Source: Roseovarius gahaiensis (GTDB lineage: Bacteria; Pseudomonadota; Alphaproteobacteria; Rhodobacterales; Rhodobacteraceae). Taken from it: 64,000 nucleotides of DNA. Under the pieces are notes generated by a model. It saw only the letters and a program-made list of their open reading frames with translations. It searched no databases and was not told the origin of the DNA. The DNA lies in contig NZ_JAAORB010000003.1 of assembly GCF_011601345.1 (NCBI RefSeq), forward strand, positions 124,001 to 188,000, read 5' to 3'. A program made the position numbers and the translations under genes. This document shows positions 1 through 64,000 of this stretch, one piece after another (position 1 is the stretch's first letter; each line of letters opens with the position of its first letter).

Positions 1-629
1 GCACGCGGGTTGAGCCGCTGGAGGCGCTGGCCAAAGAACTGGGCGAGCGGGCGCATATTCTGCCCTGCAACCTTGGCGATGCCGAGGCGGTCGAGGCCCT
101 GCCAAAGCAGGCGATCGAGGCGATGGGCGGATTGGATATACTGGTCAACAACGCCGGGATCACCCGCGATCAGATTTTCATGCGCATGTCCGACGAGGAA
201 TGGGCGCAGGTTCTGGATGTCAACCTGACCTCATCGATGCGGCTGTGTCGTGGCGTGATGCGCCCGATGATGAAGGCTCGTTGGGGGCGGATCATCAATA
301 TCAGCTCGATTGTCGGGGCCACGGGCAACCCGGGGCAGGCCAATTATGCCGCGTCCAAGGCGGGGCTTGTGGGGATGACGAAATCCATCGCCTATGAAGT
401 GGCCAGCCGGGGCATTACCGCCAATGCGGTTGCGCCGGGCTTTATCGCCACGGCGATGACCGACAAGCTGACCGATGATCAGAAAGACAAGATCAACGCG
501 CAGATCCCGGCGGCCCGCATGGGCACCCCCGAGGAAATCGCGGCCGCGGTTCTTTACCTTGCCAGCCCGGAAGCAGGCTATGTGACGGGCACGACCCTGC
601 ACGTGAATGGCGGCATGGCCATGATCTAA
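1..629 (+). CDS. fabG: 3-oxoacyl-ACP reductase FabG, 5' end outside window
   Basis: NADPH-dependent ketoreductase of type II fatty acid synthesis (classical SDR, cytosol). The reading frame is open from base 3, so the start and the N-terminal glycine-rich cofactor loop lie upstream of the window. Visible are the LVNNAG motif, the catalytic serine in INISSIVG, and the active-site Tyr and Lys in NYAASK (Tyr codon 345-347, Lys codon 357-359). The C-terminus has the VTGTTLHVNGGMAM pattern of FabG. Position just upstream of acpP and fabF supports the fatty-acid assignment over other SDRs. Confidence 0.95.
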   Translation, partial: TRVEPLEALAKELGERAHILPCNLGDAEAVEALPKQAIEAMGGLDILVNNAGITRDQIFMRMSDEEWAQVLDVNLTSSMRLCRGVMRPMMKARWGRIINISSIVGATGNPGQANYAASKAGLVGMTKSIAYEVASRGITANAVAPGFIATAMTDKLTDDQKDKINAQIPAARMGTPEEIAAAVLYLASPEAGYVTGTTLHVNGGMAMI

Positions 630-661
630 AGGCCATTGGCGTGGCAACGACAGTGGGAATC

Positions 662-710
662 ACTTGCGACCGCGCTTTGCAGGCCAGCCTTCATTGGCCC
701 GGTCGCAAGT
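662..710 (+). other. stem-loop downstream of fabG
   Basis: ACTTGCGACCG (662-672) is perfectly complementary to CGGTCGCAAGT (700-710). Inside, GGCCA (682-686) pairs with TGGCC (695-699), leaving a 9-nt bulge on the left arm and an 8-nt loop. It lies 33 bases after the fabG stop. There is no following T run, so it may protect the fabG 3' end or terminate weakly rather than act as a canonical intrinsic terminator. Apart from this hairpin and the acpP promoter candidate, nothing was recognised in the 450 bases between fabG and acpP. Confidence 0.55.
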
Positions 711-891
711 TGCAATATGTCAGGGCCATGCAATCCGGCCGGCGTGCGGTATTGATCCGTCGTGATGCAGAAAATGCCGGGTTTGTTTCGCAGCACCAGA
801 GGTTTAACCGAAGGGCCGGGCTTGCAATCACCATGCAGCCGGGGTTGGGTTTTTGGGCCAAGTCACTGGCCAACAGGCTGGGCGAAAGGAT

Positions 892-919
892 TTGCCAACG
901 CCGCGCCATGTGCTATAGG
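892..919 (+). promoter_or_regulatory. putative sigma70 promoter of acpP
   Basis: TTGCCA (892-897) and TATAGG (914-919) are separated by 16 bases. They lie about 160 bases upstream of the acpP start, in the only non-coding stretch before it. Acyl carrier protein is highly expressed and usually has its own promoter. The assignment rests on pattern only. Confidence 0.45.
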
Positions 920-1079
920 CGGCGCAGATCGTCCGGGGGATGACACCCGGAGCCCCCGGGCAACCTTCTGTGACGAAAAGATACAGCCGCCCCACGGGGC
1001 ACAACCAAGGCCGCGTCCCGCCGGGGGCAAGGGCACCAAATCGGGTCGGCAGACCCCGAAGTAAATGAGGATTATGACC

Positions 1080-1313
1080 ATGAGCGATATCGCAGACCGC
1101 GTGAAGAAAATCGTTGTTGAGCACCTTGGTGTGGAAGAAGACAAGGTAGCCGAGAACGCTTCGTTCATCGACGATCTGGGCGCAGACAGCCTTGACACGG
1201 TCGAGCTGGTCATGGCCTTCGAAGAAGAATTCGGCATCGAAATCCCCGATGACGCAGCCGAAACCATCCAGACATTCGGCGACGCGGTGAAGTTCATCAA
1301 CGAAGCGTCCTAA
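1080..1313 (+). CDS. acpP: acyl carrier protein AcpP
   Basis: 77-residue acidic four-helix carrier of fatty acyl chains. The [12 protein letters not shown] motif places the phosphopantetheine serine at residue 37 (codon 1188-1190), the usual position. Two upstream in-frame ATGs (1065, 1074) exist, but the Shine-Dalgarno-like TGAGGA at 1065-1070 is correctly spaced only from the ATG at 1080, which gives the family-typical [10 protein letters not shown] start. A strong intrinsic terminator follows, so it is probably a monocistronic, highly expressed gene. Confidence 0.96.
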
Positions 1314-1343
1314 GCCGCTACCTTATCCTTTTCGGATGAGAAC

Positions 1344-1374
1344 AAGGCCCCTGCCATAACGGCAGGGGCCTTTT
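1344..1374 (+). terminator. intrinsic terminator of acpP
   Basis: GGCCCCTGCC (1346-1355) and GGCAGGGGCC (1361-1370) form a perfect 10-bp stem with loop ATAAC. It is preceded by AA and followed by TTTT, extending the stem by A-T pairs. It lies 30 bases after the acpP stop. Confidence 0.9.
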
Positions 1375-1501
1375 GCGTTGGGCGGCGCGAACAGACCCTA
1401 TCATGCCGATTTGAAAACACCGTCACAGGCAAGGGAGGTGCACAGTGGCAACGGGTCCGGCCGTGCCGGGCGCGTCATATGCAACGAAAGGTCCAACTGT
1501 C

Positions 1502-2245
1502 ATGATCATCTACCCGACCCTTGAACTGATGAATGGCAAATGCGTGTCGCTGACGCGTGGCCGACTGGATGCGCCGGTGATCTGGCATGTGGACCCCGTC
1601 GAAACCGCCCGCAGTTTCGCGGCAGCGGGGGCCGATTGGATGCATATCACCGATATCGACGCGCTGCGTGGCGAGGGCGACAATGACGCCTTGATCGAAG
1701 AGATCATCCGCGCGGTGGGTATCCCGGTGCAATTGGGCGGCGGTTTCCGCTCGCGCGAGAGGGTGGCCCAATGGATTGATCGCGGCGCCGGGCGTATCGT
1801 GATCGGAACGATGGCGGCACATGATCCCGACCTTCTGCGGGAACTGGCGAAATTCCACCCTGATCAGATTGTTCTGGCCGTCGACATCCACGACGGGTCG
1901 GTGGTGACAGAAGGCTGGAAAATCCGCAGCGCGTTCCAGCCCGACAGCTTTGTTCAGGCGTTTGATGATGCGCCATTGGCCGGAATCATCGTCACCGATG
2001 TCGATGCCGATATCGAAGACAGTGATGGCAGCCTTGGTGTTATCAGCAGCCTTGCTGCGCAAACCCGTCACCCGGTGATTGCTCGGGGCACCGTGCGCAG
2101 CGCGGATGATGTGGCGCGTCTGAAATACGTGCCCAATATCGCGGGCACATTGATCGGGCGAGCCTTGTTATCAAAGGATGTCGATCTGGCCGATGCGGTT
2201 GCTTTTGCACAAGCCGAGACGGAACCCACGGCAGAATTTCAGTAA
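1502..2245 (+). CDS. divergent HisA/HisF-like TIM-barrel protein
   Basis: 247-residue protein of the HisA family (phosphoribosylformimino-AICAR isomerase fold). The start ATG 1502 gives MIIYPTLELMNGKCVSLTRG, which aligns with HisA N-termini; a GTG at 1445 would add 19 residues with no family match. The second catalytic Asp region is present (AVDIHDG, Asp128). The first catalytic Asp of the usual ALDLIDG motif is Glu8 here, and the usual TDI.RDGT phosphate loop reads TDVDADIEDSD (165-175). Lying between acpP and fabF with no other his gene nearby, it is probably a paralogue with a changed role, not the housekeeping histidine enzyme. The function is unknown. Confidence 0.8.
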   Translation: MIIYPTLELMNGKCVSLTRGRLDAPVIWHVDPVETARSFAAAGADWMHITDIDALRGEGDNDALIEEIIRAVGIPVQLGGGFRSRERVAQWIDRGAGRIVIGTMAAHDPDLLRELAKFHPDQIVLAVDIHDGSVVTEGWKIRSAFQPDSFVQAFDDAPLAGIIVTDVDADIEDSDGSLGVISSLAAQTRHPVIARGTVRSADDVARLKYVPNIAGTLIGRALLSKDVDLADAVAFAQAETEPTAEFQ

Positions 2246-2368
2246 GCCCCGCGCGAAATCGTCGGCGAAAGAGTGTCGAAGGCGGCTGCCACATGCAGGG
2301 CCGCTCTTGCCCCCCATGGTCAAGGCGGGTTATGAGCAGCCGGGAAGCGATAAGGAAAGGGCAGCAGC

Positions 2369-3628
2369 ATGCGTCGAGTGGTTGTTACCGGGCTGGGATT
2401 GGTCACACCGTTGGCCGCTGGCGTCGAGGAAACGTGGTCACGTCTTCTGAAGGGCCAGTCCGGAGCGGGGACGATCACCCGTTTTGATCCCGAGAACGTG
2501 ATCACGAAATACGCCTGCGAAGTGCCTTTGGGCGATGGCAGCGACGGCACATTCAACGCAGATGACCACATGCTGCCCAAAGAGCGCCGCAAGGTAGATG
2601 ATTTCATCCTTTTCGGCGTCGCCGCTGCGGATATGGCCGTCAAAGATGCGGGCTGGACCCCGGAGGACGAGGAAAGCCGCCTGCGCACAGGGGTGATGCT
2701 TGGCTCTGGCATTGGTGGCCTGCGGTCGATCGAGGAAACCACCTTGCTGATCCGCGACAAGGGCGCGCGCCGGGTGTCGCCATTCTTTATTCCCGGCGCG
2801 CTGATCAACCTGATCAGCGGGCAGGTCAGCATTCGCTACGGTTTCAAGGGGCCGAACCATTCGGTTGTCACCGCCTGCTCCACCGGGGCGCATGCCATCG
2901 GCGATGCGGCGCGCCTGATTCAGTTCGGCGATGCCGACGTGATGGTCGCCGGCGGTGCCGAGGCGGCGATTTGCGAAATCGGGATCGCGGGCTTTAACGC
3001 CTGCAAGGCGCTCAGCACCAAGCGCGCAGATGACCCCAAGGCGGCCAGCCGTCCGTATGACGCGGACCGTGACGGGTTTGTCATGGGTGAAGGCGCGGGC
3101 GTTGTCGTGTTGGAGGACTACGAGCACGCCAAGGCGCGCGGGGCCAAGATCTATGCCGAGGTGCTGGGGTATGGCCTGTCGGGGGATGCATACCACATCA
3201 CCGCGCCGTCAGAGGATGGCGATGGTGGATACCGGGCGATGAGCATGGCGCTGAAACACGCGGGTATTACGCCCGATCAGGTGGATTACATCAACGCGCA
3301 TGGCACCAGCACCATGGCAGATACCATCGAATTGCAAGCCGTCGAGCGTTTGATGGGCGATGCCGCGTCAAAGGCCACGATGAGTTCGACCAAATCGTCG
3401 GTCGGGCACCTGTTGGGCGCGGCTGGCGCGATCGAAGCGATCTTTTCGATCCTTGCCCTGCGCGATCAGGTAGCACCGCCCACGATCAATCTGGACAACC
3501 CGGCCGTGGACACGCCGCTTGATCTGGCCCCCAATGCCAAGCGCGAGCGCAAGATCGACGTGGCGATTTCCAACAGCTTCGGCTTTGGTGGCACAAACGC
3601 CTGCCTTTGCATCGGGAAACCGCGCTGA
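2369..3628 (+). CDS. fabF: beta-ketoacyl-ACP synthase II FabF
   Basis: 419-residue condensing enzyme that elongates malonyl-ACP in fatty acid synthesis. The thiolase-fold Cys-His-His triad is complete: Cys170 in VTACSTGAH, His311 in NAHGTST and His347 in VGHLLGAAG, with Lys342. An AAGGAAAGG ribosome-binding site (2352-2360) precedes the ATG. Its stop codon overlaps the mltG start by one base, so the two are translationally coupled. Confidence 0.97.
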   Translation: MRRVVVTGLGLVTPLAAGVEETWSRLLKGQSGAGTITRFDPENVITKYACEVPLGDGSDGTFNADDHMLPKERRKVDDFILFGVAAADMAVKDAGWTPEDEESRLRTGVMLGSGIGGLRSIEETTLLIRDKGARRVSPFFIPGALINLISGQVSIRYGFKGPNHSVVTACSTGAHAIGDAARLIQFGDADVMVAGGAEAAICEIGIAGFNACKALSTKRADDPKAASRPYDADRDGFVMGEGAGVVVLEDYEHAKARGAKIYAEVLGYGLSGDAYHITAPSEDGDGGYRAMSMALKHAGITPDQVDYINAHGTSTMADTIELQAVERLMGDAASKATMSSTKSSVGHLLGAAGAIEAIFSILALRDQVAPPTINLDNPAVDTPLDLAPNAKRERKIDVAISNSFGFGGTNACLCIGKPR

Positions 3629-4782
3629 TGTGGCGACATATCGCGTCGAACTTCTTGACGTTTCTTGTGGTGATCGTGTTCCTGATCGGGGGCGTGATCC
3701 TTTGGGGGCAATCCGAGTATAACGCGACCGGCCCACTGGACGAACCGATCTGCCTGCAGGTCGAGCGTGGTAGCAACATGCGTCTCATCTCGCGCCGGTT
3801 GGCGGATGAAGGTGCGATTACGAATGATACGATCTTTCGTGTGGGGGCAGAATATAGCGACCGGGTTTCGTTGTTGAAGGCCGGTAGCTGGCTGATCCCC
3901 GAGGGTGCCAGCATGTCGCAAATCACCGACCTGATTACGAAGGGCGGGGCCAGCACATGCGGCACTGAAATCGTGTATCGCGTCGGCGTTAACAGCACAG
4001 GCATCCAAGTGCGCGAACTGGACCCGACCACCAGCCGCTATGTCGAAAAAGCGGCCTTTGGCCCCGGTGATGACAACGTGCCGGATCTGTTTCAGGACGT
4101 GCGCGAAAAGGCCGATACGCGCTATCGGATTGCCGTGGCGGAAGGCGTGACAAGCTGGCAGGTGGTCAATGCGCTGACGGCGGTTGATGTGCTGACAGGC
4201 GAGGTGCAGGACATCCCCGCCGAAGGCAGCCTTGCGCCGGACAGCTATGAAGTGCGCGATGGTGACAGCCGGGCCAGTGTGATCGCGCGTATGCGCGACG
4301 CGCAAGATGTGATTCTTGCCGCGGCGTGGGAGTCGCGGCAAGAAGGTCTTCCGCTGGATAGCCCAGAGGAGGCGCTTATTCTGGCCTCGATCATCGAGAA
4401 AGAGACAGGCATTGCCGCCGAACGGCGGCAAGTGGCCAGCGTGTTCGTCAACCGCCTGAATCAGGGGATGCGCCTGCAAACCGACCCAACGGTGATTTAT
4501 GGCATCACCCAAGGTGAGGGCGTATTGGGCCGCGGCCTGCGCCAAAGCGAATTGCGCGCAGAAACGCCTTGGAACACGTATGTCATTGCTGGTCTGCCCC
4601 CGACACCTATCGCCAATCCGGGCCGGGCCAGCATCGAAGCGGCCGTCAATCCCGATAACACCGATTATATCTTTTTCGTCGCGGATGGGACCGGCGGGCA
4701 TGCCTTTGCCACAACGCTGCAAGAGCATAACCGGAACGTCGCCCGCTGGCGCGAGATCGAGGCAGAGCGCGCAGCCGAGTGA
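3628..4782 (+). CDS. mltG: endolytic murein transglycosylase MltG
   Basis: 384-residue inner-membrane lytic transglycosylase that cuts nascent glycan strands. One N-terminal membrane segment (about residues 7-27) is followed by a LysM-like region and the YceG domain. The catalytic motif IIEKET (255-260) and the family signature MRLQTDPTVIYG (281-292) are intact. The start overlaps the fabF TGA (TGATG). An upstream in-frame ATG at 3607 lies inside fabF and is less likely. The acpP-fabF-mltG order is common in Proteobacteria. Confidence 0.95.
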   Translation: MWRHIASNFLTFLVVIVFLIGGVILWGQSEYNATGPLDEPICLQVERGSNMRLISRRLADEGAITNDTIFRVGAEYSDRVSLLKAGSWLIPEGASMSQITDLITKGGASTCGTEIVYRVGVNSTGIQVRELDPTTSRYVEKAAFGPGDDNVPDLFQDVREKADTRYRIAVAEGVTSWQVVNALTAVDVLTGEVQDIPAEGSLAPDSYEVRDGDSRASVIARMRDAQDVILAAAWESRQEGLPLDSPEEALILASIIEKETGIAAERRQVASVFVNRLNQGMRLQTDPTVIYGITQGEGVLGRGLRQSELRAETPWNTYVIAGLPPTPIANPGRASIEAAVNPDNTDYIFFVADGTGGHAFATTLQEHNRNVARWREIEAERAAE

Positions 4783-4833
4783 GGCATCGTAGTGTCAGCC
4801 CTGCGGTCAAGGCGTATAAATCTTTGGGTTTAT

Positions 4834-4873
4834 ACCATCTGATTAGTCCCGTTGGGGCGATCAATCAAATGGT
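4834..4873. promoter_or_regulatory. inverted repeat, candidate operator upstream of polysaccharide operon
   Basis: ACCATCTGATT (4834-4844) and AATCAAATGGT (4863-4873) are inverted copies with 10 of 11 positions matching, separated by 18 bases. They sit just upstream of the putative promoter in the AT-rich 315-base gap after mltG. No T run follows, so a regulator-binding site is more likely than a terminator. The rest of the gap shows no gene. Confidence 0.45.
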
Positions 4874-4890
4874 CTAAGCTATTGAAAAAA

Positions 4891-4918
4891 TTGACTTACT
4901 TTGAATTTCATGTCTTAT
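4891..4918 (+). promoter_or_regulatory. putative promoter of the polysaccharide operon
   Basis: TTGACT (4891-4896) and TCTTAT (4913-4918) with 16-base spacing lie in locally AT-rich sequence about 180 bases before the first gene of the uxs-galE-GT2 operon. The long leader between promoter and start codon shows no obvious fold. Pattern-based call. Confidence 0.4.
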
Positions 4919-5097
4919 TTGACCCGTGGGGTTTATCGGATGCCTTGGTGTCCGTTTATTGGTGGGAAGGAAGGCTTACGAGTACGCCGTAACTAAACCA
5001 AATCAATAGCGGCCTATTACCTATAGATTTTTGAATTTTTGCTTTCCCATGACAGGCGCTGTCGAGCTTTCGGGCCGCTGTCCATTTTGGACCGCAG

Positions 5098-6153
5098 ATG
5101 GGGGACGTTAAATTGAAACTGATTGATTCACATCCGTCGTGCGTAGCGTTGGCACAAAATCGGCCCATTGGGGCCAAGCGTAAAACTGTTGTTGTCACCG
5201 GGGGGGCCGGATTTCTGGGCTCTTACCTTTGTACTTTGCTGGTTGACGCCGGCCATATAGTCATCTGTGTTGACGATCTTTCTACCGGCCGGATGTCCAA
5301 CATCGCGCCTTTGCAGGGCCGGGTAAATTTTACCTTCATGCAGCATGACGTGGTCAATCCGCTGGACGTATCCGGCCCGGTCGACGAGATTTTTAATCTT
5401 GCTTGCCCGGCGTCACCGCCCAAGTATCAGATTGACCCAATACATACGTTCAAAACAAGCGTTTTTGGCGCGATCAATATGCTGGATCTGGCGTTGGCAC
5501 AGGGGGCCAGAATTTTGCAGGCCTCCACCTCGGAGGTGTATGGAGATCCGGAAATCTCGCCACAGCCCGAAAGCTACACCGGGTCGGTCAACACGGTTGG
5601 GCCGCGGTCATGCTATGATGAAGGCAAACGCGCGGCGGAAACCTTGTTTCATGACTACCACGCACGCCACGGTGTCGAAGTCCGTATCGCGCGTATTTTC
5701 AACACATATGGCCCCAACATGAGCCCCGATGACGGGCGCGTTGTGTCGAATTTCATCATGCAGGCCCTGCTGGGAGAGGATCTGACGGTTTACGGGGACG
5801 GGATGCAGACCCGGTCTTTTTGTTACCGTGACGATCAGATTGCGGGGTTGATGGCCCTGATGGCCGCGCCTCTGGGCACAGTCATGCCGATCAACATCGG
5901 CAATCCCGAAGAATTCACCATGTTGGAACTGGCCCACAAAGTGCTGAACCTGACAGGATCAGAGGCGCGATTGGTGTTCCGCGATCTGCCTGTGGATGAT
6001 CCGCGTCAGCGTCGCCCAGATATCAGTTTTGCCAAGCGGTATCTGGAGTGGCAGCCGGTCGTTTCGCTGGATGAGGGGCTTGCCCGAACGACCGCGTATT
6101 TCCAAAACGAATTGCTGGATATGAAGGCACCGGTTCTGGTCGGGGCGGAGTGA
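5098..6153 (+). CDS. UDP-glucuronate decarboxylase (UDP-xylose synthase)
   Basis: 351-residue extended SDR that oxidises and decarboxylates UDP-glucuronate to UDP-xylose. The Rossmann motif TGGAGFLG is at 34-41. UXS-type signatures follow: [37 protein letters not shown] (142-150), [11 protein letters not shown] with catalytic Tyr173 and Lys177, and [10 protein letters not shown]. The LACPASPP segment separates UXS enzymes from GalE and dTDP-glucose dehydratases. ATG 5098 is the only ATG before the nucleotide-binding motif. It adds about 28 residues to the usual start and has a weak ribosome-binding site, so the true start could be later at a non-ATG codon. First gene of a four-gene operon. 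Confidence 0.9.
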
Positions 6154-7163
6154 TGAAACCGGGTGTTCTGGTGACAGGAGGGGCCGGGTTTATCGGCGCG
6201 CATGCATGCAAATGGCTGGCCGAGGCCGGGGTGCGACCGATTGTTTTGGATAATCTGTCGACGGGTCATGCCGATGCGGTGAAATGGGGCCCTTTGGTGC
6301 GCGCTGATGTGCGGGATCGCGACGCCGTGGCAAAGGCCCTGCGCGATCACCGCGTGCAAACGGTCATGCATTTCGCCGCCTCTGCCTATGTCGGGCAATC
6401 CATGCAAGATCCGGCGCTCTATTACGACAACAACGTCGCCGGGATGATTGGGCTTTTGGCCGCGTGTCGCGATACCGGGGTGAGGCAGGTTGTCCTGTCC
6501 AGCAGTTGTGCCACTTACGGCACCCCTGACCATCTGCCGATCACCGAGAACACGCCGCAGCGCCCGATCAACCCCTATGGTTGGACCAAACTGATTTGCG
6601 AACAGATGCTGGCCGATCATGCGCGGGCCTATGGTGTGTCTTACGTGGCTTTGCGGTATTTCAACGCGGCTGGTGCCGATCCGGACGGTATGCTGCGCGA
6701 ACGCCACGACCCCGAAACGCATCTGATCCCGCTGGCTTTGATGGCGGCGGCAGGACAGATCGAGCGTTTGGACGTGATGGGCGGCGATTACGACACGCCC
6801 GATGGCACCTGCATTCGCGATTATATCCATGTGGCCGATCTGGCTGCCGCGCATGTGGCGGCGTGGCGTCATGTGCAGGCGTCCGGGCCGGGCGCGGCGT
6901 TGTCGGTCAATCTGGGGACGGGGCAGGGCGCTTCGGTTCTTGAGGTGATCGAAACGGTGCAAAAGGTGACAGGCCGCCGGGTGCCTTACGTGATGCGCGA
7001 CAGGCGGCCCGGTGATCCGGCCATTTTGCTGGCAGATGCGTCAAAGGCGCAGCAATCGTTGGGTTTTGCGCCAAAATGGCCCAATCTTGCGGCGATGGTT
7101 CGCGATGCGGCGCCAGGCTTTGGACTTGAGGTGCGCGATGCGAAACATTTACAGCGCACCTGA
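6153..7163 (+). CDS. galE: UDP-hexose/UDP-pentose 4-epimerase (GalE type)
   Basis: 336-residue extended SDR interconverting C4 epimers of UDP-sugars. Visible are TGGAGFIGAHA (8-18), HFAASAYVGQS, SSSCATYG, catalytic Tyr142 and Lys146 in NPYGWTK, and the substrate-loop motif RYFNAAGADP. The start overlaps the preceding stop by one base. Because the partner gene makes UDP-xylose, the substrate may be UDP-xylose (giving UDP-arabinose), as for uxe of Sinorhizobium, rather than UDP-glucose. Sequence reading alone does not settle this. Confidence 0.88.
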   Translation: MKPGVLVTGGAGFIGAHACKWLAEAGVRPIVLDNLSTGHADAVKWGPLVRADVRDRDAVAKALRDHRVQTVMHFAASAYVGQSMQDPALYYDNNVAGMIGLLAACRDTGVRQVVLSSSCATYGTPDHLPITENTPQRPINPYGWTKLICEQMLADHARAYGVSYVALRYFNAAGADPDGMLRERHDPETHLIPLALMAAAGQIERLDVMGGDYDTPDGTCIRDYIHVADLAAAHVAAWRHVQASGPGAALSVNLGTGQGASVLEVIETVQKVTGRRVPYVMRDRRPGDPAILLADASKAQQSLGFAPKWPNLAAMVRDAAPGFGLEVRDAKHLQRT

Positions 7164-8985
7164 TATGGCCGCCCATCCGGGACGGATCCCGCCCAAGGCA
7201 GACAGCCCCAGAATTCTGGCACCTTTGATGGAGGGGCCGCAGAGGGTTAAATATATGTGTCTTGTGCTTTTGTGGGCTGTTTTGGCTGCGTGGTTCTGGC
7301 GGTGGTGGCTACAGCCCGAGCATATCATCGGCATGGGGCGCTATATTCTGGTAACGCTTTGCATTTTCTGGCTTTTCTTTCTTCAGGCCTATTTTATCGT
7401 GCTGTTTTTGAACGGTCGGAAGGTGGTGGCATCCTTCGATGATCTGGGGCAGCCGCGCATTGCGATGGTGGTCACAAAAACCCCGTCCGAGCCGTTTGCG
7501 ATGGTGAAAACCACGCTTGAGGCGATGCTGGCGCAAGATGTGCCGCATGATACATGGCTGGCCGATGAAGACCCGCAGCCAGACACAATCGACTGGTGCC
7601 GCACGCATGGCGTGCGAATTTCCAGCCGAAAGGGCCGGGATGCGTATCATCGGACGGAATGGCCCCGCCGAACCCGGTGCAAAGAGGGCAATCTGGCGTT
7701 TTTCTATGACAACTGGGGCTATGACGATTATGATTTCGTGTCACAGCTCGATGCCGATCACGTGCCGCAGCCCAGTTACCTGCGCGAACTGATGAAGCCC
7801 TTTGCCGATCCGTCGATTGGCTATGTATCTGCCCCGTCGATTTGCAATGCCAACGCGGTTCAAAGTTGGGCGGCGCGCGCCCGTCTGTATATCGAGGCGA
7901 TGTTTCACGGCGCGTTGCAGGCGGGGTATAGTGGCGGATGGGCCCCGATGTGCATCGGCTCGCATTACGCCGTGCGCACCCGTGCCTTGCGGCAGATTGG
8001 CGGTCTTGGCCCAGAACTGGCCGAGGACCATTCGACCTCGCTGATCATGAACGCCAATGGCTGGCGCGGAGTTCATGCGATGAACGCCATAGCGCATGGG
8101 GCTGGGCCGGGCACCTTGGCGGATATGGCCACGCAGGAATTTCAATGGTCGCGCAGCTTGGTGACGTTGTTGTTGCAATACACACCGCGGTATCTGGCGG
8201 GGCTGCCCGCGCATTTGAAGTTTCAGTTTGTGTTTTCGCAGATGTGGTATCCAATCGCGGCGCTGTTCCTGCTGGCGATCTATACGATGCCGGTTGTGGC
8301 GCTGACATTCGATGTGCGCTACGCCGATGTCACCTATCCGGGTTTTATCGGCCATGCGGTGCCAGCCACTTTGGCCTTGATCCTGTTGGTATGGGTGGCG
8401 CGGCGTGACGGCTTTTTCAGGCCGCATGATGCCAAAATCCTGAGTTGGGAAAAAATCCTGTTTGCGGCGGCGCAGTGGCCATGGATGTTCTGGGGGTGCG
8501 CTGTTGCGGTCTGGGACCGGTTGACAGGCCGGTTTGTGGATTTTCGGATAACGCCCAAGGGCGATGCGGTGGAGGCGCGGCTGCCGCTGCGGTTTTTGGT
8601 GCCTTATGCGGCGATTGCGCTGTTTTGCATGTGGCCGATATTAACCGTGGATAATGTCACGAACGCCGCCGGGTTCTATATTCTGTCCCTGTTGAACGCC
8701 GCTTTGAACGTCGCCTTGGTGGTGGTCATTGTTTGGCATCACCTGAAAAACGCCGGGATCGGGGCTTTGACCCAGCCTTTGGTTTTGGGGGCGCAGATTG
8801 CGTTATGTTTTGGCTTGGTCGGATTGGGGATGATGGCGCTTTGGATGCGGGGGCCAGAGTCGCTTTATGCGCTTATGCTGGGCCTTGATGCCATGCATGT
8901 GGTGGAAACCCAGCACATCGTGTCCGGGGCCGGGCGCGCGCCGCCCGGTGAAGTGAAATACGTTTTCAAACTGGGTTGGGATTAG
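7138..8985 (+). CDS. membrane glycosyltransferase family 2, polysaccharide synthase-like
   Basis: 615-residue processive-type GT2 with two N-terminal membrane segments (about 38-58, 68-91), a cytosolic catalytic domain and about six C-terminal segments, as in cellulose-synthase relatives. Catalytic motifs: DED (143-145), DAD (205-207), the general-base Asp297 in AEDHSTSL, and QEFQW (333-337) in place of the usual QxxRW. The start ATG 7138 has GAGG six bases upstream and overlaps galE by 26 bases; ATG 7165 is an alternative. Context suggests it polymerises a pentose- or hexose-containing exopolysaccharide across the inner membrane. An ApsS-like role is inferred from gene order. Confidence 0.85.
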   Translation: MRNIYSAPDMAAHPGRIPPKADSPRILAPLMEGPQRVKYMCLVLLWAVLAAWFWRWWLQPEHIIGMGRYILVTLCIFWLFFLQAYFIVLFLNGRKVVASFDDLGQPRIAMVVTKTPSEPFAMVKTTLEAMLAQDVPHDTWLADEDPQPDTIDWCRTHGVRISSRKGRDAYHRTEWPRRTRCKEGNLAFFYDNWGYDDYDFVSQLDADHVPQPSYLRELMKPFADPSIGYVSAPSICNANAVQSWAARARLYIEAMFHGALQAGYSGGWAPMCIGSHYAVRTRALRQIGGLGPELAEDHSTSLIMNANGWRGVHAMNAIAHGAGPGTLADMATQEFQWSRSLVTLLLQYTPRYLAGLPAHLKFQFVFSQMWYPIAALFLLAIYTMPVVALTFDVRYADVTYPGFIGHAVPATLALILLVWVARRDGFFRPHDAKILSWEKILFAAAQWPWMFWGCAVAVWDRLTGRFVDFRITPKGDAVEARLPLRFLVPYAAIALFCMWPILTVDNVTNAAGFYILSLLNAALNVALVVVIVWHHLKNAGIGALTQPLVLGAQIALCFGLVGLGMMALWMRGPESLYALMLGLDAMHVVETQHIVSGAGRAPPGEVKYVFKLGWD

Positions 8986-9027
8986 AAAACATTACGGCAC
9001 AAGCTGTTGTGGGGAAAGGAGTTCGAA

Positions 9028-9933
9028 ATGCGACATTTAACAAAAGCCATGTTTGCAAAGGCGCTGAGTGGGACATTCTTGGCCGGGTTCTTGGCCGGCA
9101 GCGCGGGTGCAGCACCGCCCGGTGAAACGCCGTTCGGGGTCTATGATCCCGAGGGGCAGTTTTCGGATGACAGTGACGTGCAGATCGAACATTTGTTCCT
9201 GCCGTGGGAGGATGTGTTCCTACCCAGTCTTGTTGATGCTGATGTATATGCTTTGGCGCGCGCACGCGCCTTGTTGGTCACAATCGAGCCATGGACATGG
9301 ACGCGCAGCGAACGCAACACGCCTCAGAGACTTCAACAGGGGTTACAATCGGGCGAGTATGATCAATACATGCGGGCGATCTGCTCGGTCCTTGGCACGC
9401 TCAATAGTCCTGTGACGGTGCGGTGGGCGCAGGAAATGGATGATAATACCACCCAGTTTACTTGGGCCAAATGGGAGCCGGGCACCTATATCGACGCGTA
9501 TAGGCGGATGGTGGATATCTGTCGCGCCGAAGCCCCGCAAGTAAACTACATGTGGTCGCCGCTTGGCTTTGAAAACATGGATGAATATTATCCCGGAGAC
9601 GATTATGCGGATCTCGTCGGGCTGTCGGTATTCGGCTTTCAGGCTTGGGAAGAAGAGATTTTGGGCAAATCACAGAGCTTTGTCGACATTCTGGAGCCGC
9701 GCTATGAGCGGGCCAAGCAGTTTGGCAAACCAATCGTTGTGGCCGAAACCGGGTTTTCGGGCGATCAGGCCTATGTCGAGGCGTGGCATAACAGCATTCG
9801 CCAGACCTATGAACAATTCCCGGATTTGGTGGGCGTCGTCTACTTTAATCAGGTCGAAGTCTATCCTTGGCCAGATGGGTTTGGGCTACCGGATTGGCGT
9901 GTGGATAACCGCGTTACAGGTGCCGACGAATAA
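9028..9933 (+). CDS. secreted glycoside hydrolase, GH26-like
   Basis: 301 residues with a signal peptide (hydrophobic stretch to about residue 28, ending GSAGA-AP). The body is a TIM-barrel glycanase resembling family GH26, with candidate acid/base Glu136 in RWAQEMD and nucleophile Glu240 in VVAETGFSG. An AAAGGAG ribosome-binding site precedes ATG 9028. It is placed 42 bases after the synthase and before a strong terminator, so it is the last gene of the operon. It likely trims, releases or edits the exported polysaccharide. Related families (GH5-like barrels) cannot be excluded. Confidence 0.8.
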   Translation: MRHLTKAMFAKALSGTFLAGFLAGSAGAAPPGETPFGVYDPEGQFSDDSDVQIEHLFLPWEDVFLPSLVDADVYALARARALLVTIEPWTWTRSERNTPQRLQQGLQSGEYDQYMRAICSVLGTLNSPVTVRWAQEMDDNTTQFTWAKWEPGTYIDAYRRMVDICRAEAPQVNYMWSPLGFENMDEYYPGDDYADLVGLSVFGFQAWEEEILGKSQSFVDILEPRYERAKQFGKPIVVAETGFSGDQAYVEAWHNSIRQTYEQFPDLVGVVYFNQVEVYPWPDGFGLPDWRVDNRVTGADE

Positions 9934-9974
9934 AACGGCGCAACCTCAAGCGCGGGATCGCAGGGCTGCATTCG

Positions 9975-10008
9975 GACGGGGCAGCTGCAAAGCCTGCCCC
10001 GTCTTTTT
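9975..10008 (+). terminator. intrinsic terminator of the polysaccharide operon
   Basis: GACGGGGCAG (9975-9984) pairs perfectly with CTGCCCCGTC (9994-10003) around a 9-base loop, followed by TTTTT. It ends the uxs-galE-GT2-GH unit. The remaining bases up to 10284 show no gene or clear signal. Confidence 0.9.
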
Positions 10009-10284
10009 AAGTAATCCAAACGATTAGGCGGCGGCACTTTAAGGGTGCACGCCAAAAATTAAGGCTTTAACACCATATTTTCGCCAAGGTCATGCGCGAG
10101 AGTCAGCCATACAAGGGCTGTTCTGGCCCGGTCGATTGACTTTAGCTGCGTAAAACCGCCACTATTGGCGCGTGGCAGGAAGGCTGTCGGACGGGGCATG
10201 ACATGTCTTGTCTGAAACTCGATAAAACCGGAACAGACGATAACCGGCATCGGGGCGGCTGCGAAACAAAACTGGAGTAGAGCA

Positions 10285-10575
10285 GTGAAACTCAATATAA
10301 TCAAGCGCTTGGCGCATATCGCGCCAGCTATCTCTATAGGTGCGGTCGCTGTTGCGGCGTCGCCGGTTGAAGCGGCTGGTGGCACCAAATCAGTAACGCC
10401 TTTGCACAAAAGCTATATGTGGGTCACGCCAATCAGCAAGGCAGAGCGTCAGGCAAGGCTGAGCCATGCACAGAAACGCCAAATTGCGCGCAATCAAAGC
10501 GCAAAGGGAAGCGGTTCGTGGATTTGTTCGCCCAGTGGATTTGGCAAGCGCGCGTCGTGTTTCACCCGCCGCTAA
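10285..10575 (+). CDS. small secreted protein of unknown function
   Basis: 96 residues starting at GTG with GGAG eight bases upstream. An N-terminal signal peptide (hydrophobic to about residue 30, cleavage likely after PVEA-A) is followed by a basic, Gln/Arg-rich middle. The compact C-terminus SGSWICSPSGFGKRASCF has two cysteines that could form a disulfide in the periplasm. I do not recognise a named family. It sits alone between the polysaccharide terminator and a lipoprotein gene in comparatively AT-rich sequence. Confidence 0.65.
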   Translation: MKLNIIKRLAHIAPAISIGAVAVAASPVEAAGGTKSVTPLHKSYMWVTPISKAERQARLSHAQKRQIARNQSAKGSGSWICSPSGFGKRASCFTRR

Positions 10576-10730
10576 GGCGGGGATTGCGCCAGTAAGTTCT
10601 TTGTTTGAAAGCAAAATTATGCTACCATCTTGAGCGTTGGTAGAAGGTTTGACTGTGCGTTCTGGCCTCCCTTTTTATGGGGGTTCAGGAGCACGCTTTT
10701 TAAAATCGCGTATTTTGTGGGGGACAAAAC

Positions 10731-10991
10731 ATGACATTTTCCAAAGTGTTCGTTTGTGGTGTAGGTCTGGCTGCATTGGCAGCCTGTGTGCCGATGGATC
10801 CGATTGAAATTGATCGGGAAAGTCTGCCGACAGCACCTGAATTTTTGCCGTGCCATCAAGTCGATGATCAGCTTGCCTATGCGGACGAAGCCGTGCGCCG
10901 GATCAGCTATTCGACCAATCCCAAAGAGGCAGCATATTGGGAAAAGCGGCAGGAACGTCTGGTCGCACGGGCCTATGAGTGTAAACGCTGA
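10731..10991 (+). CDS. small lipoprotein of unknown function
   Basis: 86 residues with a lipoprotein signal: hydrophobic segment and lipobox LAAC, lipidated Cys19. The mature part is short, charged and probably helical (YADEAVRRISYSTNPKEAAYWEKRQERL) with two further cysteines. ATG 10731 follows GGGGGAC. It is probably anchored in the outer membrane or periplasm. No family is recognised. Confidence 0.7.
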   Translation: MTFSKVFVCGVGLAALAACVPMDPIEIDRESLPTAPEFLPCHQVDDQLAYADEAVRRISYSTNPKEAAYWEKRQERLVARAYECKR

Positions 10992-10999
10992 CCAAAGAT

Positions 11000-11019
11000 A
11001 ACGCCTGATCGGGGCGTTT
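11000..11019 (+). terminator. short terminator-like hairpin after the lipoprotein gene
   Basis: AACGCC (11000-11005) pairs with GGCGTT (11013-11018), followed by TTC. A second stem just downstream (GACGCGGG 11040-11047 with CCCGCGTC 11061-11068, extended by TTTT/AAAA) has no T run. Together they probably separate the lipoprotein gene from the GTA cluster. The rest of the gap to 11286 should hold the GTA promoter, but none was recognised. Confidence 0.45.
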
Positions 11020-11286
11020 CGGACCCATCCTACAAAATGGACGCGGGTTTTGTCTAAAAGCCCGCGTCGTAAACGTGCGCGCGTCGATCAGGCGCGCTGA
11101 ATGGTTTGTCGTGATCATGGCCCCGGTGAAACCGCAGGGCCTGATACCGCCCGACCGCACCCCCCCTTTAATCAATCTTAACGCCCGATGACGCATCTTT
11201 CCGGCCTGCCAGCTGGAGGGGTGGCATGTGTGCTGTTCCCTCACTCGGACGTGACCGGGCACGCAACGCATGAGGCATGAGCACGA

Positions 11287-11628
11287 ATGGTTTTGATCAC
11301 CCCCGACGAGGGGCCCACGGGCCTGACCACCTCGATCGACTCGCTGGAACGGCAACTGTCGGACATGCGCGAGGATATCGAGATCATCTACCAAAAGATC
11401 CGTGCAGGGGATTTCGATGAATTGAAAAACGCGGCCAAGGCGACGGCGGAAATCCGACAGTGGCTGAAGATCGCGATAGAAGCGGAGGCGCAACTTGAAA
11501 AACGCAGAAAGCAGGAAAAAGGCATCGTCAACGACTATGCCCTCGACCTTGGAGAAGCACGGGCTTCGATCTGCTACCGGTTGGATCGTCTCAGAAGGGC
11601 CCGATGTTCAGGATGCGTTCCTCGATAG
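11287..11628 (+). CDS. GTA g1, small terminase-like protein
   Basis: 113-residue first gene of the GTA cluster, corresponding to RcGTA g1 (TerS-like DNA packaging protein). It is mostly helical, with a predicted coiled coil (LERQLSDMREDIEIIYQKIR) and a charged KKAKATAEIR-type second half. Its C-terminal third is overlapped in another frame by the large terminase gene. Recognition rests on position and general likeness. The ATG at 11287 lacks a strong ribosome-binding site. Confidence 0.8.
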   Translation: MVLITPDEGPTGLTTSIDSLERQLSDMREDIEIIYQKIRAGDFDELKNAAKATAEIRQWLKIAIEAEAQLEKRRKQEKGIVNDYALDLGEARASICYRLDRLRRARCSGCVPR

Positions 11629-12907
11629 TCTTGAGGAAGGCGAGCTGATGGCGCTGCCCTATCTGTTCGAGTTTTGGGCCCTTGAGCATCAATTGCCGCC
11701 TGATGGGGCGTGGACCAACTGGATCATCATGGGGGGGCGTGGCGCGGGGAAAACCCGCGCCGGTGCCGAATGGGTGCGCGCCCAAGTGGAAGGCGACAAG
11801 CCGCTGGATGCCGGGCGCTGCCGCCGTTTGGCCCTGGTGGGTGAAACCATCGATCAGGTGCGCGAGGTGATGATTTTCGGCGAAAGCGGGATCATGGCCT
11901 GTTCGCCGCCCGACAGGCGCCCTGACTGGCAGGCCAGCCGAAAGCGGCTGATCTGGCCCAATGGCGCGGTGGCACAGGTGTTTTCGGCGCATGAACCCGA
12001 GGGCTTGCGTGGCCCGCAATTCGACGGGGCGTGGGTGGATGAACTGGCCAAGTGGAAAAAGGCCCGCGAGACGTGGGATATGTTGCAATTCGGGTTGCGG
12101 CTGGGCGAGCATCCGCAGGTGTGCATCACCACGACGCCGCGCAACGTGGGTGTGCTAAAGGATCTGGTGCGTCAGGACAGCACGGTTGTCACCAACGCCC
12201 CGACCGAGGCCAACAGCGCCTTTCTGGCACAGTCTTTCCTTGAAGAAGTGCGCGCGCGCTATGCAGGCACGCGGTTGGGCCGTCAGGAACTGGACGGCGT
12301 GTTGCTGGAGGATGCCGAGGGCGCGTTGTGGAATTCGGCCATGCTTGAGGATGCAAGGCGCGAGGCCCCGCCCGATCTGGACCGGATCGTGGTGGCCGTG
12401 GACCCGGCGGTGAGTGGCAAAGACGGATCGGACGAATGCGGGATCATTGTGGCGGGGGCCTGCACGCAAGGCCCAGTTCAGGAGTGGCGGGCTTGGGTTT
12501 TGGCCGATTGCAGCGTGGCCGCGGCCAGCCCGGTGGGCTGGGCCACTGCCGCGATCCGCGCGATGGAGCAATTTGGGGCCGAGCGTCTGGTGGCCGAGGT
12601 CAACCAAGGCGGCGATCTGGTGGCGCAGGTGATCCGGCAGGTGGACCCCATGGTGCCGGTCAAGGCCGTGCATGCCAGCCGCGGCAAGGTGGCCCGCGCC
12701 GAGCCTGTCGCGGCGTTGTATGAGCAGGGCCGGGTGCATCATCTGCGCGGCCTTGGCCGTCTGGAGGACCAGATGTGCGCCATGACCGCGCAGGGCTATG
12801 AGGGCAAGGGCAGCCCCGACCGGGTGGATGCGCTGGTGTGGGCGCTGCACGAGTTGATGATCGCGCCAGCGGCGAAATGGCGGCGGCCTCAGGTGCGCGC
12901 GGTCTGA
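11495..12907 (+). CDS. GTA g2, large terminase subunit
   Basis: ATPase/nuclease motor that packages about 4-5 kb of host DNA headfully. Walker A GRGAGKT is at 81-87; the Walker B-like WVDELAKW lies about 70 residues on; the RNase H-type nuclease domain starts at VVAVDPAVSG. The TTG start at 11495 is chosen because GGAGG (11484-11488) lies six bases upstream. ATG 11537 is the next candidate and would shorten the protein by 14 residues to 456. It overlaps g1 by 134 bases. Confidence 0.92.
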   Translation: MKNAESRKKASSTTMPSTLEKHGLRSATGWIVSEGPDVQDAFLDSLEEGELMALPYLFEFWALEHQLPPDGAWTNWIIMGGRGAGKTRAGAEWVRAQVEGDKPLDAGRCRRLALVGETIDQVREVMIFGESGIMACSPPDRRPDWQASRKRLIWPNGAVAQVFSAHEPEGLRGPQFDGAWVDELAKWKKARETWDMLQFGLRLGEHPQVCITTTPRNVGVLKDLVRQDSTVVTNAPTEANSAFLAQSFLEEVRARYAGTRLGRQELDGVLLEDAEGALWNSAMLEDARREAPPDLDRIVVAVDPAVSGKDGSDECGIIVAGACTQGPVQEWRAWVLADCSVAAASPVGWATAAIRAMEQFGAERLVAEVNQGGDLVAQVIRQVDPMVPVKAVHASRGKVARAEPVAALYEQGRVHHLRGLGRLEDQMCAMTAQGYEGKGSPDRVDALVWALHELMIAPAAKWRRPQVRAV

Positions 12908-12996
12908 TTTACAATTCTTAAACCTTTCGGGGTCTGATGCTGGGCAAGACGTGAAAACGATTTCGACTGCGGGCAGACCCAAGGAGACGAGCCAAG

Positions 12997-14196
12997 ATGA
13001 TACTGGATTTTTTCCGAAGCGCCGGATCGGCAGGGGCCGCGGACCGGGATGTGCCTGAGACCAAGGCCAGTGCCGCCGGGCCGGTGATGGCGTGGCACGG
13101 TGCGGGCCGCGTGGCCTGGAGCCCGCGCGATACCGTGACGCTGACGCGCACCGGGTTCAGCGGCAACCCGGTTGGGTTTCGCTGTGTCAAGATGCTGGCC
13201 GAGGCGGCAGCCGCGCTGCCATTGGTCTTGCAGGATGTCGAGCAACGCTATGCGCGCCATCCGCTGTTGGAACTGGTGCGCCGCCCCAACCCGGCGCAGG
13301 GCCGCGCCGAATGGCTGGAGGCGCTTTATGGTCAGCTTTTGCTGACTGGCAATGGCTATGTCGAGGCTGCGGGCGGCGGCGAGGGCAGTGTTCCAATGGA
13401 ACTGCATGTGCTGCGCTCGGACCGGATGAGCGTGGTTCCGGGCGCGGATGGCTGGCCGGTGGGGTATGAATACACGGTCGGCGGGCGCAAGCATCGCTTT
13501 GATGTCAGTGCGGGGCATCCAGCGATCTGTCATCTGAAATCGTTTCACCCGCAAGATGACCATTACGGGCTTTCGGCTTTGCAGGCCGCCGCGCAGGCGG
13601 TGGATGTGCACAATTCCGCCAGCCGCTGGTCGAAAGCGCTATTGGACAATGCGGCGCGGCCCAGTGGTGCGATTGTCTACAAAGGGGCCGAGGGGCAGGG
13701 CAGCCTGAGCACTGATCACTATGATCGGTTGGTCAGCGAGATGGAAAGCCATCATCAGGGCGCGCGCAATGCTGGGCGTCCGATGCTGCTGGAAGGGGGG
13801 CTGGACTGGAAGCCGATGGGGTTTTCGCCCTCGGACATGGAGTTTCAGAAAACCAAGGAGGCCGCCGCGCGCGAGATCGCGCTGGCCTTTGGGGTGCCGC
13901 CGATGCTGTTGGGCATCCCGGGGGATGCGACCTATGCCAATTACGCCGAGGCCAACCGTGCATTTTACCGTCTGACGGTCTTGCCGCTGGTGGCACGAGT
14001 GACCGGGGCGTTGTCGGACTGGCTGTCGGGCTTTGCCGGTGACGTGCTGGAGCTGCGCCCCGATCTCGATCAGGTGCCGGCGCTATCGGCCGAACGCGAT
14101 GCCCAATGGGCGCGTGTGGCCGGGGCTGATTTCCTGAGTCCGGCGGAAAAGCGGGCCTTGCTGGGGCTGCCCGCGCTGGAGGCGGAGGATGGCTGA
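12997..14196 (+). CDS. GTA g3, portal protein
   Basis: 399-residue HK97-type portal that forms the DNA entry ring. Typical segments include GFRCVKMLAEAAAALPL, HPLLELVRRPNP, the KSFHPQDDHYGLSALQAAAQA region and GVPPMLLGIPGDATYANYAEA. AAGGAG precedes ATG 12997. An 89-base gap separates it from the terminase. It overlaps the g3.5 start by eight bases. Confidence 0.93.
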   Translation: MILDFFRSAGSAGAADRDVPETKASAAGPVMAWHGAGRVAWSPRDTVTLTRTGFSGNPVGFRCVKMLAEAAAALPLVLQDVEQRYARHPLLELVRRPNPAQGRAEWLEALYGQLLLTGNGYVEAAGGGEGSVPMELHVLRSDRMSVVPGADGWPVGYEYTVGGRKHRFDVSAGHPAICHLKSFHPQDDHYGLSALQAAAQAVDVHNSASRWSKALLDNAARPSGAIVYKGAEGQGSLSTDHYDRLVSEMESHHQGARNAGRPMLLEGGLDWKPMGFSPSDMEFQKTKEAAAREIALAFGVPPMLLGIPGDATYANYAEANRAFYRLTVLPLVARVTGALSDWLSGFAGDVLELRPDLDQVPALSAERDAQWARVAGADFLSPAEKRALLGLPALEAEDG

Positions 14197-14428
14197 GCGT
14201 GACCCCGGTGAGCGCTATGGGTTTGAGCCGTTCGACTGTGCCCCGGCGCTGAGGCTTGAGGCGCATGAGCGGGTGGCGCGGTTGCAACATGATGCGTTGC
14301 TGCATCGGCTGCAAAAGATCGAAGAGGCGCTGGCGCAGCTAGAGCGGCGGTTGTGGCTGGCGGTCTACGGCGTGATGGCGGCCATTCTGGCACAGGCGTT
14401 TCAGCCCCTTTTGGCGGCAATGCCCTAA
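14189..14428 (+). CDS. GTA g3.5, small head-formation protein
   Basis: 79 residues with a helical charged half (LEAHERVARLQHDALLHRLQKIEEALAQLERR) and one C-terminal membrane-type segment (LAVYGVMAAILAQAFQPLLAAM). Position between portal and protease matches RcGTA g3.5. It overlaps g3 by eight bases. Confidence 0.85.
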   Translation: MAERDPGERYGFEPFDCAPALRLEAHERVARLQHDALLHRLQKIEEALAQLERRLWLAVYGVMAAILAQAFQPLLAAMP

Positions 14429-14448
14429 GGCGGGTGATAGGTGAAAGG

Positions 14449-15012
14449 ATGAAGGTGATGGATATGGATTGCGGGCTGGAACACAAGTTCTGCCGAGGGG
14501 CTGACGATCTGGTCGTAACCGATGGCACGGTGATCGAAGGTTATGCCAGCCTGTTCGACAATCGCGACCGGGGCGGCGATATCGTCGCCAAGGGCGCTTA
14601 TGCGGCCAGCCTCAAGCGGCTGGCGCAAGAGGGGCGCGGCGTTAAGATGCTGTGGCAGCACGACCCGGGCCAGCCCATTGGCGTATGGGACGAGGTGCGT
14701 GAAGATGCGCGGGGCCTTTATGTCAAAGGTCGTCTGCTGGACGGCGTGGCGCGCGCGCGTGAGGCGGCGGCGCTGATTGCGGCCGGGGCGATTGACGGGC
14801 TGAGCATCGGCTATCGCACCGTGCGGGCGGCAAAGAACGACAGGGGCCGCAGGCTCTTGCAGGAACTGGAGCTGTGGGAGGTGTCGCTGGTGACCTTCCC
14901 GATGTTGCCCAGTGCGCGGGTGGGGGCCAAGGGCGATACGCTGGATGGCCATGACCTGCGTGATCTGGCGGCGGTCTTTGAGGGCGCCCGCCGGGAGTTG
15001 GCGCAATCCTGA
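14449..15012 (+). CDS. GTA g4, prohead protease
   Basis: HK97-family serine protease that matures the capsid. Catalytic His in WQHDPGQPIG and Ser in DGLSIGY are visible, as is the C-terminal LWEVSLVTFPM signature. In-frame ATGs at 14449, 14458 and 14464 compete; AGGTGA at 14439-14444 favours 14449 (187 residues). It lies directly upstream of its capsid substrate. Confidence 0.9.
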   Translation: MKVMDMDCGLEHKFCRGADDLVVTDGTVIEGYASLFDNRDRGGDIVAKGAYAASLKRLAQEGRGVKMLWQHDPGQPIGVWDEVREDARGLYVKGRLLDGVARAREAAALIAAGAIDGLSIGYRTVRAAKNDRGRRLLQELELWEVSLVTFPMLPSARVGAKGDTLDGHDLRDLAAVFEGARRELAQS

Positions 15013-15058
15013 CAGAAATACGCGCCGCACACCGACCTTAACCAAACGGGATCAAACG

Positions 15059-16252
15059 ATGAGCACAACCGAGGCACAGTCTCGGACCGGGGAAGATTTG
15101 TCTCCGGTGGCCGAGATGAAAACCGCCGTGGCGGGTTTCATGAGCGACTTCAAGGGCTTTCGGGCCGACATTCTGGAACGACTTCAACAACAGGACGACA
15201 AGATGACCAAGATTGAACGCAAATCCATGGGGCTTGCACGCCCGGCATTGTCCACCGCTGACGCAACCCGCGTCGAGGCTGGCGCGCCCCACATCAAGGC
15301 TTTTGACGCGTATTTGCGCAGTGGCGATGACGATGGCCTGCGTGGGCTGGAGTTGGAAGGCAAAGCCATGAGCAGCGCCGTTGCGGGCGATGGTGGCTAT
15401 CTGGTCGATCCGCAAACCGCTGACACGGTCAAATCGGTGCTGGCGTCGACCGCGTCGATCCGCGCGATTGCCAATGTGGTGCAGGTCGAGGCCACGTCTT
15501 ATGACGTGCTCATCGACCATTCGGATGTGGGCCACGGCTGGGCCACCGAAACCGATCCCACCACTGAAACCGGCACCCCGGCCATTGATCGTATCACCAT
15601 TGCCCTGCACGAGTTGAGCGCGCTGCCGAAAGCCAGCCAGCGCCTGCTGGATGACAGCGCGTTTGATATCGAGGGCTGGCTGGCAGGTCGGATTGCCGAC
15701 AAGTTCGCCCGCGCCGAGGCAGCGGCGTTCATTTCGGGCGATGGCATTGACAAGCCCAAGGGCTTTTTGACCCATCCGACGGTTGATCACGATGTCTGGA
15801 CCTGGGGCAATCTGGGCTACGTGCCCACGGGCGTTGACGGGGATTTCGGTGGCGCGGATGCGATCATTGATCTGGTCTATGCGCTGGGCGCGCAATACCG
15901 CGCCAAAGCGGCTTTTGTGATGAACTCAAAAACCGCCGGTGCGGTGCGCAAGCTGAAGGACAATGACGGGCGGTTCCTGTGGTCCGATGGTCTGGCCGCC
16001 GCCGAGCCTGCGCGCTTGATGGGCTATCCGGTGCTGATCGCCGAGGACATGCCCGACATCGCCACCGGGGCCGATGCCATCGCCTTTGGCGATTTCAGTG
16101 CGGGCTATACCGTGGCCGAACGCCCCGATCTGCGCGTACTGCGCGATCCGTTCAGCGCCAAGCCGCATGTGCTGTTCTACGCCACCAAGCGCGTGGGCGG
16201 CGACGTCAGCGATTTTGCCGCGATCAAACTGCTGAAATTCGCCGTCTCGTAA
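15059..16252 (+). CDS. GTA g5, major capsid protein
   Basis: 397-residue HK97-fold capsid subunit. The first ~110 residues form a charged, helical delta/scaffold domain (DILERLQQQDDKMTKIERK) expected to be removed by g4. The shell domain begins near the GDGGYLVDPQTADTV segment and includes ALPKASQRLLDDSAFDIEGWL and FYATKRVGGDV. ATG 15059 gives MSTTEAQ; the open frame extends upstream into g4 but is not conserved there. Confidence 0.95.
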   Translation: MSTTEAQSRTGEDLSPVAEMKTAVAGFMSDFKGFRADILERLQQQDDKMTKIERKSMGLARPALSTADATRVEAGAPHIKAFDAYLRSGDDDGLRGLELEGKAMSSAVAGDGGYLVDPQTADTVKSVLASTASIRAIANVVQVEATSYDVLIDHSDVGHGWATETDPTTETGTPAIDRITIALHELSALPKASQRLLDDSAFDIEGWLAGRIADKFARAEAAAFISGDGIDKPKGFLTHPTVDHDVWTWGNLGYVPTGVDGDFGGADAIIDLVYALGAQYRAKAAFVMNSKTAGAVRKLKDNDGRFLWSDGLAAAEPARLMGYPVLIAEDMPDIATGADAIAFGDFSAGYTVAERPDLRVLRDPFSAKPHVLFYATKRVGGDVSDFAAIKLLKFAVS

Positions 16253-16264
16253 GGGATGTGCGGA

Positions 16265-16292
16265 TGGGGCGGGCGCGCGATGCCCCGCCCCA
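16265..16292 (+). other. stem-loop between capsid gene and g6
   Basis: TGGGGCGGG (16265-16273) pairs perfectly with CCCGCCCCA (16284-16292) around a 10-base loop, 12 bases after the capsid stop. There is no T run. It may protect the capsid mRNA 3' end or reduce read-through into the less abundant connector genes. The 161-base gap holds no gene. Confidence 0.5.
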
Positions 16293-16413
16293 AGGCGCGC
16301 GCCGGTTGACCCAATCGCGTTGTCCAGCTGCTCCCCTCCGACCGAGCAACGCGGGGCGCGGCGCGCGCCTGACCAGAACCACCGGAGGGGTCCGGGATTT
16401 GTGGAGAGCATCC

Positions 16414-17013
16414 ATGATGTTGATCGAAGAAACCGCTGTGCCGCAGAGCGCATTGCCACTGGCGCAATTCAGGGCGCATTTGCGGTTGGGTACGGGGTTT
16501 GCCGACGACGGCATTCAGGACCCCGTTTTGGAAAGTTTCCTGCGCGCGGCCATGGCGGCCATTGAGGCGCGCACTGGTAAGGTGCTGATCCGGCGTGCGT
16601 TTTCATGGACGTTGACCCGCTGGCGCGATCCGGCGGTGCAGGCTTTGCCGGTGGCCCCGGTGACGCAGATCACGCGGTTGGTGCTGCGCGACCGGGGCGA
16701 AGGCGAAGAAGTGATCGCGCCGGATTTTTATACGCTTGAGACCGATATGCAGCGGCCTGTGATCCGGCCCAAGGGGGCGGTGCTGCCCTACATTCCTTCG
16801 GGTGGCACGGCGGAAATCGTGTTTGATGCAGGCTATGCCGACAATTGGGGCGGCTTGCCCGCTGATCTGGCGCAAGCGGTTTTGTTGCTGGCCGCGCATT
16901 ACTACGAATACCGCGAGGAGACCGCGCTTGGCGATGGTTGCATGCCGTTTGGCGTGACCGCCTTGATCGAGCGCTATCGCACGGTACGCCTGTTTGCAGG
17001 GGGCCGGGCATGA
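16414..17013 (+). CDS. GTA g6, head-tail connector (adaptor)
   Basis: 199-residue gp6-like connector, as in RcGTA g6. It starts MMLIEETAVPQSALPLAQFRAHLR and contains the AIEARTGKVLIRRAFSWTL and AHYYEYREETALGDG segments shared by phage head-tail connectors. GGAG precedes ATG 16414. The stop overlaps the next start (ATGA). Confidence 0.88.
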   Translation: MMLIEETAVPQSALPLAQFRAHLRLGTGFADDGIQDPVLESFLRAAMAAIEARTGKVLIRRAFSWTLTRWRDPAVQALPVAPVTQITRLVLRDRGEGEEVIAPDFYTLETDMQRPVIRPKGAVLPYIPSGGTAEIVFDAGYADNWGGLPADLAQAVLLLAAHYYEYREETALGDGCMPFGVTALIERYRTVRLFAGGRA

Positions 17014-17351
17014 GTGGCCGCATCCATCTGGCCCGTCGCTTGATGCTGGAAGAAGCTGTGCGCGCACCTGACGGCGCCGGTGGGTTTTCCGAGCAGTGGC
17101 AGGCACTTGGCAGTTTTTGGGGCGAGGTGGTGCCGCGTGCCGGACGCGAACGCGGTGGCGAGGCTGTCAGCCTGTCGACCACCAAATTTCGTATCACCGT
17201 GCGCGCCGCGCCGCAGGGGGCGCCGTCGCGGCCCCGCGCAGGTCAGCGGTTTCGCGACGATACGCGGCTGTTTCGGATCGAAGCAGTGACCGAACGCGAT
17301 GCGCAGGCACGGTTTCTGACCTGTTTCGCAACCGAGGAGGTGGTGCCATGA
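17010..17351 (+). CDS. GTA g7, head closure (stopper) protein
   Basis: 113-residue phage head-closure family protein. It has an LEEAVRAPDGAGGFSEQWQALGSFWGEV segment and a C-terminal FRIEAVTERDAQARFLTCFATEEV typical of the SPP1 gp16 type. It overlaps both neighbours by four bases (ATGA), indicating coupled translation. Confidence 0.87.
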   Translation: MSGRIHLARRLMLEEAVRAPDGAGGFSEQWQALGSFWGEVVPRAGRERGGEAVSLSTTKFRITVRAAPQGAPSRPRAGQRFRDDTRLFRIEAVTERDAQARFLTCFATEEVVP

Positions 17352-17761
17352 GCTACGCGGCAGCGGCGGCCCTGCAAGAGGCGGTTTTCCAGAGGTTGGC
17401 CAGCGATACAGACTTGGCGGCGCTGGTGGGCGGGGCGATCTATGACACGGTCCCGGCGGGCAGTTTGCCAGAAACCTATGTGACCCTTGGCCCCGAAGAC
17501 GTGCGCGCCCGCAGTGACGGCAGCGGCGGTGGCGCGTGGCATCGCTTTGCGGTGTCGGTGATCACCAGTGCGGCGGGCTTTCACGCCGCCAAACAGGTGG
17601 CGGCCACGATCAGCGAGGCCTTGACTGATGCGGATTTGCCCCTTGGGCACGGCCATCTGGTGGCCTTGCATTTCTACCGCGCGCGGGCTCGGCGGGAAGG
17701 CACCGGCGCGCAGCGTCGGATCGACCTGACCTTTCGGGCGCGGACGCAAGACACTCTTTAA
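17348..17761 (+). CDS. GTA g8, tail terminator (DUF3168)
   Basis: 137-residue DUF3168 protein, the tail-terminator position of RcGTA. The pattern LQEAVFQRLASDTDLAALVGGAIYD at the N-terminus and the central ETYVTLGPEDV are diagnostic. ATGA overlap with g7. Confidence 0.87.
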   Translation: MSYAAAAALQEAVFQRLASDTDLAALVGGAIYDTVPAGSLPETYVTLGPEDVRARSDGSGGGAWHRFAVSVITSAAGFHAAKQVAATISEALTDADLPLGHGHLVALHFYRARARREGTGAQRRIDLTFRARTQDTL

Positions 17762-17786
17762 CCCACTGAACAAGCGGAGAAACGAT

Positions 17787-18203
17787 ATGGCGGTTCAGAA
17801 CGGCAAAGACCTGTTGGTCAAGATTGACCTGACGGGTGACAGCAATTTCCAGACGGTGGCGGGGCTGCGCGCCACGCGTATCAGCTTCAACGCCGAAAGC
17901 GTTGATGTGACCAGCCTTGAATCGGCGGGCGGCTGGCGCGAATTGCTGAAAGGCGCGGGCGTAAAATCGGCGGCGATCAGCGGCTCTGGCATTTTTCGCG
18001 ATGCGGCCAGCGACGCCCGTGCGCGGCAAATCTTTTTTGACGGCGAAGTGCCGGAGTTTCAGGTGGTCATCCCGGATTTCGGGGCGGTCGAAGGGCCGTT
18101 TCAACTGACCGCGATCGAATATGCGGGCACCCATGATGGTGAGGCGACCTATGAGCTGTCCTTGGCTTCGGCGGGGCAGTTGACCTTTACGGCGGTGGCG
18201 TAA
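17787..18203 (+). CDS. GTA g9, major tail tube protein
   Basis: 138-residue TP901-1-type major tail protein. It shows MAVQNGKDLLVKID, ATRISFNAESVDVTSLES and SAAISGSGIFRDAASD-like strands of the tail-tube fold. GGAG precedes the ATG. Confidence 0.92.
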   Translation: MAVQNGKDLLVKIDLTGDSNFQTVAGLRATRISFNAESVDVTSLESAGGWRELLKGAGVKSAAISGSGIFRDAASDARARQIFFDGEVPEFQVVIPDFGAVEGPFQLTAIEYAGTHDGEATYELSLASAGQLTFTAVA

Positions 18204-18207
18204 GGCG

Positions 18208-18531
18208 ATGGCGAACCCTTGGGCAGGCGAGGTGGCGCTGGTGATCGACGGGCAGCGCCATGTTCTGAAGCTGACATTGGGCGCGCTGGCGGAATTGGAG
18301 GCTGGGCTTGAGACCGGCACGCTGGTTGATCTGGTGGAGCGGTTCGAAAGTGGCCGCTTCGCCAGCCGTGATGTGCTGCGTCTGATCGTGGCGGGGCTGC
18401 GCGGCGGCGGCTGGCGCGGGCAAGCCAACGATCTGATCACTGCGGAGATTGAGGGCGGCCCGATGGGGGCGGCCCGCGCGGCGGCTGAGTTGCTGGCGCG
18501 GGCCTTTATGGCACCGGGTGTCAGCGAATGA
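18208..18531 (+). CDS. GTA g10, tail assembly chaperone
   Basis: 107-residue GTA gp10 family protein (LTLGALAELEAGLETGTLVDLVERF). By position between tail tube and tape measure it is the counterpart of lambda gpG-like tail chaperones. Its stop overlaps g10.1 by four bases, with no need for a ribosomal frameshift. Confidence 0.85.
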   Translation: MANPWAGEVALVIDGQRHVLKLTLGALAELEAGLETGTLVDLVERFESGRFASRDVLRLIVAGLRGGGWRGQANDLITAEIEGGPMGAARAAAELLARAFMAPGVSE

Positions 18532-18752
18532 GCGGCCCGGTGGACTGGCCTACATTGATGCGCGCGGGCCTGCGGGGGCTGGGCCTGCGCCCGGCAGAGT
18601 TCTGGGCGCTGACCCCGGCCGAGCTGGAGCTGATGCTGGGCCAGCAGGCCGGTGTCGCGCCGCTGAAACGCGAACGGCTGGACGCATTGCTGTCTGCCCA
18701 TCCCGACGGCGCACAAGCACGAAAGGAGTGTGACGGTGGAACAATTGGATGA
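18528..18752 (+). CDS. GTA g10.1, second tail assembly chaperone
   Basis: 74-residue protein with the RLGLRPAEFWALTPAELELML-like motif of the small phage tail-chaperone family next to the GTA tape measure (here GLGLRPAEFWALTPAELELM). It overlaps g10 by an ATGA and g11 by 17 bases. Confidence 0.87.
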   Translation: MSGPVDWPTLMRAGLRGLGLRPAEFWALTPAELELMLGQQAGVAPLKRERLDALLSAHPDGAQARKECDGGTIG

Positions 18753-19389
18753 TCTCGATGCGCAGGTTGAGGCGCTGGACGACAACCTTGGACAAGCCGC
18801 CGGCATGGCGGCGGCGTTCAACGGCGAATTGGCGCGGGTGCGCGCGGGCTTTGCCGAGGCGGGGCAGGACGTTGCCACGCTGGAGCGGGGGATGAGCCGT
18901 GGTCTGAGCCGGGCGATCCGCGGGCTGGTGGTGCAAGGCGACAGCCTGAGCGAAGCCTTGGACAAGATGGCCAACACCATGATCAACGCGGCCTTCAATG
19001 CGGCAGTCAAGCCGGTGAGCAACCATTTCGGCGGCTTGCTGGCCGAAGGGGTGGGCAACCTGATGTCGGGGCTTTTGCCGTTTGAGAAGGGCGGCAGCTT
19101 TGCCCAAGGGCGGGTGCAGCCCTTTGCAAACGGCGGGATTGTCAGCAGGCCCGTCACATTTCCGATGCGCGGTGGCATGGGATTGATGGGCGAGGCCGGG
19201 CCAGAGGCGATCATGCCGCTGTCGCGTGGCCCCGACGGCAAGCTGGGGGTGCAGGCGCGCGGGGGCGGGGCGCCGGTGAATGTTGTGATGAACATTCACA
19301 CGCCCGACACCGAGGGGTTTCGCCGCTCGAAGGGGCAGATCGCTGCCGAGTTGGGCCGCGTCATCGGGCGCGGCGGGCGCAATCGCTAA
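18736..19389 (+). CDS. GTA g11, tape measure protein
   Basis: 217-residue tape measure, short as expected for the stubby GTA tail. An N-terminal coiled region (LDDLDAQVEALDDNLGQAAGMAAAFNG) is followed by a Gly-rich hydrophobic part and the GEAGPEAIMPLSRGPDGKLGVQ motif. Two GTGs compete: AAGGAG (18723-18728) lies seven bases before GTG 18736 but only one before GTG 18730, which decides for 18736. Confidence 0.88.
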   Translation: MEQLDDLDAQVEALDDNLGQAAGMAAAFNGELARVRAGFAEAGQDVATLERGMSRGLSRAIRGLVVQGDSLSEALDKMANTMINAAFNAAVKPVSNHFGGLLAEGVGNLMSGLLPFEKGGSFAQGRVQPFANGGIVSRPVTFPMRGGMGLMGEAGPEAIMPLSRGPDGKLGVQARGGGAPVNVVMNIHTPDTEGFRRSKGQIAAELGRVIGRGGRNR

Positions 19390-19407
19390 GGCAAAGGGGA
19401 ACCAGAC

Positions 19408-20040
19408 ATGGCATTTCACGAGATACGCTTTCCCACCAGCCTCAGCTTTGGCTCGGTCGGGGGGCCGGAACGGCACAGCGATGTGGTCACGCTGGCCAAT
19501 GGCCATGAAGAGCGCAACACGCCGTGGCGGCATTCGCGGCGGCGCTATGATGCAGGTGTGGCGATGCGCAGCCTTGATGACATTGAAACGCTGATCGCCT
19601 TTTTCGAGGCACGGCAGGGGCAGATCCATGGCTTTCGCTGGAAGGACTGGACCGATTACAAATCCTGTGGTGCGCGCGCCGAGCCGGGGATCGGGGATCA
19701 GGTGATCGCCAATGGCGACGACACGACGGCGGTTTTTCAATTGGTCAAAACCTACCGATCGGGGGGCCAAAGCTATGTCCGGCCGATCTCTAAGCCGGTG
19801 GAGGGCACGGTGCGCATCGGGCTGGATGGCACGGCGCAGCAGGATGGTGTTCATTATACGGTGGACGACACCACGGGTTTGGTCAGTTTTGTGCATCCGC
19901 CTGATGCGGGGGTCGAGATTACGGCAGGTTATGAATTTGACGTGCCTGTGCGGTTCGACACCGACCGCATCCAGACCAGCCTTGCGAGTTTTCAGGCTGG
20001 CGACGTGCCCAATGTTCCGATCATCGAGGTGCGGGCATGA
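19408..20040 (+). CDS. GTA g12, distal tail protein (DUF2460)
   Basis: 210-residue DUF2460 protein. Typical motifs are MAFHEIRFPTSLSFGSVGGPER and FFEARQGQIHGFRWKDWTDYKS, ending in FDTDRIQTSLASFQAGDVPNVPIIEVR. In RcGTA it forms the distal tail ring. Overlaps g13 by ATGA. Confidence 0.92.
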   Translation: MAFHEIRFPTSLSFGSVGGPERHSDVVTLANGHEERNTPWRHSRRRYDAGVAMRSLDDIETLIAFFEARQGQIHGFRWKDWTDYKSCGARAEPGIGDQVIANGDDTTAVFQLVKTYRSGGQSYVRPISKPVEGTVRIGLDGTAQQDGVHYTVDDTTGLVSFVHPPDAGVEITAGYEFDVPVRFDTDRIQTSLASFQAGDVPNVPIIEVRA

Positions 20041-20927
20041 GCGGGCTGAACGCGGGCCTGAAGGCGCATCTGGAAAGCGGTATCACCACGGTTTGCCGCT
20101 GTTGGGCGGTCACGCGCCGTGATGGCGTAGTGATGGGGTTTACCGATCACGATTGCGGGTTGGCCTTCGATGACATCCAATTCAAGGCCGATACCGGGCT
20201 GAGCGCACTGGCCTTGCAACAAAGCACTGGCCTGTCGGTGGACAATACCGAGGCGCTTGGGGCGCTGAGCGATGCCGCGATCCGTGAGGATGACATCGAG
20301 GCCGGTCGTTTTGACGGGGCCGAGGTGCGCGCTTGGCTGGTCAATTGGGCCGATGTCAGCCAGCGGCAGTTGCAGTTTCGCGGCAGTATCGGAGAGCTGC
20401 GCCGCGCCGGTGGCGCGTTTGAGGCCGAGTTGCGCGGCCTGACGGACGTTTTGAACGTGCCTTTGGGCCGGGTCTATCAGAAACCGTGCAGTGCGGTTTT
20501 GGGTGACCGGACCTGTGGGTTTGAGACGCAAACGCCGGGCTATTTCGCTGATCTGGTGGTCGAGAAGGTCGAGGACCGGCGCGTGTTCCGCTTTGCAGGA
20601 CTGGATGGATTTGATGCCGGATGGTTCCGCCACGGTCTGTTGCGTATGCAAAGCGGGGCCGCCGATGGCCTGCGCGGCGCGATCAAGCGCGACGTTTTTG
20701 ATGGCTCCGCGCGGGTGATTGAGCTTTGGCATCCTTTGCGCGCAGAGATTGCGCCCGGGGATCAGCTGCGCCTGACGGCGGGTTGTGACAAGCGCATGGA
20801 AACCTGCCGCCTGAAATTTCAAAACCTGCCGAACTTTCAAGGCTTTCCCGATATTCCCGGCGATGATTGGTCAATCACCGACCCGGCGCGCGCTGGCAGC
20901 CTGACAGGCCGGAGCCGCCGAGGATGA
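20037..20927 (+). CDS. GTA g13, tail hub protein (DUF2163/BR0599 type)
   Basis: 296 residues: an N-terminal DUF2163 part (LKAHLESGITTVCRCWAVTRRDG) and a C-terminal phage BR0599-like part rich in cysteines. The C-terminal KRMETCRLKF...NFQGFPDIPGDD motif is a hallmark of the family. In RcGTA this protein is the hub, which carries an iron-sulfur cluster. Overlaps g14 by four bases. Confidence 0.92.
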   Translation: MSGLNAGLKAHLESGITTVCRCWAVTRRDGVVMGFTDHDCGLAFDDIQFKADTGLSALALQQSTGLSVDNTEALGALSDAAIREDDIEAGRFDGAEVRAWLVNWADVSQRQLQFRGSIGELRRAGGAFEAELRGLTDVLNVPLGRVYQKPCSAVLGDRTCGFETQTPGYFADLVVEKVEDRRVFRFAGLDGFDAGWFRHGLLRMQSGAADGLRGAIKRDVFDGSARVIELWHPLRAEIAPGDQLRLTAGCDKRMETCRLKFQNLPNFQGFPDIPGDDWSITDPARAGSLTGRSRRG

Positions 20928-21367
20928 GCACACATTCAGACCGCATTGTCACCGCCGCGCGCGGCTGGATTGGCACGCCATATCGCCATCAGGCCAGTTG
21001 CCGGGGCGCGGGCACCGATTGTCTGGGCCTGCTCCGGGGCGTCTGGCGCGAGGTGCTGGGCCATGAGCCCGAACGCCCGCCTGCCTATAGCATGGACTGG
21101 TCCGAGCCGTCGCGCGACGAGGTTCTGTGGCGCGCCGCGCAAAGGCATTTGCAGCCCAAGCCGGTCAACAATGCCGCACCGGGCGATGTGTTGTTGTTTC
21201 GGATGCGTGACGGGGCAGTGGCCAAGCATCTGGGGGTCGCGGGCCGGGTCGGTGCAGCGGCCACATTCATTCACGCATATTCGGGTCACGCGGTGGTCGA
21301 AAGCCCCCTGACGCCGCCATGGGCGCGGCGCATCGTGGCCCGGTTTTCATTTCCCGAGGAGGGCTAG
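20924..21367 (+). CDS. GTA g14, NlpC/P60 cell-wall peptidase
   Basis: 147-residue NlpC/P60 cysteine peptidase, the tail-associated peptidoglycan hydrolase that helps DNA cross the recipient wall. The active-site Cys is in GAGTDCLGLLRGVW and the His in AKHLGVAG. ATG 20924 overlaps the g13 stop. Confidence 0.92.
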   Translation: MSTHSDRIVTAARGWIGTPYRHQASCRGAGTDCLGLLRGVWREVLGHEPERPPAYSMDWSEPSRDEVLWRAAQRHLQPKPVNNAAPGDVLLFRMRDGAVAKHLGVAGRVGAAATFIHAYSGHAVVESPLTPPWARRIVARFSFPEEG

Positions 21368-21370
21368 GTC

Positions 21371-24300
21371 ATGGCAACGATACTTCTTTCAGCGGCGGGG
21401 GCGGCGATTGGCGGCTCGGTCGGCGGCACGGTTTTGGGCCTGTCTATGGGGGCAGCGGGCCGCTTTGCAGGGGCTGTCATCGGGCGCTCGATTGATCAGC
21501 GGTTGATGGGCCAAGGCTCGGAAACGGTGCATACAGGGCAGGTCAAGCGGTTGCGTCTGACTGGCGCGGGCGAGGGCGATGCGATTGCGCAGGTGTATGG
21601 GCGCATGCGCGTGTCGGGACAGGTGATCTGGGCGACAGAATTTCGCTAACAGGTGTTCATCTTTGCCGGAAGCGGCGGCGGCAAGGGCGCGCGCCCGCCA
21701 CAGCCGACACAAATAGTGCATCGCTATTCCGTGTCCTTGGCCATTGCGCTTTGTGAGGGCGAGATTTCGCATGTTGGCCGGGTCTGGGCCGACGGGCAAG
21801 AGATCGCGCGCGACAAGCTGTCGATGCGGGTGTATCGCGGCACCGCTGATCAGATGCCCGACCCCAAGATCGAAGCCGTTGAAGGGGCTGGCCGGGTGCC
21901 TGCCTATCGCGGCACGGCCTATGTTGTGATCGAGGATCTGGCGCTGGCGCAGTTCGGCAACCGTGTGCCGCAATTCACCTTCGAGGTGATGCGCCCCGCG
22001 CAACCCGGCCAGCCGGGGGCCGAATTGGACCCACCGCAGGCGATGCGTGGTGTCGCACTGTTGCCCGGCAGCGGGGAATACGCCCTTGCCCCCGAGCCTG
22101 TGCGCATGACCTACGGATTCTGGTCGCAGGGGCTGGTCAATGTGAATTCCCCGTCGGGCAAGGCCGATTTCGCAACCTCGCTTGAAAGCCTGATCGGTGA
22201 ATTGCCAGCCTGCCGGACCGTGTCGCTGATCGTCAGTTGGTTTGGTGACGATCTACGCTGTGGCACGTGTGATATTCGGCCCAAGGTCGAACAAAAGCGG
22301 TATGATGCCTCGAACATGCCGTGGATGGCCGGTGGCCTGACGCGGCAGCAGGCGCGCACTGTGCCTTTGGACAACGAGGGCCGACAGGTTTACGGCGGCA
22401 CGCCTGCGGATCTGTCGGTTGTGCAGGCCATCGAGGCGTTGAAAGACGCGGGCCAAGACGTGATGTATTACCCCTTTATCTTGATGGATCAGATGCCGGG
22501 CAACGGGTTGGCGGACCCCTATAGCGATGCGGGCGAACAGCCGGTTTTGCCATGGCGTGGGCGGATCACCACTTCGGTCGCGCCGGGGCAGCCGGGCAGC
22601 CCCGACGGCACCGCCGCTGCCGAGGCCGAAGTGGCGGCGTTCTTTGGCACCGCCAGTGCCGCGGATTTCCAGATCGGACAAGAGGCGGACAACGCGGGAG
22701 ATTTGGCCGACACCAGCCCTCAGGGCTTGATCTACGGCCTGTCGCGCCCGGCCAGCAGCCCTGTGCGCTATGAAGGCCCGGAGGAGTGGGGCTATCGCCG
22801 GTTCATTCTTCATCAGGCGGCGCTGTGCGCGGCGGCGGGCGGGGTCGAAAGCTTCTGTATCGGCTCGGAAATGCGCGGGCTGACGCAGATTCGTGGCGCG
22901 GACAACAGTTTTCCGGCGGTCGCACACCTGATTGATCTGGCCGCCGAGGTGCGCGCGCTGTTGGGGCCCGATGTCAAGATCGGCTACGCCGCCGATTGGA
23001 GTGAATATTTCGGCTTTCAGCCCGGCAATGGCGACCGGTTCTTTCACCTTGATCCGCTATGGGGCGATGACAATATCGATTTCATCGGGATCGACAATTA
23101 CATGCCGCTTTCGGATTGGCGCGAGGGTCATGATCATCGCGACGCGCAGGACTACGCGTCGATCTACGATCTGGACTATCTGCAATCCAATATCGAAGGC
23201 GGCGAAGGCTACGACTGGTTTTATCACTCACCCGAGGCGCGGGCTGCGCAAATTCGCACCCCGATTAGCGACGACGCGCATAACGAGCCGTGGATTTGGC
23301 GATTCAAGGACATTCGCAACTGGTGGGTGAACTGGCATCACGACCGGGTGGATGGCGTGCGGAGTGACACGCCCACCGGCTGGGTGCCGCGCTCCAAGCC
23401 GATCCGCTTTACCGAATACGGCTGCGCGGCGGTGGACAAGGGCAGCAACCAACCGAACAAGTTTTTGGATGCCAAATCGTCCGAATCCAGCCTGCCGCGC
23501 TATTCAACCGGGCGGCAGGACGAGTTGATGCAGTTGCAATATCTGCGCGCCATGGCCGGCTATTGGACCGATCCGGCGCATAATCCGCTGTCTGACGAAT
23601 ACAGTGGCCCGATGCTGGATTGGGATCATAGCTGTGCCTGGGCGTGGGATGCGCGGCCTTACCCGTTCTTTCCCAACAACCGTGGCCTTTGGAGCGATGG
23701 CGACAATTACGGTCGCGGGCATTGGCTGAACGGGCGTGTATGCGCGCGCACGCTGGCCTCGGTCGTTGATGAGGTCACGGCGCGCGCGGGGCTGGACCCT
23801 AAGGTGACGGATAGCAGCGCGCTGCATGGTCATCTACGCGGCTATCTGGTGGATCAGGTCGAAGAGGCGCGCGGTGCCTTGCAGCCCTTGATGCTGCGCT
23901 ATGGGTTTGACGCCCTCGAACGCGATGGCCTTTTGACCTTTCGGATGCGCGATGGCCGAACCGATCATGTTCTTGATCCCGAATGGCTTGTGCGCGATGC
24001 GGATTTGGATGGGGTGATCGAAAAGACCCGCGGAAACAACGCCGAACTGGCCGGGCGTGTGCGCCTGCGCTTTGTTGAAGCGGGTGCCGATTTCGAGGTG
24101 ATTGCCGAAGAAGCCGTATTGCCAGATGACGCCACCCATGCGGTGGCCACATCGGAAATGCCGCTGCTGATGGCGCGCGGCGAGGGACGGCAGACCGTCG
24201 AACGCTGGCTGTCCGAGGCGCGTGTTTCGAGCGATACTGTGCGCCTTGCGCTGCCGCTGTCCAAACTGGCTGCCGGGGCCGGAGACGTGATTGCACTACC

Positions 24301-25388
24301 CGAGCACGGTGGCCACGGGCTGTTTCGCATCGACCGGGTCGAACAACTGGCGCAGACCCAAAGGGTCGAGGCCGTGCGGATCGAGCCGGAAACCTACCGC
24401 CCGACCGATCTTGAAGATTTGCCCACACAAATACGTGCGTTTACCGCGCCTGTGCCGGTTGCGCCCGTGTTCATGGATTTGCCCTTGATGACCGGCGAAG
24501 AGGTGCCACATGCGCCGCATATCGCGGTGACAGCCGACCCTTGGCCGGGCGGCGCGGCGGTTTATGGCTCGGACGAAGACGCCGATTACCAGCTCAACCG
24601 CCTGATCGAACAGCCCACGCCGATGGGCCGAACTGAAACCCCGCTGCGCGCCTCATGTTCTGGGCGGATCGACCGGGGCGAGGGGTTGGTGGTGCAAATG
24701 GCCGGGGGGCACGTTGAGCAGCGTCAGCACCGCAGCCTTTCTTGGGGGCGCGAACCTCTGTGCCATTGGCGATGGCACCCCCGATGGATGGGAGTTGTTT
24801 CAGTTCCGCGATGCGGAATTGGTTGGCCCGGATACCTATATTCTGCATCACCGCCTGCGCGGCCAATTGGGCACCGAGGCGGCGATGCGCGATGTCTGGC
24901 CTGTGGGGTCGATCCTTGTGCGGTTGGATGGCAGCGCGACGCAGATGGATTTGCCCGAGGTCAAGCGCGGGCTGGCGCGGTATTACCGCGTAGGGCCGGC
25001 TGATAGGCCGGTGGATGATCCGTCGTATCAGGCCACGCAAGTTGCGTTCGACGGTTTGGGTTTGCGGCCCTACGCACCGGTGCACTTGCGCCACAGACAG
25101 GCGCTGGACGGCGCGCGCCACCTCCAATGGGTGCGCCGCACCCGGATCGGCGGCGACCGTTGGGACACGCCCGAGGTGCCACTGGGCGAAGAGACCGAAC
25201 GCTATGTCGTGCGCGTGATGCAAGGCACGGCCCTGCTGCGCGAGGAAATCACCAGTACCTCCGATTGGACCTATGACAGCGCGGCACAGGTCCAAGATGG
25301 CCTGTCTGGTCCGTTCACGGTGCAGGTGGCCCAAGTTTCGGCCCTATACGGCGCAGGCGTGTTCGTGCGGTTGGACGTGGCGGAATAG
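21371..25388 (+). pseudogene. GTA g15, tail fibre/host-recognition megatron, disrupted
   Basis: The full gene would encode about 1338 residues: a Gly/Ala-rich N-terminus, the GTA TIM-barrel-like domain (IGSEMRGLTQIRG to IDFIGIDNYMPLSDWREG) and a phage-tail domain. Two lesions break it. A TAA at 21647-21649 follows WATEFR, with the same frame resuming immediately as QVFIFAGSGGGKG. A run of six G at 24704-24709 shifts the frame by +1 where MAGG should continue to TLSSVSTAAFLGG. Pieces: 21371-21649 (92 residues), 21653-25003 (the last ~98 residues out of frame) and 24714-25388 (224 residues). Removing one G restores a length divisible by three. Re-initiation at GTG 21653, three bases after the stop, is possible. 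Confidence 0.88.
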
Positions 25389-25394
25389 CCACGG

Positions 25395-25733
25395 TCACCC
25401 CGTCGCACACTCCACGCAACGGGTTGCTGCCGGGTCAAGTTCAAGTCGGCCCGGCGCAATCTCGTCGCCGCAATCCTCGCAGTAGCCGTATTCGCCCTCG
25501 TCCATACAGACGAGTGCGGCGGCCAAGCGTTTCCGTTCCACTTGCCTGCGGGCCTGTGTGGCCTTGGCCATGGCCTGATTTTGCAGGGCATCCTGACGGC
25601 TGAGGCGGCCAACGGCCTGTTGATCCAGCTCGACCGTGGCCTGTCCTGTTTCGCCCAATTGGTCCTCGGCGTTCAACTCGGCCAGCCGCATGTTGATCAA
25701 ATCGCGAAATCGGACAAGGTTTTCTTTATTCAT
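25395..25733 (-). CDS. DksA/TraR-family C4 zinc-finger protein
   Basis: 112 residues with a helical hairpin followed by a four-cysteine zinc finger (Cys85, Cys88, Cys106, Cys109; CEDCGDEI and RCVECA). The family binds the RNA polymerase secondary channel and modulates transcription initiation with ppGpp. ATG 25733 is chosen because AAAGGA lies eight bases upstream; a GTG at 25754 would place that site inside the gene. It converges on g15 with six bases between and is divergent from cysE. Confidence 0.88.
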   Translation of the reverse strand: MNKENLVRFRDLINMRLAELNAEDQLGETGQATVELDQQAVGRLSRQDALQNQAMAKATQARRQVERKRLAAALVCMDEGEYGYCEDCGDEIAPGRLELDPAATRCVECATG

Positions 25734-25818
25734 CAGCCTGATCCTTTCGATCACAGCTTTGCGTTTTCTCTGGCTGTGCTATCTGCTACACTCAATCATC
25801 GAATTTGGGAGCATGCAA

Positions 25819-26634
25819 ATGGCTGAAACCCGCGCAAAACTGGCCCAGCTTGACCCGGTTTGGGGCCGTATCCGCACAGAAGCCGAACAGGCAATCGACG
25901 ACGAACCGCTGTTGGGCGGGGTGATTCACTCGTCGATTCTGCACCACAAAACGCTGGAATCGGCCTTGGCCTACAGGATTTCCCTGAAACTCGCCTCGAC
26001 CGAGATGCCCGAGCAGATCCTGCGTGAGATTTGTGATGAGGCACATGCCGCTGACCCGTCGCTGGCGATGGCCGCGCGCGCCGATATCGTGGCGGTGCAT
26101 GACCGTGACCCGGCTTGCGACCGGTTTATCCAGCCGATGCTGTTTTTCAAAGGCTTTCAGGCCATTCAGGCCTACCGTATCGCGAACTGGCTGTGGCGTG
26201 AGGGGCGGCGCGACATGGCGCGGTTCGTTCAGATGCGCTCATCCGAGACTTTTGGCGTTGATATTCACCCGGCTGCCACGATCGGCAAAGGGATCATGAT
26301 CGACCATGCCCACTCCATCGTGATTGGTGAAACGGCGACCGTGGGCGACAACGTGTCGATGCTGCATTCGGTCACTCTGGGTGGCACCGGCAAGGAAGAA
26401 GAGGATCGTCACCCCAAGATCGGCAACGGTGTTCTGATCGGGGCAGGGGCCAAGGTGCTGGGCAATATCCGTGTGGGAAACTGCTCGCGCGTTGCTGCGG
26501 GCTCGGTCGTGCTGCAAGAGGTGCCACCATGCAAAACCGTGGCGGGCGTTCCGGCCAAGATCGTCGGCGAAGCGGGCTGCGATCAGCCCTCGGTCAGCAT
26601 GGATCAGTTGTTGGGCACCAAGGGGTCGGACTGA
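25819..26634 (+). CDS. cysE: serine O-acetyltransferase CysE
   Basis: 271-residue enzyme making O-acetylserine for cysteine synthesis. A helical N-terminal SATase domain precedes left-handed beta-helix hexapeptide repeats (IHPAATIGKGIMIDHAHSIVIGETATVGDNV, with the catalytic DHAH and MLHSVTLGGTGK). ATG 25819 is favoured because GGGAG (25807-25811) lies seven bases upstream; ATG 25813 would be only one base away. Confidence 0.95.
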   Translation: MAETRAKLAQLDPVWGRIRTEAEQAIDDEPLLGGVIHSSILHHKTLESALAYRISLKLASTEMPEQILREICDEAHAADPSLAMAARADIVAVHDRDPACDRFIQPMLFFKGFQAIQAYRIANWLWREGRRDMARFVQMRSSETFGVDIHPAATIGKGIMIDHAHSIVIGETATVGDNVSMLHSVTLGGTGKEEEDRHPKIGNGVLIGAGAKVLGNIRVGNCSRVAAGSVVLQEVPPCKTVAGVPAKIVGEAGCDQPSVSMDQLLGTKGSD

Positions 26635-26669
26635 AATATCTATCGAACCAACGTTCATGCGTTACATGA

Positions 26670-26705
26670 AAAAGCCCCGCCAACATATTGTTGTGCGGGG
26701 CTTTT
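26670..26705. terminator. bidirectional terminator between cysE and pdhC
   Basis: AAAAGCCCCGC (26670-26680) pairs perfectly with GCGGGGCTTTT (26695-26705). The loop contains a second small stem (CAACA with TGTTG). With A and T runs on both sides it can stop transcription of cysE and of the convergent pdh operon. Confidence 0.92.
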
Positions 26706-26717
26706 GTTCTTTTGCGC

Positions 26718-28034
26718 TTAGGCCAGCATGACCATCGGGTTTTCCAGGTTCTCGACAATCTGTTTCAGCAATTCGGCCCCAAGCGCACCGTCGATCACCC
26801 GGTGATCGACGCTGAGCGTGACCGACATCACCGTGGCCACGGACAGCTCGCCATCCTTGCCGACAACCGGTTTTTTCACGCCTGCACCCACGGCCAGAAT
26901 GGCGCCGTGTGGTGGGTTGATCACCGCATCGAAATTGTCGATCCCGAACATCCCAAGGTTGGAAATCGCAAACGTGCCGCCCTGATATTCTTCGGGCGAC
27001 AGCTTGCGATCCCGCGCGCGGCTGGCCAGATCCTTCATCTCGGATGACAGGGCCGAAAGCGATTTCATCTCGGCGTCTTTCAGAACGGGTGTGAACAACC
27101 CGCCTTCAATTGCCACAGCCACCGCCACATCCGATGGTTTGAGCTGCAACACCTTGTCACCGGCCCAAACGGCATTGGCAGCAGGAACTGCCTGCAAGGC
27201 CAAGGCGCAGGCTTTGATGATGAAATCATTGACCGACAGTTTCACGCCGCGGCCTTCAAGCTGCTTGTTCAGATCGCCGCGGAATTTCAACAGCGCGTCC
27301 AGCTGGATATCGCGCCGCAGGTAGAAATGCGGCACGGTCTGCTTGGCTTCGGTCAGGCGCGCGGCAATCGTCTTGCGCATGCCGTCCAGCTTGATTTCCT
27401 CGTAGTCGCGGTCTTTGTACATCGCGGCAATGGCATCGCCTGACGGGCCGGCTGGCACAGGGGCCGGGGCCTTGGCCGCCTCGGCCGATGCCTCGGACTT
27501 GGCCGGGGCCGCGCCCGCCTTGGCGCTTTCCACATCCGCCTTGACGATCCGGCCATGCGGGCCCGAGCCGGTGATCTGAGTCAGGTCCAACCCTTTGTCG
27601 GCGGCAATCCGGCGGGCCAGCGGCGAGGCGAAAATGCGCGCGCCGCTGTCGTCCTTGGGTGCGGCGGGGGCGGCTTGGGCCGTGCCCTCGTCAGCCTCTT
27701 GCGAGGCTGTCTCGGGCGGGGTCTCATCGCTTTCGGATTTTGCCTTAGGGGCCGGGGCGCTGCCCGTATCACCGATGTCATCGGCGCTTTCGCCCTCTTC
27801 CAGCAGCACGGCAATCGGCGTGTTCACTTTCACACCTTCGCTGCCTTCGCTTACCAATATCTTGCCGATGGTGCCTTCGTCCACGGCTTCGAATTCCATG
27901 GTGGCCTTGTCGGTTTCTATCTCGGCCAGCAGATCGCCGGAATTGACGGTATCGCCTTCCTTGACCAGCCACTTGGCAAGCGTGCCCTCTTCCATGGTGG
28001 GGGACAGGGCGGGCATGAGAATTTCAGTTGGCAT
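26718..28034 (-). CDS. pdhC: pyruvate dehydrogenase E2, dihydrolipoamide acetyltransferase
   Basis: 438 residues: lipoyl domain (1-80, Lys in ETDKATME), Ala/Pro-rich linker, peripheral subunit-binding domain ([17 protein letters not shown]) and catalytic core ending in [14 protein letters not shown] with the active-site His. It forms the core of the complex turning pyruvate into acetyl-CoA. Last gene of pdhA-pdhB-pdhC; no E3 (lpd) follows in this window. Confidence 0.95.
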
Positions 28035-28047
28035 CGTCCATGTCTCC

Positions 28048-29442
28048 TTAGCGGTAGGTCACTTTGCGCACGGCCTCAATCACCTCGTCGGTTGAGGTCA
28101 GCGCCAGTTTCTCAAGGTTGGCGGCATAGGGCATCGGCACGTCCTTGCCGGTGCAATTGATCACCGGGGCATCGAGATAATCAAACGCGCGCTCCATCAG
28201 CACCGCCGAAATGTGGTTGCCGATCGAGGCCACGGGCCAGCCTTCTTCGACCGTCACGCAGCGGTTGGTTTTCATCACCGACGCGATCACCGTGTCATGG
28301 TCCATCGGGCGCAATGTGCGTAGGTCGATCACTTCGGCGTCAATGCCATCTTCGGCCAGCTTTTCGGCGGCCTCCAAGGCATAGGTCATGCCGATGCCAA
28401 AGCTGACGATGGTCACATCGCTGCCGTCGCGGGCGATGCGCGCCTTGCCGAAGGGGATGGTGAAATCGTCCAGCACCGGCACCTCGAAGGATTTGCCGTA
28501 GAGGATTTCGTTTTCCAGAAACACCACCGGGTTGGGATCGCGAATGGCGCTTTTCAACAGGCCCTTGGCGTCGGCGGCTGAATAGGGCTGCACCACTTTC
28601 AGGCCGGGCACCTGCGCATACCACGCGGCATAGTCTTGGCTGTGCTGCGCGCCCACGCGGGCGGCGGCACCGTTCGGGCCACGGAACACGATGGGGCTGC
28701 CCATCTGCCCGCCCGACATATAAAGGGTCTTGGCTGCCGAGTTGATGATCTGGTCAATCGCCTGCATGGCGAAATTCCATGTCATGAATTCGACAATCGG
28801 GCGCAGCCCGCCCCACGAGGCCCCAACACCGATCCCGGCAAAGCCGTGTTCGGTGATCGGGGTGTCGATCACGCGTTTCGCGCCGAACTCGTCCAACAGA
28901 CCTTGGGTGATCTTGTAGGCGCCTTCGTATTCGGCCACCTCTTCACCCATGATGAACACGGTCTGGTCGCCGCGCATTTCCTCGGCGATGGCCGCATTGA
29001 TGGCCTCGCGCACGGTCTGCTTCTTGGTCTCTGTGCCTTCGGGCCAATCGGGGCTTTGATCGGGCTTGGGCGCGTCGGGGGCCTTGGCGGTGGCCGGGGC
29101 AGCTTTGGGTGCGCTATCGGCGGCGTCAGACTCGCTTGCCGTGTCGGCCTGTGGGGCAGGGGCGTTGCTGGTGGCACTGTCGATGTCGTCGGCGCTTTCG
29201 CCTTCTTCCAGCAGTACCGCAATCGGCGTGTTCACCTTCACGCCTTCGGCGCCTTCTTCGATCAAGATCTTGCCGATCGTGCCTTCGTCGACCGCCTCGA
29301 ATTCCATCGTGGCCTTGTCGGTTTCAATCTCGGCGATGATATCGCCGCTGGACACCTCGTCACCTTCTTTGACCAGCCATTTGGCCAGCGTGCCTTCTTC
29401 CATAGTGGGCGAGAGGGCGGGCATCAGAATTTCGGTTGCCAT
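28048..29442 (-). CDS. pdhB: pyruvate dehydrogenase E1 beta with N-terminal lipoyl domain
   Basis: 464 residues. The first ~80 residues are a lipoyl domain nearly identical to that of the downstream E2, followed by an Ala/Pro/Asp linker. The transketolase-like E1 beta body starts around [15 protein letters not shown] and includes [16 protein letters not shown] and [16 protein letters not shown]. Fused lipoyl domains on E1 beta are known from alphaproteobacteria. It is 13 bases upstream of pdhC. Confidence 0.95.
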
Positions 29443-29457
29443 TGTCGTCTCTCCTGC

Positions 29458-30468
29458 TCAGGCGTTCTGGGGGGCGATGTCGGTGTAAATATCGGTCCAC
29501 AGCTCGGCCTCGGCAGGCTCGGCGCTGTCCTTCGAGAAATCGGCCGCATCGCTGACGATTCCCTTGATTTCCTTGTCGATGGCTTTGAGATCGTCTTCGG
29601 TGGCGTGTTTGCCCGACAACAGCAAATCGCGCACATGTTCGATGGCGTCTTTTTCTTCGCGCATCTTTTGCACTTCTTCTCGGGTCCGATACTTGGCCGG
29701 GTCCGACATCGAATGCCCGCGATAGCGATAGGTCTTGATTTCAAGGATATATGGCCCCTTGCCCGCGCGACAGTGCGCCACGGCCTTGTCGCCCGCTTCC
29801 TTGACGGCCAGAACATCCATCCCGTCAACCATATCGCCGGGGATGCCGAACGCTTCGCCCCGGTGATAAATATCCGGTGAGGACGTCGAGCGCTGCTGCG
29901 ACGTGCCCATGGCGTATTGGTTGTTCTCGATCACGAAGACCACCGGCAAATCCCACAAGGCGGCCATGTTGAACGTCTCGTAAACTTGGCCCTGATTGGC
30001 CGCACCATCGCCGAAATAGGTGAAGGTCACGCGGTTGTTTTCCAGATACTTGTCGGCAAAGGCCAGACCCGCACCAAGCGGCACATTTGCACCCACGATC
30101 CCATGCCCGCCGTAGAAATCCTTCTCGGTCGAGAACATGTGCATCGAGCCGCCCTTGCCACGGCTATAGCCACCCTCGCGACCCGTCAGCTCGGCCATGA
30201 CGCCCTTTGGGTCCATCCCACAGGCCAGCATATGCCCATGATCGCGATAGGTTGTGATCCGCTTGTCACCCTCTTCGGCGGCGGCCTCAAGCCCGACAAC
30301 AACGGCTTCTTGTCCGATATAAAGGTGACAAAACCCACCGATCAGGCCCATGCCATACAACTGGCCGGCCTTTTCCTCGAATCGCCGGATCAACAGCATG
30401 TCGCGGTAATATGCCTTCAGCTCGTCAGCGGAAACATTTGGTTTCTTTGCGCTTTTTCGGGTGGTCAT
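29458..30468 (-). CDS. pdhA: pyruvate dehydrogenase E1 alpha
   Basis: 336-residue thiamine-diphosphate subunit. The TPP motif runs from GDGAANQGQ to ENNQYAMGT; the HRSMS-type active-site loop reads YRGHSMSDPAKYRT. ATG 30468 follows GAGGAG at good spacing; an upstream start at 30492 would add eight residues. First gene of the pdh operon, 16 bases before pdhB. Confidence 0.95.
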   Translation of the reverse strand: MTTRKSAKKPNVSADELKAYYRDMLLIRRFEEKAGQLYGMGLIGGFCHLYIGQEAVVVGLEAAAEEGDKRITTYRDHGHMLACGMDPKGVMAELTGREGGYSRGKGGSMHMFSTEKDFYGGHGIVGANVPLGAGLAFADKYLENNRVTFTYFGDGAANQGQVYETFNMAALWDLPVVFVIENNQYAMGTSQQRSTSSPDIYHRGEAFGIPGDMVDGMDVLAVKEAGDKAVAHCRAGKGPYILEIKTYRYRGHSMSDPAKYRTREEVQKMREEKDAIEHVRDLLLSGKHATEDDLKAIDKEIKGIVSDAADFSKDSAEPAEAELWTDIYTDIAPQNA

Positions 30469-30494
30469 CTGTGGCCCGCTCCTCTGCTGCAAAC

Positions 30495-30512
30495 TAGTTT
30501 AGCGTTAAACTA
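30495..30512. promoter_or_regulatory. palindromic operator candidate upstream of pdhA
   Basis: TAGTTTA (30495-30501) and TAAACTA (30506-30512) form a perfect 7-bp inverted repeat around GCGT, 26 bases before the pdhA start. It overlaps a weak promoter candidate on the same strand (TTGTTG 30525-30520, TAAACT 30501-30496). Size and symmetry fit a dimeric helix-turn-helix regulator; which one is unknown. Confidence 0.5.
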
Positions 30513-30625
30513 ATTCATACAACAAAACCGCTTAGCATGCGAGGGTCAATTTTTCATGGCTTGGGACTCGGCGCTTGCGGGCCAACAATATCGCGCGGCG
30601 CGCGGTGACGCGCGACAAGCAGGAG

Positions 30626-30925
30626 TTACCGAATGACGATCTCGTCGGCGCGCAGCATCCCCAGCACATCGCGCGCCTGCTGGTCCAGCAAGTCCAGATC
30701 CAGATAGTCGTCTGACAGCCGCCGCGTCAGGTTTTCCATCCGTGCGACTTGCCCTTCCAACGCGTCTAGCTGCGCCTGCAGAGCGCGGGTCTCGCCTTCG
30801 ATCTCGGCGCGCCGGAATAGACCGTAATCGCCTTGCACGGCGGCAAAGGTGAAATACAGCCCAAGGCCGAAGGCCACGGTGAAAAAGATCAAGACGCCCA
30901 AAGCGGGCCGGGTGCGACGGGTCAT
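30626..30925 (-). CDS. ftsB: septum formation initiator FtsB/DivIC-like
   Basis: 99 residues: a short basic N-terminus, one membrane segment (LGVLIFFTVAFGLGLYFTFAAV) and a periplasmic coiled coil (EGETRALQAQLDALEGQVARMENLTRRL), the architecture of FtsB/DivIC division proteins. In the FtsQBL complex it helps activate septal wall synthesis. It lies upstream of pdhA on the same strand but is separated by the operator region. Confidence 0.85.
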   Translation of the reverse strand: MTRRTRPALGVLIFFTVAFGLGLYFTFAAVQGDYGLFRRAEIEGETRALQAQLDALEGQVARMENLTRRLSDDYLDLDLLDQQARDVLGMLRADEIVIR

Positions 30926-31063
30926 GGTGATGTCTGCTCTGCCTTACGGGCCGCCTCTTACCGGGCGGTCCTACATACCATGTCACAGCTGATTCGCTTT
31001 GTGAATCCCTCTTTTCACCTTGACCGCATTGCGCGATACTTTCCCGGCACAGGAGAGTCCACC

Positions 31064-32689
31064 ATGCCACACGTGCCGCCGCGCAGCGATCTTGCCACCC
31101 ATGAGGTCAGCAATCAGCCCGCTCCGCGTGGCGATCTGGACTTGTGGCACAGCGACCCCGCCCTGCGCGATCACGCGCGGGCCAGCGGCGCGCAGGCCGA
31201 TCACCTTGCCAGTTATGGCGCGCGCATCGGCACTGCCGACATGCAGGCCGCCGGGCGCGATGCCAACCGCCACAGCCCCGAACTGGTGCTGTTCGATGCC
31301 GGTGGCCGGCGCCTGGACGAGGTGCGCTTTCATCCGGCCTATCACCACCTTTTGCAAACTGGCATCGCCGCAGGCTATGCCGCCCTGCCGTGGGAGGGGG
31401 CAAAGGGCGGCCATGCCACCCATGCCGCGATGGTCTACCTGACCAGCCAGATCGAGCCCGGTGTCTGCTGTCCGATGACCATGACCTATGCTGCTGTTCC
31501 GGCGCTGAGGGCCGACAAGGCGCTGCTGTCGCAATGGGTGCCTAAGCTGACGGCGCGCGCCTATGACGGTGCGCCGCTGCCGCTGGCCCGCAAACCGGGC
31601 GCGACCCTTGGCATGGCGATGACCGAAAAGCAGGGCGGCTCGGATGTGCGCGCCAATACCACCACCGCCACCCCCGAGGGTGAGGTGTACCGCCTGAATG
31701 GGCATAAGTGGTTCTGTTCCGCGCCGATGTCCGACGGGTTCCTGACGCTGGCGCAGGCCCCCGGCGGGCTGACCTGTTTTCTGGTGCCCCGTTGGTTGGA
31801 GGACGAGCGTAATACGATCCACATTCAGCGGCTCAAGGACAAGCTGGGCAACCGCGCCAATGCCTCGGCCGAGATCGAATATGTGAACACGCTGGCCCAC
31901 CGTCTGGGCGACGAGGGGCAGGGCCTTCAGACGATCATCGAAATGGTGCATCACACAAGGCTGGATACCGCGATGGCCCCGGCGGGGCTGATGCGCGCGG
32001 CGCTGGATCATGCCCACCATTGGGCCTGCCACCGGACGGCCTTTCAGAAACAACTGATCGACCAGCCGCTGATGCGGTCGGTTCTGGCCGATCTGACGCT
32101 GGATTGGGAAGGGTCGCTGGCGCTTGGCCTGTATGTGGCGCGGTTGTTCGACACACCGGGCGAAGAGGCCCGCGCCTTTGCCCGCCTGTCCGTTGCCTTG
32201 GCCAAGTTCATGGGCAACAAGCTGTGCCCCAATGTCGTGTACGAGGCGATGGAGGCGATGGGCGGCATGGGCTATGTCGAGGATACGCCGCTGCCGCTGC
32301 TGTATCGCGAGGCGCCGTTGAATTCCATCTGGGAAGGATCCGGCAACGTGATCTGCCTTGATATCCTGCGCACCCTGCGGCGCGAACCGTTGGCCGGTGA
32401 GATGCTGAGCGCCGAACTGGGCGCGGCGGCGGGCAGTTATCGCCGGTATGACGCCGCCTTGCGCGACCATATGGGCCGCTTTCCGCGGTTGCCCGACGAG
32501 GCGCAGGCGCGCTGGTATGCCGAAAGCCTTGCCACGCTGCTGACCGCCTCGGTGTTGATCCGCCACGCCCCGCCGGCGGTGGCCGAAGGCTTTATCGCCA
32601 CCCGCCTTGCCGGGGCGCGCGGCCGGATCAGCGGTGCCATCGAAGGCATCGACAGCGCGGCTATCCTTGCCCGGTTGGCAGAGGGATAG
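31064..32689 (+). CDS. AidB-like acyl-CoA dehydrogenase
   Basis: 541-residue flavoprotein of the acyl-CoA dehydrogenase family, matching AidB in length and motifs: MTEKQGGSDVRANTT (FAD/substrate loop), NGHKWFCSAPMSDGFLTLAQ, and GGMGYVEDTPLPLLYREAPLNSIWEGSGNV. AidB proteins bind DNA and are linked to alkylation stress; some relatives are isovaleryl-CoA dehydrogenase-like. AGGAGA precedes ATG 31064. It is divergent from ftsB. The real substrate is unknown. Confidence 0.88.
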   Translation: MPHVPPRSDLATHEVSNQPAPRGDLDLWHSDPALRDHARASGAQADHLASYGARIGTADMQAAGRDANRHSPELVLFDAGGRRLDEVRFHPAYHHLLQTGIAAGYAALPWEGAKGGHATHAAMVYLTSQIEPGVCCPMTMTYAAVPALRADKALLSQWVPKLTARAYDGAPLPLARKPGATLGMAMTEKQGGSDVRANTTTATPEGEVYRLNGHKWFCSAPMSDGFLTLAQAPGGLTCFLVPRWLEDERNTIHIQRLKDKLGNRANASAEIEYVNTLAHRLGDEGQGLQTIIEMVHHTRLDTAMAPAGLMRAALDHAHHWACHRTAFQKQLIDQPLMRSVLADLTLDWEGSLALGLYVARLFDTPGEEARAFARLSVALAKFMGNKLCPNVVYEAMEAMGGMGYVEDTPLPLLYREAPLNSIWEGSGNVICLDILRTLRREPLAGEMLSAELGAAAGSYRRYDAALRDHMGRFPRLPDEAQARWYAESLATLLTASVLIRHAPPAVAEGFIATRLAGARGRISGAIEGIDSAAILARLAEG

Positions 32690-32932
32690 GGAGCGAAGCG
32701 CCAGTAAATTGGATAAAGCCCGGTCGATCCGGCATAGGCGCGAATGATCCATGTCCAGCGTTTGCGCTTGCCATCTGTGCGTCGCGGGCATAGCGTCGCC
32801 CGCATGACACCCCGTTGTATCACCGATCGCTGCATTACCACCTGACATATCCGGGGCGGGCCGTCATCTATTCCATATCCAGACATGACTTGATAAGCCC
32901 GCCGCGGGAGATTTGCGCCTGCGAGGACATTC

Positions 32933-34321
32933 ATGACGACGATCAAGCTGTATAACACCAAGGCCCGCGCCAAGCAGGTGCTGACGCCGTTGGACCCCGA
33001 CAATGTGCGGATGTATGTCTGTGGCCCCACGGTCTATGATCGCGCCCATCTGGGCAACGCGCGACCGGTCATCGTCTTTGACGTGCTGTATCGGCTTTTG
33101 CGCCATTTCTACGGCCCCGATCATGTGACCTATGTGCGCAATTTCACCGATGTTGATGACAAGATCAACGCCCGCGCCATCGACAACGTCGGCCAAGGCG
33201 GCGATGTGAACGCCGAGATCGGCCGCATCACTGCGCAGACGACGCAATGGTTTCTGGATGACATGGGCGCGCTTGGCGCATTGGAACCCGACGCCATGCC
33301 GCGCGCCACGCAGTATATCCCGCAGATGATCGCCATGATCGAAGACCTGATCGCCAAGGGCCACGCTTATGAGGCCGAGGGGCATGTTCTGTTCTCGGTC
33401 GAAAGCTACAAGGAGTATGGGCACCTGTCGGGCCGCACCGTGGACGACATGATCGCGGGGAGCCGGGTGGAGGTGGCCCCCTACAAACGCAACCCGATGG
33501 ATTTCGTGCTGTGGAAACCCTCAAGCGAAGAATTGCCCGGATGGGACAGCCCTTGGGGCCACGGACGGCCCGGCTGGCATATCGAATGCTCGGCTATGAG
33601 TTATGAATTGCTGGGCGAGAGTTTCGACATCCACGGCGGCGGTAACGACCTGATGTTCCCGCACCACGAAAACGAAATCGCCCAAAGCTGCTGCGCCCAT
33701 CCCGAAGGGGGCTTTGCACAAATCTGGATGCATAACGAGATGTTGCAGGTCGAGGGCAAGAAGATGTCCAAAAGCCTTGGCAATTTCTTTACCGTGCATG
33801 ATTTGCTGAACCAGGGCTATCCGGGCGAGGTGATCCGCTTTGTGTTTTTGTCCACGCATTACCGCAAACCGATGGATTGGACGGATGCGAAGGCGCGGGA
33901 GGCTGAGGCGACACTGCGCAAGTGGCGTGCCATGACCGAAAGCGTGCAGGCCGGTGAGTTGGCCGCTTCCGTTCTCGAGGCCTTGGCCGATGATCTGAAC
34001 ACCGCAGGCGCGGTGGCCGAATTGCACAAACTGGCCGCCGCTGGCGATGCGGCGGGGTTGAAGGCCTCGGCCCAGATGCTGGGGCTGTTGAATGATGAAT
34101 TGGGAGATTGGGCGACCACCCCCGTGGCCGACCTGTCGGGTCTGGAAAGCCGTCTGTTTAAAGCCCGCCAAACCGCCATGGAGACCAAGGATTTTTCCGA
34201 GGTGGACCGGCTCAAGGCGGCGCTTGTCGAGGCCGGGGTCGAGGTGCGGATGAGCAAGGATGGTGTCGAGCTGATCCCCGGTGCGGGGTTTGATCCGGCC
34301 AAGCTGGAGGGGTTGGAATGA
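32933..34321 (+). CDS. cysS: cysteinyl-tRNA synthetase
   Basis: 462-residue class I synthetase. Visible are the first zinc ligand in YVCGPTVYD, the HIGH equivalent HLGN, further ligands in WHIECSAMS and HHENE, and the KMSKSLGN loop. It catalyses Cys-tRNA formation in the cytosol. No T-box or other leader was seen in the 243 bases upstream. Confidence 0.97.
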
Positions 34322-34579
34322 TGCACCTGTCCGGACAACGTTTGCGTGTCGCGCAGCGTCCGGCCGCCGGGGGGGCGCTGCGACAGGTGTTTGGTGCCGT
34401 TTATGGTTGCCAAATACATCAAACAACAGTGCGGGACTGCGACGTTGCAAAAGCGCCCGCCCGAGGGGGCGGTCGGGCGCTGCGCGGCGGCGGGCAGGCC
34501 CGCCTTTATTCCGCGCGGGGAGATATGGTTGGGGGGCGATCGGCATTTGCAGCCCGAATGCGGTTTGGCGCGCGGCGGA

Positions 34580-34633
34580 GTGAGGGGCCAGCCCCTCACA
34601 CTCCCCGGGGTATTTTGACCAAGAAAAAGAAGG
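34580..34633 (+). repeat. dispersed hairpin element, copy 1
   Basis: GTGAGGGGC (34580-34588) and GCCCCTCAC (34591-34599) form a 9-bp hairpin with a 2-base loop. It is followed by ACTCCCCGGGGTATTTT and an A/G-rich tail ending GAAGG. The same layout recurs at 50308-50370. Here it occupies the end of the 321-base gap between cysS and cimA, and its GAAGG tail may serve as the cimA ribosome-binding site. The rest of the gap shows no convincing gene. Confidence 0.65.
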
Positions 34634-34642
34634 TTCTGCGTG

Positions 34643-36274
34643 ATGGATAAGGAGCGCCTTTACCTTTACGACACCACCCTGCGCGACGGGCAGCAGACGC
34701 AAGGTGTCTCGTTCTCGACCCACGAAAAGGTGCAGATTGCGCAGGCGCTGGATGTGTTGGGGGTGGATTACATTGAAGGCGGCTGGCCCGGTGCCAACCC
34801 CACTGACAGCGCCTTTTTCGACGCAGCCCCGCAGACGCGCGCCACGATGACGGCCTTTGGCATGACCAAGCGGGCGGGCCGCTCGGCCGACAACGACGAT
34901 GTGCTGGCGGCGGTGATGAATGCCGGCACCCGCGCGGTGTGTCTGGTGGGCAAGACCCATGATTTTCATGTTGAGACCGCGCTTGGCATCACGCTGGCGG
35001 AAAATACCGACAATATCGCGCGCTCGGTCGCGCATATGGTGGCGCAAGGGCGCGAGGCGCTGTTTGACGCCGAGCATTTCTTTGACGGCTGGAAAGCCAA
35101 CCGCGACTACGCGCTTGAGTGTTTACACGCCGCCTATGACGCCGGCGCACGCTGGATCGTGCTGTGCGATACAAACGGCGGCACCTTACCCGACGAGATC
35201 GAGCGGATCACGGCGGAGGTGATTGCCGCCGGTATTCCGGGCGACCGATTGGGCATTCATTGTCACAACGATACCGAAACGGCGGTGGCTGGATCGCTGG
35301 CGGCGGTGCGGGCCGGGGCGCGGCAAATTCAGGGCACGCTGAACGGTTTGGGCGAACGCTGTGGCAACGCCAACCTGACCGCGCTGATCCCGACGCTGTT
35401 GCTGAAAGAGCCTTATGCCAGCCGGTTTGAAACCGGGATCACGCAAGACGCCTTGCAGGGGCTGACGCAAGCCAGCCGGTTGCTGGACGAAATCCTGAAC
35501 CGGGTGCCAACCAAGCAGGCGTCGTATGTGGGCGCGTCGGCCTTTGCCCATAAGGCGGGGCTACATGCCAGTGCGATCTTGAAAGACCCATCGACGTATG
35601 AGCATATCGACCCGGGCCTGGTGGGCAACACGCGGATCATCCCGATGTCCAATCAGGCGGGGCAGTCGAACCTGCGCCGCCGTTTGGCCGAGGCCGGGAT
35701 CGAGGTGGTGCCGGGCGATGCGGCCCTGGCGCGCATTCTGGACGAGATCAAGCAGCGCGAGGATCGCGGCTATACCTATGACAGCGCGCAGGCCAGTTTC
35801 GAGCTTTTGGCGCGGCGTGAACTGGGGCAGTTGCCCGCGTTCTTCGAGGTCAAGCGCTACAAGGTGACGGTCGAGCGCCGCAAGAACAAGTATGACAAGA
35901 TGGTGTCGTTGTCCGAGGCTGTGGTTGTCGTCAAGGTGGACGGCGAAAAGAAACTGTCGGTCAGTGAATCGATGGATGACTGCGGTAATGACCGTGGCCC
36001 GGTGAACGCTTTGGCCAAGGCGTTGGCCAAGGATCTGGGGCCGTATCAGGCCGCCATCGACGATATGCGTCTGGTGGATTTCAAGGTGCGGATCACCCAA
36101 GGCGGGACCGAGGCCGTGACCCGCGTGATCATCGACAGCGAAGACGGGCAGGGGCGGCGCTGGTCCACCGTGGGCGTCAGCGCCAACATCGTTGATGCCA
36201 GTTTCGAGGCGCTGCTGGACGCGATCACATGGAAATTGTCCCGCGATTATGGCATGACCGGGGCCGTAGCCTAG
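34643..36274 (+). CDS. cimA: (R)-citramalate synthase
   Basis: 543-residue LeuA-like enzyme condensing pyruvate and acetyl-CoA to citramalate, the threonine-independent route to isoleucine. The TIM-barrel start YDTTLRDGQQTQGVSFS, HCHNDTETAVA and GTLNGLGERCGNANL are typical, and the C-terminal LeuA regulatory domain (about 400-543) is complete. ATG 34643 follows AAGAAGG; GTG 34640 is an alternative. Confidence 0.92.
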   Translation: MDKERLYLYDTTLRDGQQTQGVSFSTHEKVQIAQALDVLGVDYIEGGWPGANPTDSAFFDAAPQTRATMTAFGMTKRAGRSADNDDVLAAVMNAGTRAVCLVGKTHDFHVETALGITLAENTDNIARSVAHMVAQGREALFDAEHFFDGWKANRDYALECLHAAYDAGARWIVLCDTNGGTLPDEIERITAEVIAAGIPGDRLGIHCHNDTETAVAGSLAAVRAGARQIQGTLNGLGERCGNANLTALIPTLLLKEPYASRFETGITQDALQGLTQASRLLDEILNRVPTKQASYVGASAFAHKAGLHASAILKDPSTYEHIDPGLVGNTRIIPMSNQAGQSNLRRRLAEAGIEVVPGDAALARILDEIKQREDRGYTYDSAQASFELLARRELGQLPAFFEVKRYKVTVERRKNKYDKMVSLSEAVVVVKVDGEKKLSVSESMDDCGNDRGPVNALAKALAKDLGPYQAAIDDMRLVDFKVRITQGGTEAVTRVIIDSEDGQGRRWSTVGVSANIVDASFEALLDAITWKLSRDYGMTGAVA

Positions 36275-36283
36275 GTGCAGGGT

Positions 36284-37060
36284 ATGGAATTTGATACTGA
36301 TCTGATCGCCTGTGCGCAACTGGTTGAACGCGGCGACCCCGACAGGTTTGCAGCCGTGATGGCCGCGCCGCCGCCGGCCCGGCTGGCGCTGTTTCCGATC
36401 TATGCTTTCAACATCGAAGTGTCGCGCGCGCCATGGGTGACCCAAGAACCCATGATTGCCGAAATGCGCCTGCAATGGTGGCGCGATGTCTTGGCCGAAA
36501 TCCGCAGTGACAAAAAAGTCCGCCGGCACGAGGTGGCGACGCCGCTGGCGCAGGTGCTGGATGCCGATGGGGCGGCCCTGTTGGACAGATTGATCGAAGC
36601 GCGGCGGTGGGATGTCTACCGGGAGCCCTTTGAGGATATGACGCATTTTCGGGAGTATCTGGACAAGACCTCGGGCAATCTGCTGCTGGCGGCGGCGCGG
36701 GCCTTGGGGCCGGTGCCGGACCGGGTTGTCCGGCGGGCGGGTTTTGCGCTTGGGGTCGCCAATTGGCTGCGCGCCGTGTCCGCGTTGGAACAGGCAGGCC
36801 GGGTGCCGTTGGTTGAAGGCACGCCGGATGCTGTGCGCGCTTTGGCGCATGAAGGGCTGGAGGCGCTTGGCGCGGCCCGCAAAGGCCGCGGTGATCTTTC
36901 CCCTCAGGTTCGGCCCGCGCTGTTGCCGATGTGGCAGGTCGCGCCGATCCTGCGCCGCGCCGCGCGAGATCCGCGCCGGGTGGCCGACGCGGCGCTTGAG
37001 GTGTCACCGATCCGCCGCCGTTTGGGCTTGATGGCCGCCGCCACCACCGGCCGCTGGTAG
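36284..37060 (+). CDS. squalene/phytoene synthase-like protein (NDUFAF6-like)
   Basis: 258-residue all-helical isoprenoid-synthase fold. The segment FPIYAFNIEVSRAP..MIAEMRLQWWRDVL aligns with the family, but the Asp-rich DxxxD metal sites of true squalene/phytoene synthases are absent. This pattern matches the NDUFAF6-like branch tied to respiratory complex I assembly in eukaryotes. ATG 36284 is preferred over GTG 36275. It is nine bases after cimA. The enzymatic role is doubtful. Confidence 0.8.
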   Translation: MEFDTDLIACAQLVERGDPDRFAAVMAAPPPARLALFPIYAFNIEVSRAPWVTQEPMIAEMRLQWWRDVLAEIRSDKKVRRHEVATPLAQVLDADGAALLDRLIEARRWDVYREPFEDMTHFREYLDKTSGNLLLAAARALGPVPDRVVRRAGFALGVANWLRAVSALEQAGRVPLVEGTPDAVRALAHEGLEALGAARKGRGDLSPQVRPALLPMWQVAPILRRAARDPRRVADAALEVSPIRRRLGLMAAATTGRW

Positions 37061-37064
37061 GCGA

Positions 37065-38672
37065 TCAGGCCATCATTTCCTTGGTCGCGGTCAGGGTGAT
37101 GTCGGGGTAATCCCGTTCGACCCGGTCAATATCCCATTGCAGCCGTGTCATATAGACAACGTCGCCGTCGTGATCATGGGCGATGTGCTGTTTGTTGGCC
37201 GCGGTGAACTTGTCGACCGCGTCACGCGGGCCGTTCACCCACCGGGCCGAGGTGAATTGCGACCCCTCAAAGCGCACGGGCAGGCCGTATTCCATCTCGA
37301 TCCGGCTGCCCAAAACCTCGAATTGAAGCGCGCCGACGACGCCGACGATAAACCCCGATCCAAAGGCGGGCTTGAACACCTTGGCTGCGCCTTCCTCGGC
37401 GAATTGCATCAGGGCTTTTTCCAGATGCTTGGCCTTCATGGGATCGCCCGCGCGGCAACTTTGCAGCAGCTCTGGCGCAAAGGACGGGATGCCGGTCACG
37501 CGCAGGGCCTCGCCCTCGGTCAGCGTGTCACCGATGCGCAACTGGCCGTGGTTGGGGATGCCGATGATATCCCCGGCCCACGCTTCTTCGGCCAGTTCCC
37601 GGTCAGAGGCCAGAAACAGCACCGGGTTGGACACCGTCATGGGTTTCTTGCTGCGCACATGGTTCAGTTTCATGCCGCGCTTGAAATGGCCGCTGGCCAT
37701 GCGGACAAAGGCCACCCGGTCGCGGTGCTTGGGGTCCATGTTGGCCTGAACCTTGAAGACAAAGCCTGACACCTTGGTTTCGTCGGGCGCGATCTGGCGC
37801 GTGTCGGCCGATTGCGGTTGTGGTTCGGGGCCGTAGGCGCCGATGCCATCCATCAGTTCCTTGACGCCGAAAGAATTGATCGCCGAGCCAAACCAGATCG
37901 GCGTCATATGGCCTTCAAGCACCGATTGCGCATCAAGCGTGGGCAGCAATTCGCGCGCCATCTCGATCTCTTCGCGCAGCTTTTCGACCAGATGGTCGGG
38001 CACATGGCGGGCCAACTCGGGGTCGTCCAAGCCGTTGATCTGGATGGATTCGGCCACTTTGTTGCGGTCGGCACGGTCCATTAGTTCCAGCCGGTCGTTC
38101 AGCATGTCGTAACAGCCGATGAAATCACGGCCCACGCCGATGGGCCAACTGGCCGGGGTCACGTCAATCGCCAGATTTTCCTGAATTTCGTCGATGATAT
38201 CAAAGGTATCGCGGCTTTCTCGGTCCATCTTGTTACAAAAAGTCAGGATCGGAAGATCGCGCAGGCGGCACACTTCGAACAGTTTTCGTGTCTGGCTTTC
38301 GACGCCTTTGGCCCCGTCAATGACCATCACGGCCGCATCCACCGCCGTCAGCGTGCGATAGGTGTCTTCGGAAAAATCCGAGTGGCCGGGCGTATCGACC
38401 AGATTGAACCGGAACCTGCCGAAATCGAACGACATGGCCGAGGCTGACACCGAGATCCCGCGGTCCTTTTCCATCTGCATGAAGTCCGAGCGCGTGCGCC
38501 GTGCCTCGCCCTTGGCGCGCACCTGACCGGCCATCTGGATGGCACCGCCATACAGCAGGAACTTTTCGGTCAGCGTGGTTTTGCCCGCATCCGGGTGCGA
38601 AATGATCGCAAAGGTGCGGCGCCGCGCAATCTCGGGCGGCAAATCGGGGCGGTTCGGGGTCTGATCCAACAT
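37065..38672 (-). CDS. prfC: peptide chain release factor 3
   Basis: 535-residue translational GTPase that recycles RF1/RF2. G motifs: SHPDAGKTTLTEK (G1), RGISVSASAM (G2), DTPGHSDFSED (G3) and CNKMD (G4). The RF3 C-terminal domain follows. ATG 38672 gives MLDQTPNRPDLPPEIARRRTF, the family start; the frame extends 28 residues further without likeness. It converges on the upstream gene with four bases between. Confidence 0.96.
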   Translation of the reverse strand: MLDQTPNRPDLPPEIARRRTFAIISHPDAGKTTLTEKFLLYGGAIQMAGQVRAKGEARRTRSDFMQMEKDRGISVSASAMSFDFGRFRFNLVDTPGHSDFSEDTYRTLTAVDAAVMVIDGAKGVESQTRKLFEVCRLRDLPILTFCNKMDRESRDTFDIIDEIQENLAIDVTPASWPIGVGRDFIGCYDMLNDRLELMDRADRNKVAESIQINGLDDPELARHVPDHLVEKLREEIEMARELLPTLDAQSVLEGHMTPIWFGSAINSFGVKELMDGIGAYGPEPQPQSADTRQIAPDETKVSGFVFKVQANMDPKHRDRVAFVRMASGHFKRGMKLNHVRSKKPMTVSNPVLFLASDRELAEEAWAGDIIGIPNHGQLRIGDTLTEGEALRVTGIPSFAPELLQSCRAGDPMKAKHLEKALMQFAEEGAAKVFKPAFGSGFIVGVVGALQFEVLGSRIEMEYGLPVRFEGSQFTSARWVNGPRDAVDKFTAANKQHIAHDHDGDVVYMTRLQWDIDRVERDYPDITLTATKEMMA

Positions 38673-38855
38673 GCTGCGGCATATAGAGGGCGCAGGGCAG
38701 GGGCGCAATACGCGGTGATAGCCTGTTCTCGAGACCGAGTGTTCAGCACGTCGCACAGGAGGCAGGTCGTCCGAGAGGAATTTTTCAGGTGAGCACAGTC
38801 AGCGCGGCTGGTCGTGAACCCATAAACCGTCGGACCGGATAGAAGGATATTCTCT

Positions 38856-39015
38856 GCGCGGAACAAGGCGCATAGCGCCGCCGTGCATCGCCGGGCCGCC
38901 CGGCGCGGCGATTGGGTTGGTCTAAGCGCATCAAGCATGGGGTGTGCGCCAGTGTTCTGGATTAAGCGCCATAGACTATCGATTAGATCGCCACACCGCG
39001 GCCCGACGATGCGCG
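38856..39015. repeat. 160-nt dispersed element with terminal inverted repeats, copy A
   Basis: Aligns over its whole length with 60712-60873. The left end CGTGCATCGCCGGGCCGCC is an imperfect inverted copy of the right end (complement reads CGCGCATCGTCGGGCCGCG). The outer arms run to GGCGATT, about 33 bases, around a less conserved ~75-base centre. It lies between prfC and the Hint-domain gene. The remaining bases of this 430-base gap show no gene. Confidence 0.75.
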
Positions 39016-39102
39016 GCCGCTGACGTCACCCTCCTTACCCTTGGGCCATTCGTTTGAACCTTAACGGCGGATTTCATCAAGCCACCCACAGGGCGCAGAA
39101 CA

Positions 39103-40116
39103 CTACCGCGTCGAGGCGCGTTTGAGAATACTGGCGGCGTCGGGGTGTTTCAGCAACGCCTCGCTGACCTCAAGGTCTTTGTGGGTTTGATCACCATGAT
39201 CCGACAGCAGATCGGCCAAGGCGTCATGCAGGTCTTGCGGCAGGGCGGCGCGGGTGCGGGTATCAACCAGCAGCGTCTCGGCGGCGATCCCTTCGGCATA
39301 GATGATCTGATGATGATCGAAGAGCAACTGAAAATAGTCGATAAACCCGCCATCCTGTTGCACCACGGTATCGCCGTTCACCAGATACCGCGCCCGCACC
39401 AGCAATTCGCTGCGGCCCGCCCCAAGCGCATCGGAGCGTTGATAGATGAATAGGCGATGGTCGGGGCTGACCAGCAGATCGTGCTCATTGTGCAGCGCCC
39501 CGGCCTTGATCCGGATCGGGGCAAATTCACCAACCGCGCGCACGGTGGACTGGCCGATCCAACGCACTTGCTGCGGCCCATCGTTGCGGGTCAGCACCAT
39601 GTCGCCCACGTTCAGATCTTCGATCCGCCGCTGTTGGCCCGAGGCCATGGTAATATGCGTGCCGCGCGAGAACGAGACGCAGGCCACTTCGGCAAACTTC
39701 TGATCGGCATTGTCCCGATCAATCCCGACAAGCGCATAACCTATACGCGGCGCCAATGCGGCCAAGGGAAGAATGTAAACCTCGGTCACATTGCCATTGC
39801 CGTCGACTTCGACAAGGATCAGCATTTCCGTGGTCTGGCCGGTGCCCGACATCATGGTCAGACAAGAATCAAGATGCAATGTTGCACCGGGATGGCCCAA
39901 GACCGTGTCGGCGGCGATGGTGAATACGCCACTGTCATCGCTGAAAACCGACAGGCGGTGCTGACGGGCGGTTTTGCTGAGCTCATATGTGTCGTCCAGA
40001 TCCAGTTCGGCGGCGAATGAAATCGGGTCGCCCAAATTCGCGCCGTTCACGACGCGGAAATCAACCGCCCTGAAGACCGGGATGGATTGGCATGGTTTAA
40101 GCGTTGTTTCGGTCAT
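39103..40116 (-). CDS. Hint-domain protein
   Basis: 337 residues. A ~165-residue N-terminal beta-rich part precedes a Hedgehog/intein (Hint_2) domain beginning FSRGTHITMASGQQRRIEDLNVGDMVLTRNDGPQQVRWIG and including HDLLVSPDHRLFI. Such domains in Rhodobacterales are often joined to secreted or surface proteins. The position of the usual Hint Cys before F..GT is Ser here (CVSFSRGT), with a Cys two residues earlier. ATG 40116 starts MTETTLKP; no signal peptide is evident. Confidence 0.82.
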   Translation of the reverse strand: MTETTLKPCQSIPVFRAVDFRVVNGANLGDPISFAAELDLDDTYELSKTARQHRLSVFSDDSGVFTIAADTVLGHPGATLHLDSCLTMMSGTGQTTEMLILVEVDGNGNVTEVYILPLAALAPRIGYALVGIDRDNADQKFAEVACVSFSRGTHITMASGQQRRIEDLNVGDMVLTRNDGPQQVRWIGQSTVRAVGEFAPIRIKAGALHNEHDLLVSPDHRLFIYQRSDALGAGRSELLVRARYLVNGDTVVQQDGGFIDYFQLLFDHHQIIYAEGIAAETLLVDTRTRAALPQDLHDALADLLSDHGDQTHKDLEVSEALLKHPDAASILKRASTR

Positions 40117-40271
40117 GAGTGTCCGGCAGCAGCTTATTGGGAAATTACACTGGAAGGTCAGCGAGGTAACGGTATAGTCCCGCGCAAATATGGTCAATCA
40201 TTCTGCGCTTGTCTGGTGTTGCCGGTCGAACTGGTGATAGGGACAAGTCAGACAAATGCGGGAGAATTCAA

Positions 40272-41051
40272 ATGGATCTGGGACTTAAAGGGAAAACAGC
40301 GCTGGTTTGCGCGTCATCGAAAGGTTTGGGTTTGGGCTGCGCGCGGGCACTGGCCGAAGCGGGTGTCGATCTGATCATGAACGCGCGCGGCGCCGAGGCG
40401 CTTGAGGCTGCGGCGCAGGACATTCGCGACACGTTTGGCGTGGCCGTGACCACCGTGGCCTGCGACGTCACAACCGAAGACGGGCAGGCGACATTGATCA
40501 ATGCCGCGCAAGACGTGGATATTCTGGTGAACAATGCAGGCGGCCCGCCGCCGGGCATGTGGACCGATTGGGACCGCGATGATTTCATCGCCGCGCTGGA
40601 TGCCAACATGCTGGCGCCGATTGCCCTGATCAAGGCGATCGTGCCGGGCATGATGGAGCGTGGCTGGGGCCGGGTGGTGAACATCACCTCGCAATCGGTC
40701 AAATCGCCCATTCCGGTGTTGGGGCTGTCCAACTCGGCCCGGGCGGGTCTGACGGGGTATGTTGCGGGCACGTCGCGTCAGGTGGCTGGCAAAGGCGTGA
40801 CCATCAACAATCTTTTGCCGGGCATCCATGCAACGGACCGGGCCGCAGCATTGGACAAGGGCGTGGCCGAGGCCGAAGGCATTACGGTTGAAGAGGCCAA
40901 GGTAAAACGCTGCGCCACGATCCCCGCAGGCCGTTACGGCACGGCGGAAGAATTCGGCGCGACCTGTGCGTTTTTGTGCAGTCAGTATGCAGGCTTCATC
41001 ATCGGGCAGAATGTGTTGCTGGACGGTGGTGCCGTGAACACCACGATGTGA
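40272..41051 (+). CDS. SDR-family oxidoreductase with altered active site
   Basis: 259 residues. The cofactor motif SSKGLGLG (15-22) and LVNNAGG (85-91) are present, and NITS (137-140) supplies the active-site Ser. The YxxxK position reads S-N-S-A-R (153-157), so the Tyr and Lys of the classical tetrad are missing. A LPGIHATDR segment follows, as in a recognised branch of FabG-like proteins. GGAGA precedes ATG 40272. The substrate is unknown. Confidence 0.85.
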   Translation: MDLGLKGKTALVCASSKGLGLGCARALAEAGVDLIMNARGAEALEAAAQDIRDTFGVAVTTVACDVTTEDGQATLINAAQDVDILVNNAGGPPPGMWTDWDRDDFIAALDANMLAPIALIKAIVPGMMERGWGRVVNITSQSVKSPIPVLGLSNSARAGLTGYVAGTSRQVAGKGVTINNLLPGIHATDRAAALDKGVAEAEGITVEEAKVKRCATIPAGRYGTAEEFGATCAFLCSQYAGFIIGQNVLLDGGAVNTTM

Positions 41052-41274
41052 CCCAAGCATCAGGCATCTAAAGCCTGACCAGCGTAGTTAATCGGTGGCG
41101 GCGTGGTCCGATGCACCATGCCGCGCCAGCCCCCGCTGGCACCCACCAAGGGACGTGGCACCGAACACGGGCCGACAAAAGCCCATCACATTCGCGTGGC
41201 ACGGGGGCCAAACTCTGGAGAGAGAGGGCGGCGACTGCTAAAGGCATGTGTCGCTTCAACCCTTCGGATCGCCC

Positions 41275-42648
41275 ATGCAAACTTCTGTCGTCATTGCCCT
41301 TTTCGTCCTTCTTGTCATTGCCAGTATCGCGATTGCGCCGCGTCGGGCCACTGTCGAGGGCTTTTTTGGCGGTGCGTCTGCCGCGGGGCGTGCGCCGGGC
41401 CTTTGGACCCTTGTCCTTAGCCAGGTGACAACTTGGATCTTTGCACGGTCTTTGATGAATGCGGCCATCCTTGGATACTTTTACGGGATCTGGGGCGTTT
41501 TGGCTTATGCCACGTATTACGGATCGTTCCTGACCGGTGGATTCATTGTGGACCGGCTGCGCGAACGCGGTGCTGGATCGGTGCAGGGCTGGCTGACCGC
41601 GCGATTCGGTCTGGTGGGGGTGACCTGCTATAACATCGTGATCGCGCTGCGGCTGTTGTCCGAAGTGTTTGCCAACCTGCTGGTGGTTGGGCTGATCTTT
41701 GCGGCGGCCCTGCCGCACTGGGCCGGGGCCGATACGGCGGCCATTCTTGCGGTGGCCGGGCTTGGGCTGGCCTATAGCGCATGGGGCGGGCTGAGCGCAT
41801 CCTTGCGCACGGATGTGTTGCAAATGAGCGTGTTTTTGGTGGTGTTTACGGCGGCCTTCGTGGCGCTGTTGGCCAGCCCGGCGTTTGACTTTGGCGCTGT
41901 GATGACTGCACCGGGCACAAGCGGCGCATGGAACGGGCAGGTTTTGTTGCTGGTGGCATTTTTACAGGTGTTTTCCTATCCGGCACATGATCCGGTGATG
42001 ATGGATCGCGGCTTTTTGGCCGACCGCGCGACCACACGGGCGTCGTTTCTGCATGCGTTCTGGATTTCGGCCCTGTGCATCATCGCGTTCGGGTTGTTCG
42101 GGGTGCAGGCGGGACTGGTCGGGGCAGACTATGAGGGCGAGCTTTTGGGGACGTGGGCGGGTATGTTCCCGGCTTGGGTCTATGGGGCACTGTTGATCTC
42201 GCTTTTGATCAGCGCGCTGAGCACGCTGGATTCGGCCTTGGCCAGTGCCGCACGGCTGGTGGTGGATGAGCTGCGCCTCAGCCCACGCAGCCTGATGGGT
42301 GGGCGATTGGCCATGTTGGCGTTCATGACGCTTGGTGCTGTTTTGACACTTTGGGGCAACCAAACCCTGTTCGATGCTGTGGCTGTCAGCGGAACAGCCA
42401 GCATGTTCCTGACCCCGGTTTTGGTGGTCGGGCTGATCTTGAACCGGCACGTTGCCGTTTGGGCCTATCTGGTGGCGTTCAGCGCCGCGATCTTTGGCGC
42501 GGTCACGTATTTCGCGCGCGAGGCTAGTTGGGCCGCAAGCCTGCTGCCCGAGGGGCACAAATACGAGCAATTGCTGATGGTTTGTGTCGCTGTTCTGCTG
42601 GTCGGGTTTGTGGCGGTTATGAGTGGTGCACGGCGCAGCAACGCCTGA
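41275..42648 (+). CDS. sodium:solute symporter family protein
   Basis: 457-residue integral membrane protein with about 12-13 hydrophobic segments in the SSS (LeuT-fold) pattern. It includes SQVTTWIFARSLMNAAILGYFYGIWGVLAYATYYG and LISLLISALSTLDSALASAARLVVDEL, a typical sodium-site region. The solute cannot be read from sequence. ATG 41275 is chosen over the upstream start at 41248. It converges on bpt with three bases between. Confidence 0.87.
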   Translation: MQTSVVIALFVLLVIASIAIAPRRATVEGFFGGASAAGRAPGLWTLVLSQVTTWIFARSLMNAAILGYFYGIWGVLAYATYYGSFLTGGFIVDRLRERGAGSVQGWLTARFGLVGVTCYNIVIALRLLSEVFANLLVVGLIFAAALPHWAGADTAAILAVAGLGLAYSAWGGLSASLRTDVLQMSVFLVVFTAAFVALLASPAFDFGAVMTAPGTSGAWNGQVLLLVAFLQVFSYPAHDPVMMDRGFLADRATTRASFLHAFWISALCIIAFGLFGVQAGLVGADYEGELLGTWAGMFPAWVYGALLISLLISALSTLDSALASAARLVVDELRLSPRSLMGGRLAMLAFMTLGAVLTLWGNQTLFDAVAVSGTASMFLTPVLVVGLILNRHVAVWAYLVAFSAAIFGAVTYFAREASWAASLLPEGHKYEQLLMVCVAVLLVGFVAVMSGARRSNA

Positions 42649-42651
42649 ATT

Positions 42652-43482
42652 TCATCCCCGGCGCGCGCGCAGCGGTCGGCCGTCGGGCAGGGAAATATTG
42701 GCCACCTGCTCCGAGATCGGATCGTTGGACAAAGGGTGCAGTTGCGCGTCATAGGTTTCGGGCGCACGCATCTTTTCCCACGCGCCGTTCACATGCAATT
42801 CCAGACCTGAAAACGCAGCCTTGTAGCCCATTTTCGAACTGCCCGGCACCCAATAACCCAGATAGACATGCGGCAGGCTGTTTTGTCTTGCGATTTCAAT
42901 GTGATCAAGGATGATATAGGTGCCAAGCGACGCGGTGGCGCGGTCGGGCTCGTAAAACGAATACACCATGCTGACCCCGTCATCCAGAACGTCGGTCAGG
43001 CACACTGCCACCAAATCGCCGCTGTCGGTGTCCACATATTCGACCACGCGGGTTCTGATCGGCGTTTCTTCCACCATTGCGGCGAATTCAAAGGTATCCA
43101 TGTCGGCCATTCCGCCATCTGCATGGCGGTCCGCCAGATACCGGCGAAACAGGTCGTATTGTTCTTCGGTGGCCCATGGCGAGGTTGACCGGCGTTCAAG
43201 GGTCTTGTTGCGCTTGAGCGTTTTGCGCTGACTGCGCGACGGCGAAAAATCTGCGACGTTGATCCGCGCTGACAGGCACGCGTTACATTCGGCGCAGGCC
43301 GGTCTATAGAGGACGTTCTGAGACCGGCGAAAGCCCTGTTTCGACAATGTGTCATTCAACTTTTGAGCCCCGTCGCCTTGCAGGGCGGTGAACAATTTCC
43401 GCTCCATCCGACCCGGCAGATACGGACAGGGCTGCGGGGCGGTGACATAGAACTGGGGGGCAATTGGTAATGTATGACGCAT
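42652..43482 (-). CDS. bpt: aspartate/glutamate leucyltransferase (arginyltransferase family)
   Basis: 276-residue aminoacyl-tRNA-protein transferase that tags N-terminal Asp/Glu for N-end-rule degradation. The N-terminal Cys cluster ([28 protein letters not shown]) and the C-terminal [30 protein letters not shown] motif are diagnostic. Bacterial members of this branch usually transfer leucine. Confidence 0.92.
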
Positions 43483-43585
43483 CAGGCCGGGCTTTTTCCA
43501 TTCCTTTCGTTACGGTAACAACCTTGTCCGGGCGCGCCAAGAGTCAATAGCGTGCGGCGCGCTGCGTTAAAAAACTAACTTGGCA

Positions 43586-44035
43586 TCAGACGCTTGCGCG
43601 ACGGTTCAGCGCAACCGTGCCAAGCAGGTGATCGCTCAGGCCTTGGCGGCGTTCGGTGGTCAGCATCAAAACGATTGAAATCACTTGCAGCACTGGCAGG
43701 CCAAACGAAACGGTCAGGCCCAATGTGTGCAAAAACGCCATAGCCAGATCAAACCGATGGCCGTTCATCTTGCGAAATTCAAGGGCCACCACCCGCATAC
43801 CCCATGTCGCTGATCCCCGTGCGATGGTGATGACGCGATAGGCAAAGCCCACTGTGAGCAGCAAAAAGGGAAAGAAAAACAGGCCTGTAAACGCTGTGAA
43901 CGGCACGATCAGAAGGCAGATCAGGACGATCAGAACCGTGTCGATGATCCACGCCAACAGGCGCTTGGCCACAACATCCGAATAAAATTCGGGTTGTGTG
44001 GCCGGGTCGGGGATATGCCAAGAGATTTCGGTCAT
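43586..44035 (-). CDS. RDD-family membrane protein
   Basis: 149 residues with three hydrophobic segments and the RDD pattern: KRLLAWIIDTVLIVLICLLIV, then ITIARGSATWGMRVVALEFRKMNGHRFDLAMAF, and a C-terminal GLSDHLLGTVAL. RDD proteins are small inner-membrane proteins of poorly known role. ATG 44035 (MTEISWHIPD) is preferred; ATG 44047 is four residues upstream and neither has a clear ribosome-binding site. Confidence 0.82.
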   Translation of the reverse strand: MTEISWHIPDPATQPEFYSDVVAKRLLAWIIDTVLIVLICLLIVPFTAFTGLFFFPFLLLTVGFAYRVITIARGSATWGMRVVALEFRKMNGHRFDLAMAFLHTLGLTVSFGLPVLQVISIVLMLTTERRQGLSDHLLGTVALNRRASV

Positions 44036-44111
44036 CGCAGAAGCCATATAAGCACGTCTGTGGCGCGGTAAAAGCCCGACCGAGGCGCGCGGGTGGTGCG
44101 CGGCACCGCTG

Positions 44112-44579
44112 TCATTGGGTGAAAGCGCCAACCGTGGCCCCGGAAAGGGCCTGAAGCTCAACCGGACTGATTGCGAAAAGGTGGCGCGGGGTGCCCGCTG
44201 CGGCCCAGACTGTGTCAGACTCCAACAAGCGCGGATCAAAAAACGCCCGTGGTGGGGTCAGATGCCCGACTGGAGACACCCCGCCAATGGCAAAGCCGGT
44301 TTGCGCCCGGATCAGCGCGGCATCGGCCTTGCCCAAGGGTTCGCCCGCAAGCGTAGCCGCGCGATCGGCCGCAACCTGATTGCCACCGGCGGTGATGAAA
44401 AGAATGGCCTCGCCTGACATGTCGCCGCGAAAGATGATTGATTTTGCGATTTGATCGACATCGCAGCCGACCAGATCGGCGGCCATGCGGGCTGTGGTGG
44501 CTTGGCCCACTTCAACTGGCAGGGCGGGGCATCCGGCGTTTTCTAGGGCCTGCATCACCCTTTTAAGGCTTTTGCTCAT
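44112..44579 (-). CDS. YbaK/EbsC-family aminoacyl-tRNA deacylase
   Basis: 155 residues of the YbaK/ProX fold. It shows VGCDVDQIAKSIIFRGD with the conserved Lys, ILFITAGGNQVA, and IGGVSPVGHLTPPRAFFDPRLL. Members hydrolyse mischarged tRNA (for example Ala- or Cys-tRNAPro) in trans. It lies divergent from glnE. Confidence 0.88.
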   Translation of the reverse strand: MSKSLKRVMQALENAGCPALPVEVGQATTARMAADLVGCDVDQIAKSIIFRGDMSGEAILFITAGGNQVAADRAATLAGEPLGKADAALIRAQTGFAIGGVSPVGHLTPPRAFFDPRLLESDTVWAAAGTPRHLFAISPVELQALSGATVGAFTQ

Positions 44580-44663
44580 TTTCTGTGTCCGCGTTGGTGT
44601 TGGCGCAGTATTCCAAGTGCGCGCCCCATTGACCAGACCCGACGCACGGGTATCAGTAGGGCC

Positions 44664-47453
44664 ATGGATTTTTTGTCACGCATCACCCGTTTGCCGCGCG
44701 CCCATGACCCCGAACAGGGCCGGGAGGCCCGTGCGCTGTTTCCTGACCTGCCAGATCAGTTGGCCGATTTGATCGACGGCGCTGCAGGCAGCAGCCCCTA
44801 TCTTAAATCCCTGATCGAGAAAGAACGCGACTGGCTGGAGCCTGCGCTGCAAGCGCCAGAGGCCGCTTTCGACCGGGTGCTGTCTGATTTGCCGGATGTG
44901 GATCACGCGGATCTGCCCGCCGCCTTGCGGCAGGCCAAGCGGCGGGTCGCGTTGCTGACCGGGCTGGCCGATCTGGCCGGGGTCTGGCCGCTGGAGGATG
45001 TGACAGGGCGCTTGACCGACTACGCCGATCTGTCGTGTGATCTGGCGATGAAAGCCTGCGTTGCGGCGGAAATCAAACGCGGCAAACTGCCCGGAAAAAC
45101 CGAGGACGATATCGCCACCGCCGGCGGCATGGTGGCCTTGGCCATGGGCAAGATGGGCGCGGGCGAATTGAACTACAGCTCGGATATCGACCTGATCTGC
45201 CTGTTTGATGAAACGCAGTTTGACGAAGACGATTACCACGACGCGCGGGCCTCGTTCGTGCGGGCCACCCGCAAGATGGCCGCGATGCTGAATGACCGCA
45301 CCGCCGAAGGCTATGTGTTCCGCACCGATTTACGCCTGCGCCCAGATCCAAGCGTGACGCCGGTCTGCATGGCTATGGCGGCGGCGGAAACTTACTACGA
45401 AAGCCTTGGCCGCACATGGGAACGCGCGGCCTATATCAAGGCGCGGCCCTGTGCGGGTGATCTGGCCGCCGGGCAATCCTTTCTGGATACGTTGCGCCCT
45501 TTCGTGTGGCGCAAGCATCTGGATTTCGCTGCGATTGAGGACGCGCACAACATGCGCTTGCGAATCCGCGAACACAAAGGGCTTGGCGGGCAATTGGCGC
45601 TGCCCGGTCATAACATGAAGCTTGGCCGCGGCGGCATTCGCGAGATCGAGTTTTTCACCCAGACCCGGCAGATCATCGCAGGCGGTCGCGACCCGGATTT
45701 GCGCGTGCGTGGCACGGTCGAGGGACTTGCGCGACTGGCCGAGAAAGGCTGGATTCCCGAAGAGGCCGCGCAGGTTTTGACCCGGCACTACCGCTTTCAC
45801 CGCGAGGTCGAGCATCGCTTGCAAATGCTGCGGGATGCGCAAACTCATGATTTGCCCACATCCGAGGATGAATTTGACCGGCTGGCCGCCTTCATGGGCC
45901 GCGAACCTGATGACTTGAAGGCCGATCTGACGAACCGGCTGACCGAAGTGCATGATCTGATCGAGGGCTTTTTTGCCCCCGAAGGCCCCGAGCCTGTGCC
46001 CGAAGAGGCCGCAGAGGTCTTTGATGATGAAATCATCAGCCGCTGGCCCGGCTACCCGGCGCTGCGGTCGGGGCGGGCGGTGGATATATTCAACCGGCTG
46101 AAGCCCGATATCCTGTCCCGTCTGGCCAAAACATCGCATCCCGCCGAGGCGCTTTTGGCGTTTGATGGTTTTCTGGCGGGCTTGCCCGCCGGGGTTCAGG
46201 TGTTTTCGCTGTTCGAGGCCAACCCGCAACTTGTTGATCTGCTGGTGGATATCGCAGGCACCTCGCCGAAACTGGCGGCGCATCTGTCGCGTCATGCCAG
46301 TGTGTTTGACGCCGTGATCGCCGGGGATTTCTTTGCGCCGTGGCCGGGCCGGGACGCGTTGCAGGCTGATTTGGCCGCGCGGCTGGACACGGAAAGCGAT
46401 TACGAGCGCAAACTGGATACCGCCCGACGCTGGATGAAAGAATGGCATTTTAGGGTTGGCGTGCATCACCTGCGCGGCTTGATTGGTGCTGATTTGGCCG
46501 GGGTGCAATATGCGGATCTGGCAAGTGCGGTAATTGCCGCGATCTGGCCACATGTGGTGGCGCAGTTTGCCGAAAAACACGGGGCCCCACCGGGCCGGGG
46601 CGCGGTTGTGATCGGGATGGGCTCGGTCGGGGCCAAGCGGTTGAACGCCGAATCCGATCTGGATTTGATCGTGATTTACGATGCGGACGGCGTCGAAGGG
46701 TCTGACGGGCGGCGGCCGTTGGGCACACGGCCCTATTATGCGCGCCTGACACAAGCCATGATCACCGCCTTGACCGCGCCCATGTCCGAGGGGCGGTTAT
46801 ATGAGGTTGATATGCGGCTGCGCCCATCGGGCAATCAGGGGCCGGTGGCGACGGGCTGGCCTTCTTTTCAAGAGTATCAAAGACACGAGGCTTGGGTGTG
46901 GGAACATCTGGCGCTGACCCGCGCGCGGGTGATTGCCGGGCCGCAGAACCTTGCCAGCGATGTCGAGGCGTTTCGCGTCGCTCTGTTGGCCGATAAAGGC
47001 GCGCCTGACAAAGTGCTGCAGGAGGTCGCGGCGATGCGCCGCCGTATTGCCGACGCCAAGGCCCCCGCCGGGCCGTGGGATACCAAGCTTGGGCCGGGCC
47101 GCATGCAAGAGATCGAATTGCTGGCGCAAGCCGGGGCTTTGATGGCGGGCGACGCCGGTCGCACAGTTGAACAAGGATTGCAGGCCGGTGTCGCAATCGG
47201 CTGGTTAAGCGACGCGGACAAAGAGGCGCTGTCGCGCGCCTACAGGCTTTGTTGGGACATCTTGCAGGCCGCGCGCCTTCTGAGTGACCGGCCGCTTGAT
47301 CCGGCCAATCTGGGCGAGGGCGGTGCCGGGTTCGTGCTGCGTGAAACCGGGCATGACACACTGGCGGGTTTGCAGCGCGAATTGGAACAGTCCACAACAG
47401 GGGCCGCAAAAGTGATAGATGCAGCGTTAAGGCGCTCGCCCGAAGGGATATGA
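44664..47453 (+). CDS. glnE: glutamine synthetase adenylyltransferase/deadenylylase
   Basis: 929-residue bifunctional regulator of glutamine synthetase. Two nucleotidyltransferase domains are visible: the N-terminal deadenylylase with SSDIDLICLFDE and the C-terminal adenylylase with ESDLDLIVIYD. A central linker joins them. Length matches the family (about 945). A small gene follows with a four-base overlap. Confidence 0.95.
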   Translation: MDFLSRITRLPRAHDPEQGREARALFPDLPDQLADLIDGAAGSSPYLKSLIEKERDWLEPALQAPEAAFDRVLSDLPDVDHADLPAALRQAKRRVALLTGLADLAGVWPLEDVTGRLTDYADLSCDLAMKACVAAEIKRGKLPGKTEDDIATAGGMVALAMGKMGAGELNYSSDIDLICLFDETQFDEDDYHDARASFVRATRKMAAMLNDRTAEGYVFRTDLRLRPDPSVTPVCMAMAAAETYYESLGRTWERAAYIKARPCAGDLAAGQSFLDTLRPFVWRKHLDFAAIEDAHNMRLRIREHKGLGGQLALPGHNMKLGRGGIREIEFFTQTRQIIAGGRDPDLRVRGTVEGLARLAEKGWIPEEAAQVLTRHYRFHREVEHRLQMLRDAQTHDLPTSEDEFDRLAAFMGREPDDLKADLTNRLTEVHDLIEGFFAPEGPEPVPEEAAEVFDDEIISRWPGYPALRSGRAVDIFNRLKPDILSRLAKTSHPAEALLAFDGFLAGLPAGVQVFSLFEANPQLVDLLVDIAGTSPKLAAHLSRHASVFDAVIAGDFFAPWPGRDALQADLAARLDTESDYERKLDTARRWMKEWHFRVGVHHLRGLIGADLAGVQYADLASAVIAAIWPHVVAQFAEKHGAPPGRGAVVIGMGSVGAKRLNAESDLDLIVIYDADGVEGSDGRRPLGTRPYYARLTQAMITALTAPMSEGRLYEVDMRLRPSGNQGPVATGWPSFQEYQRHEAWVWEHLALTRARVIAGPQNLASDVEAFRVALLADKGAPDKVLQEVAAMRRRIADAKAPAGPWDTKLGPGRMQEIELLAQAGALMAGDAGRTVEQGLQAGVAIGWLSDADKEALSRAYRLCWDILQAARLLSDRPLDPANLGEGGAGFVLRETGHDTLAGLQRELEQSTTGAAKVIDAALRRSPEGI

Positions 47454-47455
47454 AA

Positions 47456-47725
47456 ATGGAACGCGATCCGATTGACCACAAGGGCCTGATCCAAGAGGCC
47501 TATCGCATCGAGGGCATCACGGCGGCCGAATGCCGATCCATCTTTCTGGATTGGGCCTTGTCCTTGCCGCCAGAGATGGACCAGCAGCAGGCCATCACGA
47601 CCCTATTGGATCGTTACGGCCTAGAGTACCAAGCGCACCCGATGACACAGGTGCTGCAAGACGGGCTGACCGTGCTTGAGCAACCGCGCCGGCGCGGCGG
47701 CTGGCGCGCGCGATCGCGGGACTGA
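47456..47725 (+). CDS. conserved small protein of unknown function
   Basis: 89-residue acidic, probably helical protein (HKGLIQEAYRIEGITAAECRSIFLDWALSLP). AAGGG at 47443-47447 sits eight bases before ATG 47456 and only two before the alternative ATG 47450, which would overlap the glnE stop. Coupling to glnE hints at a link to nitrogen control, but nothing in the protein shows it. Confidence 0.75.
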   Translation: MERDPIDHKGLIQEAYRIEGITAAECRSIFLDWALSLPPEMDQQQAITTLLDRYGLEYQAHPMTQVLQDGLTVLEQPRRRGGWRARSRD

Positions 47726-47866
47726 CAGGGCGGCATCCGGGCGCAGGGTGGCGGTTTCAGACATGTTTAATTCACCGTAATGTACGGCATTTGACGAAAT
47801 TGCGCCGTATTTCCGGGCGAGAGTGGCATCAGACAACCAAGGGCAACAGGCCCTCAGGAGGATGCC

Positions 47867-48502
47867 ATGAACCCGTTTCGTTTTATTGCTGTGATTTTCA
47901 TGGGGCTGGCCGTATCGGGCTGTGCTTCGGTCGAGACAGCCACCCGCAACGCGCCGCTGGATGCGCCGCAGATGCAGGCCGCGCCGCCGTCGTTTGACGT
48001 CAAGGAGATCCGCGTTTCGGTGCCCGAAACTCTGCGCGTGTCCGAGGCCAACCGCTATTACCCCGGCGGCGATATCGTTTGGCGCGAAGATCCGCGGGGC
48101 GACCGCTATGCCCAAGTCAAAGCGATCTTCGAAACGGCCTTTGAACAAGGCGTGAGCGAGCTTGACCCCGGCCATGTGCCCGTGATCCTTGACGTCGAAG
48201 TCACGCGCTTTCACGCGCTGACGGAAAAAGCCCGCTACACCATTGGCGGCGTGCACGCGTTGCAATTCAAAATGCAGATGCGCAACCCGGAAACCGGGCA
48301 AGTCTATGGCGAGCCGCATTTTGTCAAAGCCGACTTCCGCGCGCTTGGCGGAGCTGCGGCGATCAAGGCCGAACGTCAGGGAATCACTCAGAAATACCGC
48401 ATCACCAACCATCTGGCGCAGGTCATCAAGACCGAACTGACCGACCCCGAAGGCTACAAGGCGGCGTTTCTGGGGATGATGGGCGCGATCAATCAACTCT
48501 GA
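47867..48502 (+). CDS. DUF6778-like lipoprotein
   Basis: 211 residues with a lipoprotein signal (lipobox AVSGC, lipidated Cys19). The mature domain has VKEIRVSVPETLRVSEANRYYPGGDIVWRED and a central DVEVTRFHALTEKARYTIGG strand region that recalls Rhodobacterales DUF6778 proteins. Probably periplasmic, outer-membrane anchored; function unknown. It has its own AGGAGGA-type ribosome-binding site. Confidence 0.78.
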   Translation: MNPFRFIAVIFMGLAVSGCASVETATRNAPLDAPQMQAAPPSFDVKEIRVSVPETLRVSEANRYYPGGDIVWREDPRGDRYAQVKAIFETAFEQGVSELDPGHVPVILDVEVTRFHALTEKARYTIGGVHALQFKMQMRNPETGQVYGEPHFVKADFRALGGAAAIKAERQGITQKYRITNHLAQVIKTELTDPEGYKAAFLGMMGAINQL

Positions 48503-48539
48503 TCTTTTCGATCTCAGTGAAACGGCTTAAGGGGATGGC

Positions 48540-49739
48540 ATGACACCGTCCCCTTTTCCGATCATCCGCCTTCGTCCCAAGGCGCAGGCCCGTGCCATCC
48601 GGCATGGGTTTCCTTGGGTTTATGACAATGAACTGGTCACCGACAGGCGCAGCAAGGCCCTGACGCCCGGCACCATCGCGCAGCTTGAAGATGCCGAGCG
48701 AACGCCCGTGGCCTTGGTCGCGGTCAATCCCAAGTCGCGGATTATCGCGCGGGTTTTGGAGCGCGACTGCACAGCCCGCATTGACGCCGATTGGCTGCGC
48801 CAACGGCTGACACAGGCGTTGGTTCTGCGCGACCGGCTGTATGATGCGCCGTTCTACCGGCTGGTGCATGCCGAGGCGGACGGGCTGCCGGGGGTGATCA
48901 TCGACCGGTTTGGTGACACGGCTGTGATCCAGCCCAATGCGGCATGGGCCGAGACCTTGCTGGGCGACCTGACCGATGCGGTGATGGCGGTGACCGGTGT
49001 GAAAAACGTTTTGAAAAACGCCAGCGGACGGGCGCGGGTGTTGGAAGGCCTCGACGATCAAAACGCCGTGCTGCGTGGCCAAGCGCCGTCTGCGCCGTTG
49101 CCGGTGCCGATGAATGGCGCGACCTATATGGCCGATCTTGTGGGCGGGCAGAAAACCGGGTTGTTTTTCGATCAGCGCCCCAATCACGCCTTTGCCGCAG
49201 GCCTAAGCCGTGGCGCAAGGGTGCTGGACGTGTTTTCCCATGTTGGCGGATTTTCACTGGCGGCGCTGGCCGGTGGCGCAGACCAAGCGATGGCGGTGGA
49301 CGGATCGCAAGCGGCGTTGGATCTGGCCACCGAAGGCGCGGCACAGATGGGGCTTGGCGAAAGGTTTTCCACGCGCAAGGGCGATGCCTTCGAGGCTTTG
49401 GCGCAGTTGGCCGAAGAGGGCGCACAGTTCGACGTTGTGATCTGCGACCCGCCAGCCTTTGCCCCGTCAAAAAAGGCAGTGGAGGCCGGGCTGCGGGCTT
49501 ATGAGCGCGTGGCGCGTATGGCGGCGGCGCTGGTGGCCGATGGCGGGTATCTGGGGCTGTGTTCGTGTTCGCATGCCGTTGATCTGGCTAGGTTCCGCGG
49601 CGCATCGGTGCGCGGTATCGGGCGGGCCGGGCGACAGGCGCAATTGATACACACGGGCTTTGCCGGGCCGGATCATCCGCTGCATCCGCAATTGGCCGAA
49701 AGCGGATACCTTAAAGCCTTGTTTTTCCGCCTGCGATGA
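48540..49739 (+). CDS. class I SAM methyltransferase, RlmI-like (23S rRNA m5C)
   Basis: 399 residues: N-terminal PUA domain (RLRPKAQARAIRHGFPWVYDNEL), central EEHD-type linker (GLPGVIIDRFGD), and a Rossmann methyltransferase with VLDVFSHVGGFSLAALAGGA and the catalytic motif ICDPPAFAPSKK followed by LCSCSHAV. This layout fits RlmI (m5C1962). It overlaps the following PIN gene by four bases. Confidence 0.9.
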   Translation: MTPSPFPIIRLRPKAQARAIRHGFPWVYDNELVTDRRSKALTPGTIAQLEDAERTPVALVAVNPKSRIIARVLERDCTARIDADWLRQRLTQALVLRDRLYDAPFYRLVHAEADGLPGVIIDRFGDTAVIQPNAAWAETLLGDLTDAVMAVTGVKNVLKNASGRARVLEGLDDQNAVLRGQAPSAPLPVPMNGATYMADLVGGQKTGLFFDQRPNHAFAAGLSRGARVLDVFSHVGGFSLAALAGGADQAMAVDGSQAALDLATEGAAQMGLGERFSTRKGDAFEALAQLAEEGAQFDVVICDPPAFAPSKKAVEAGLRAYERVARMAAALVADGGYLGLCSCSHAVDLARFRGASVRGIGRAGRQAQLIHTGFAGPDHPLHPQLAESGYLKALFFRLR

Positions 49740-50275
49740 AAGTGCTGCTGGATACCTGCGTGATTTACCCCACGGTGATGCGGCAAGTTTTGCTGGGGGT
49801 GGCGGCGCGCGGCGTTTTCACGCCGCTGTGGTCCAAGCGCATTATCGGCGAATGGCTTAGGGCGGCGGAAAAACTGGGGCCCGACGGCGTGGCGCAAGCG
49901 CGCGCTGAAGCGGCCTTGCTGGCGGGTCGCTGGCCAGATGCGGACGTGGAGTATCCGCCCTCACTTGAGGCGCAGTTATGGCTGCCCGACGCGGCGGATA
50001 TTCACGTGCTGGCGGCAGCCATTTCCGGGTCGGCGGATGTGATCATAACGCTGAACGTCAAGGATTTCCCACGCAACATTCTGGCCGAAGAGGGGATCAG
50101 CCGCGCCGATCCCGACAGTTTCTTGCATGGGCTCTGGCAGGCGCAGCCGGATCTGGTGCAGGCGGTGGCCGAAGAAGTTTTAGCGGAGGCGATCCGATTG
50201 TCCGGCAAAGAGTGGCAGATGCGGCCCTTGCTGAAAAAGGCGCGGTTGCCGCGTTTGGCCAAGGCGTTGTCGTAG
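49736..50275 (+). CDS. PIN-domain protein (RSP_2648-like)
   Basis: 179 residues with a PIN ribonuclease fold: LLDTCVIYP (first Asp), IIGEWLRAAEKLG (Glu), LPDAADIHVLAAAI (paired Asp) and ITLNVKDFP. All four acidic positions seem present. It starts inside the rlmI-like stop codon (ATGA). No antitoxin gene is adjacent, so it is probably not a standard VapBC toxin. It recalls the Rhodobacter RSP_2648 family. Confidence 0.85.
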   Translation: MKVLLDTCVIYPTVMRQVLLGVAARGVFTPLWSKRIIGEWLRAAEKLGPDGVAQARAEAALLAGRWPDADVEYPPSLEAQLWLPDAADIHVLAAAISGSADVIITLNVKDFPRNILAEEGISRADPDSFLHGLWQAQPDLVQAVAEEVLAEAIRLSGKEWQMRPLLKKARLPRLAKALS

Positions 50276-50307
50276 CTCCGGGTGATGTCCGGATTGCTGC
50301 CGTAGAT

Positions 50308-50370
50308 GGGGGCGCTGCCCCCGTCGTCGCAAGCGACGACTCCCCCGGAGTATTTTTGGAACAATGAAGG
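50308..50370 (+). repeat. dispersed hairpin element, copy 2
   Basis: GGGGGC/GCCCCC (50308-50313, 50317-50322) and GTCGTCGC/GCGACGAC (50323-50330, 50333-50340) are tandem perfect hairpins. They are followed by ACTCCCCCGGAGTATTTTT and a tail ending GAAGG. Core and order match copy 1 at 34580-34633. It fills the gap between two convergent genes and may also terminate the PIN-gene transcript. Confidence 0.7.
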
Positions 50371-50376
50371 TGGTGG

Positions 50377-51066
50377 TCAGTTGTTGACCGCCCATTTGTC
50401 TTCGAGTTTCGCGATGGCGGCGATACGGTCGGCGGTTTTGGGGTGGCTCATCAGCCATGCGGGGGCGGCCCCGGCGCGCGATTGCGTGAGGGCTTCGAGT
50501 TTTTCAAACAGGGATTTCTGTGCTGCTGTGCCGATGCCGGCCTTGGTCAGCAGGGCGGCGGCGTATTCATCGGCCTCGTATTCATCGCCGCGCGACAGCC
50601 GTGCGGCCAAAAGCGTGGTCAGCCCGTTGGCGATCCAGACGCCGATGCCCGGCAAGAACCGCGACAGGATCATGGCAAGCGCCGTGCGCAGGGCGTTTTG
50701 GCCGGAAAAGTCGATCACCCGGCGGCGGGCATGGCCAAGGGCGACGTGGCCCAGTTCATGGGCGATCACGCTGGCCAGTTCCTCGGCGGTGACCTCGCCC
50801 TGTTGGAATTTGCGATAGAAACCACGGGTGATGAAAATACGCCCGTCGGGCGCCGCCAGCCCATTGACCGGGTCAATTTCGTAAATGTTGACGCGGATGC
50901 GCGGCAGGTCAAGCGCGCGGGCCAAGCGATCGGTCATGTCTTTCAGGCGCGGGTCGGCCAGCTCGGTCGAGCGGGAATCCAATTCGCGCCGCGTGCGCCA
51001 GACCGAAAAGCGATACATGACGACGGCGTAAAGAATGGCCAGCAGGATGGGCGTGAAGCGGATCAT
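50377..51066 (-). CDS. M48-family metalloprotease
   Basis: 229 residues: one N-terminal membrane segment, then a zinc-protease domain with HELGH at 103-107, the third ligand in DEYEADEYA, and SHPKTADRIAAI near the end. This resembles HtpX/Ste24 relatives with the active site facing the membrane or periplasm. ATG 51066 gives MIRFTPILLAILY. Probably a membrane-protein quality-control protease. Confidence 0.88.
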   Translation of the reverse strand: MIRFTPILLAILYAVVMYRFSVWRTRRELDSRSTELADPRLKDMTDRLARALDLPRIRVNIYEIDPVNGLAAPDGRIFITRGFYRKFQQGEVTAEELASVIAHELGHVALGHARRRVIDFSGQNALRTALAMILSRFLPGIGVWIANGLTTLLAARLSRGDEYEADEYAAALLTKAGIGTAAQKSLFEKLEALTQSRAGAAPAWLMSHPKTADRIAAIAKLEDKWAVNN

Positions 51067-51110
51067 GATGGGTATATGGGGCAGCCGCCGGTCTGGGGCA
51101 AGCGCACAGT

Positions 51111-52064
51111 TCAGGCCGAGCAGCTTGCGCCACCCAGGACACAGAACTTTGCGCAATGGGGATGGTTGAGCGCAACGTCGCGTTCGGCCTGTTCCAGCGT
51201 GTTGCCCAGTTCAAACTCGGGCGAATAGGGCAAAAGCGTACACGCCAGAACCGCCGGGCGATCCGCTCCGCGCCGTTTGACCACCATCCGCGAGGAGGCG
51301 CACATCACGTCATCGGGTGATTTACCTAGAATGGACCAGCAGGCGGTTGTGATTTCGGGCACCTCGACGGATGCGTCCATTTCCGGAAACAGAACCGTTT
51401 GCGCCGGATCGTGGGCGTCGATTTCAAAGCCGTGCTGTGCGTAGAGACGCGCATAGCCATCGCGCGACGCGGCATCGGTTTCGCCCCAAACGGTGCGCCC
51501 GGCGACGCTCATCTTGATGCGATTGTCGCGCAGCCAAGACATGCCTTGCAGCGTCTTTTCAAAGGCACCTTTGCCGCGCTCTTGGTCGTGCAAGTCTTGC
51601 GACCAGTGATCGACCGAAATGCGCAAGGTCAGCCGATCGCGCCATTGGGCTGTCAAATCCAGCAGGCCCTGCTGCATGGTTTTGCGCATCATCGGGCGCA
51701 TGGCGTTGGTCAGGATCAGCACCTGATAGCCCCGCTCTAGTGCTGCGCGCGCCATGCCGATCATGTGCGGGTTCATGAACGGCTCACCGCCAGTGAAACC
51801 GATTTCGGTGATCGGCCAGTTGCGCTCTTTGATTTGGTCAAGATAGTCCCGCACTTCGTCTTCGGTGATATAGACCAGCCGATCATTTGTTGGTGAGCTT
51901 TCGATATAGCAGTTGGCGCAGGTGATGTTGCACAGCGTGCCGGTGTTGAACCAAAGCGTTTCGGGATGGGACAGGGCGACCGTCGCGCGCGGTTGGCCAT
52001 CGGCCGTGGTCGTCGGATCGGCGAATTTTTCGGCAGTCGTTTCGTGCAGGTTGGCGTCTTTCAT
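51111..52064 (-). CDS. radical SAM protein with C-terminal cysteine cluster
   Basis: 317 residues. The radical SAM CxxxCxxC motif is CNITCANC (Cys45, 49, 52), with FTGGEPF at 90-96. The C-terminal third has seven more cysteines (ACWSIL, VMCASS, LACTLL, HCAKFCVLGGASCS), suggesting a SPASM- or twitch-type auxiliary Fe-S cluster. No precursor peptide gene is evident next to it. The substrate is unknown; possibly a peptide or protein modifier. Confidence 0.85.
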   Translation of the reverse strand: MKDANLHETTAEKFADPTTTADGQPRATVALSHPETLWFNTGTLCNITCANCYIESSPTNDRLVYITEDEVRDYLDQIKERNWPITEIGFTGGEPFMNPHMIGMARAALERGYQVLILTNAMRPMMRKTMQQGLLDLTAQWRDRLTLRISVDHWSQDLHDQERGKGAFEKTLQGMSWLRDNRIKMSVAGRTVWGETDAASRDGYARLYAQHGFEIDAHDPAQTVLFPEMDASVEVPEITTACWSILGKSPDDVMCASSRMVVKRRGADRPAVLACTLLPYSPEFELGNTLEQAERDVALNHPHCAKFCVLGGASCSA

Positions 52065-52247
52065 CGGGGCCCCGTTTTTTGTGTCTGAAAACAGGTAGCG
52101 AAGCGGGATACGGAAAGAAACCCGCGATAGCCGGGCTGACACCATTGTGAACGTCGCAGTGCATGGTAGACTTAAACGCGAGGCGAGTATAAGCCTGCGC
52201 CTGTTAACGCTAACACGGCAAGCGAAGAAGACGACAGGAGGATTTCG

Positions 52248-53702
52248 ATGGTTTCACGTGTGATCCCGGTTGACCCGTTCGACCTTGTCGTTTTCGGCGG
52301 CACGGGGGATCTGGCGCGACGCAAGATCCTTCCGGCATTGTTTCGGCGTTTTTGCGCCGGTCAGATGGGCGCCAATGCGCGCGTGATCGGCGCGGCCCGC
52401 GCGGATATGGACGACGCGGGCTATCGCAGCTTTGTCTCGGATGCGATTGCCGAGTTTGACCCGGACGCCGCGCGCCACAAGGATCATCTGGACAGTTTTC
52501 TGGCCAATGTGAGCTACGTCGTGCTGGACGCCAAAGGCGACGCCGGGTGGGACAAGCTGGCCGCAACGGTGCAAAAAGGTCGGGTGCATGCCTATTACTT
52601 TTCGGTTGGTCCGGGGCTGTTTGGCGATCTGGCACAGCGTCTGCATACCTATGGCATGGCCGATGCCAACAGTCGGATCGTGGTCGAGAAACCCTTTGGT
52701 CATGATTTGGCCAGTGCCCGAGATCTCAACCGTGTTTTGGCGCAGCATTTCGATGAACACCAAGTGTACCGGATCGACCACTACCTTGGCAAAGAAACCG
52801 TGCAAAACCTGATGGCAGTGCGGTTCGGCAATATGCTGTTCGAGCCGCTTTGGAACAGCCAATACGTGGATCACATTCAAATCACCGTGGCCGAAAGCGT
52901 GGGTGTCGGCGGGCGTGGTGATTACTATGATCGCGCCGGTGCCATGCGGGACATGATGCAAAATCACCTGATGCAGCTTTTGTGCCTGATCGCGATGGAA
53001 CCCCCGGCCAAGTTCGATCCCGATGCGGTGCGCGATGAAAAGCTCAAGGTGATCCGGGCACTGGATCCGGTTGCGCCGGATAATGTGGTGCGCGGCCAAT
53101 ACGAGGCGGATGGCGACGCGCCGGATTACCGCACGCAGGTTGAAACACCAGACAGCCGCACCGAAAGTTTCGTGGCCCTGAAGGCCCATATCAGCAACTG
53201 GCGTTGGGCCGGGACGCCGTTTTATTTGCGGACGGGCAAGCGGTTGAAGGACCGGGCCAGTGAAATCGCGGTGGTCTTCAAAGAAGCCCCGCATTCGATT
53301 TTCGGGGCCGAGGCCGGACGCCATCGCAACATCCTGACGATTAAATTGCAGCCCAATGAAGGCATCGAATTGGGCGTCACCATCAAAGAGCCGGGACCGG
53401 GCGGGATGCGTCTGCTGGATGTGCCGCTGGATATGACCTTTGCCGAGGCGCTTGGAGAGGACGGCCCTGATTTTCCCGACGCCTACGAGCGTTTGATCAT
53501 GGACGTGATCCGTGGGAATCAGACATTGTTCATGCGCGGGGATGAGGTTGAGGCCGCTTGGCAATGGGCGGATCCGGTCATTCAGGTCTGGGAGGAGGGC
53601 GGAGAGACGCCGATCCCGTATGCATCGGGCAGTGCAGGCCCCGATGACGCGCTGATGCTGATGCATCGCGATGGCCGCCGCTGGAGGGAGATCAAGGCAT
53701 GA
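52248..53702 (+). CDS. zwf: glucose-6-phosphate dehydrogenase
   Basis: 484 residues. NADP-binding GGTGDLARRKILPAL and active-site RIDHYLGKETVQN are intact. It oxidises glucose-6-phosphate to 6-phosphogluconolactone, feeding the Entner-Doudoroff and pentose phosphate routes. ACAGGAGG precedes ATG 52248. First gene of zwf-pgl-pgi, coupled to pgl by ATGA. Confidence 0.97.
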   Translation: MVSRVIPVDPFDLVVFGGTGDLARRKILPALFRRFCAGQMGANARVIGAARADMDDAGYRSFVSDAIAEFDPDAARHKDHLDSFLANVSYVVLDAKGDAGWDKLAATVQKGRVHAYYFSVGPGLFGDLAQRLHTYGMADANSRIVVEKPFGHDLASARDLNRVLAQHFDEHQVYRIDHYLGKETVQNLMAVRFGNMLFEPLWNSQYVDHIQITVAESVGVGGRGDYYDRAGAMRDMMQNHLMQLLCLIAMEPPAKFDPDAVRDEKLKVIRALDPVAPDNVVRGQYEADGDAPDYRTQVETPDSRTESFVALKAHISNWRWAGTPFYLRTGKRLKDRASEIAVVFKEAPHSIFGAEAGRHRNILTIKLQPNEGIELGVTIKEPGPGGMRLLDVPLDMTFAEALGEDGPDFPDAYERLIMDVIRGNQTLFMRGDEVEAAWQWADPVIQVWEEGGETPIPYASGSAGPDDALMLMHRDGRRWREIKA

Positions 53703-54370
53703 AATTTCTGGAGTATGCTGACGAAGAGATGTTGGCCATTGATCTGGCCAATGTGCTGGCCGGACAGTTGAAATCGGCCCTCAATCATGAGGATCGCGTG
53801 TTGTTCGTGGTGCCCGGTGGCAGCAGCCCGGGCCCTGTGTTTGACACGCTGTGCGATGCCACGCTGGATTGGTCGCGGGTGGATGTCATGCTTAGCGATG
53901 AACGGTGGGTGCCCGAGGTGCATGTGCGCTCGAACACCCGGATGATCCGCGAGCGGCTGTTGGTCGGACGCGCGGCCGCGGCGCGCTTTTTGCCGCTTTA
54001 TGCGAAGGCTGCGCATCCCGATGATGTTCTGGCCGAGCTTGAGGCCAATATCGTGCCACGACTGCCGATATCAGTTTTGTTGCTTGGCATGGGGGCCGAT
54101 ATGCATACGGCGTCGCTGTTTCCAAAAGGCAACAACATTGAGATGGCGATGTCCGATGAGGCCCCGGTTCTGGTGTCGATGGAAACCCCGGATCAGCCCG
54201 ACATTCGGGTAAGCCTTTCGGCGCATGTGTTGAACGATGCCATGGCCAAACACTTGCTGATTACCGGCAAGGCCAAGCGGGCCGCGCTTGACCGGGCGCA
54301 AAGCCACACCCGGCTTGAAGCCCCGATTTGCGCCGTGTTGGATGATATGGTGGTTCATTGGACTGCGTAA
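53699..54370 (+). CDS. pgl: 6-phosphogluconolactonase
   Basis: 223-residue DevB-type lactonase. VVPGGSSPGPVFDTL, MLSDERWVPEVH.RSN and LLGMGADMHTASLFP are family signatures. Hydrolyses the zwf product. Starts inside the zwf stop (ATGA). Confidence 0.95.
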   Translation: MKFLEYADEEMLAIDLANVLAGQLKSALNHEDRVLFVVPGGSSPGPVFDTLCDATLDWSRVDVMLSDERWVPEVHVRSNTRMIRERLLVGRAAAARFLPLYAKAAHPDDVLAELEANIVPRLPISVLLLGMGADMHTASLFPKGNNIEMAMSDEAPVLVSMETPDQPDIRVSLSAHVLNDAMAKHLLITGKAKRAALDRAQSHTRLEAPICAVLDDMVVHWTA

Positions 54371-54379
54371 GAGGTAACG

Positions 54380-55987
54380 ATGTTTGAAAAGCTAAAGTCT
54401 ATCGCCGCTGATTTGGCCGGGCGTGATATTGTTGACTTGTTCGCGCAGGATGCCACCCGCGCCGAAAAGTTTTCGGTCGGTTTTGATGATATGGTGCTGG
54501 ATTACGCAAAGACCCGGATCACCGCCGATGTCCGCACCGCGTTGTTGGATCTGGCGCAATCTTGCGACGTGGCTGCCAAGCGGGACGCAATGTTCGCGGG
54601 GCAGGCCATCAATGAAACCGAGGATCGCGCGGTTCTGCACACCGCGTTGCGCAATCTGGACGGTGGGCCGGTGCTGGTCGAGGGCCAGGATGTGATGCCC
54701 GATGTCTTGCACACGCTCGCGTGGCTAGAGAGTTTTGCCGAAGACGTGCGCAGCGGGCGGTTCAAAGGGCAGGGCGGGGCGATCACCGATGTTGTGAATA
54801 TCGGAATTGGCGGCTCACACCTAGGGCCAGAGATGGCTTGTTTGGGGCTGCGCCCCTATCATGACGGGCCGCGCTGTCATTTCGTGTCAAACGTGGATGG
54901 GGCGGATATCACCGATACCTTGGCGGGGCTTGATCCGACGACGACCTTGGTCGTTGTCGCCTCGAAAACCTTTACCACGATCGAAACCATGACAAATGCC
55001 GAAACGGCACGAGCGTGGATGGCGGGCGAGGTCAGCGATCCGGCCGCGCAATTCGTGGCTGTGTCCACCGCACAGGACAAAACCGCCCAGTTTGGCATCC
55101 CGCCGGAGCGAGTGTTTGGTTTTGCCGATTGGGTTGGCGGGCGCTATTCGATCTGGGGGCCGATTGGCCTGCCTTTGATGATCGCCATCGGCGCGGATCA
55201 GTTTCGCGTATTTCTGGCCGGGGCCGAGGCGATGGACACGCATTTCCAACACACCCCTTTGGATCGCAACATGCCGGTCATGCTGGCGCTGGTCGGGCTG
55301 TGGCATCATCAGGTCTGCGGATACCCGACGCGCGCGGTGTTGCCCTATGATCAACGTCTGGCACGGCTGCCCGCCTATTTGCAGCAACTGGAAATGGAAT
55401 CGAATGGCAAACGCGTTACGATGGGCGGGACCGCGCTGCACGGGGCGACCGGCCCCATCGTATGGGGAGAGCCGGGCACAAACGGCCAGCACGCGTTTTA
55501 CCAATTGATTCACCAAGGCAGCCAGATCGTGCCGTGTGAATTCATGGTCGCGGCCAAGGGGCACGAGCCGCATCTGGCCCACCATCACCGCTTACTGGTG
55601 GCCAATTGCCTTGCCCAATCCGAGGCCCTTATGCGGGGCCGGTCCATGGACGAGGCGTTGGCGCTTATGCGCAAGGCCGGGTTTGAGGGCGACGAACTGC
55701 ACCGTCAAGCCGCGCATCGGGTGTTTCCGGGCAACCGCCCCTCGACCACATTGATCTACGATCACCTTAGCCCGCGCCGCTTGGGGCAGATCATTGCGCT
55801 CTATGAACATCGGGTCTTCGTCGAAGGGGCGATCCTTGGGATCAACTCCTTCGATCAATGGGGCGTGGAACTGGGCAAAGTTCTGGCCACCGAGTTGGAA
55901 CCGATCCTGAGCGGCGACGCAGACGGCGCGGGCAAAGATGGCTCAACCCGCGCCTTGGTGGCCTATGCACGTCAGCATTTCGACTGA
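54380..55987 (+). CDS. pgi: glucose-6-phosphate isomerase
   Basis: 535 residues with the PGI signatures [43 protein letters not shown] and the C-terminal [14 protein letters not shown]. It links fructose- and glucose-6-phosphate. Nine bases after pgl, completing the operon. Confidence 0.97.
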
Positions 55988-56008
55988 CGATGTAGGTCGC
56001 CTTTCAGG

Positions 56009-56173
56009 TCAGCCCGCCGGCGGCACGCAGTCCAATTCCGCCGCATCCATATCCTGCACCGGATCGCCGGGCGCGCATTCTTCGCCGCTGACAGGGTAGG
56101 TGTTGTCATACTCGCATCCCGCCAAGAACGCAGGGATCATCACAATGGCAAAAATTTTCAATAGGATATTCAT
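56009..56173 (-). CDS. 54-residue lipoprotein of unknown function
   Basis: Short reverse-strand frame with a full lipoprotein signal: MNILLKIFAIVMIPAFLAGC, lipidated Cys20. The mature part is a 34-residue acidic peptide with two further cysteines (GEECAPG, LDCVPP). GAGG lies at good spacing upstream of the ATG. It occupies the gap between pgi and the enolase terminator. No family recognised. Confidence 0.75.
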   Translation of the reverse strand: MNILLKIFAIVMIPAFLAGCEYDNTYPVSGEECAPGDPVQDMDAAELDCVPPAG

Positions 56174-56231
56174 GCTTACCTCGTATCGCTAAAGCCGGAA
56201 TTGGCTGGTTGCGGGGTAAGCCTAGCAATCT

Positions 56232-56275
56232 CGCCCGCGCCTTGCGTTGACCGGCATCAAGGCGCGGGCGGTTTT
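56232..56275 (-). terminator. terminator hairpin downstream of eno
   Basis: CGCCCGCGCCTTG (56232-56244) pairs perfectly with CAAGGCGCGGGCG (56258-56270), a 13-bp stem with a 13-base loop, eight bases beyond the eno stop. The T run (TTTT) is on the plus-strand side, so in the eno direction it is a strong hairpin without a U tail. Confidence 0.75.
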
Positions 56276-56277
56276 CA

Positions 56278-57591
<1,314 letters not shown>

Positions 57592-57623
57592 TCAATTCTA
57601 CCGCGGAATACAACTGGGCTTGG

Positions 57624-58514
57624 TCAGTTTGGGCCGGGTCTGCCGCGCGCCAGACGGCGGCGCAGGCGGCGTTCGCGCAGCAACGTGTAAAGCCCCGAAG
57701 AGATGATTATACTGGCCCCGATCAGGGTCAGGGCGTCGGGGCGTTCGTCAAACAAGGTGACAGCGATGATCAATGCAAAGATCAGGCGCGAATAGCGAAA
57801 CGGCGTGACAAACGACACCTCGCCCACCCGCATCGCGGCGACAATCGCATAATACCCGGCAACACCGAGGATCAGGGCAAGACCGATGTCGCGCCATTGT
57901 GTGGCGTCAGGGTTGACCGCGCCGCCACTGATCCAGACCATGATCAACCCGGCGGGCACGATGGTAGCGAAGCCATAGCATGACAACTGCATTGACGTGA
58001 CCGTGCGCGGCACCGCGCGCGTGGCCAGATCCCGCAGGGCCAAGCCAAAGACCGCCTGAACCGCAAACAGCGAGGCGGGCTCAAAACCCGCTAAACCGGG
58101 GCGGATCACCATCAAAACGCCGGCAAAGCCAACCAGAATGGCGCTCCAGCGGCGCCAGCCCACGTCTTCGCCCAGAAACAGCGCCGCGCCCAAGGTCACA
58201 GCCAGTGGCGTGGCCTGCAAAATGGCCGAGGCCGACGCCAGAGGCGTCAGCGCGATGGCCGTGACAAACCCCAAGGTGCCGATCAATTCGCCCAGATTGC
58301 GCAACATCACCGGGGTTGTGATCAAATCGCGTGAAAACAGCCGATGGCCGCGCCCGACTGCAATGGCGCCAAACATCACGGCCCCGCCTGCGCCCAGAAA
58401 CACAAGGATCTGACCGACAGGCAAATCATAGGACAGCCGCTTGACGAACATGTCCTCAAGCGCAAAGCCGGCCATCGCCAGCACCATCAGCGCACTGCCG
58501 CGCAGGTTTTCCAT
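57624..58514 (-). CDS. EamA-family (DMT) transporter
   Basis: 296-residue membrane protein with ten hydrophobic segments in two EamA repeats of five. Typical DMT features are GTLGFVTAIALTPLASASAILQATPL and GVAGYYAIVAAMRVGEVSFVTPFRYSRLIFALI. It is likely a metabolite exporter; the substrate is unknown. ATG 58514 gives MENLRGSALM. Confidence 0.88.
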   Translation of the reverse strand: MENLRGSALMVLAMAGFALEDMFVKRLSYDLPVGQILVFLGAGGAVMFGAIAVGRGHRLFSRDLITTPVMLRNLGELIGTLGFVTAIALTPLASASAILQATPLAVTLGAALFLGEDVGWRRWSAILVGFAGVLMVIRPGLAGFEPASLFAVQAVFGLALRDLATRAVPRTVTSMQLSCYGFATIVPAGLIMVWISGGAVNPDATQWRDIGLALILGVAGYYAIVAAMRVGEVSFVTPFRYSRLIFALIIAVTLFDERPDALTLIGASIIISSGLYTLLRERRLRRRLARGRPGPN

Positions 58515-58594
58515 TCTGTGGCCTCGGAGGGTCGTTCGCGTCCTGATCTGCCTATGCCTGTCTTGGTGGCTTTGCAAGCTGCGGCAGGGCCATG

Positions 58595-59005
58595 CTATTT
58601 CTTGATCGGCACGCCATATAGTTCCAGCCTATGGCCTTTCAGCCGATAGCCCAGCTTTTCCGCGATCTTTTCCTGCAAGGCTTCGATCTCGGGGTCGACA
58701 AATTCGATCACCTCGCCGCTTTGCATGTCGATCAGGTGGTCGTGATGGTCGCGCTCGGCGTCTTCATAGCGGGCGCGCCCGTCGCCAAACTCAAGCTTGT
58801 CCAAAATGCCCGCTTCTTCGAACAGTTTGACGGTGCGATACACCGTGGCGATCGAAATGCGCGGATCAATGGCCGAGGCGCGGGCATATAGCTCCTCGAC
58901 ATCCGGGTGATCGTCCGAGGTCTCCAGCACCGATGCGATGGTGCGGCGCTGGTCTGTCATGCGCAGCCCCTTGGCCTCGCAACGCGATATGATGGTGTCG
59001 GACAT
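58595..59005 (-). CDS. Fur-family transcriptional regulator (Fur/Mur)
   Basis: 136 residues: winged helix (RMTDQRRTIASVLETSDDHPDVEELYARA.. ISIATVYRTVKLFEEAG) and a metal-binding dimerisation domain with ERDHHDHLIDMQSGEVIEF. It lacks the C-terminal CxxC pairs of many Fur proteins, as do alphaproteobacterial Mur/Fur regulators that sense manganese or iron. It is not next to a metal transporter here. Confidence 0.9.
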   Translation of the reverse strand: MSDTIISRCEAKGLRMTDQRRTIASVLETSDDHPDVEELYARASAIDPRISIATVYRTVKLFEEAGILDKLEFGDGRARYEDAERDHHDHLIDMQSGEVIEFVDPEIEALQEKIAEKLGYRLKGHRLELYGVPIKK

Positions 59006-59120
59006 GCCGTTCCCCTGTCGTCTTTGTGGCGGTGGATAGCTTTTACGTCAAATTGAATCCAGCCGTTTCTAGTGCTGGTGCTTGACTTTGGGCTGGCAAA
59101 GGTGCATTCGCCATCCAACC

Positions 59121-59179
59121 GATGTTTCCTGCCGCGTGAGCAGCCGGGCGGCCCTTGGCCATACCCAACATGAAACATC
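59121..59179 (+). other. possible structured leader of the DEAD-box helicase gene
   Basis: GATGTTTC (59121-59128) and GAAACATC (59172-59179) are perfect inverted copies 43 bases apart in the 323-base gap between the Fur-family gene and the helicase. Helicase genes of this type often have long, cold-responsive leaders, but no known leader was recognised. No coding sequence is seen in the gap. Confidence 0.25.
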
Positions 59180-59328
59180 GTGGAAAGTTCCCAAAATCAC
59201 GCGTGGGTCCGAACCATCATGGCGATGACTGGCAAGAGGCCGGGCATGGGCCTTGGTGTCACCACGAAATCCCGGCCCCTATCGGGCAGGGTGCGGCATG
59301 TGCATGTGCGATGCCCGAAAGGAAATGA

Positions 59329-60594
59329 ATGAACCTGTTTCAGGAAATGGGCCTGCCCGGCCCGCTGGTCAAAAAACTGGCCGCCATGGGCATCACCGAC
59401 CCCACCCCCATTCAGGAACGCGCGATCCCCTTCGCGTTGGATGGGCACGATGTCATGGGGCTGGCGCAGACCGGCACCGGCAAAACCGCGGCCTTTGGCC
59501 TGCCGCTTTTGACCAAGCTGATGGAAGAGCCGGGCAAGCCCGAGCCGAAAGCCGTGCGCAGCCTGATCCTTGCGCCCACCCGCGAATTGGCTGGCCAAAT
59601 CCGCGACACGCTTGTGCCGCTGGTCAAAGACTCGCCGATCAAGGTCGGGCTGGTTGTGGGCGGCGCGTCGATCAATCCGCAGATCAAGCGTTTGGAACGT
59701 GGCACCGATATTTTGGTCGCCACCCCCGGACGCCTGCTGGACCTGTTGGATCGTCGCGCGCTGACACTGAGCGCGACGCGCTTTCTGGTGCTGGACGAGG
59801 CCGATCAGATGCTTGATCTGGGCTTTATCCACGCGCTGCGCAAAATCTCGGGGCTGTTGCCTGCCGAGCGTCAGACCATGCTGTTTTCGGCCACCATGCC
59901 CAAGCAGATGGAAGAAATCGCCGGCAGCTATCTGACCCACCCCAAGCGGGTTCAGGTTAACCCGCCGGGCAAGGCCGCAGACAAGATTACGCAATCGGTG
60001 CATTTTATCGCGAAATCCGAAAAGCCCGATTTGCTGATCGAATTGCTGAAGGGCCACCGCGAGGAATTGGCGCTGGTCTTTGGCCGCACCAAGCACGGGT
60101 CGGACAAGCTGGCCAAGCGTTTGCAGGCCGCAGGGTTCGAGGTGGCTGCGATCCACGGCAACAAAAGCCAAGGACAGCGCGAACGCGCCCTGAAAGCATT
60201 CCGCGCGGGCGAAGTGCAGGTCTTGGTTGCCACCGATGTGGCCGCGCGCGGGCTGGATATTCCGGACGTCAAGCACGTCTACAACTACGAGCTGCCCAAT
60301 GTCGCCGAAAACTATGTGCACCGGATTGGCCGGACTGCGCGGGCCGGGCGTGACGGGGCAGCCATTGCCTTTTGCGCTCCGGATGAAATGGGCGAGCTGA
60401 AGGACATCCAGAAAGCCATGGGGATCACGATCCCTGTCGCGTCTGGCCGTCCGTGGGCCGATTTGCCTGACCCCAAGGCCAAACCGAAGGGCCGTGGCGG
60501 CCCGCGTCGCGGAAATGGTGGTGGCGGACAGCCCGGCAAACCACAAGGCGGAGCACGCCGTCGCAGAGGCGGACAGGCCCGGCAAGCGGCCTGA
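59329..60594 (+). CDS. DEAD-box RNA helicase (RhlE-like)
   Basis: 421 residues with Q motif (TDPTPIQERAIP), Walker A AQTGTGKT, DEAD in LDEADQML, SAT in LFSATMPK, ATDVAARGLDIP and HRIGRTARAGR. The tail after residue ~380 is rich in Gly, Arg, Lys and Pro (PRRGNGGGG), probably RNA-binding. AAAGGAAA precedes the ATG. Role in ribosome assembly or mRNA turnover. Confidence 0.94.
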   Translation: MNLFQEMGLPGPLVKKLAAMGITDPTPIQERAIPFALDGHDVMGLAQTGTGKTAAFGLPLLTKLMEEPGKPEPKAVRSLILAPTRELAGQIRDTLVPLVKDSPIKVGLVVGGASINPQIKRLERGTDILVATPGRLLDLLDRRALTLSATRFLVLDEADQMLDLGFIHALRKISGLLPAERQTMLFSATMPKQMEEIAGSYLTHPKRVQVNPPGKAADKITQSVHFIAKSEKPDLLIELLKGHREELALVFGRTKHGSDKLAKRLQAAGFEVAAIHGNKSQGQRERALKAFRAGEVQVLVATDVAARGLDIPDVKHVYNYELPNVAENYVHRIGRTARAGRDGAAIAFCAPDEMGELKDIQKAMGITIPVASGRPWADLPDPKAKPKGRGGPRRGNGGGGQPGKPQGGARRRRGGQARQAA

Positions 60595-60608
60595 TACCTT
60601 TCCAACAT

Positions 60609-60632
60609 GGCCTGCCCCCAAGGGGGCGGGCC
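60609..60632 (+). terminator. terminator-like hairpin after the helicase gene
   Basis: GGCCTGCCCCC (60609-60619) pairs with GGGGGCGGGCC (60622-60632) with one G-T wobble and a tiny loop, 14 bases after the stop. Only a weak, late T run follows (TTTT near 60645). Confidence 0.55.
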
Positions 60633-60711
60633 TTGCAGTACATGTTTTAAATGATCCTCAAGGGCGCGGAGCGCAATGACCGCTCTCGGGGCATTTGATC
60701 AAGACGTTCCA

Positions 60712-60873
60712 GCGCGGATTCAAGGCCGAAGGCCGCCGCGCATCGCCGGGCCGCCCCCCGGCACGGCGATTTGGCAAAGCTGGGTGCCGCACTCAAAGGT
60801 TTTGCGGATTTGGCTGGGATAAAGTGCCATTGAGCACGCTTTGGATCGCCGCGCCGCGGCCCGCCGACGCGCG
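60712..60873. repeat. 162-nt dispersed element with terminal inverted repeats, copy B
   Basis: Aligns with 38856-39015 at both ends and in spacing. The left arm CGCGCATCGCCGGGCCGCC runs to GGCGATT; the right arm, read in complement, is CGCGCGTCGGCGGGCCGCG running to GGCGATCC. It lies between two convergent genes just before the stop of the EEP hydrolase at 60887. Confidence 0.75.
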
Positions 60874-60886
60874 TCTGTTGCAATTT

Positions 60887-61585
60887 TCATTTCAGCGTCA
60901 CGTCAGCCCATACCGGCAGGTGATCCGAGGCGATATGCGCCGGTTGCCGCGTATGCACCCCCGTTTGCTGCGCCAATAGGTCGGGGCTCAGCGCGATGCG
61001 GTCCAAAGGGGCCACAGGCCGCAGCGCGGGAAAAGACGGGCGGGCCGGCAAAAACTGCAGGTGTTTGATCGCCGCATCCAAGGCCAGCCCCTTGCCCCAT
61101 TCGTTGAAATCCCCGGCAAAGACCGTTGGCAGCATGGGCAAGTCCTGCAAGGCCCGGCAGACCGCGGCCACTTGCAGCAAACGATAGCGCCGAACCAAGC
61201 CAAGATGCAGCCCCACCACGCGCAACGGGCCAATCGGTGTTTGCAAATCAGCCCGGACCGCGCCGCGCGGCTCAAGCCCCGGCAAGTCGATATGCGCGGT
61301 TGTCGAAGAGGTAATATCGCCGCGGATCAGCATTGCATTGCCATGCCAACCCAAGGATCCGCCGGGCGCCCCGAAGGGCAGAATGGTCCAGCCGTCTTCT
61401 TCGATCATGTCGTGGGGCAGGGCGGCAGGCCGTGGCGGCAGGCGCTTGTCGGCCTCTTGCAAGACGGCGATATCAGCCCCAAGTGCATTAAGGACATTCA
61501 GGCTGCGGTCGGGCCTGCGGCGCAAGTCCAGACCGACGCATTTTTGCAGGTTATAGGTTGCAATTCTTAGCCCGGATGCCTTCAT
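60887..61585 (-). CDS. endonuclease/exonuclease/phosphatase family protein
   Basis: 232 residues of the EEP fold: RIATYNLQKC at the N-terminus, VLQEAD (metal-binding Glu), VVGLHLGLVRRYR, FAGDFNEW and IASDHLPVWADV at the end. The catalytic set is complete. The substrate (nucleic acid, phospholipid or other phosphodiester) cannot be decided. ATG 61585 (MKASGLRI) is preferred; it is divergent from the next gene. Confidence 0.87.
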   Translation of the reverse strand: MKASGLRIATYNLQKCVGLDLRRRPDRSLNVLNALGADIAVLQEADKRLPPRPAALPHDMIEEDGWTILPFGAPGGSLGWHGNAMLIRGDITSSTTAHIDLPGLEPRGAVRADLQTPIGPLRVVGLHLGLVRRYRLLQVAAVCRALQDLPMLPTVFAGDFNEWGKGLALDAAIKHLQFLPARPSFPALRPVAPLDRIALSPDLLAQQTGVHTRQPAHIASDHLPVWADVTLK

Positions 61586-61624
61586 GACCCCCAATAAAGG
61601 CAATAATAGCGAGGTTGTCACCCG

Positions 61625-62260
61625 GTGTTTTCCGAACAAACATGGCTGGCGCGGCTGATTTGGCTATCCTTGTTCGCGGTGGCGCTGTGGGCTTTGTTGG
61701 AATGGCAGTTAGAGCTGGCATTCGTGGCCTTGGGGACGCTGGCGGTGTTTGTCGTGCCGGTTCTTGCCGCGAAATGGGCCGATGTCCAAGTGCCGCCCAG
61801 TTTTATCGCGGCTGTGGTGTTTTTCGTCGCCGCAACTTTGTTTCTGGGCGAAGTCTTTGATTTTTATGAACGGTTCTGGTGGTGGGATATCGCCATGCAT
61901 GCCAGTTCGGCGGTGGGTTTTGGCCTTGTCGGGTTTGTGCTGGTCTTCATTATGTTCCAAGGGGATCGGTTTGCCGCCCCGCCCATAGCAATGGCGTTTT
62001 TCGCATTTTGCTTTGCCATGACCATCGGCGCCGTCTGGGAAATTTTCGAGTTTGGCATGGACCAAATATTTGGCATGAATATGCAAAAAACCGGCCTTGA
62101 CGACACGATGGGCGATTTGATTGTCAACACATTGGGGGCCGTCATTGGCGCGGCATCCGGGTTTGCCTACCTGAAGGGGCAAGCGCGTGGCGGTGTCCAG
62201 CAAATGATCGACGAATTCGTCAAGCGCAATCCAAGGCTGTTCAAACGCTGGCGCAAATAA
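61625..62260 (+). CDS. YjdF/DUF2238-like membrane protein
   Basis: 211 residues with about six hydrophobic segments. The conserved family motifs are WWWDIAMHASSAVGFGLVGF and GAVWEIFEFGMDQ..TGLDDTMGDLIVNTLGAVIG. Function unknown. It converges on the SelO gene with five bases between. Confidence 0.82.
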   Translation: MFSEQTWLARLIWLSLFAVALWALLEWQLELAFVALGTLAVFVVPVLAAKWADVQVPPSFIAAVVFFVAATLFLGEVFDFYERFWWWDIAMHASSAVGFGLVGFVLVFIMFQGDRFAAPPIAMAFFAFCFAMTIGAVWEIFEFGMDQIFGMNMQKTGLDDTMGDLIVNTLGAVIGAASGFAYLKGQARGGVQQMIDEFVKRNPRLFKRWRK

Positions 62261-62265
62261 ATCTG

Positions 62266-63687
62266 TCAGGTTCCACAGAACGTGCGATGAACAACCTCTG
62301 ACGGGCCGGGCGGGCGCGTCAGGTCGTCGGCACCGTCCTGCCTAGTGAACGGATCGGACAGCACGCGCATCAGGCGGTCAAAGGGGCGGAAATCGCCGGA
62401 TACGGCGGCTTGGATCATGTGTTCCACTTGGTGATTGCGCGGAATGTAGACCGGGTTTGCGGCGCGCATCGTCTCAAACGGTGCAGCCTCGGACTTGATC
62501 CTGTCTTGCCAGCTTGGTGCCCACCGGTCAAAAGCAGCGGGGTCTGTGAAGTGATCACGCGCGGTGCCGTCGACAAGCGCGCGGAACGTGTTGGTGAAAT
62601 CGGCATCATTTTCAGCCATCGCTTGCAAAAGATCGGTGATCAGGGTTTCGTCCTCGGGCGTTGCCTGCGCGATACCGATCTTGCGCCCATAGGCCGCCAG
62701 CCAATGGGCATGTATACGGTCCGGCATGGCATGCACCAGTTGGGTAAACTCGGACACTGCGGCGTCTTGATTAGGCATCAACCCCACCAAGGCCGTCGCC
62801 AGTTGCGCCATGTTCCAGACAATAACGTTGGGCTGATTGGAGAACGCATAGCGCCCCTGCGCATCAATCGAGCTGAACACCGTATCGGGGTGGAACCCAT
62901 CCATGAAGGCACAGGGGCCGTAATCAATGGTTTCGCCCGAAATGCTGGTGTTGTCTGTATTCATCACACCGTGGATGAACCCCACGGACATCCACTGCGC
63001 CACCAGCTGCGCCTGCCGATCTATCACCGTTTCCAACAGGTCTGCCGGGGTTTCGGCCTCGGGGGCGTGGCGCTGAGCGGCATAGTCGAACAAGGCCTTG
63101 AGGCCGGGCATATCGCGCCGGGCGGCGAAATATTGGAAGGTGCCAACGCGCAAATGGCTGGTCGCCACACGGGTCAGCACCGCGCCGGGCATTGCCCCTG
63201 TGTCACGATAGACAGATTCGCCGGTGGCCACGGCTGCCAGCGCGCGGCTGGTGGGAATGCCAAGCGCATGCATCGCCTCGGACACCACGTATTCGCGCAG
63301 CACCGGGCCAAGCCACGCGCGGCCATCGCCCATACGGCTATAAGGTGTCGGGCCCGAGCCCTTGAGTTGCAGATCAACGCGCGCGCCACCCGGCGTGACG
63401 ATCTCGCCCAGTAAATGCGCGCGCCCGTCGCCAAGTTGCGGCGAAAACCCACCAAACTGATGCCCGGCATAGACCTGCGCCAGCGGCTCGGCCCCCTCGG
63501 GGGGCGTATTGCCGCCAAAGACCTGCGCCATCACATCGTCAGGGCCGGGCTTGATCCCCAACTCCTTGGCCAACCCGTGATTGAAGGCCAAAAGGGTCGG
63601 TGCCTTGACGGGAACCGGCAGCATGCGGCTGAAAAACCTGTCGGGCAGGCGGGCGTAGCTGTTTTCAAGGGGAATGTGCAAGCTCAT
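62266..63687 (-). CDS. selO: protein adenylyltransferase SelO (YdiU)
   Basis: 473-residue pseudokinase that transfers AMP from ATP to proteins. It shows NHGLAKELGI, YAGHQFGGFSPQLGDGRA, LKGSGPTPYSRMGDGRA, MNTDNTSISGETIDYGPCAFMD and a near-terminal redox Cys (TFCGT, Cys471, third from the end), where animal SelO has selenocysteine. Confidence 0.93.
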   Translation of the reverse strand: MSLHIPLENSYARLPDRFFSRMLPVPVKAPTLLAFNHGLAKELGIKPGPDDVMAQVFGGNTPPEGAEPLAQVYAGHQFGGFSPQLGDGRAHLLGEIVTPGGARVDLQLKGSGPTPYSRMGDGRAWLGPVLREYVVSEAMHALGIPTSRALAAVATGESVYRDTGAMPGAVLTRVATSHLRVGTFQYFAARRDMPGLKALFDYAAQRHAPEAETPADLLETVIDRQAQLVAQWMSVGFIHGVMNTDNTSISGETIDYGPCAFMDGFHPDTVFSSIDAQGRYAFSNQPNVIVWNMAQLATALVGLMPNQDAAVSEFTQLVHAMPDRIHAHWLAAYGRKIGIAQATPEDETLITDLLQAMAENDADFTNTFRALVDGTARDHFTDPAAFDRWAPSWQDRIKSEAAPFETMRAANPVYIPRNHQVEHMIQAAVSGDFRPFDRLMRVLSDPFTRQDGADDLTRPPGPSEVVHRTFCGT

Positions 63688-63718
63688 TCCATAAACCTAG
63701 TATCTGGCAGATGGAATG

Positions 63719-64000
63719 CTAGACCTCGCGGGTCAGGATCAGCACTTCATCGCGGGGATGAAACCGCATACGGCGATACAGCGACTGCGGCCGCGTCGCC
63801 GCGCGCGGGGTTTCGACATGCAGCGCCTTCAGGCCTGCGCCTTTCAGGGCTTTGGGCAGGCTGGTCAGCACCTCGGCCCCGATGCCGCGATTGCGCACGC
63901 CCGGCCTGATGAACACCTCATCCAGCGTCGCGGTCATGCCACCTTGGCGGATCGACCAGCCGAAGGATAACACAACATAGCCGATCGGCGCACGCACAGG
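63719..64000 (-). CDS. GNAT-family acetyltransferase, 5' end outside window
   Basis: C-terminal ~93 residues of a GNAT N-acetyltransferase. The acetyl-CoA loop is GVRNRGIGAEVLTSL, preceded by LDEVFIRP and followed by SLYRRMRFHPRDEVLILTREV. The frame is open to the window edge with no ribosome-binding site at the apparent GTG (63997), so the start lies beyond 64000. Confidence 0.82.
   Translation of the reverse strand, partial: PVRAPIGYVVLSFGWSIRQGGMTATLDEVFIRPGVRNRGIGAEVLTSLPKALKGAGLKALHVETPRAATRPQSLYRRMRFHPRDEVLILTREV

Follow-up and report, generated by a model that had tools for sequence, protein, structure and literature searches.

Results and Discussion

An aps-type operon in Roseovarius gahaiensis

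The stretch of DNA analysed here (the window) comprises 64,000 nt of Roseovarius gahaiensis (NZ_JAAORB010000003.1, positions 124,001-188,000, forward strand; all coordinates count from the window start). It carries a locus that is likely to be an APS-type polysaccharide system, one that produces a polymer of arabinose (pentose) and probably has a fifth component. A preliminary description had placed four genes at 5098-9933: a UDP-glucuronate decarboxylase gene (UXS) and genes for an epimerase of the GalE type (UXE), a GT2 synthase of the membrane and a secreted GH26 glycanase. Open reading frames and family matches confirmed all four, on one strand. The locus is made up as follows:

4783-5097, no strand: low-GC left junction, from mltG to the operon (GC content; short sites in relatives)
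5098-6153, + strand: UXS, UDP-glucuronate decarboxylase (UDP-xylose synthase), counterpart of uxs1 (Pfam; nearest solved chain)
6150 (GTG) or 6153 (ATG) to 7163, + strand: UXE, GalE-type UDP-sugar 4-epimerase, counterpart of uxe
7165 (ATG) to 8985, + strand: ApsS-type processive membrane GT2 synthase (identity, tree, fold model)
9028-9933, + strand: secreted GH26 glycanase, counterpart of apsE (Pfam; fold model)
9974-10004, + strand: intrinsic-terminator-like hairpin followed by TTTTT (folding energy)
10285-10575, + strand: small secreted protein, 96 aa, GTG start (conserved beside aps loci)
10576-11286, no strand: right junction region, up to phage-like (gene-transfer-agent-like) genes
10731-10991: 86-residue lipoprotein-like ORF inside the right junction

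The start of the epimerase gene overlaps the UXS stop. The strong terminator described earlier was borne out by the hairpin and T run downstream of the operon (segment 9960-10020 folds at -27.7 kcal/mol, z -4.0); it is missing from the list of a simple pattern scan. The promoter candidate was not recovered: a sigma-70-type scan of 4783-5097 yielded no site, and scans of this type prove little. The lower GC content claimed for the flanks was found again (0.49 in 4751-5250 and 0.51-0.52 in 10251-11000, compared with ~0.60 in the surroundings). Because the same site measures only 0.45-0.64 kb in five genus-mates, compared with 6.8 kb in the window, the operon is an insertion, which supports the accessory character proposed for it. 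The lipoprotein-like ORF at 10731-10991 had no Pfam match, and similar sequence was present in only two of the aps loci compared (L028 and L038). A tie between the operon and the adjacent phage-like cluster was considered and dropped, because none of the 86 other aps loci matched mltG, fabF, the ORF at 11287, the terminase or the portal (comparison of the fetched flanks, with ORFs of at least 100 aa).

The synthase belongs to a separate ApsS clade

The GT2 synthase shows 54.6% identity, with 98% covered, to the one encoded in the aps operon of Sinorhizobium meliloti. Both fell into a clade with 100% SH-aLRT support, apart from BcsA, BgsA-type enzymes, pAt-encoded GT2s and MdoH, in a quick tree with long outgroup branches that comprised 87 ApsS rows and eight other GT2s, none of them a verified curdlan synthase (L026 duplicates L074 and L027 duplicates L103, and both were left out). 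The pSymB gene of L117 in this tree is presumably BgsA, judging from the adaptor gene next to it. Together with the gene order, the identity and the single clade strongly support the homology to the S. meliloti operon that the preliminary description had suggested, and the grouping with cellulose or mixed-linkage glucan synthases that would have spoken against it was not observed.

In fold and membrane GT2 architecture, the enzyme resembles the cellulose synthase BcsA. Its fold model (pLDDT 89.5) found BcsA as best Foldseek matches; besides Glyco_trans_2_3 (Pfam), it is weakly matched by BcsA, and it stays far below the cut-off of the CelA equivalog model (58.4 versus 699.1 bits). It differs from BcsA in its clade, in having UXE and GH26 as neighbours, and in that no PilZ match was obtained with Pfam; in the predicted structure, only two short strands follow the last helix. 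BcsA-type enzymes carry the motif QxxRW, whereas QEFQW is invariant across 54 ApsS rows (53 of 80, plus the window). BgsA, the mixed-linkage β-glucan synthase of S. meliloti, is likewise a membrane GT2 from this broad superfamily; it is set apart by its clade and by its partner gene, which encodes a periplasmic adaptor, whereas ApsS has UXS and UXE. Its product, too, is a polymer that c-di-GMP stimulates in S. meliloti (PMC9495663). On the basis of the tree, a cellulose or BgsA-type synthase was rejected. That the enzyme makes a β-glucan of any kind (cellulose, mixed-linkage or curdlan) and lies beside sugar-nucleotide genes by chance is highly improbable: the weak CelA/BcsA matches, the BcsA-like fold and a tree lacking verified curdlan synthase would allow it, and the separate clade, the QEFQW motif and the UXS/UXE linkage conserved across loci argue against it.

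Distribution of the four-gene core

UXS, UXE, ApsS and GH26 are collinear in 75 of the 87 loci. ApsS was present in 46/390 genomes of the order (~12%); outside the order it is rare, and in a class sample of 385 genomes only that of the window itself contained it. Among 72 loci, the distances between pairs are correlated for the four proteins (Mantel r 0.56-0.74, with 0 of 999 permutations as high); this comparison left out 15/87 loci, picked by hand, namely six that lack UXE and nine whose reading frames are incomplete or odd. Near aps loci, genes for a PF11790 glycosidase (18 loci), Sel1-repeat proteins (13) and sulfatase-family proteins (9) recur; none of these was found in the first 18 kb of the window.

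A pentose polymer as the probable product

The solved chain nearest to UXS is the UDP-glucuronate decarboxylase 2b69 (E 1.1e-106), and identity to the S. meliloti homologue is 59% in a trimmed alignment. UXE scores 392.8 bits in the GalE equivalog model TIGR01179, above the cut-off of 262.3, and is 59.3% identical to S. meliloti Uxe (tblastn); homology and co-occurrence with UXS suggest that it is a Uxe-type epimerase. Another GalE-like gene, 49% identical to UXE, lies elsewhere in the genome, in line with the APS reading.

The glycanase matched PF02156 slightly over threshold (22.0 versus 20.2 bits). Its predicted structure is a (β/α)8-type fold containing two glutamates, and resembles most closely the family 26 lichenases 2v3g (best match, Z 26.3) and 2vi0 (CtLic26), with Z 26.2-26.3 over 242 residues at 21% identity. 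The presumed catalytic Glu pair, which from family knowledge we take to be acid/base and nucleophile, is invariant in 63 aligned sequences (62 of 71 eligible, plus the window) and aligns with that of an endoglucanase H fusion. Fold and Glu pair are thus shared with the lichenases, the substrate of which is β-glucan; structural neighbors also include AlXyn26A (7xjr, titled MLXase) and the β-1,3-xylanase 2ddx.

In the pathway we propose, UXS would convert UDP-glucuronate to UDP-xylose and UXE would convert the latter to UDP-L-arabinopyranose. ApsS, as an inverting membrane synthase, would polymerise the pentose and, like BcsA with cellulose, thread the chain across the inner membrane; the secreted GH26 enzyme may trim or release chains beyond that membrane. 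Since inversion is the rule for GT2 enzymes and the operon revealed no mutase gene, α-L-arabinopyranan would be expected as the product; a retaining GH26 enzyme could cut its equatorial bond.

Less probably, xylan is the product of the synthase, or else a polymer that mixes xylose with arabinose (or contains galactose), and the epimerase adjusts the precursor pool rather than fixing the product. Six of the 87 loci, spread over four positions in the ApsS tree, keep UXS, ApsS and GH26 without UXE, so that ApsS may take UDP-xylose or rely on an epimerase from elsewhere; a Thioclava species has such a locus. The xylanase among the structural neighbors and AlXyn26A point the same way, as does the reported bifunctionality of Uxe: since it also acts on UDP-glucose, the polymer could take up galactose or glucose. 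However, UXE was read in 79/87 loci (and, in a separate reading, in the rearranged locus L025), and the S. meliloti product is described as arabinose-containing (PMC7902896).

Comparison with the S. meliloti aps operon

UXS, UXE, ApsS and GH26 occur in identical order in S. meliloti, where a homologue of the small two-cysteine protein (see below) is also encoded downstream, on the other strand. The S. meliloti genes 3' of apsS encode DUF995, GH26 and DUF995 proteins; the published order is apsH1-apsE-apsH2 (PMC7902896). The window glycanase is therefore the counterpart of apsE, and its earlier equation with apsH1 fails, apsH1 and apsH2 being the DUF995 proteins.

In contrast to S. meliloti, which has these two genes and an adjacent AraC/CuxR gene, the window contained neither DUF995 nor a CuxR-like, c-di-GMP-binding AraC-type activator within positions 1-20000. 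A DUF995 search of the whole genome was empty as well, a weak result as its control also gave no match. The best CuxR matches in the genome span only the helix-turn-helix (E 5e-6 at best), and no counterpart of the c-di-GMP-responsive activator named earlier for S. meliloti was found beside the operon. In 11 other aps loci (Sulfitobacter, Octadecabacter, Litoreibacter and others), genes for a LuxR-type regulator and a hypothetical small protein lie upstream, with one resembling type I secretion genes; none of the three is present in the window, and the regulator was rejected as a conserved one. The lack of DUF995 and CuxR beside the operon, and a GH26 enzyme only 42% identical to that of S. 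meliloti, count against the APS reading. An outer-membrane export gene did not come to notice either, short of a dedicated search. In PMC7902896, the APS phenotype of S. meliloti is described as Congo red binding and wrinkled colonies; R. favelukesii is said there to possess an aps-like cluster, yet to form neither Congo-red-stained nor wrinkled colonies. Among the literature matches listed, none described aps-like systems in Rhodobacteraceae or Roseobacter.

A small secreted protein linked to aps loci

The preliminary description ended at 9933 and thus left out the small secreted protein encoded at 10285-10575. Its C-terminal end, GSWICSPSGFGKRASCFTRR, contains the two-cysteine motif W-I-C-S-P-S-G-F-G-x4-C-F; within the last 15-20 residues, the family conforms to [YW]-[IV]-C-[ST]-P-[AS]-G-F-G-x4-C-[FY]-x-[RN]. 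A sequence model detected the family in 78/87 aps loci. This model was built from 40 rows, one of which (L027) is a copy of the L103 locus, so that 39/87 loci served as training; it found 39 of the 48 non-training loci, one being L103, and four of the nine misses have less than 0.5 kb of sequence past the operon. In the order, 43/46 genomes with ApsS contained the protein compared with 5/344 without; sensitivity in this search is partly circular, because some genomes probably belong to training species, whereas the count in ApsS-free genomes is not.

Neither Pfam (window copy) nor the PDB (profile) returned a match, and NCBIfam gave, for two of five copies, only sub-cut-off matches (E 0.018 or weaker). 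A short degenerate pattern of the motif was not specific in the window's own genome (two matches versus six for the control). No description was found in literature searched by motif or by the locus tags of the S. meliloti cluster, a scope mostly exclusive of subscription papers.

We regard the exported protein as a probable fifth component, dedicated to the system, which would bind the polymer or anchor it in the envelope. More tentatively, and with somewhat less than even confidence, its C-terminus may form a disulphide hairpin by which the pentose polymer is caught, anchored or helped out of the envelope, in a synthase-dependent pathway with no recognised gene for outer-membrane export; the UXE-less loci would make a bacterial xylan instead of an arabinan. 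It is also conceivable, though less likely than not, that the protein is a passenger with an unrelated function of its own, kept as a neighbor by co-transfer. It is encoded 1.2-1.9 kb downstream of ApsS on the same strand in 40 of the 41 genomes in which both share a contig, and such linkage alone could yield the association; moreover, two genomes had a strong match and no aps gene in the stretch read, and 3/46 ApsS-bearing genomes had no match. Against a passenger, the protein is kept across Rhodobacterales and in S. meliloti, there on the opposite strand, and also where it is displaced or reversed (L035, L066, G350) or the operon is rearranged (L025, L172). Furthermore, none of 384 class-wide genomes besides that of the window gave a match below 1e-5 (two weak ones were seen).

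Implications

A system that had been studied in a legume symbiont is thereby recorded in ~12% of the genomes sampled from the window's order, in which a pentose polymer could shape biofilms, and a conserved core (UXS, UXE, ApsS and GH26) can be told apart from the rhizobial additions DUF995 and CuxR. The naturally UXE-less loci offer a ready test of what sets the sugar specificity of a processive synthase, and the role of the small secreted protein, newly tied to aps loci, can be tested in S. meliloti with its APS phenotype. Most likely, a compact set of genes that the bacterium shares with root-nodule bacteria builds an arabinose surface polymer here.

Operon structure and insertion site

Four plus-strand genes with near-zero spacing fill window positions 5098-9933 and are followed by a hairpin and a further small gene:

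5098-6153, + strand: UDP-glucuronate decarboxylase (UXS)
6150/6153-7163, + strand: GalE-type epimerase (UXE), two starts given
7165 (ATG)-8985, + strand: GT2 synthase of the ApsS type
9028-9933, + strand: secreted GH26 enzyme
9974-10004, downstream of the GH26 gene: hairpin and T run (stretch 9960-10020, -27.7 kcal/mol, z -4.0)
10285-10575, past the terminator: small secreted protein of 96 residues, with a ribosome-binding-like GGAG of its own

The close packing of all four genes and the strong terminator, both proposed in the preliminary description, were thus found. Upstream lie short-chain dehydrogenase (fabG-like), His_biosynth-family, ketoacyl synthase (fabF-like), and YceG-family (mltG) genes, downstream terminase, portal, prohead protease, and capsid genes (all by Pfam), the latter presumably belonging to the gene transfer agent of Rhodobacterales. 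An 86-residue lipoprotein-like ORF is present at 10731-10991; among the loci compared, it had relatives only in two aps loci (L028 and L038).

The mltG and terminase matches lie 6.8 kb apart in the window. When both were sought in 39 other genomes of the genus, nine carried mltG followed by terminase on one contig and at most 20 kb apart. The spacing was 0.45-0.64 kb in five (G006, G008, G021, G031, and G032) and 1.4, 3.3, 8.1, and 16 kb in G004, G028, G034, and G013, respectively. The content of this junction (4783-11286 in the window) therefore differs among genus-mates and, relative to the short form, the window operon is an insertion, as had been suspected. No close ApsS was found in the nine genomes; G006 gave one weak GT2 match. 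The neighbor genes of the window operon were found beside no other aps locus compared.

Relationship to the aps locus of Sinorhizobium meliloti

Searching plasmid records with the GT2 (tblastn) matched 504 records, 117 of them with at least 80% of the query; the 60 listed belong to Loktanella, Sulfitobacter, and Sinorhizobium, at 93-100% coverage and 53-57% identity. The S. meliloti locus reads AraC regulator, UXS, epimerase, GT2, DUF995, GH26, DUF995, which fits the published order uxs1-uxe-apsS-apsH1-apsE-apsH2 as given in the excerpt of PMC7902896. It shares the UXS-epimerase-GT2 order with the window, but has a DUF995 gene between GT2 and GH26. As its GH26 occupies the apsE place between two DUF995 genes, the window glycanase was wrongly equated with apsH1.

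Neither the DUF995 genes nor the AraC-type regulator of S. meliloti were found beside the window operon. The window's first 20 kb encode no DUF995 protein, and a search of its genome, run without a working control, gave no match. A CuxR-like activator was not found in this genome either, the best matches spanning the DNA-binding motif only. Control by c-di-GMP, known for S. meliloti from excerpts of PMC9495663 and PMC8546604, can therefore not be carried over to the window operon.

A GT2 tree was calculated from 95 sequences, comprising 87 ApsS rows (window and S. meliloti among them) and eight other GT2s. The latter were two annotated BcsA, the pSymB GT2 of S. meliloti (which we take to be BgsA), two pAt-encoded GT2s, the second GT2 of the window's genome, MdoH, and a lactobacillar GT2. 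A branch with 100% support separates all 87 ApsS rows from these eight, in agreement with identities of ∼55% inside the group versus 22-31% to GT2s outside it. The window GT2 is thereby separated from cellulose and mixed-linkage glucan synthases, two of the three groups (curdlan synthases being the third) whose company would, by the preliminary description, have spoken against an aps-type enzyme. Because the tree is a quick one and the outgroup branches are long, the branching order inside the outgroup is unsure.

The window thus contains a variant aps-type operon: the proposed core homology holds in gene order and GT2 clade, the labels apsH1 and CuxR-like activator do not. No description of an aps-type system in this lineage was found in the literature searched. 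The second membrane GT2 of the window's genome (G000) is encoded on contig C45 (L002), the window itself being on contig C23, and adjoins an adaptor-like gene. It shares 62.7% identity with a pAt protein of Agrobacterium fabrum and, judged by its place in the tree, is a synthase distinct from ApsS, in the group that contains the putative BgsA.

Distribution, probable transfer, and variants of aps loci

Scanning named genomes with a GT2 alignment yielded at least 592 stretches, at least 537 of them confirmed. The best 80, most of which are named as Rhodobacterales while a few are rhizobial or unplaced, were kept and compared with the window and six loci from plasmids or a genus-mate (87 loci). 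In this set, which includes the best 80 of at least 537, the order UXS-UXE-ApsS-GH26 was kept in 75 loci; six of the remaining 12 lack UXE, and six are rearranged, truncated, or split. Protein distances of the four components correlate across 72 loci (Mantel r 0.56-0.74). ApsS was present in 46 of 390 genomes drawn from the order (30 of 139 genera), in one of 385 drawn from the class (the window's own), and, as a close copy, in three of 35 genus-mates. Since the window ApsS is equally distant from genus-mate copies (55% identity) and S. meliloti (54%), and since the copies of the genus are scattered over different parts of the tree, these comparisons point to repeated transfer of the operon.

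The six loci with UXS, ApsS, and GH26 in which no UXE was found (L052, L066, L069, L080, L083, and L089; three are Thioclava) occupy four places on the ApsS tree. It is possible that a GalE encoded outside supplies UDP-arabinose there, or that the product is a xylan. At L168 (G187), ApsS, UXE, and UXS are present; GH26 and the small protein were not found within the 14 kb read. In genus-mates G007 and G010 (L025 6486-15789 and L172), UXS-UXE-GH26-small protein form one unit separate from ApsS, which in G007 faces the unit; a second UXS is present there. Genes for a PF11790-type glycosidase and a DUF995-like protein are found nearby. At L022, L023, L024, L036, L039, L041, L048, L050, L053, L054, and L060, the recurring neighbors of the aps operon encode a LuxR-type regulator, a small hypothetical protein, a Q-rich protein, and a type I secretion-like product; they are candidates for regulation or a partner adhesin.

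Proposed chemistry

UXS would yield UDP-xylose, which UXE would convert to UDP-L-arabinopyranose. As the genome contains another GalE-like gene (49% identity), housekeeping galactose metabolism does not have to depend on the operon epimerase. The ApsS fold model (pLDDT 89.5) is nearest to BcsA; Pfam gave no PilZ match for the window ApsS. Acidic motifs and QEFQW are kept in all 54 aligned ApsS rows, whereas BcsA-type enzymes carry QxxRW. The GH26 model (pLDDT 95.6) is nearest to family 26 lichenases (2v3g, Z 26.3, 242 residues, 21% identity), other neighbors being AlXyn26A (7xjr) and a beta-1,3-xylanase (2ddx) amid mannanases; all 63 sequences aligned share two putative catalytic glutamates. 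Because GT2 enzymes are inverting, alpha-L-arabinopyranosyl bonds would be expected from UDP-beta-L-arabinopyranose; being equatorial, these would be open to a retaining GH26 enzyme.

A conserved small secreted protein

The 96-residue protein, a candidate fifth component of the aps-type system, is hydrophobic near its N-terminus and ends in GSWICSPSGFGKRASCFTRR. By tblastn, relatives adjoin most aps loci compared. A 35-position model of the C-terminus matched in 78 of the 87 loci (including the best 80 of at least 537 scanned), 39 of the 78 being its training set. In S. meliloti, the protein is an annotated hypothetical gene beyond apsH2, on the opposite strand. A hydrophobic stretch precedes the motif in 76 of the 78 proteins, and exactly two cysteines follow that stretch in 77. 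A simple motif search matched 66 of the 78 rows and missed 12; counted back from the C-terminal end, the first cysteine is residue 15 in 62 of the matched proteins and residue 16 or 17 in the other four. Invariant residues are encoded by several codons each (e.g., four glycine and two cysteine codons in 40 rows), as expected under selection on the protein.

The protein was matched in 48 of the 390 genomes of the order, 43 of the 46 with ApsS versus five of the 344 without (Fisher p 6e-48, ignoring relatedness); at E 1e-5, two of the 344 remained (p 4e-51, likewise ignoring relatedness). No aps gene was found within the stretch read around these two strong matches, and one of the three ApsS genomes lacking the small protein also lacked a GH26 nearby. 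Among the 385 genomes of the class, only the window's own matched below 1e-5; two other matches were weak.

Physical linkage and co-transfer explain part of this association. In 40 of the 41 genomes where both genes share a contig, the small-protein gene follows ApsS in the same orientation at a distance of 1.2-1.9 kb; in the remaining one, it lies 3.6 kb upstream on the opposite strand. More than linkage is suggested by its opposite orientation in S. meliloti and by copies that are displaced or reversed (L035, L066, and G350). There was no match in Pfam for the window's protein, in NCBIfam above cut-off for five copies, or in the PDB for the profile, nor was the motif found in the literature searched. 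The small secreted protein, kept next to aps loci in Rhodobacterales as well as S. meliloti, is the most interesting new feature of the window's aps-type locus.
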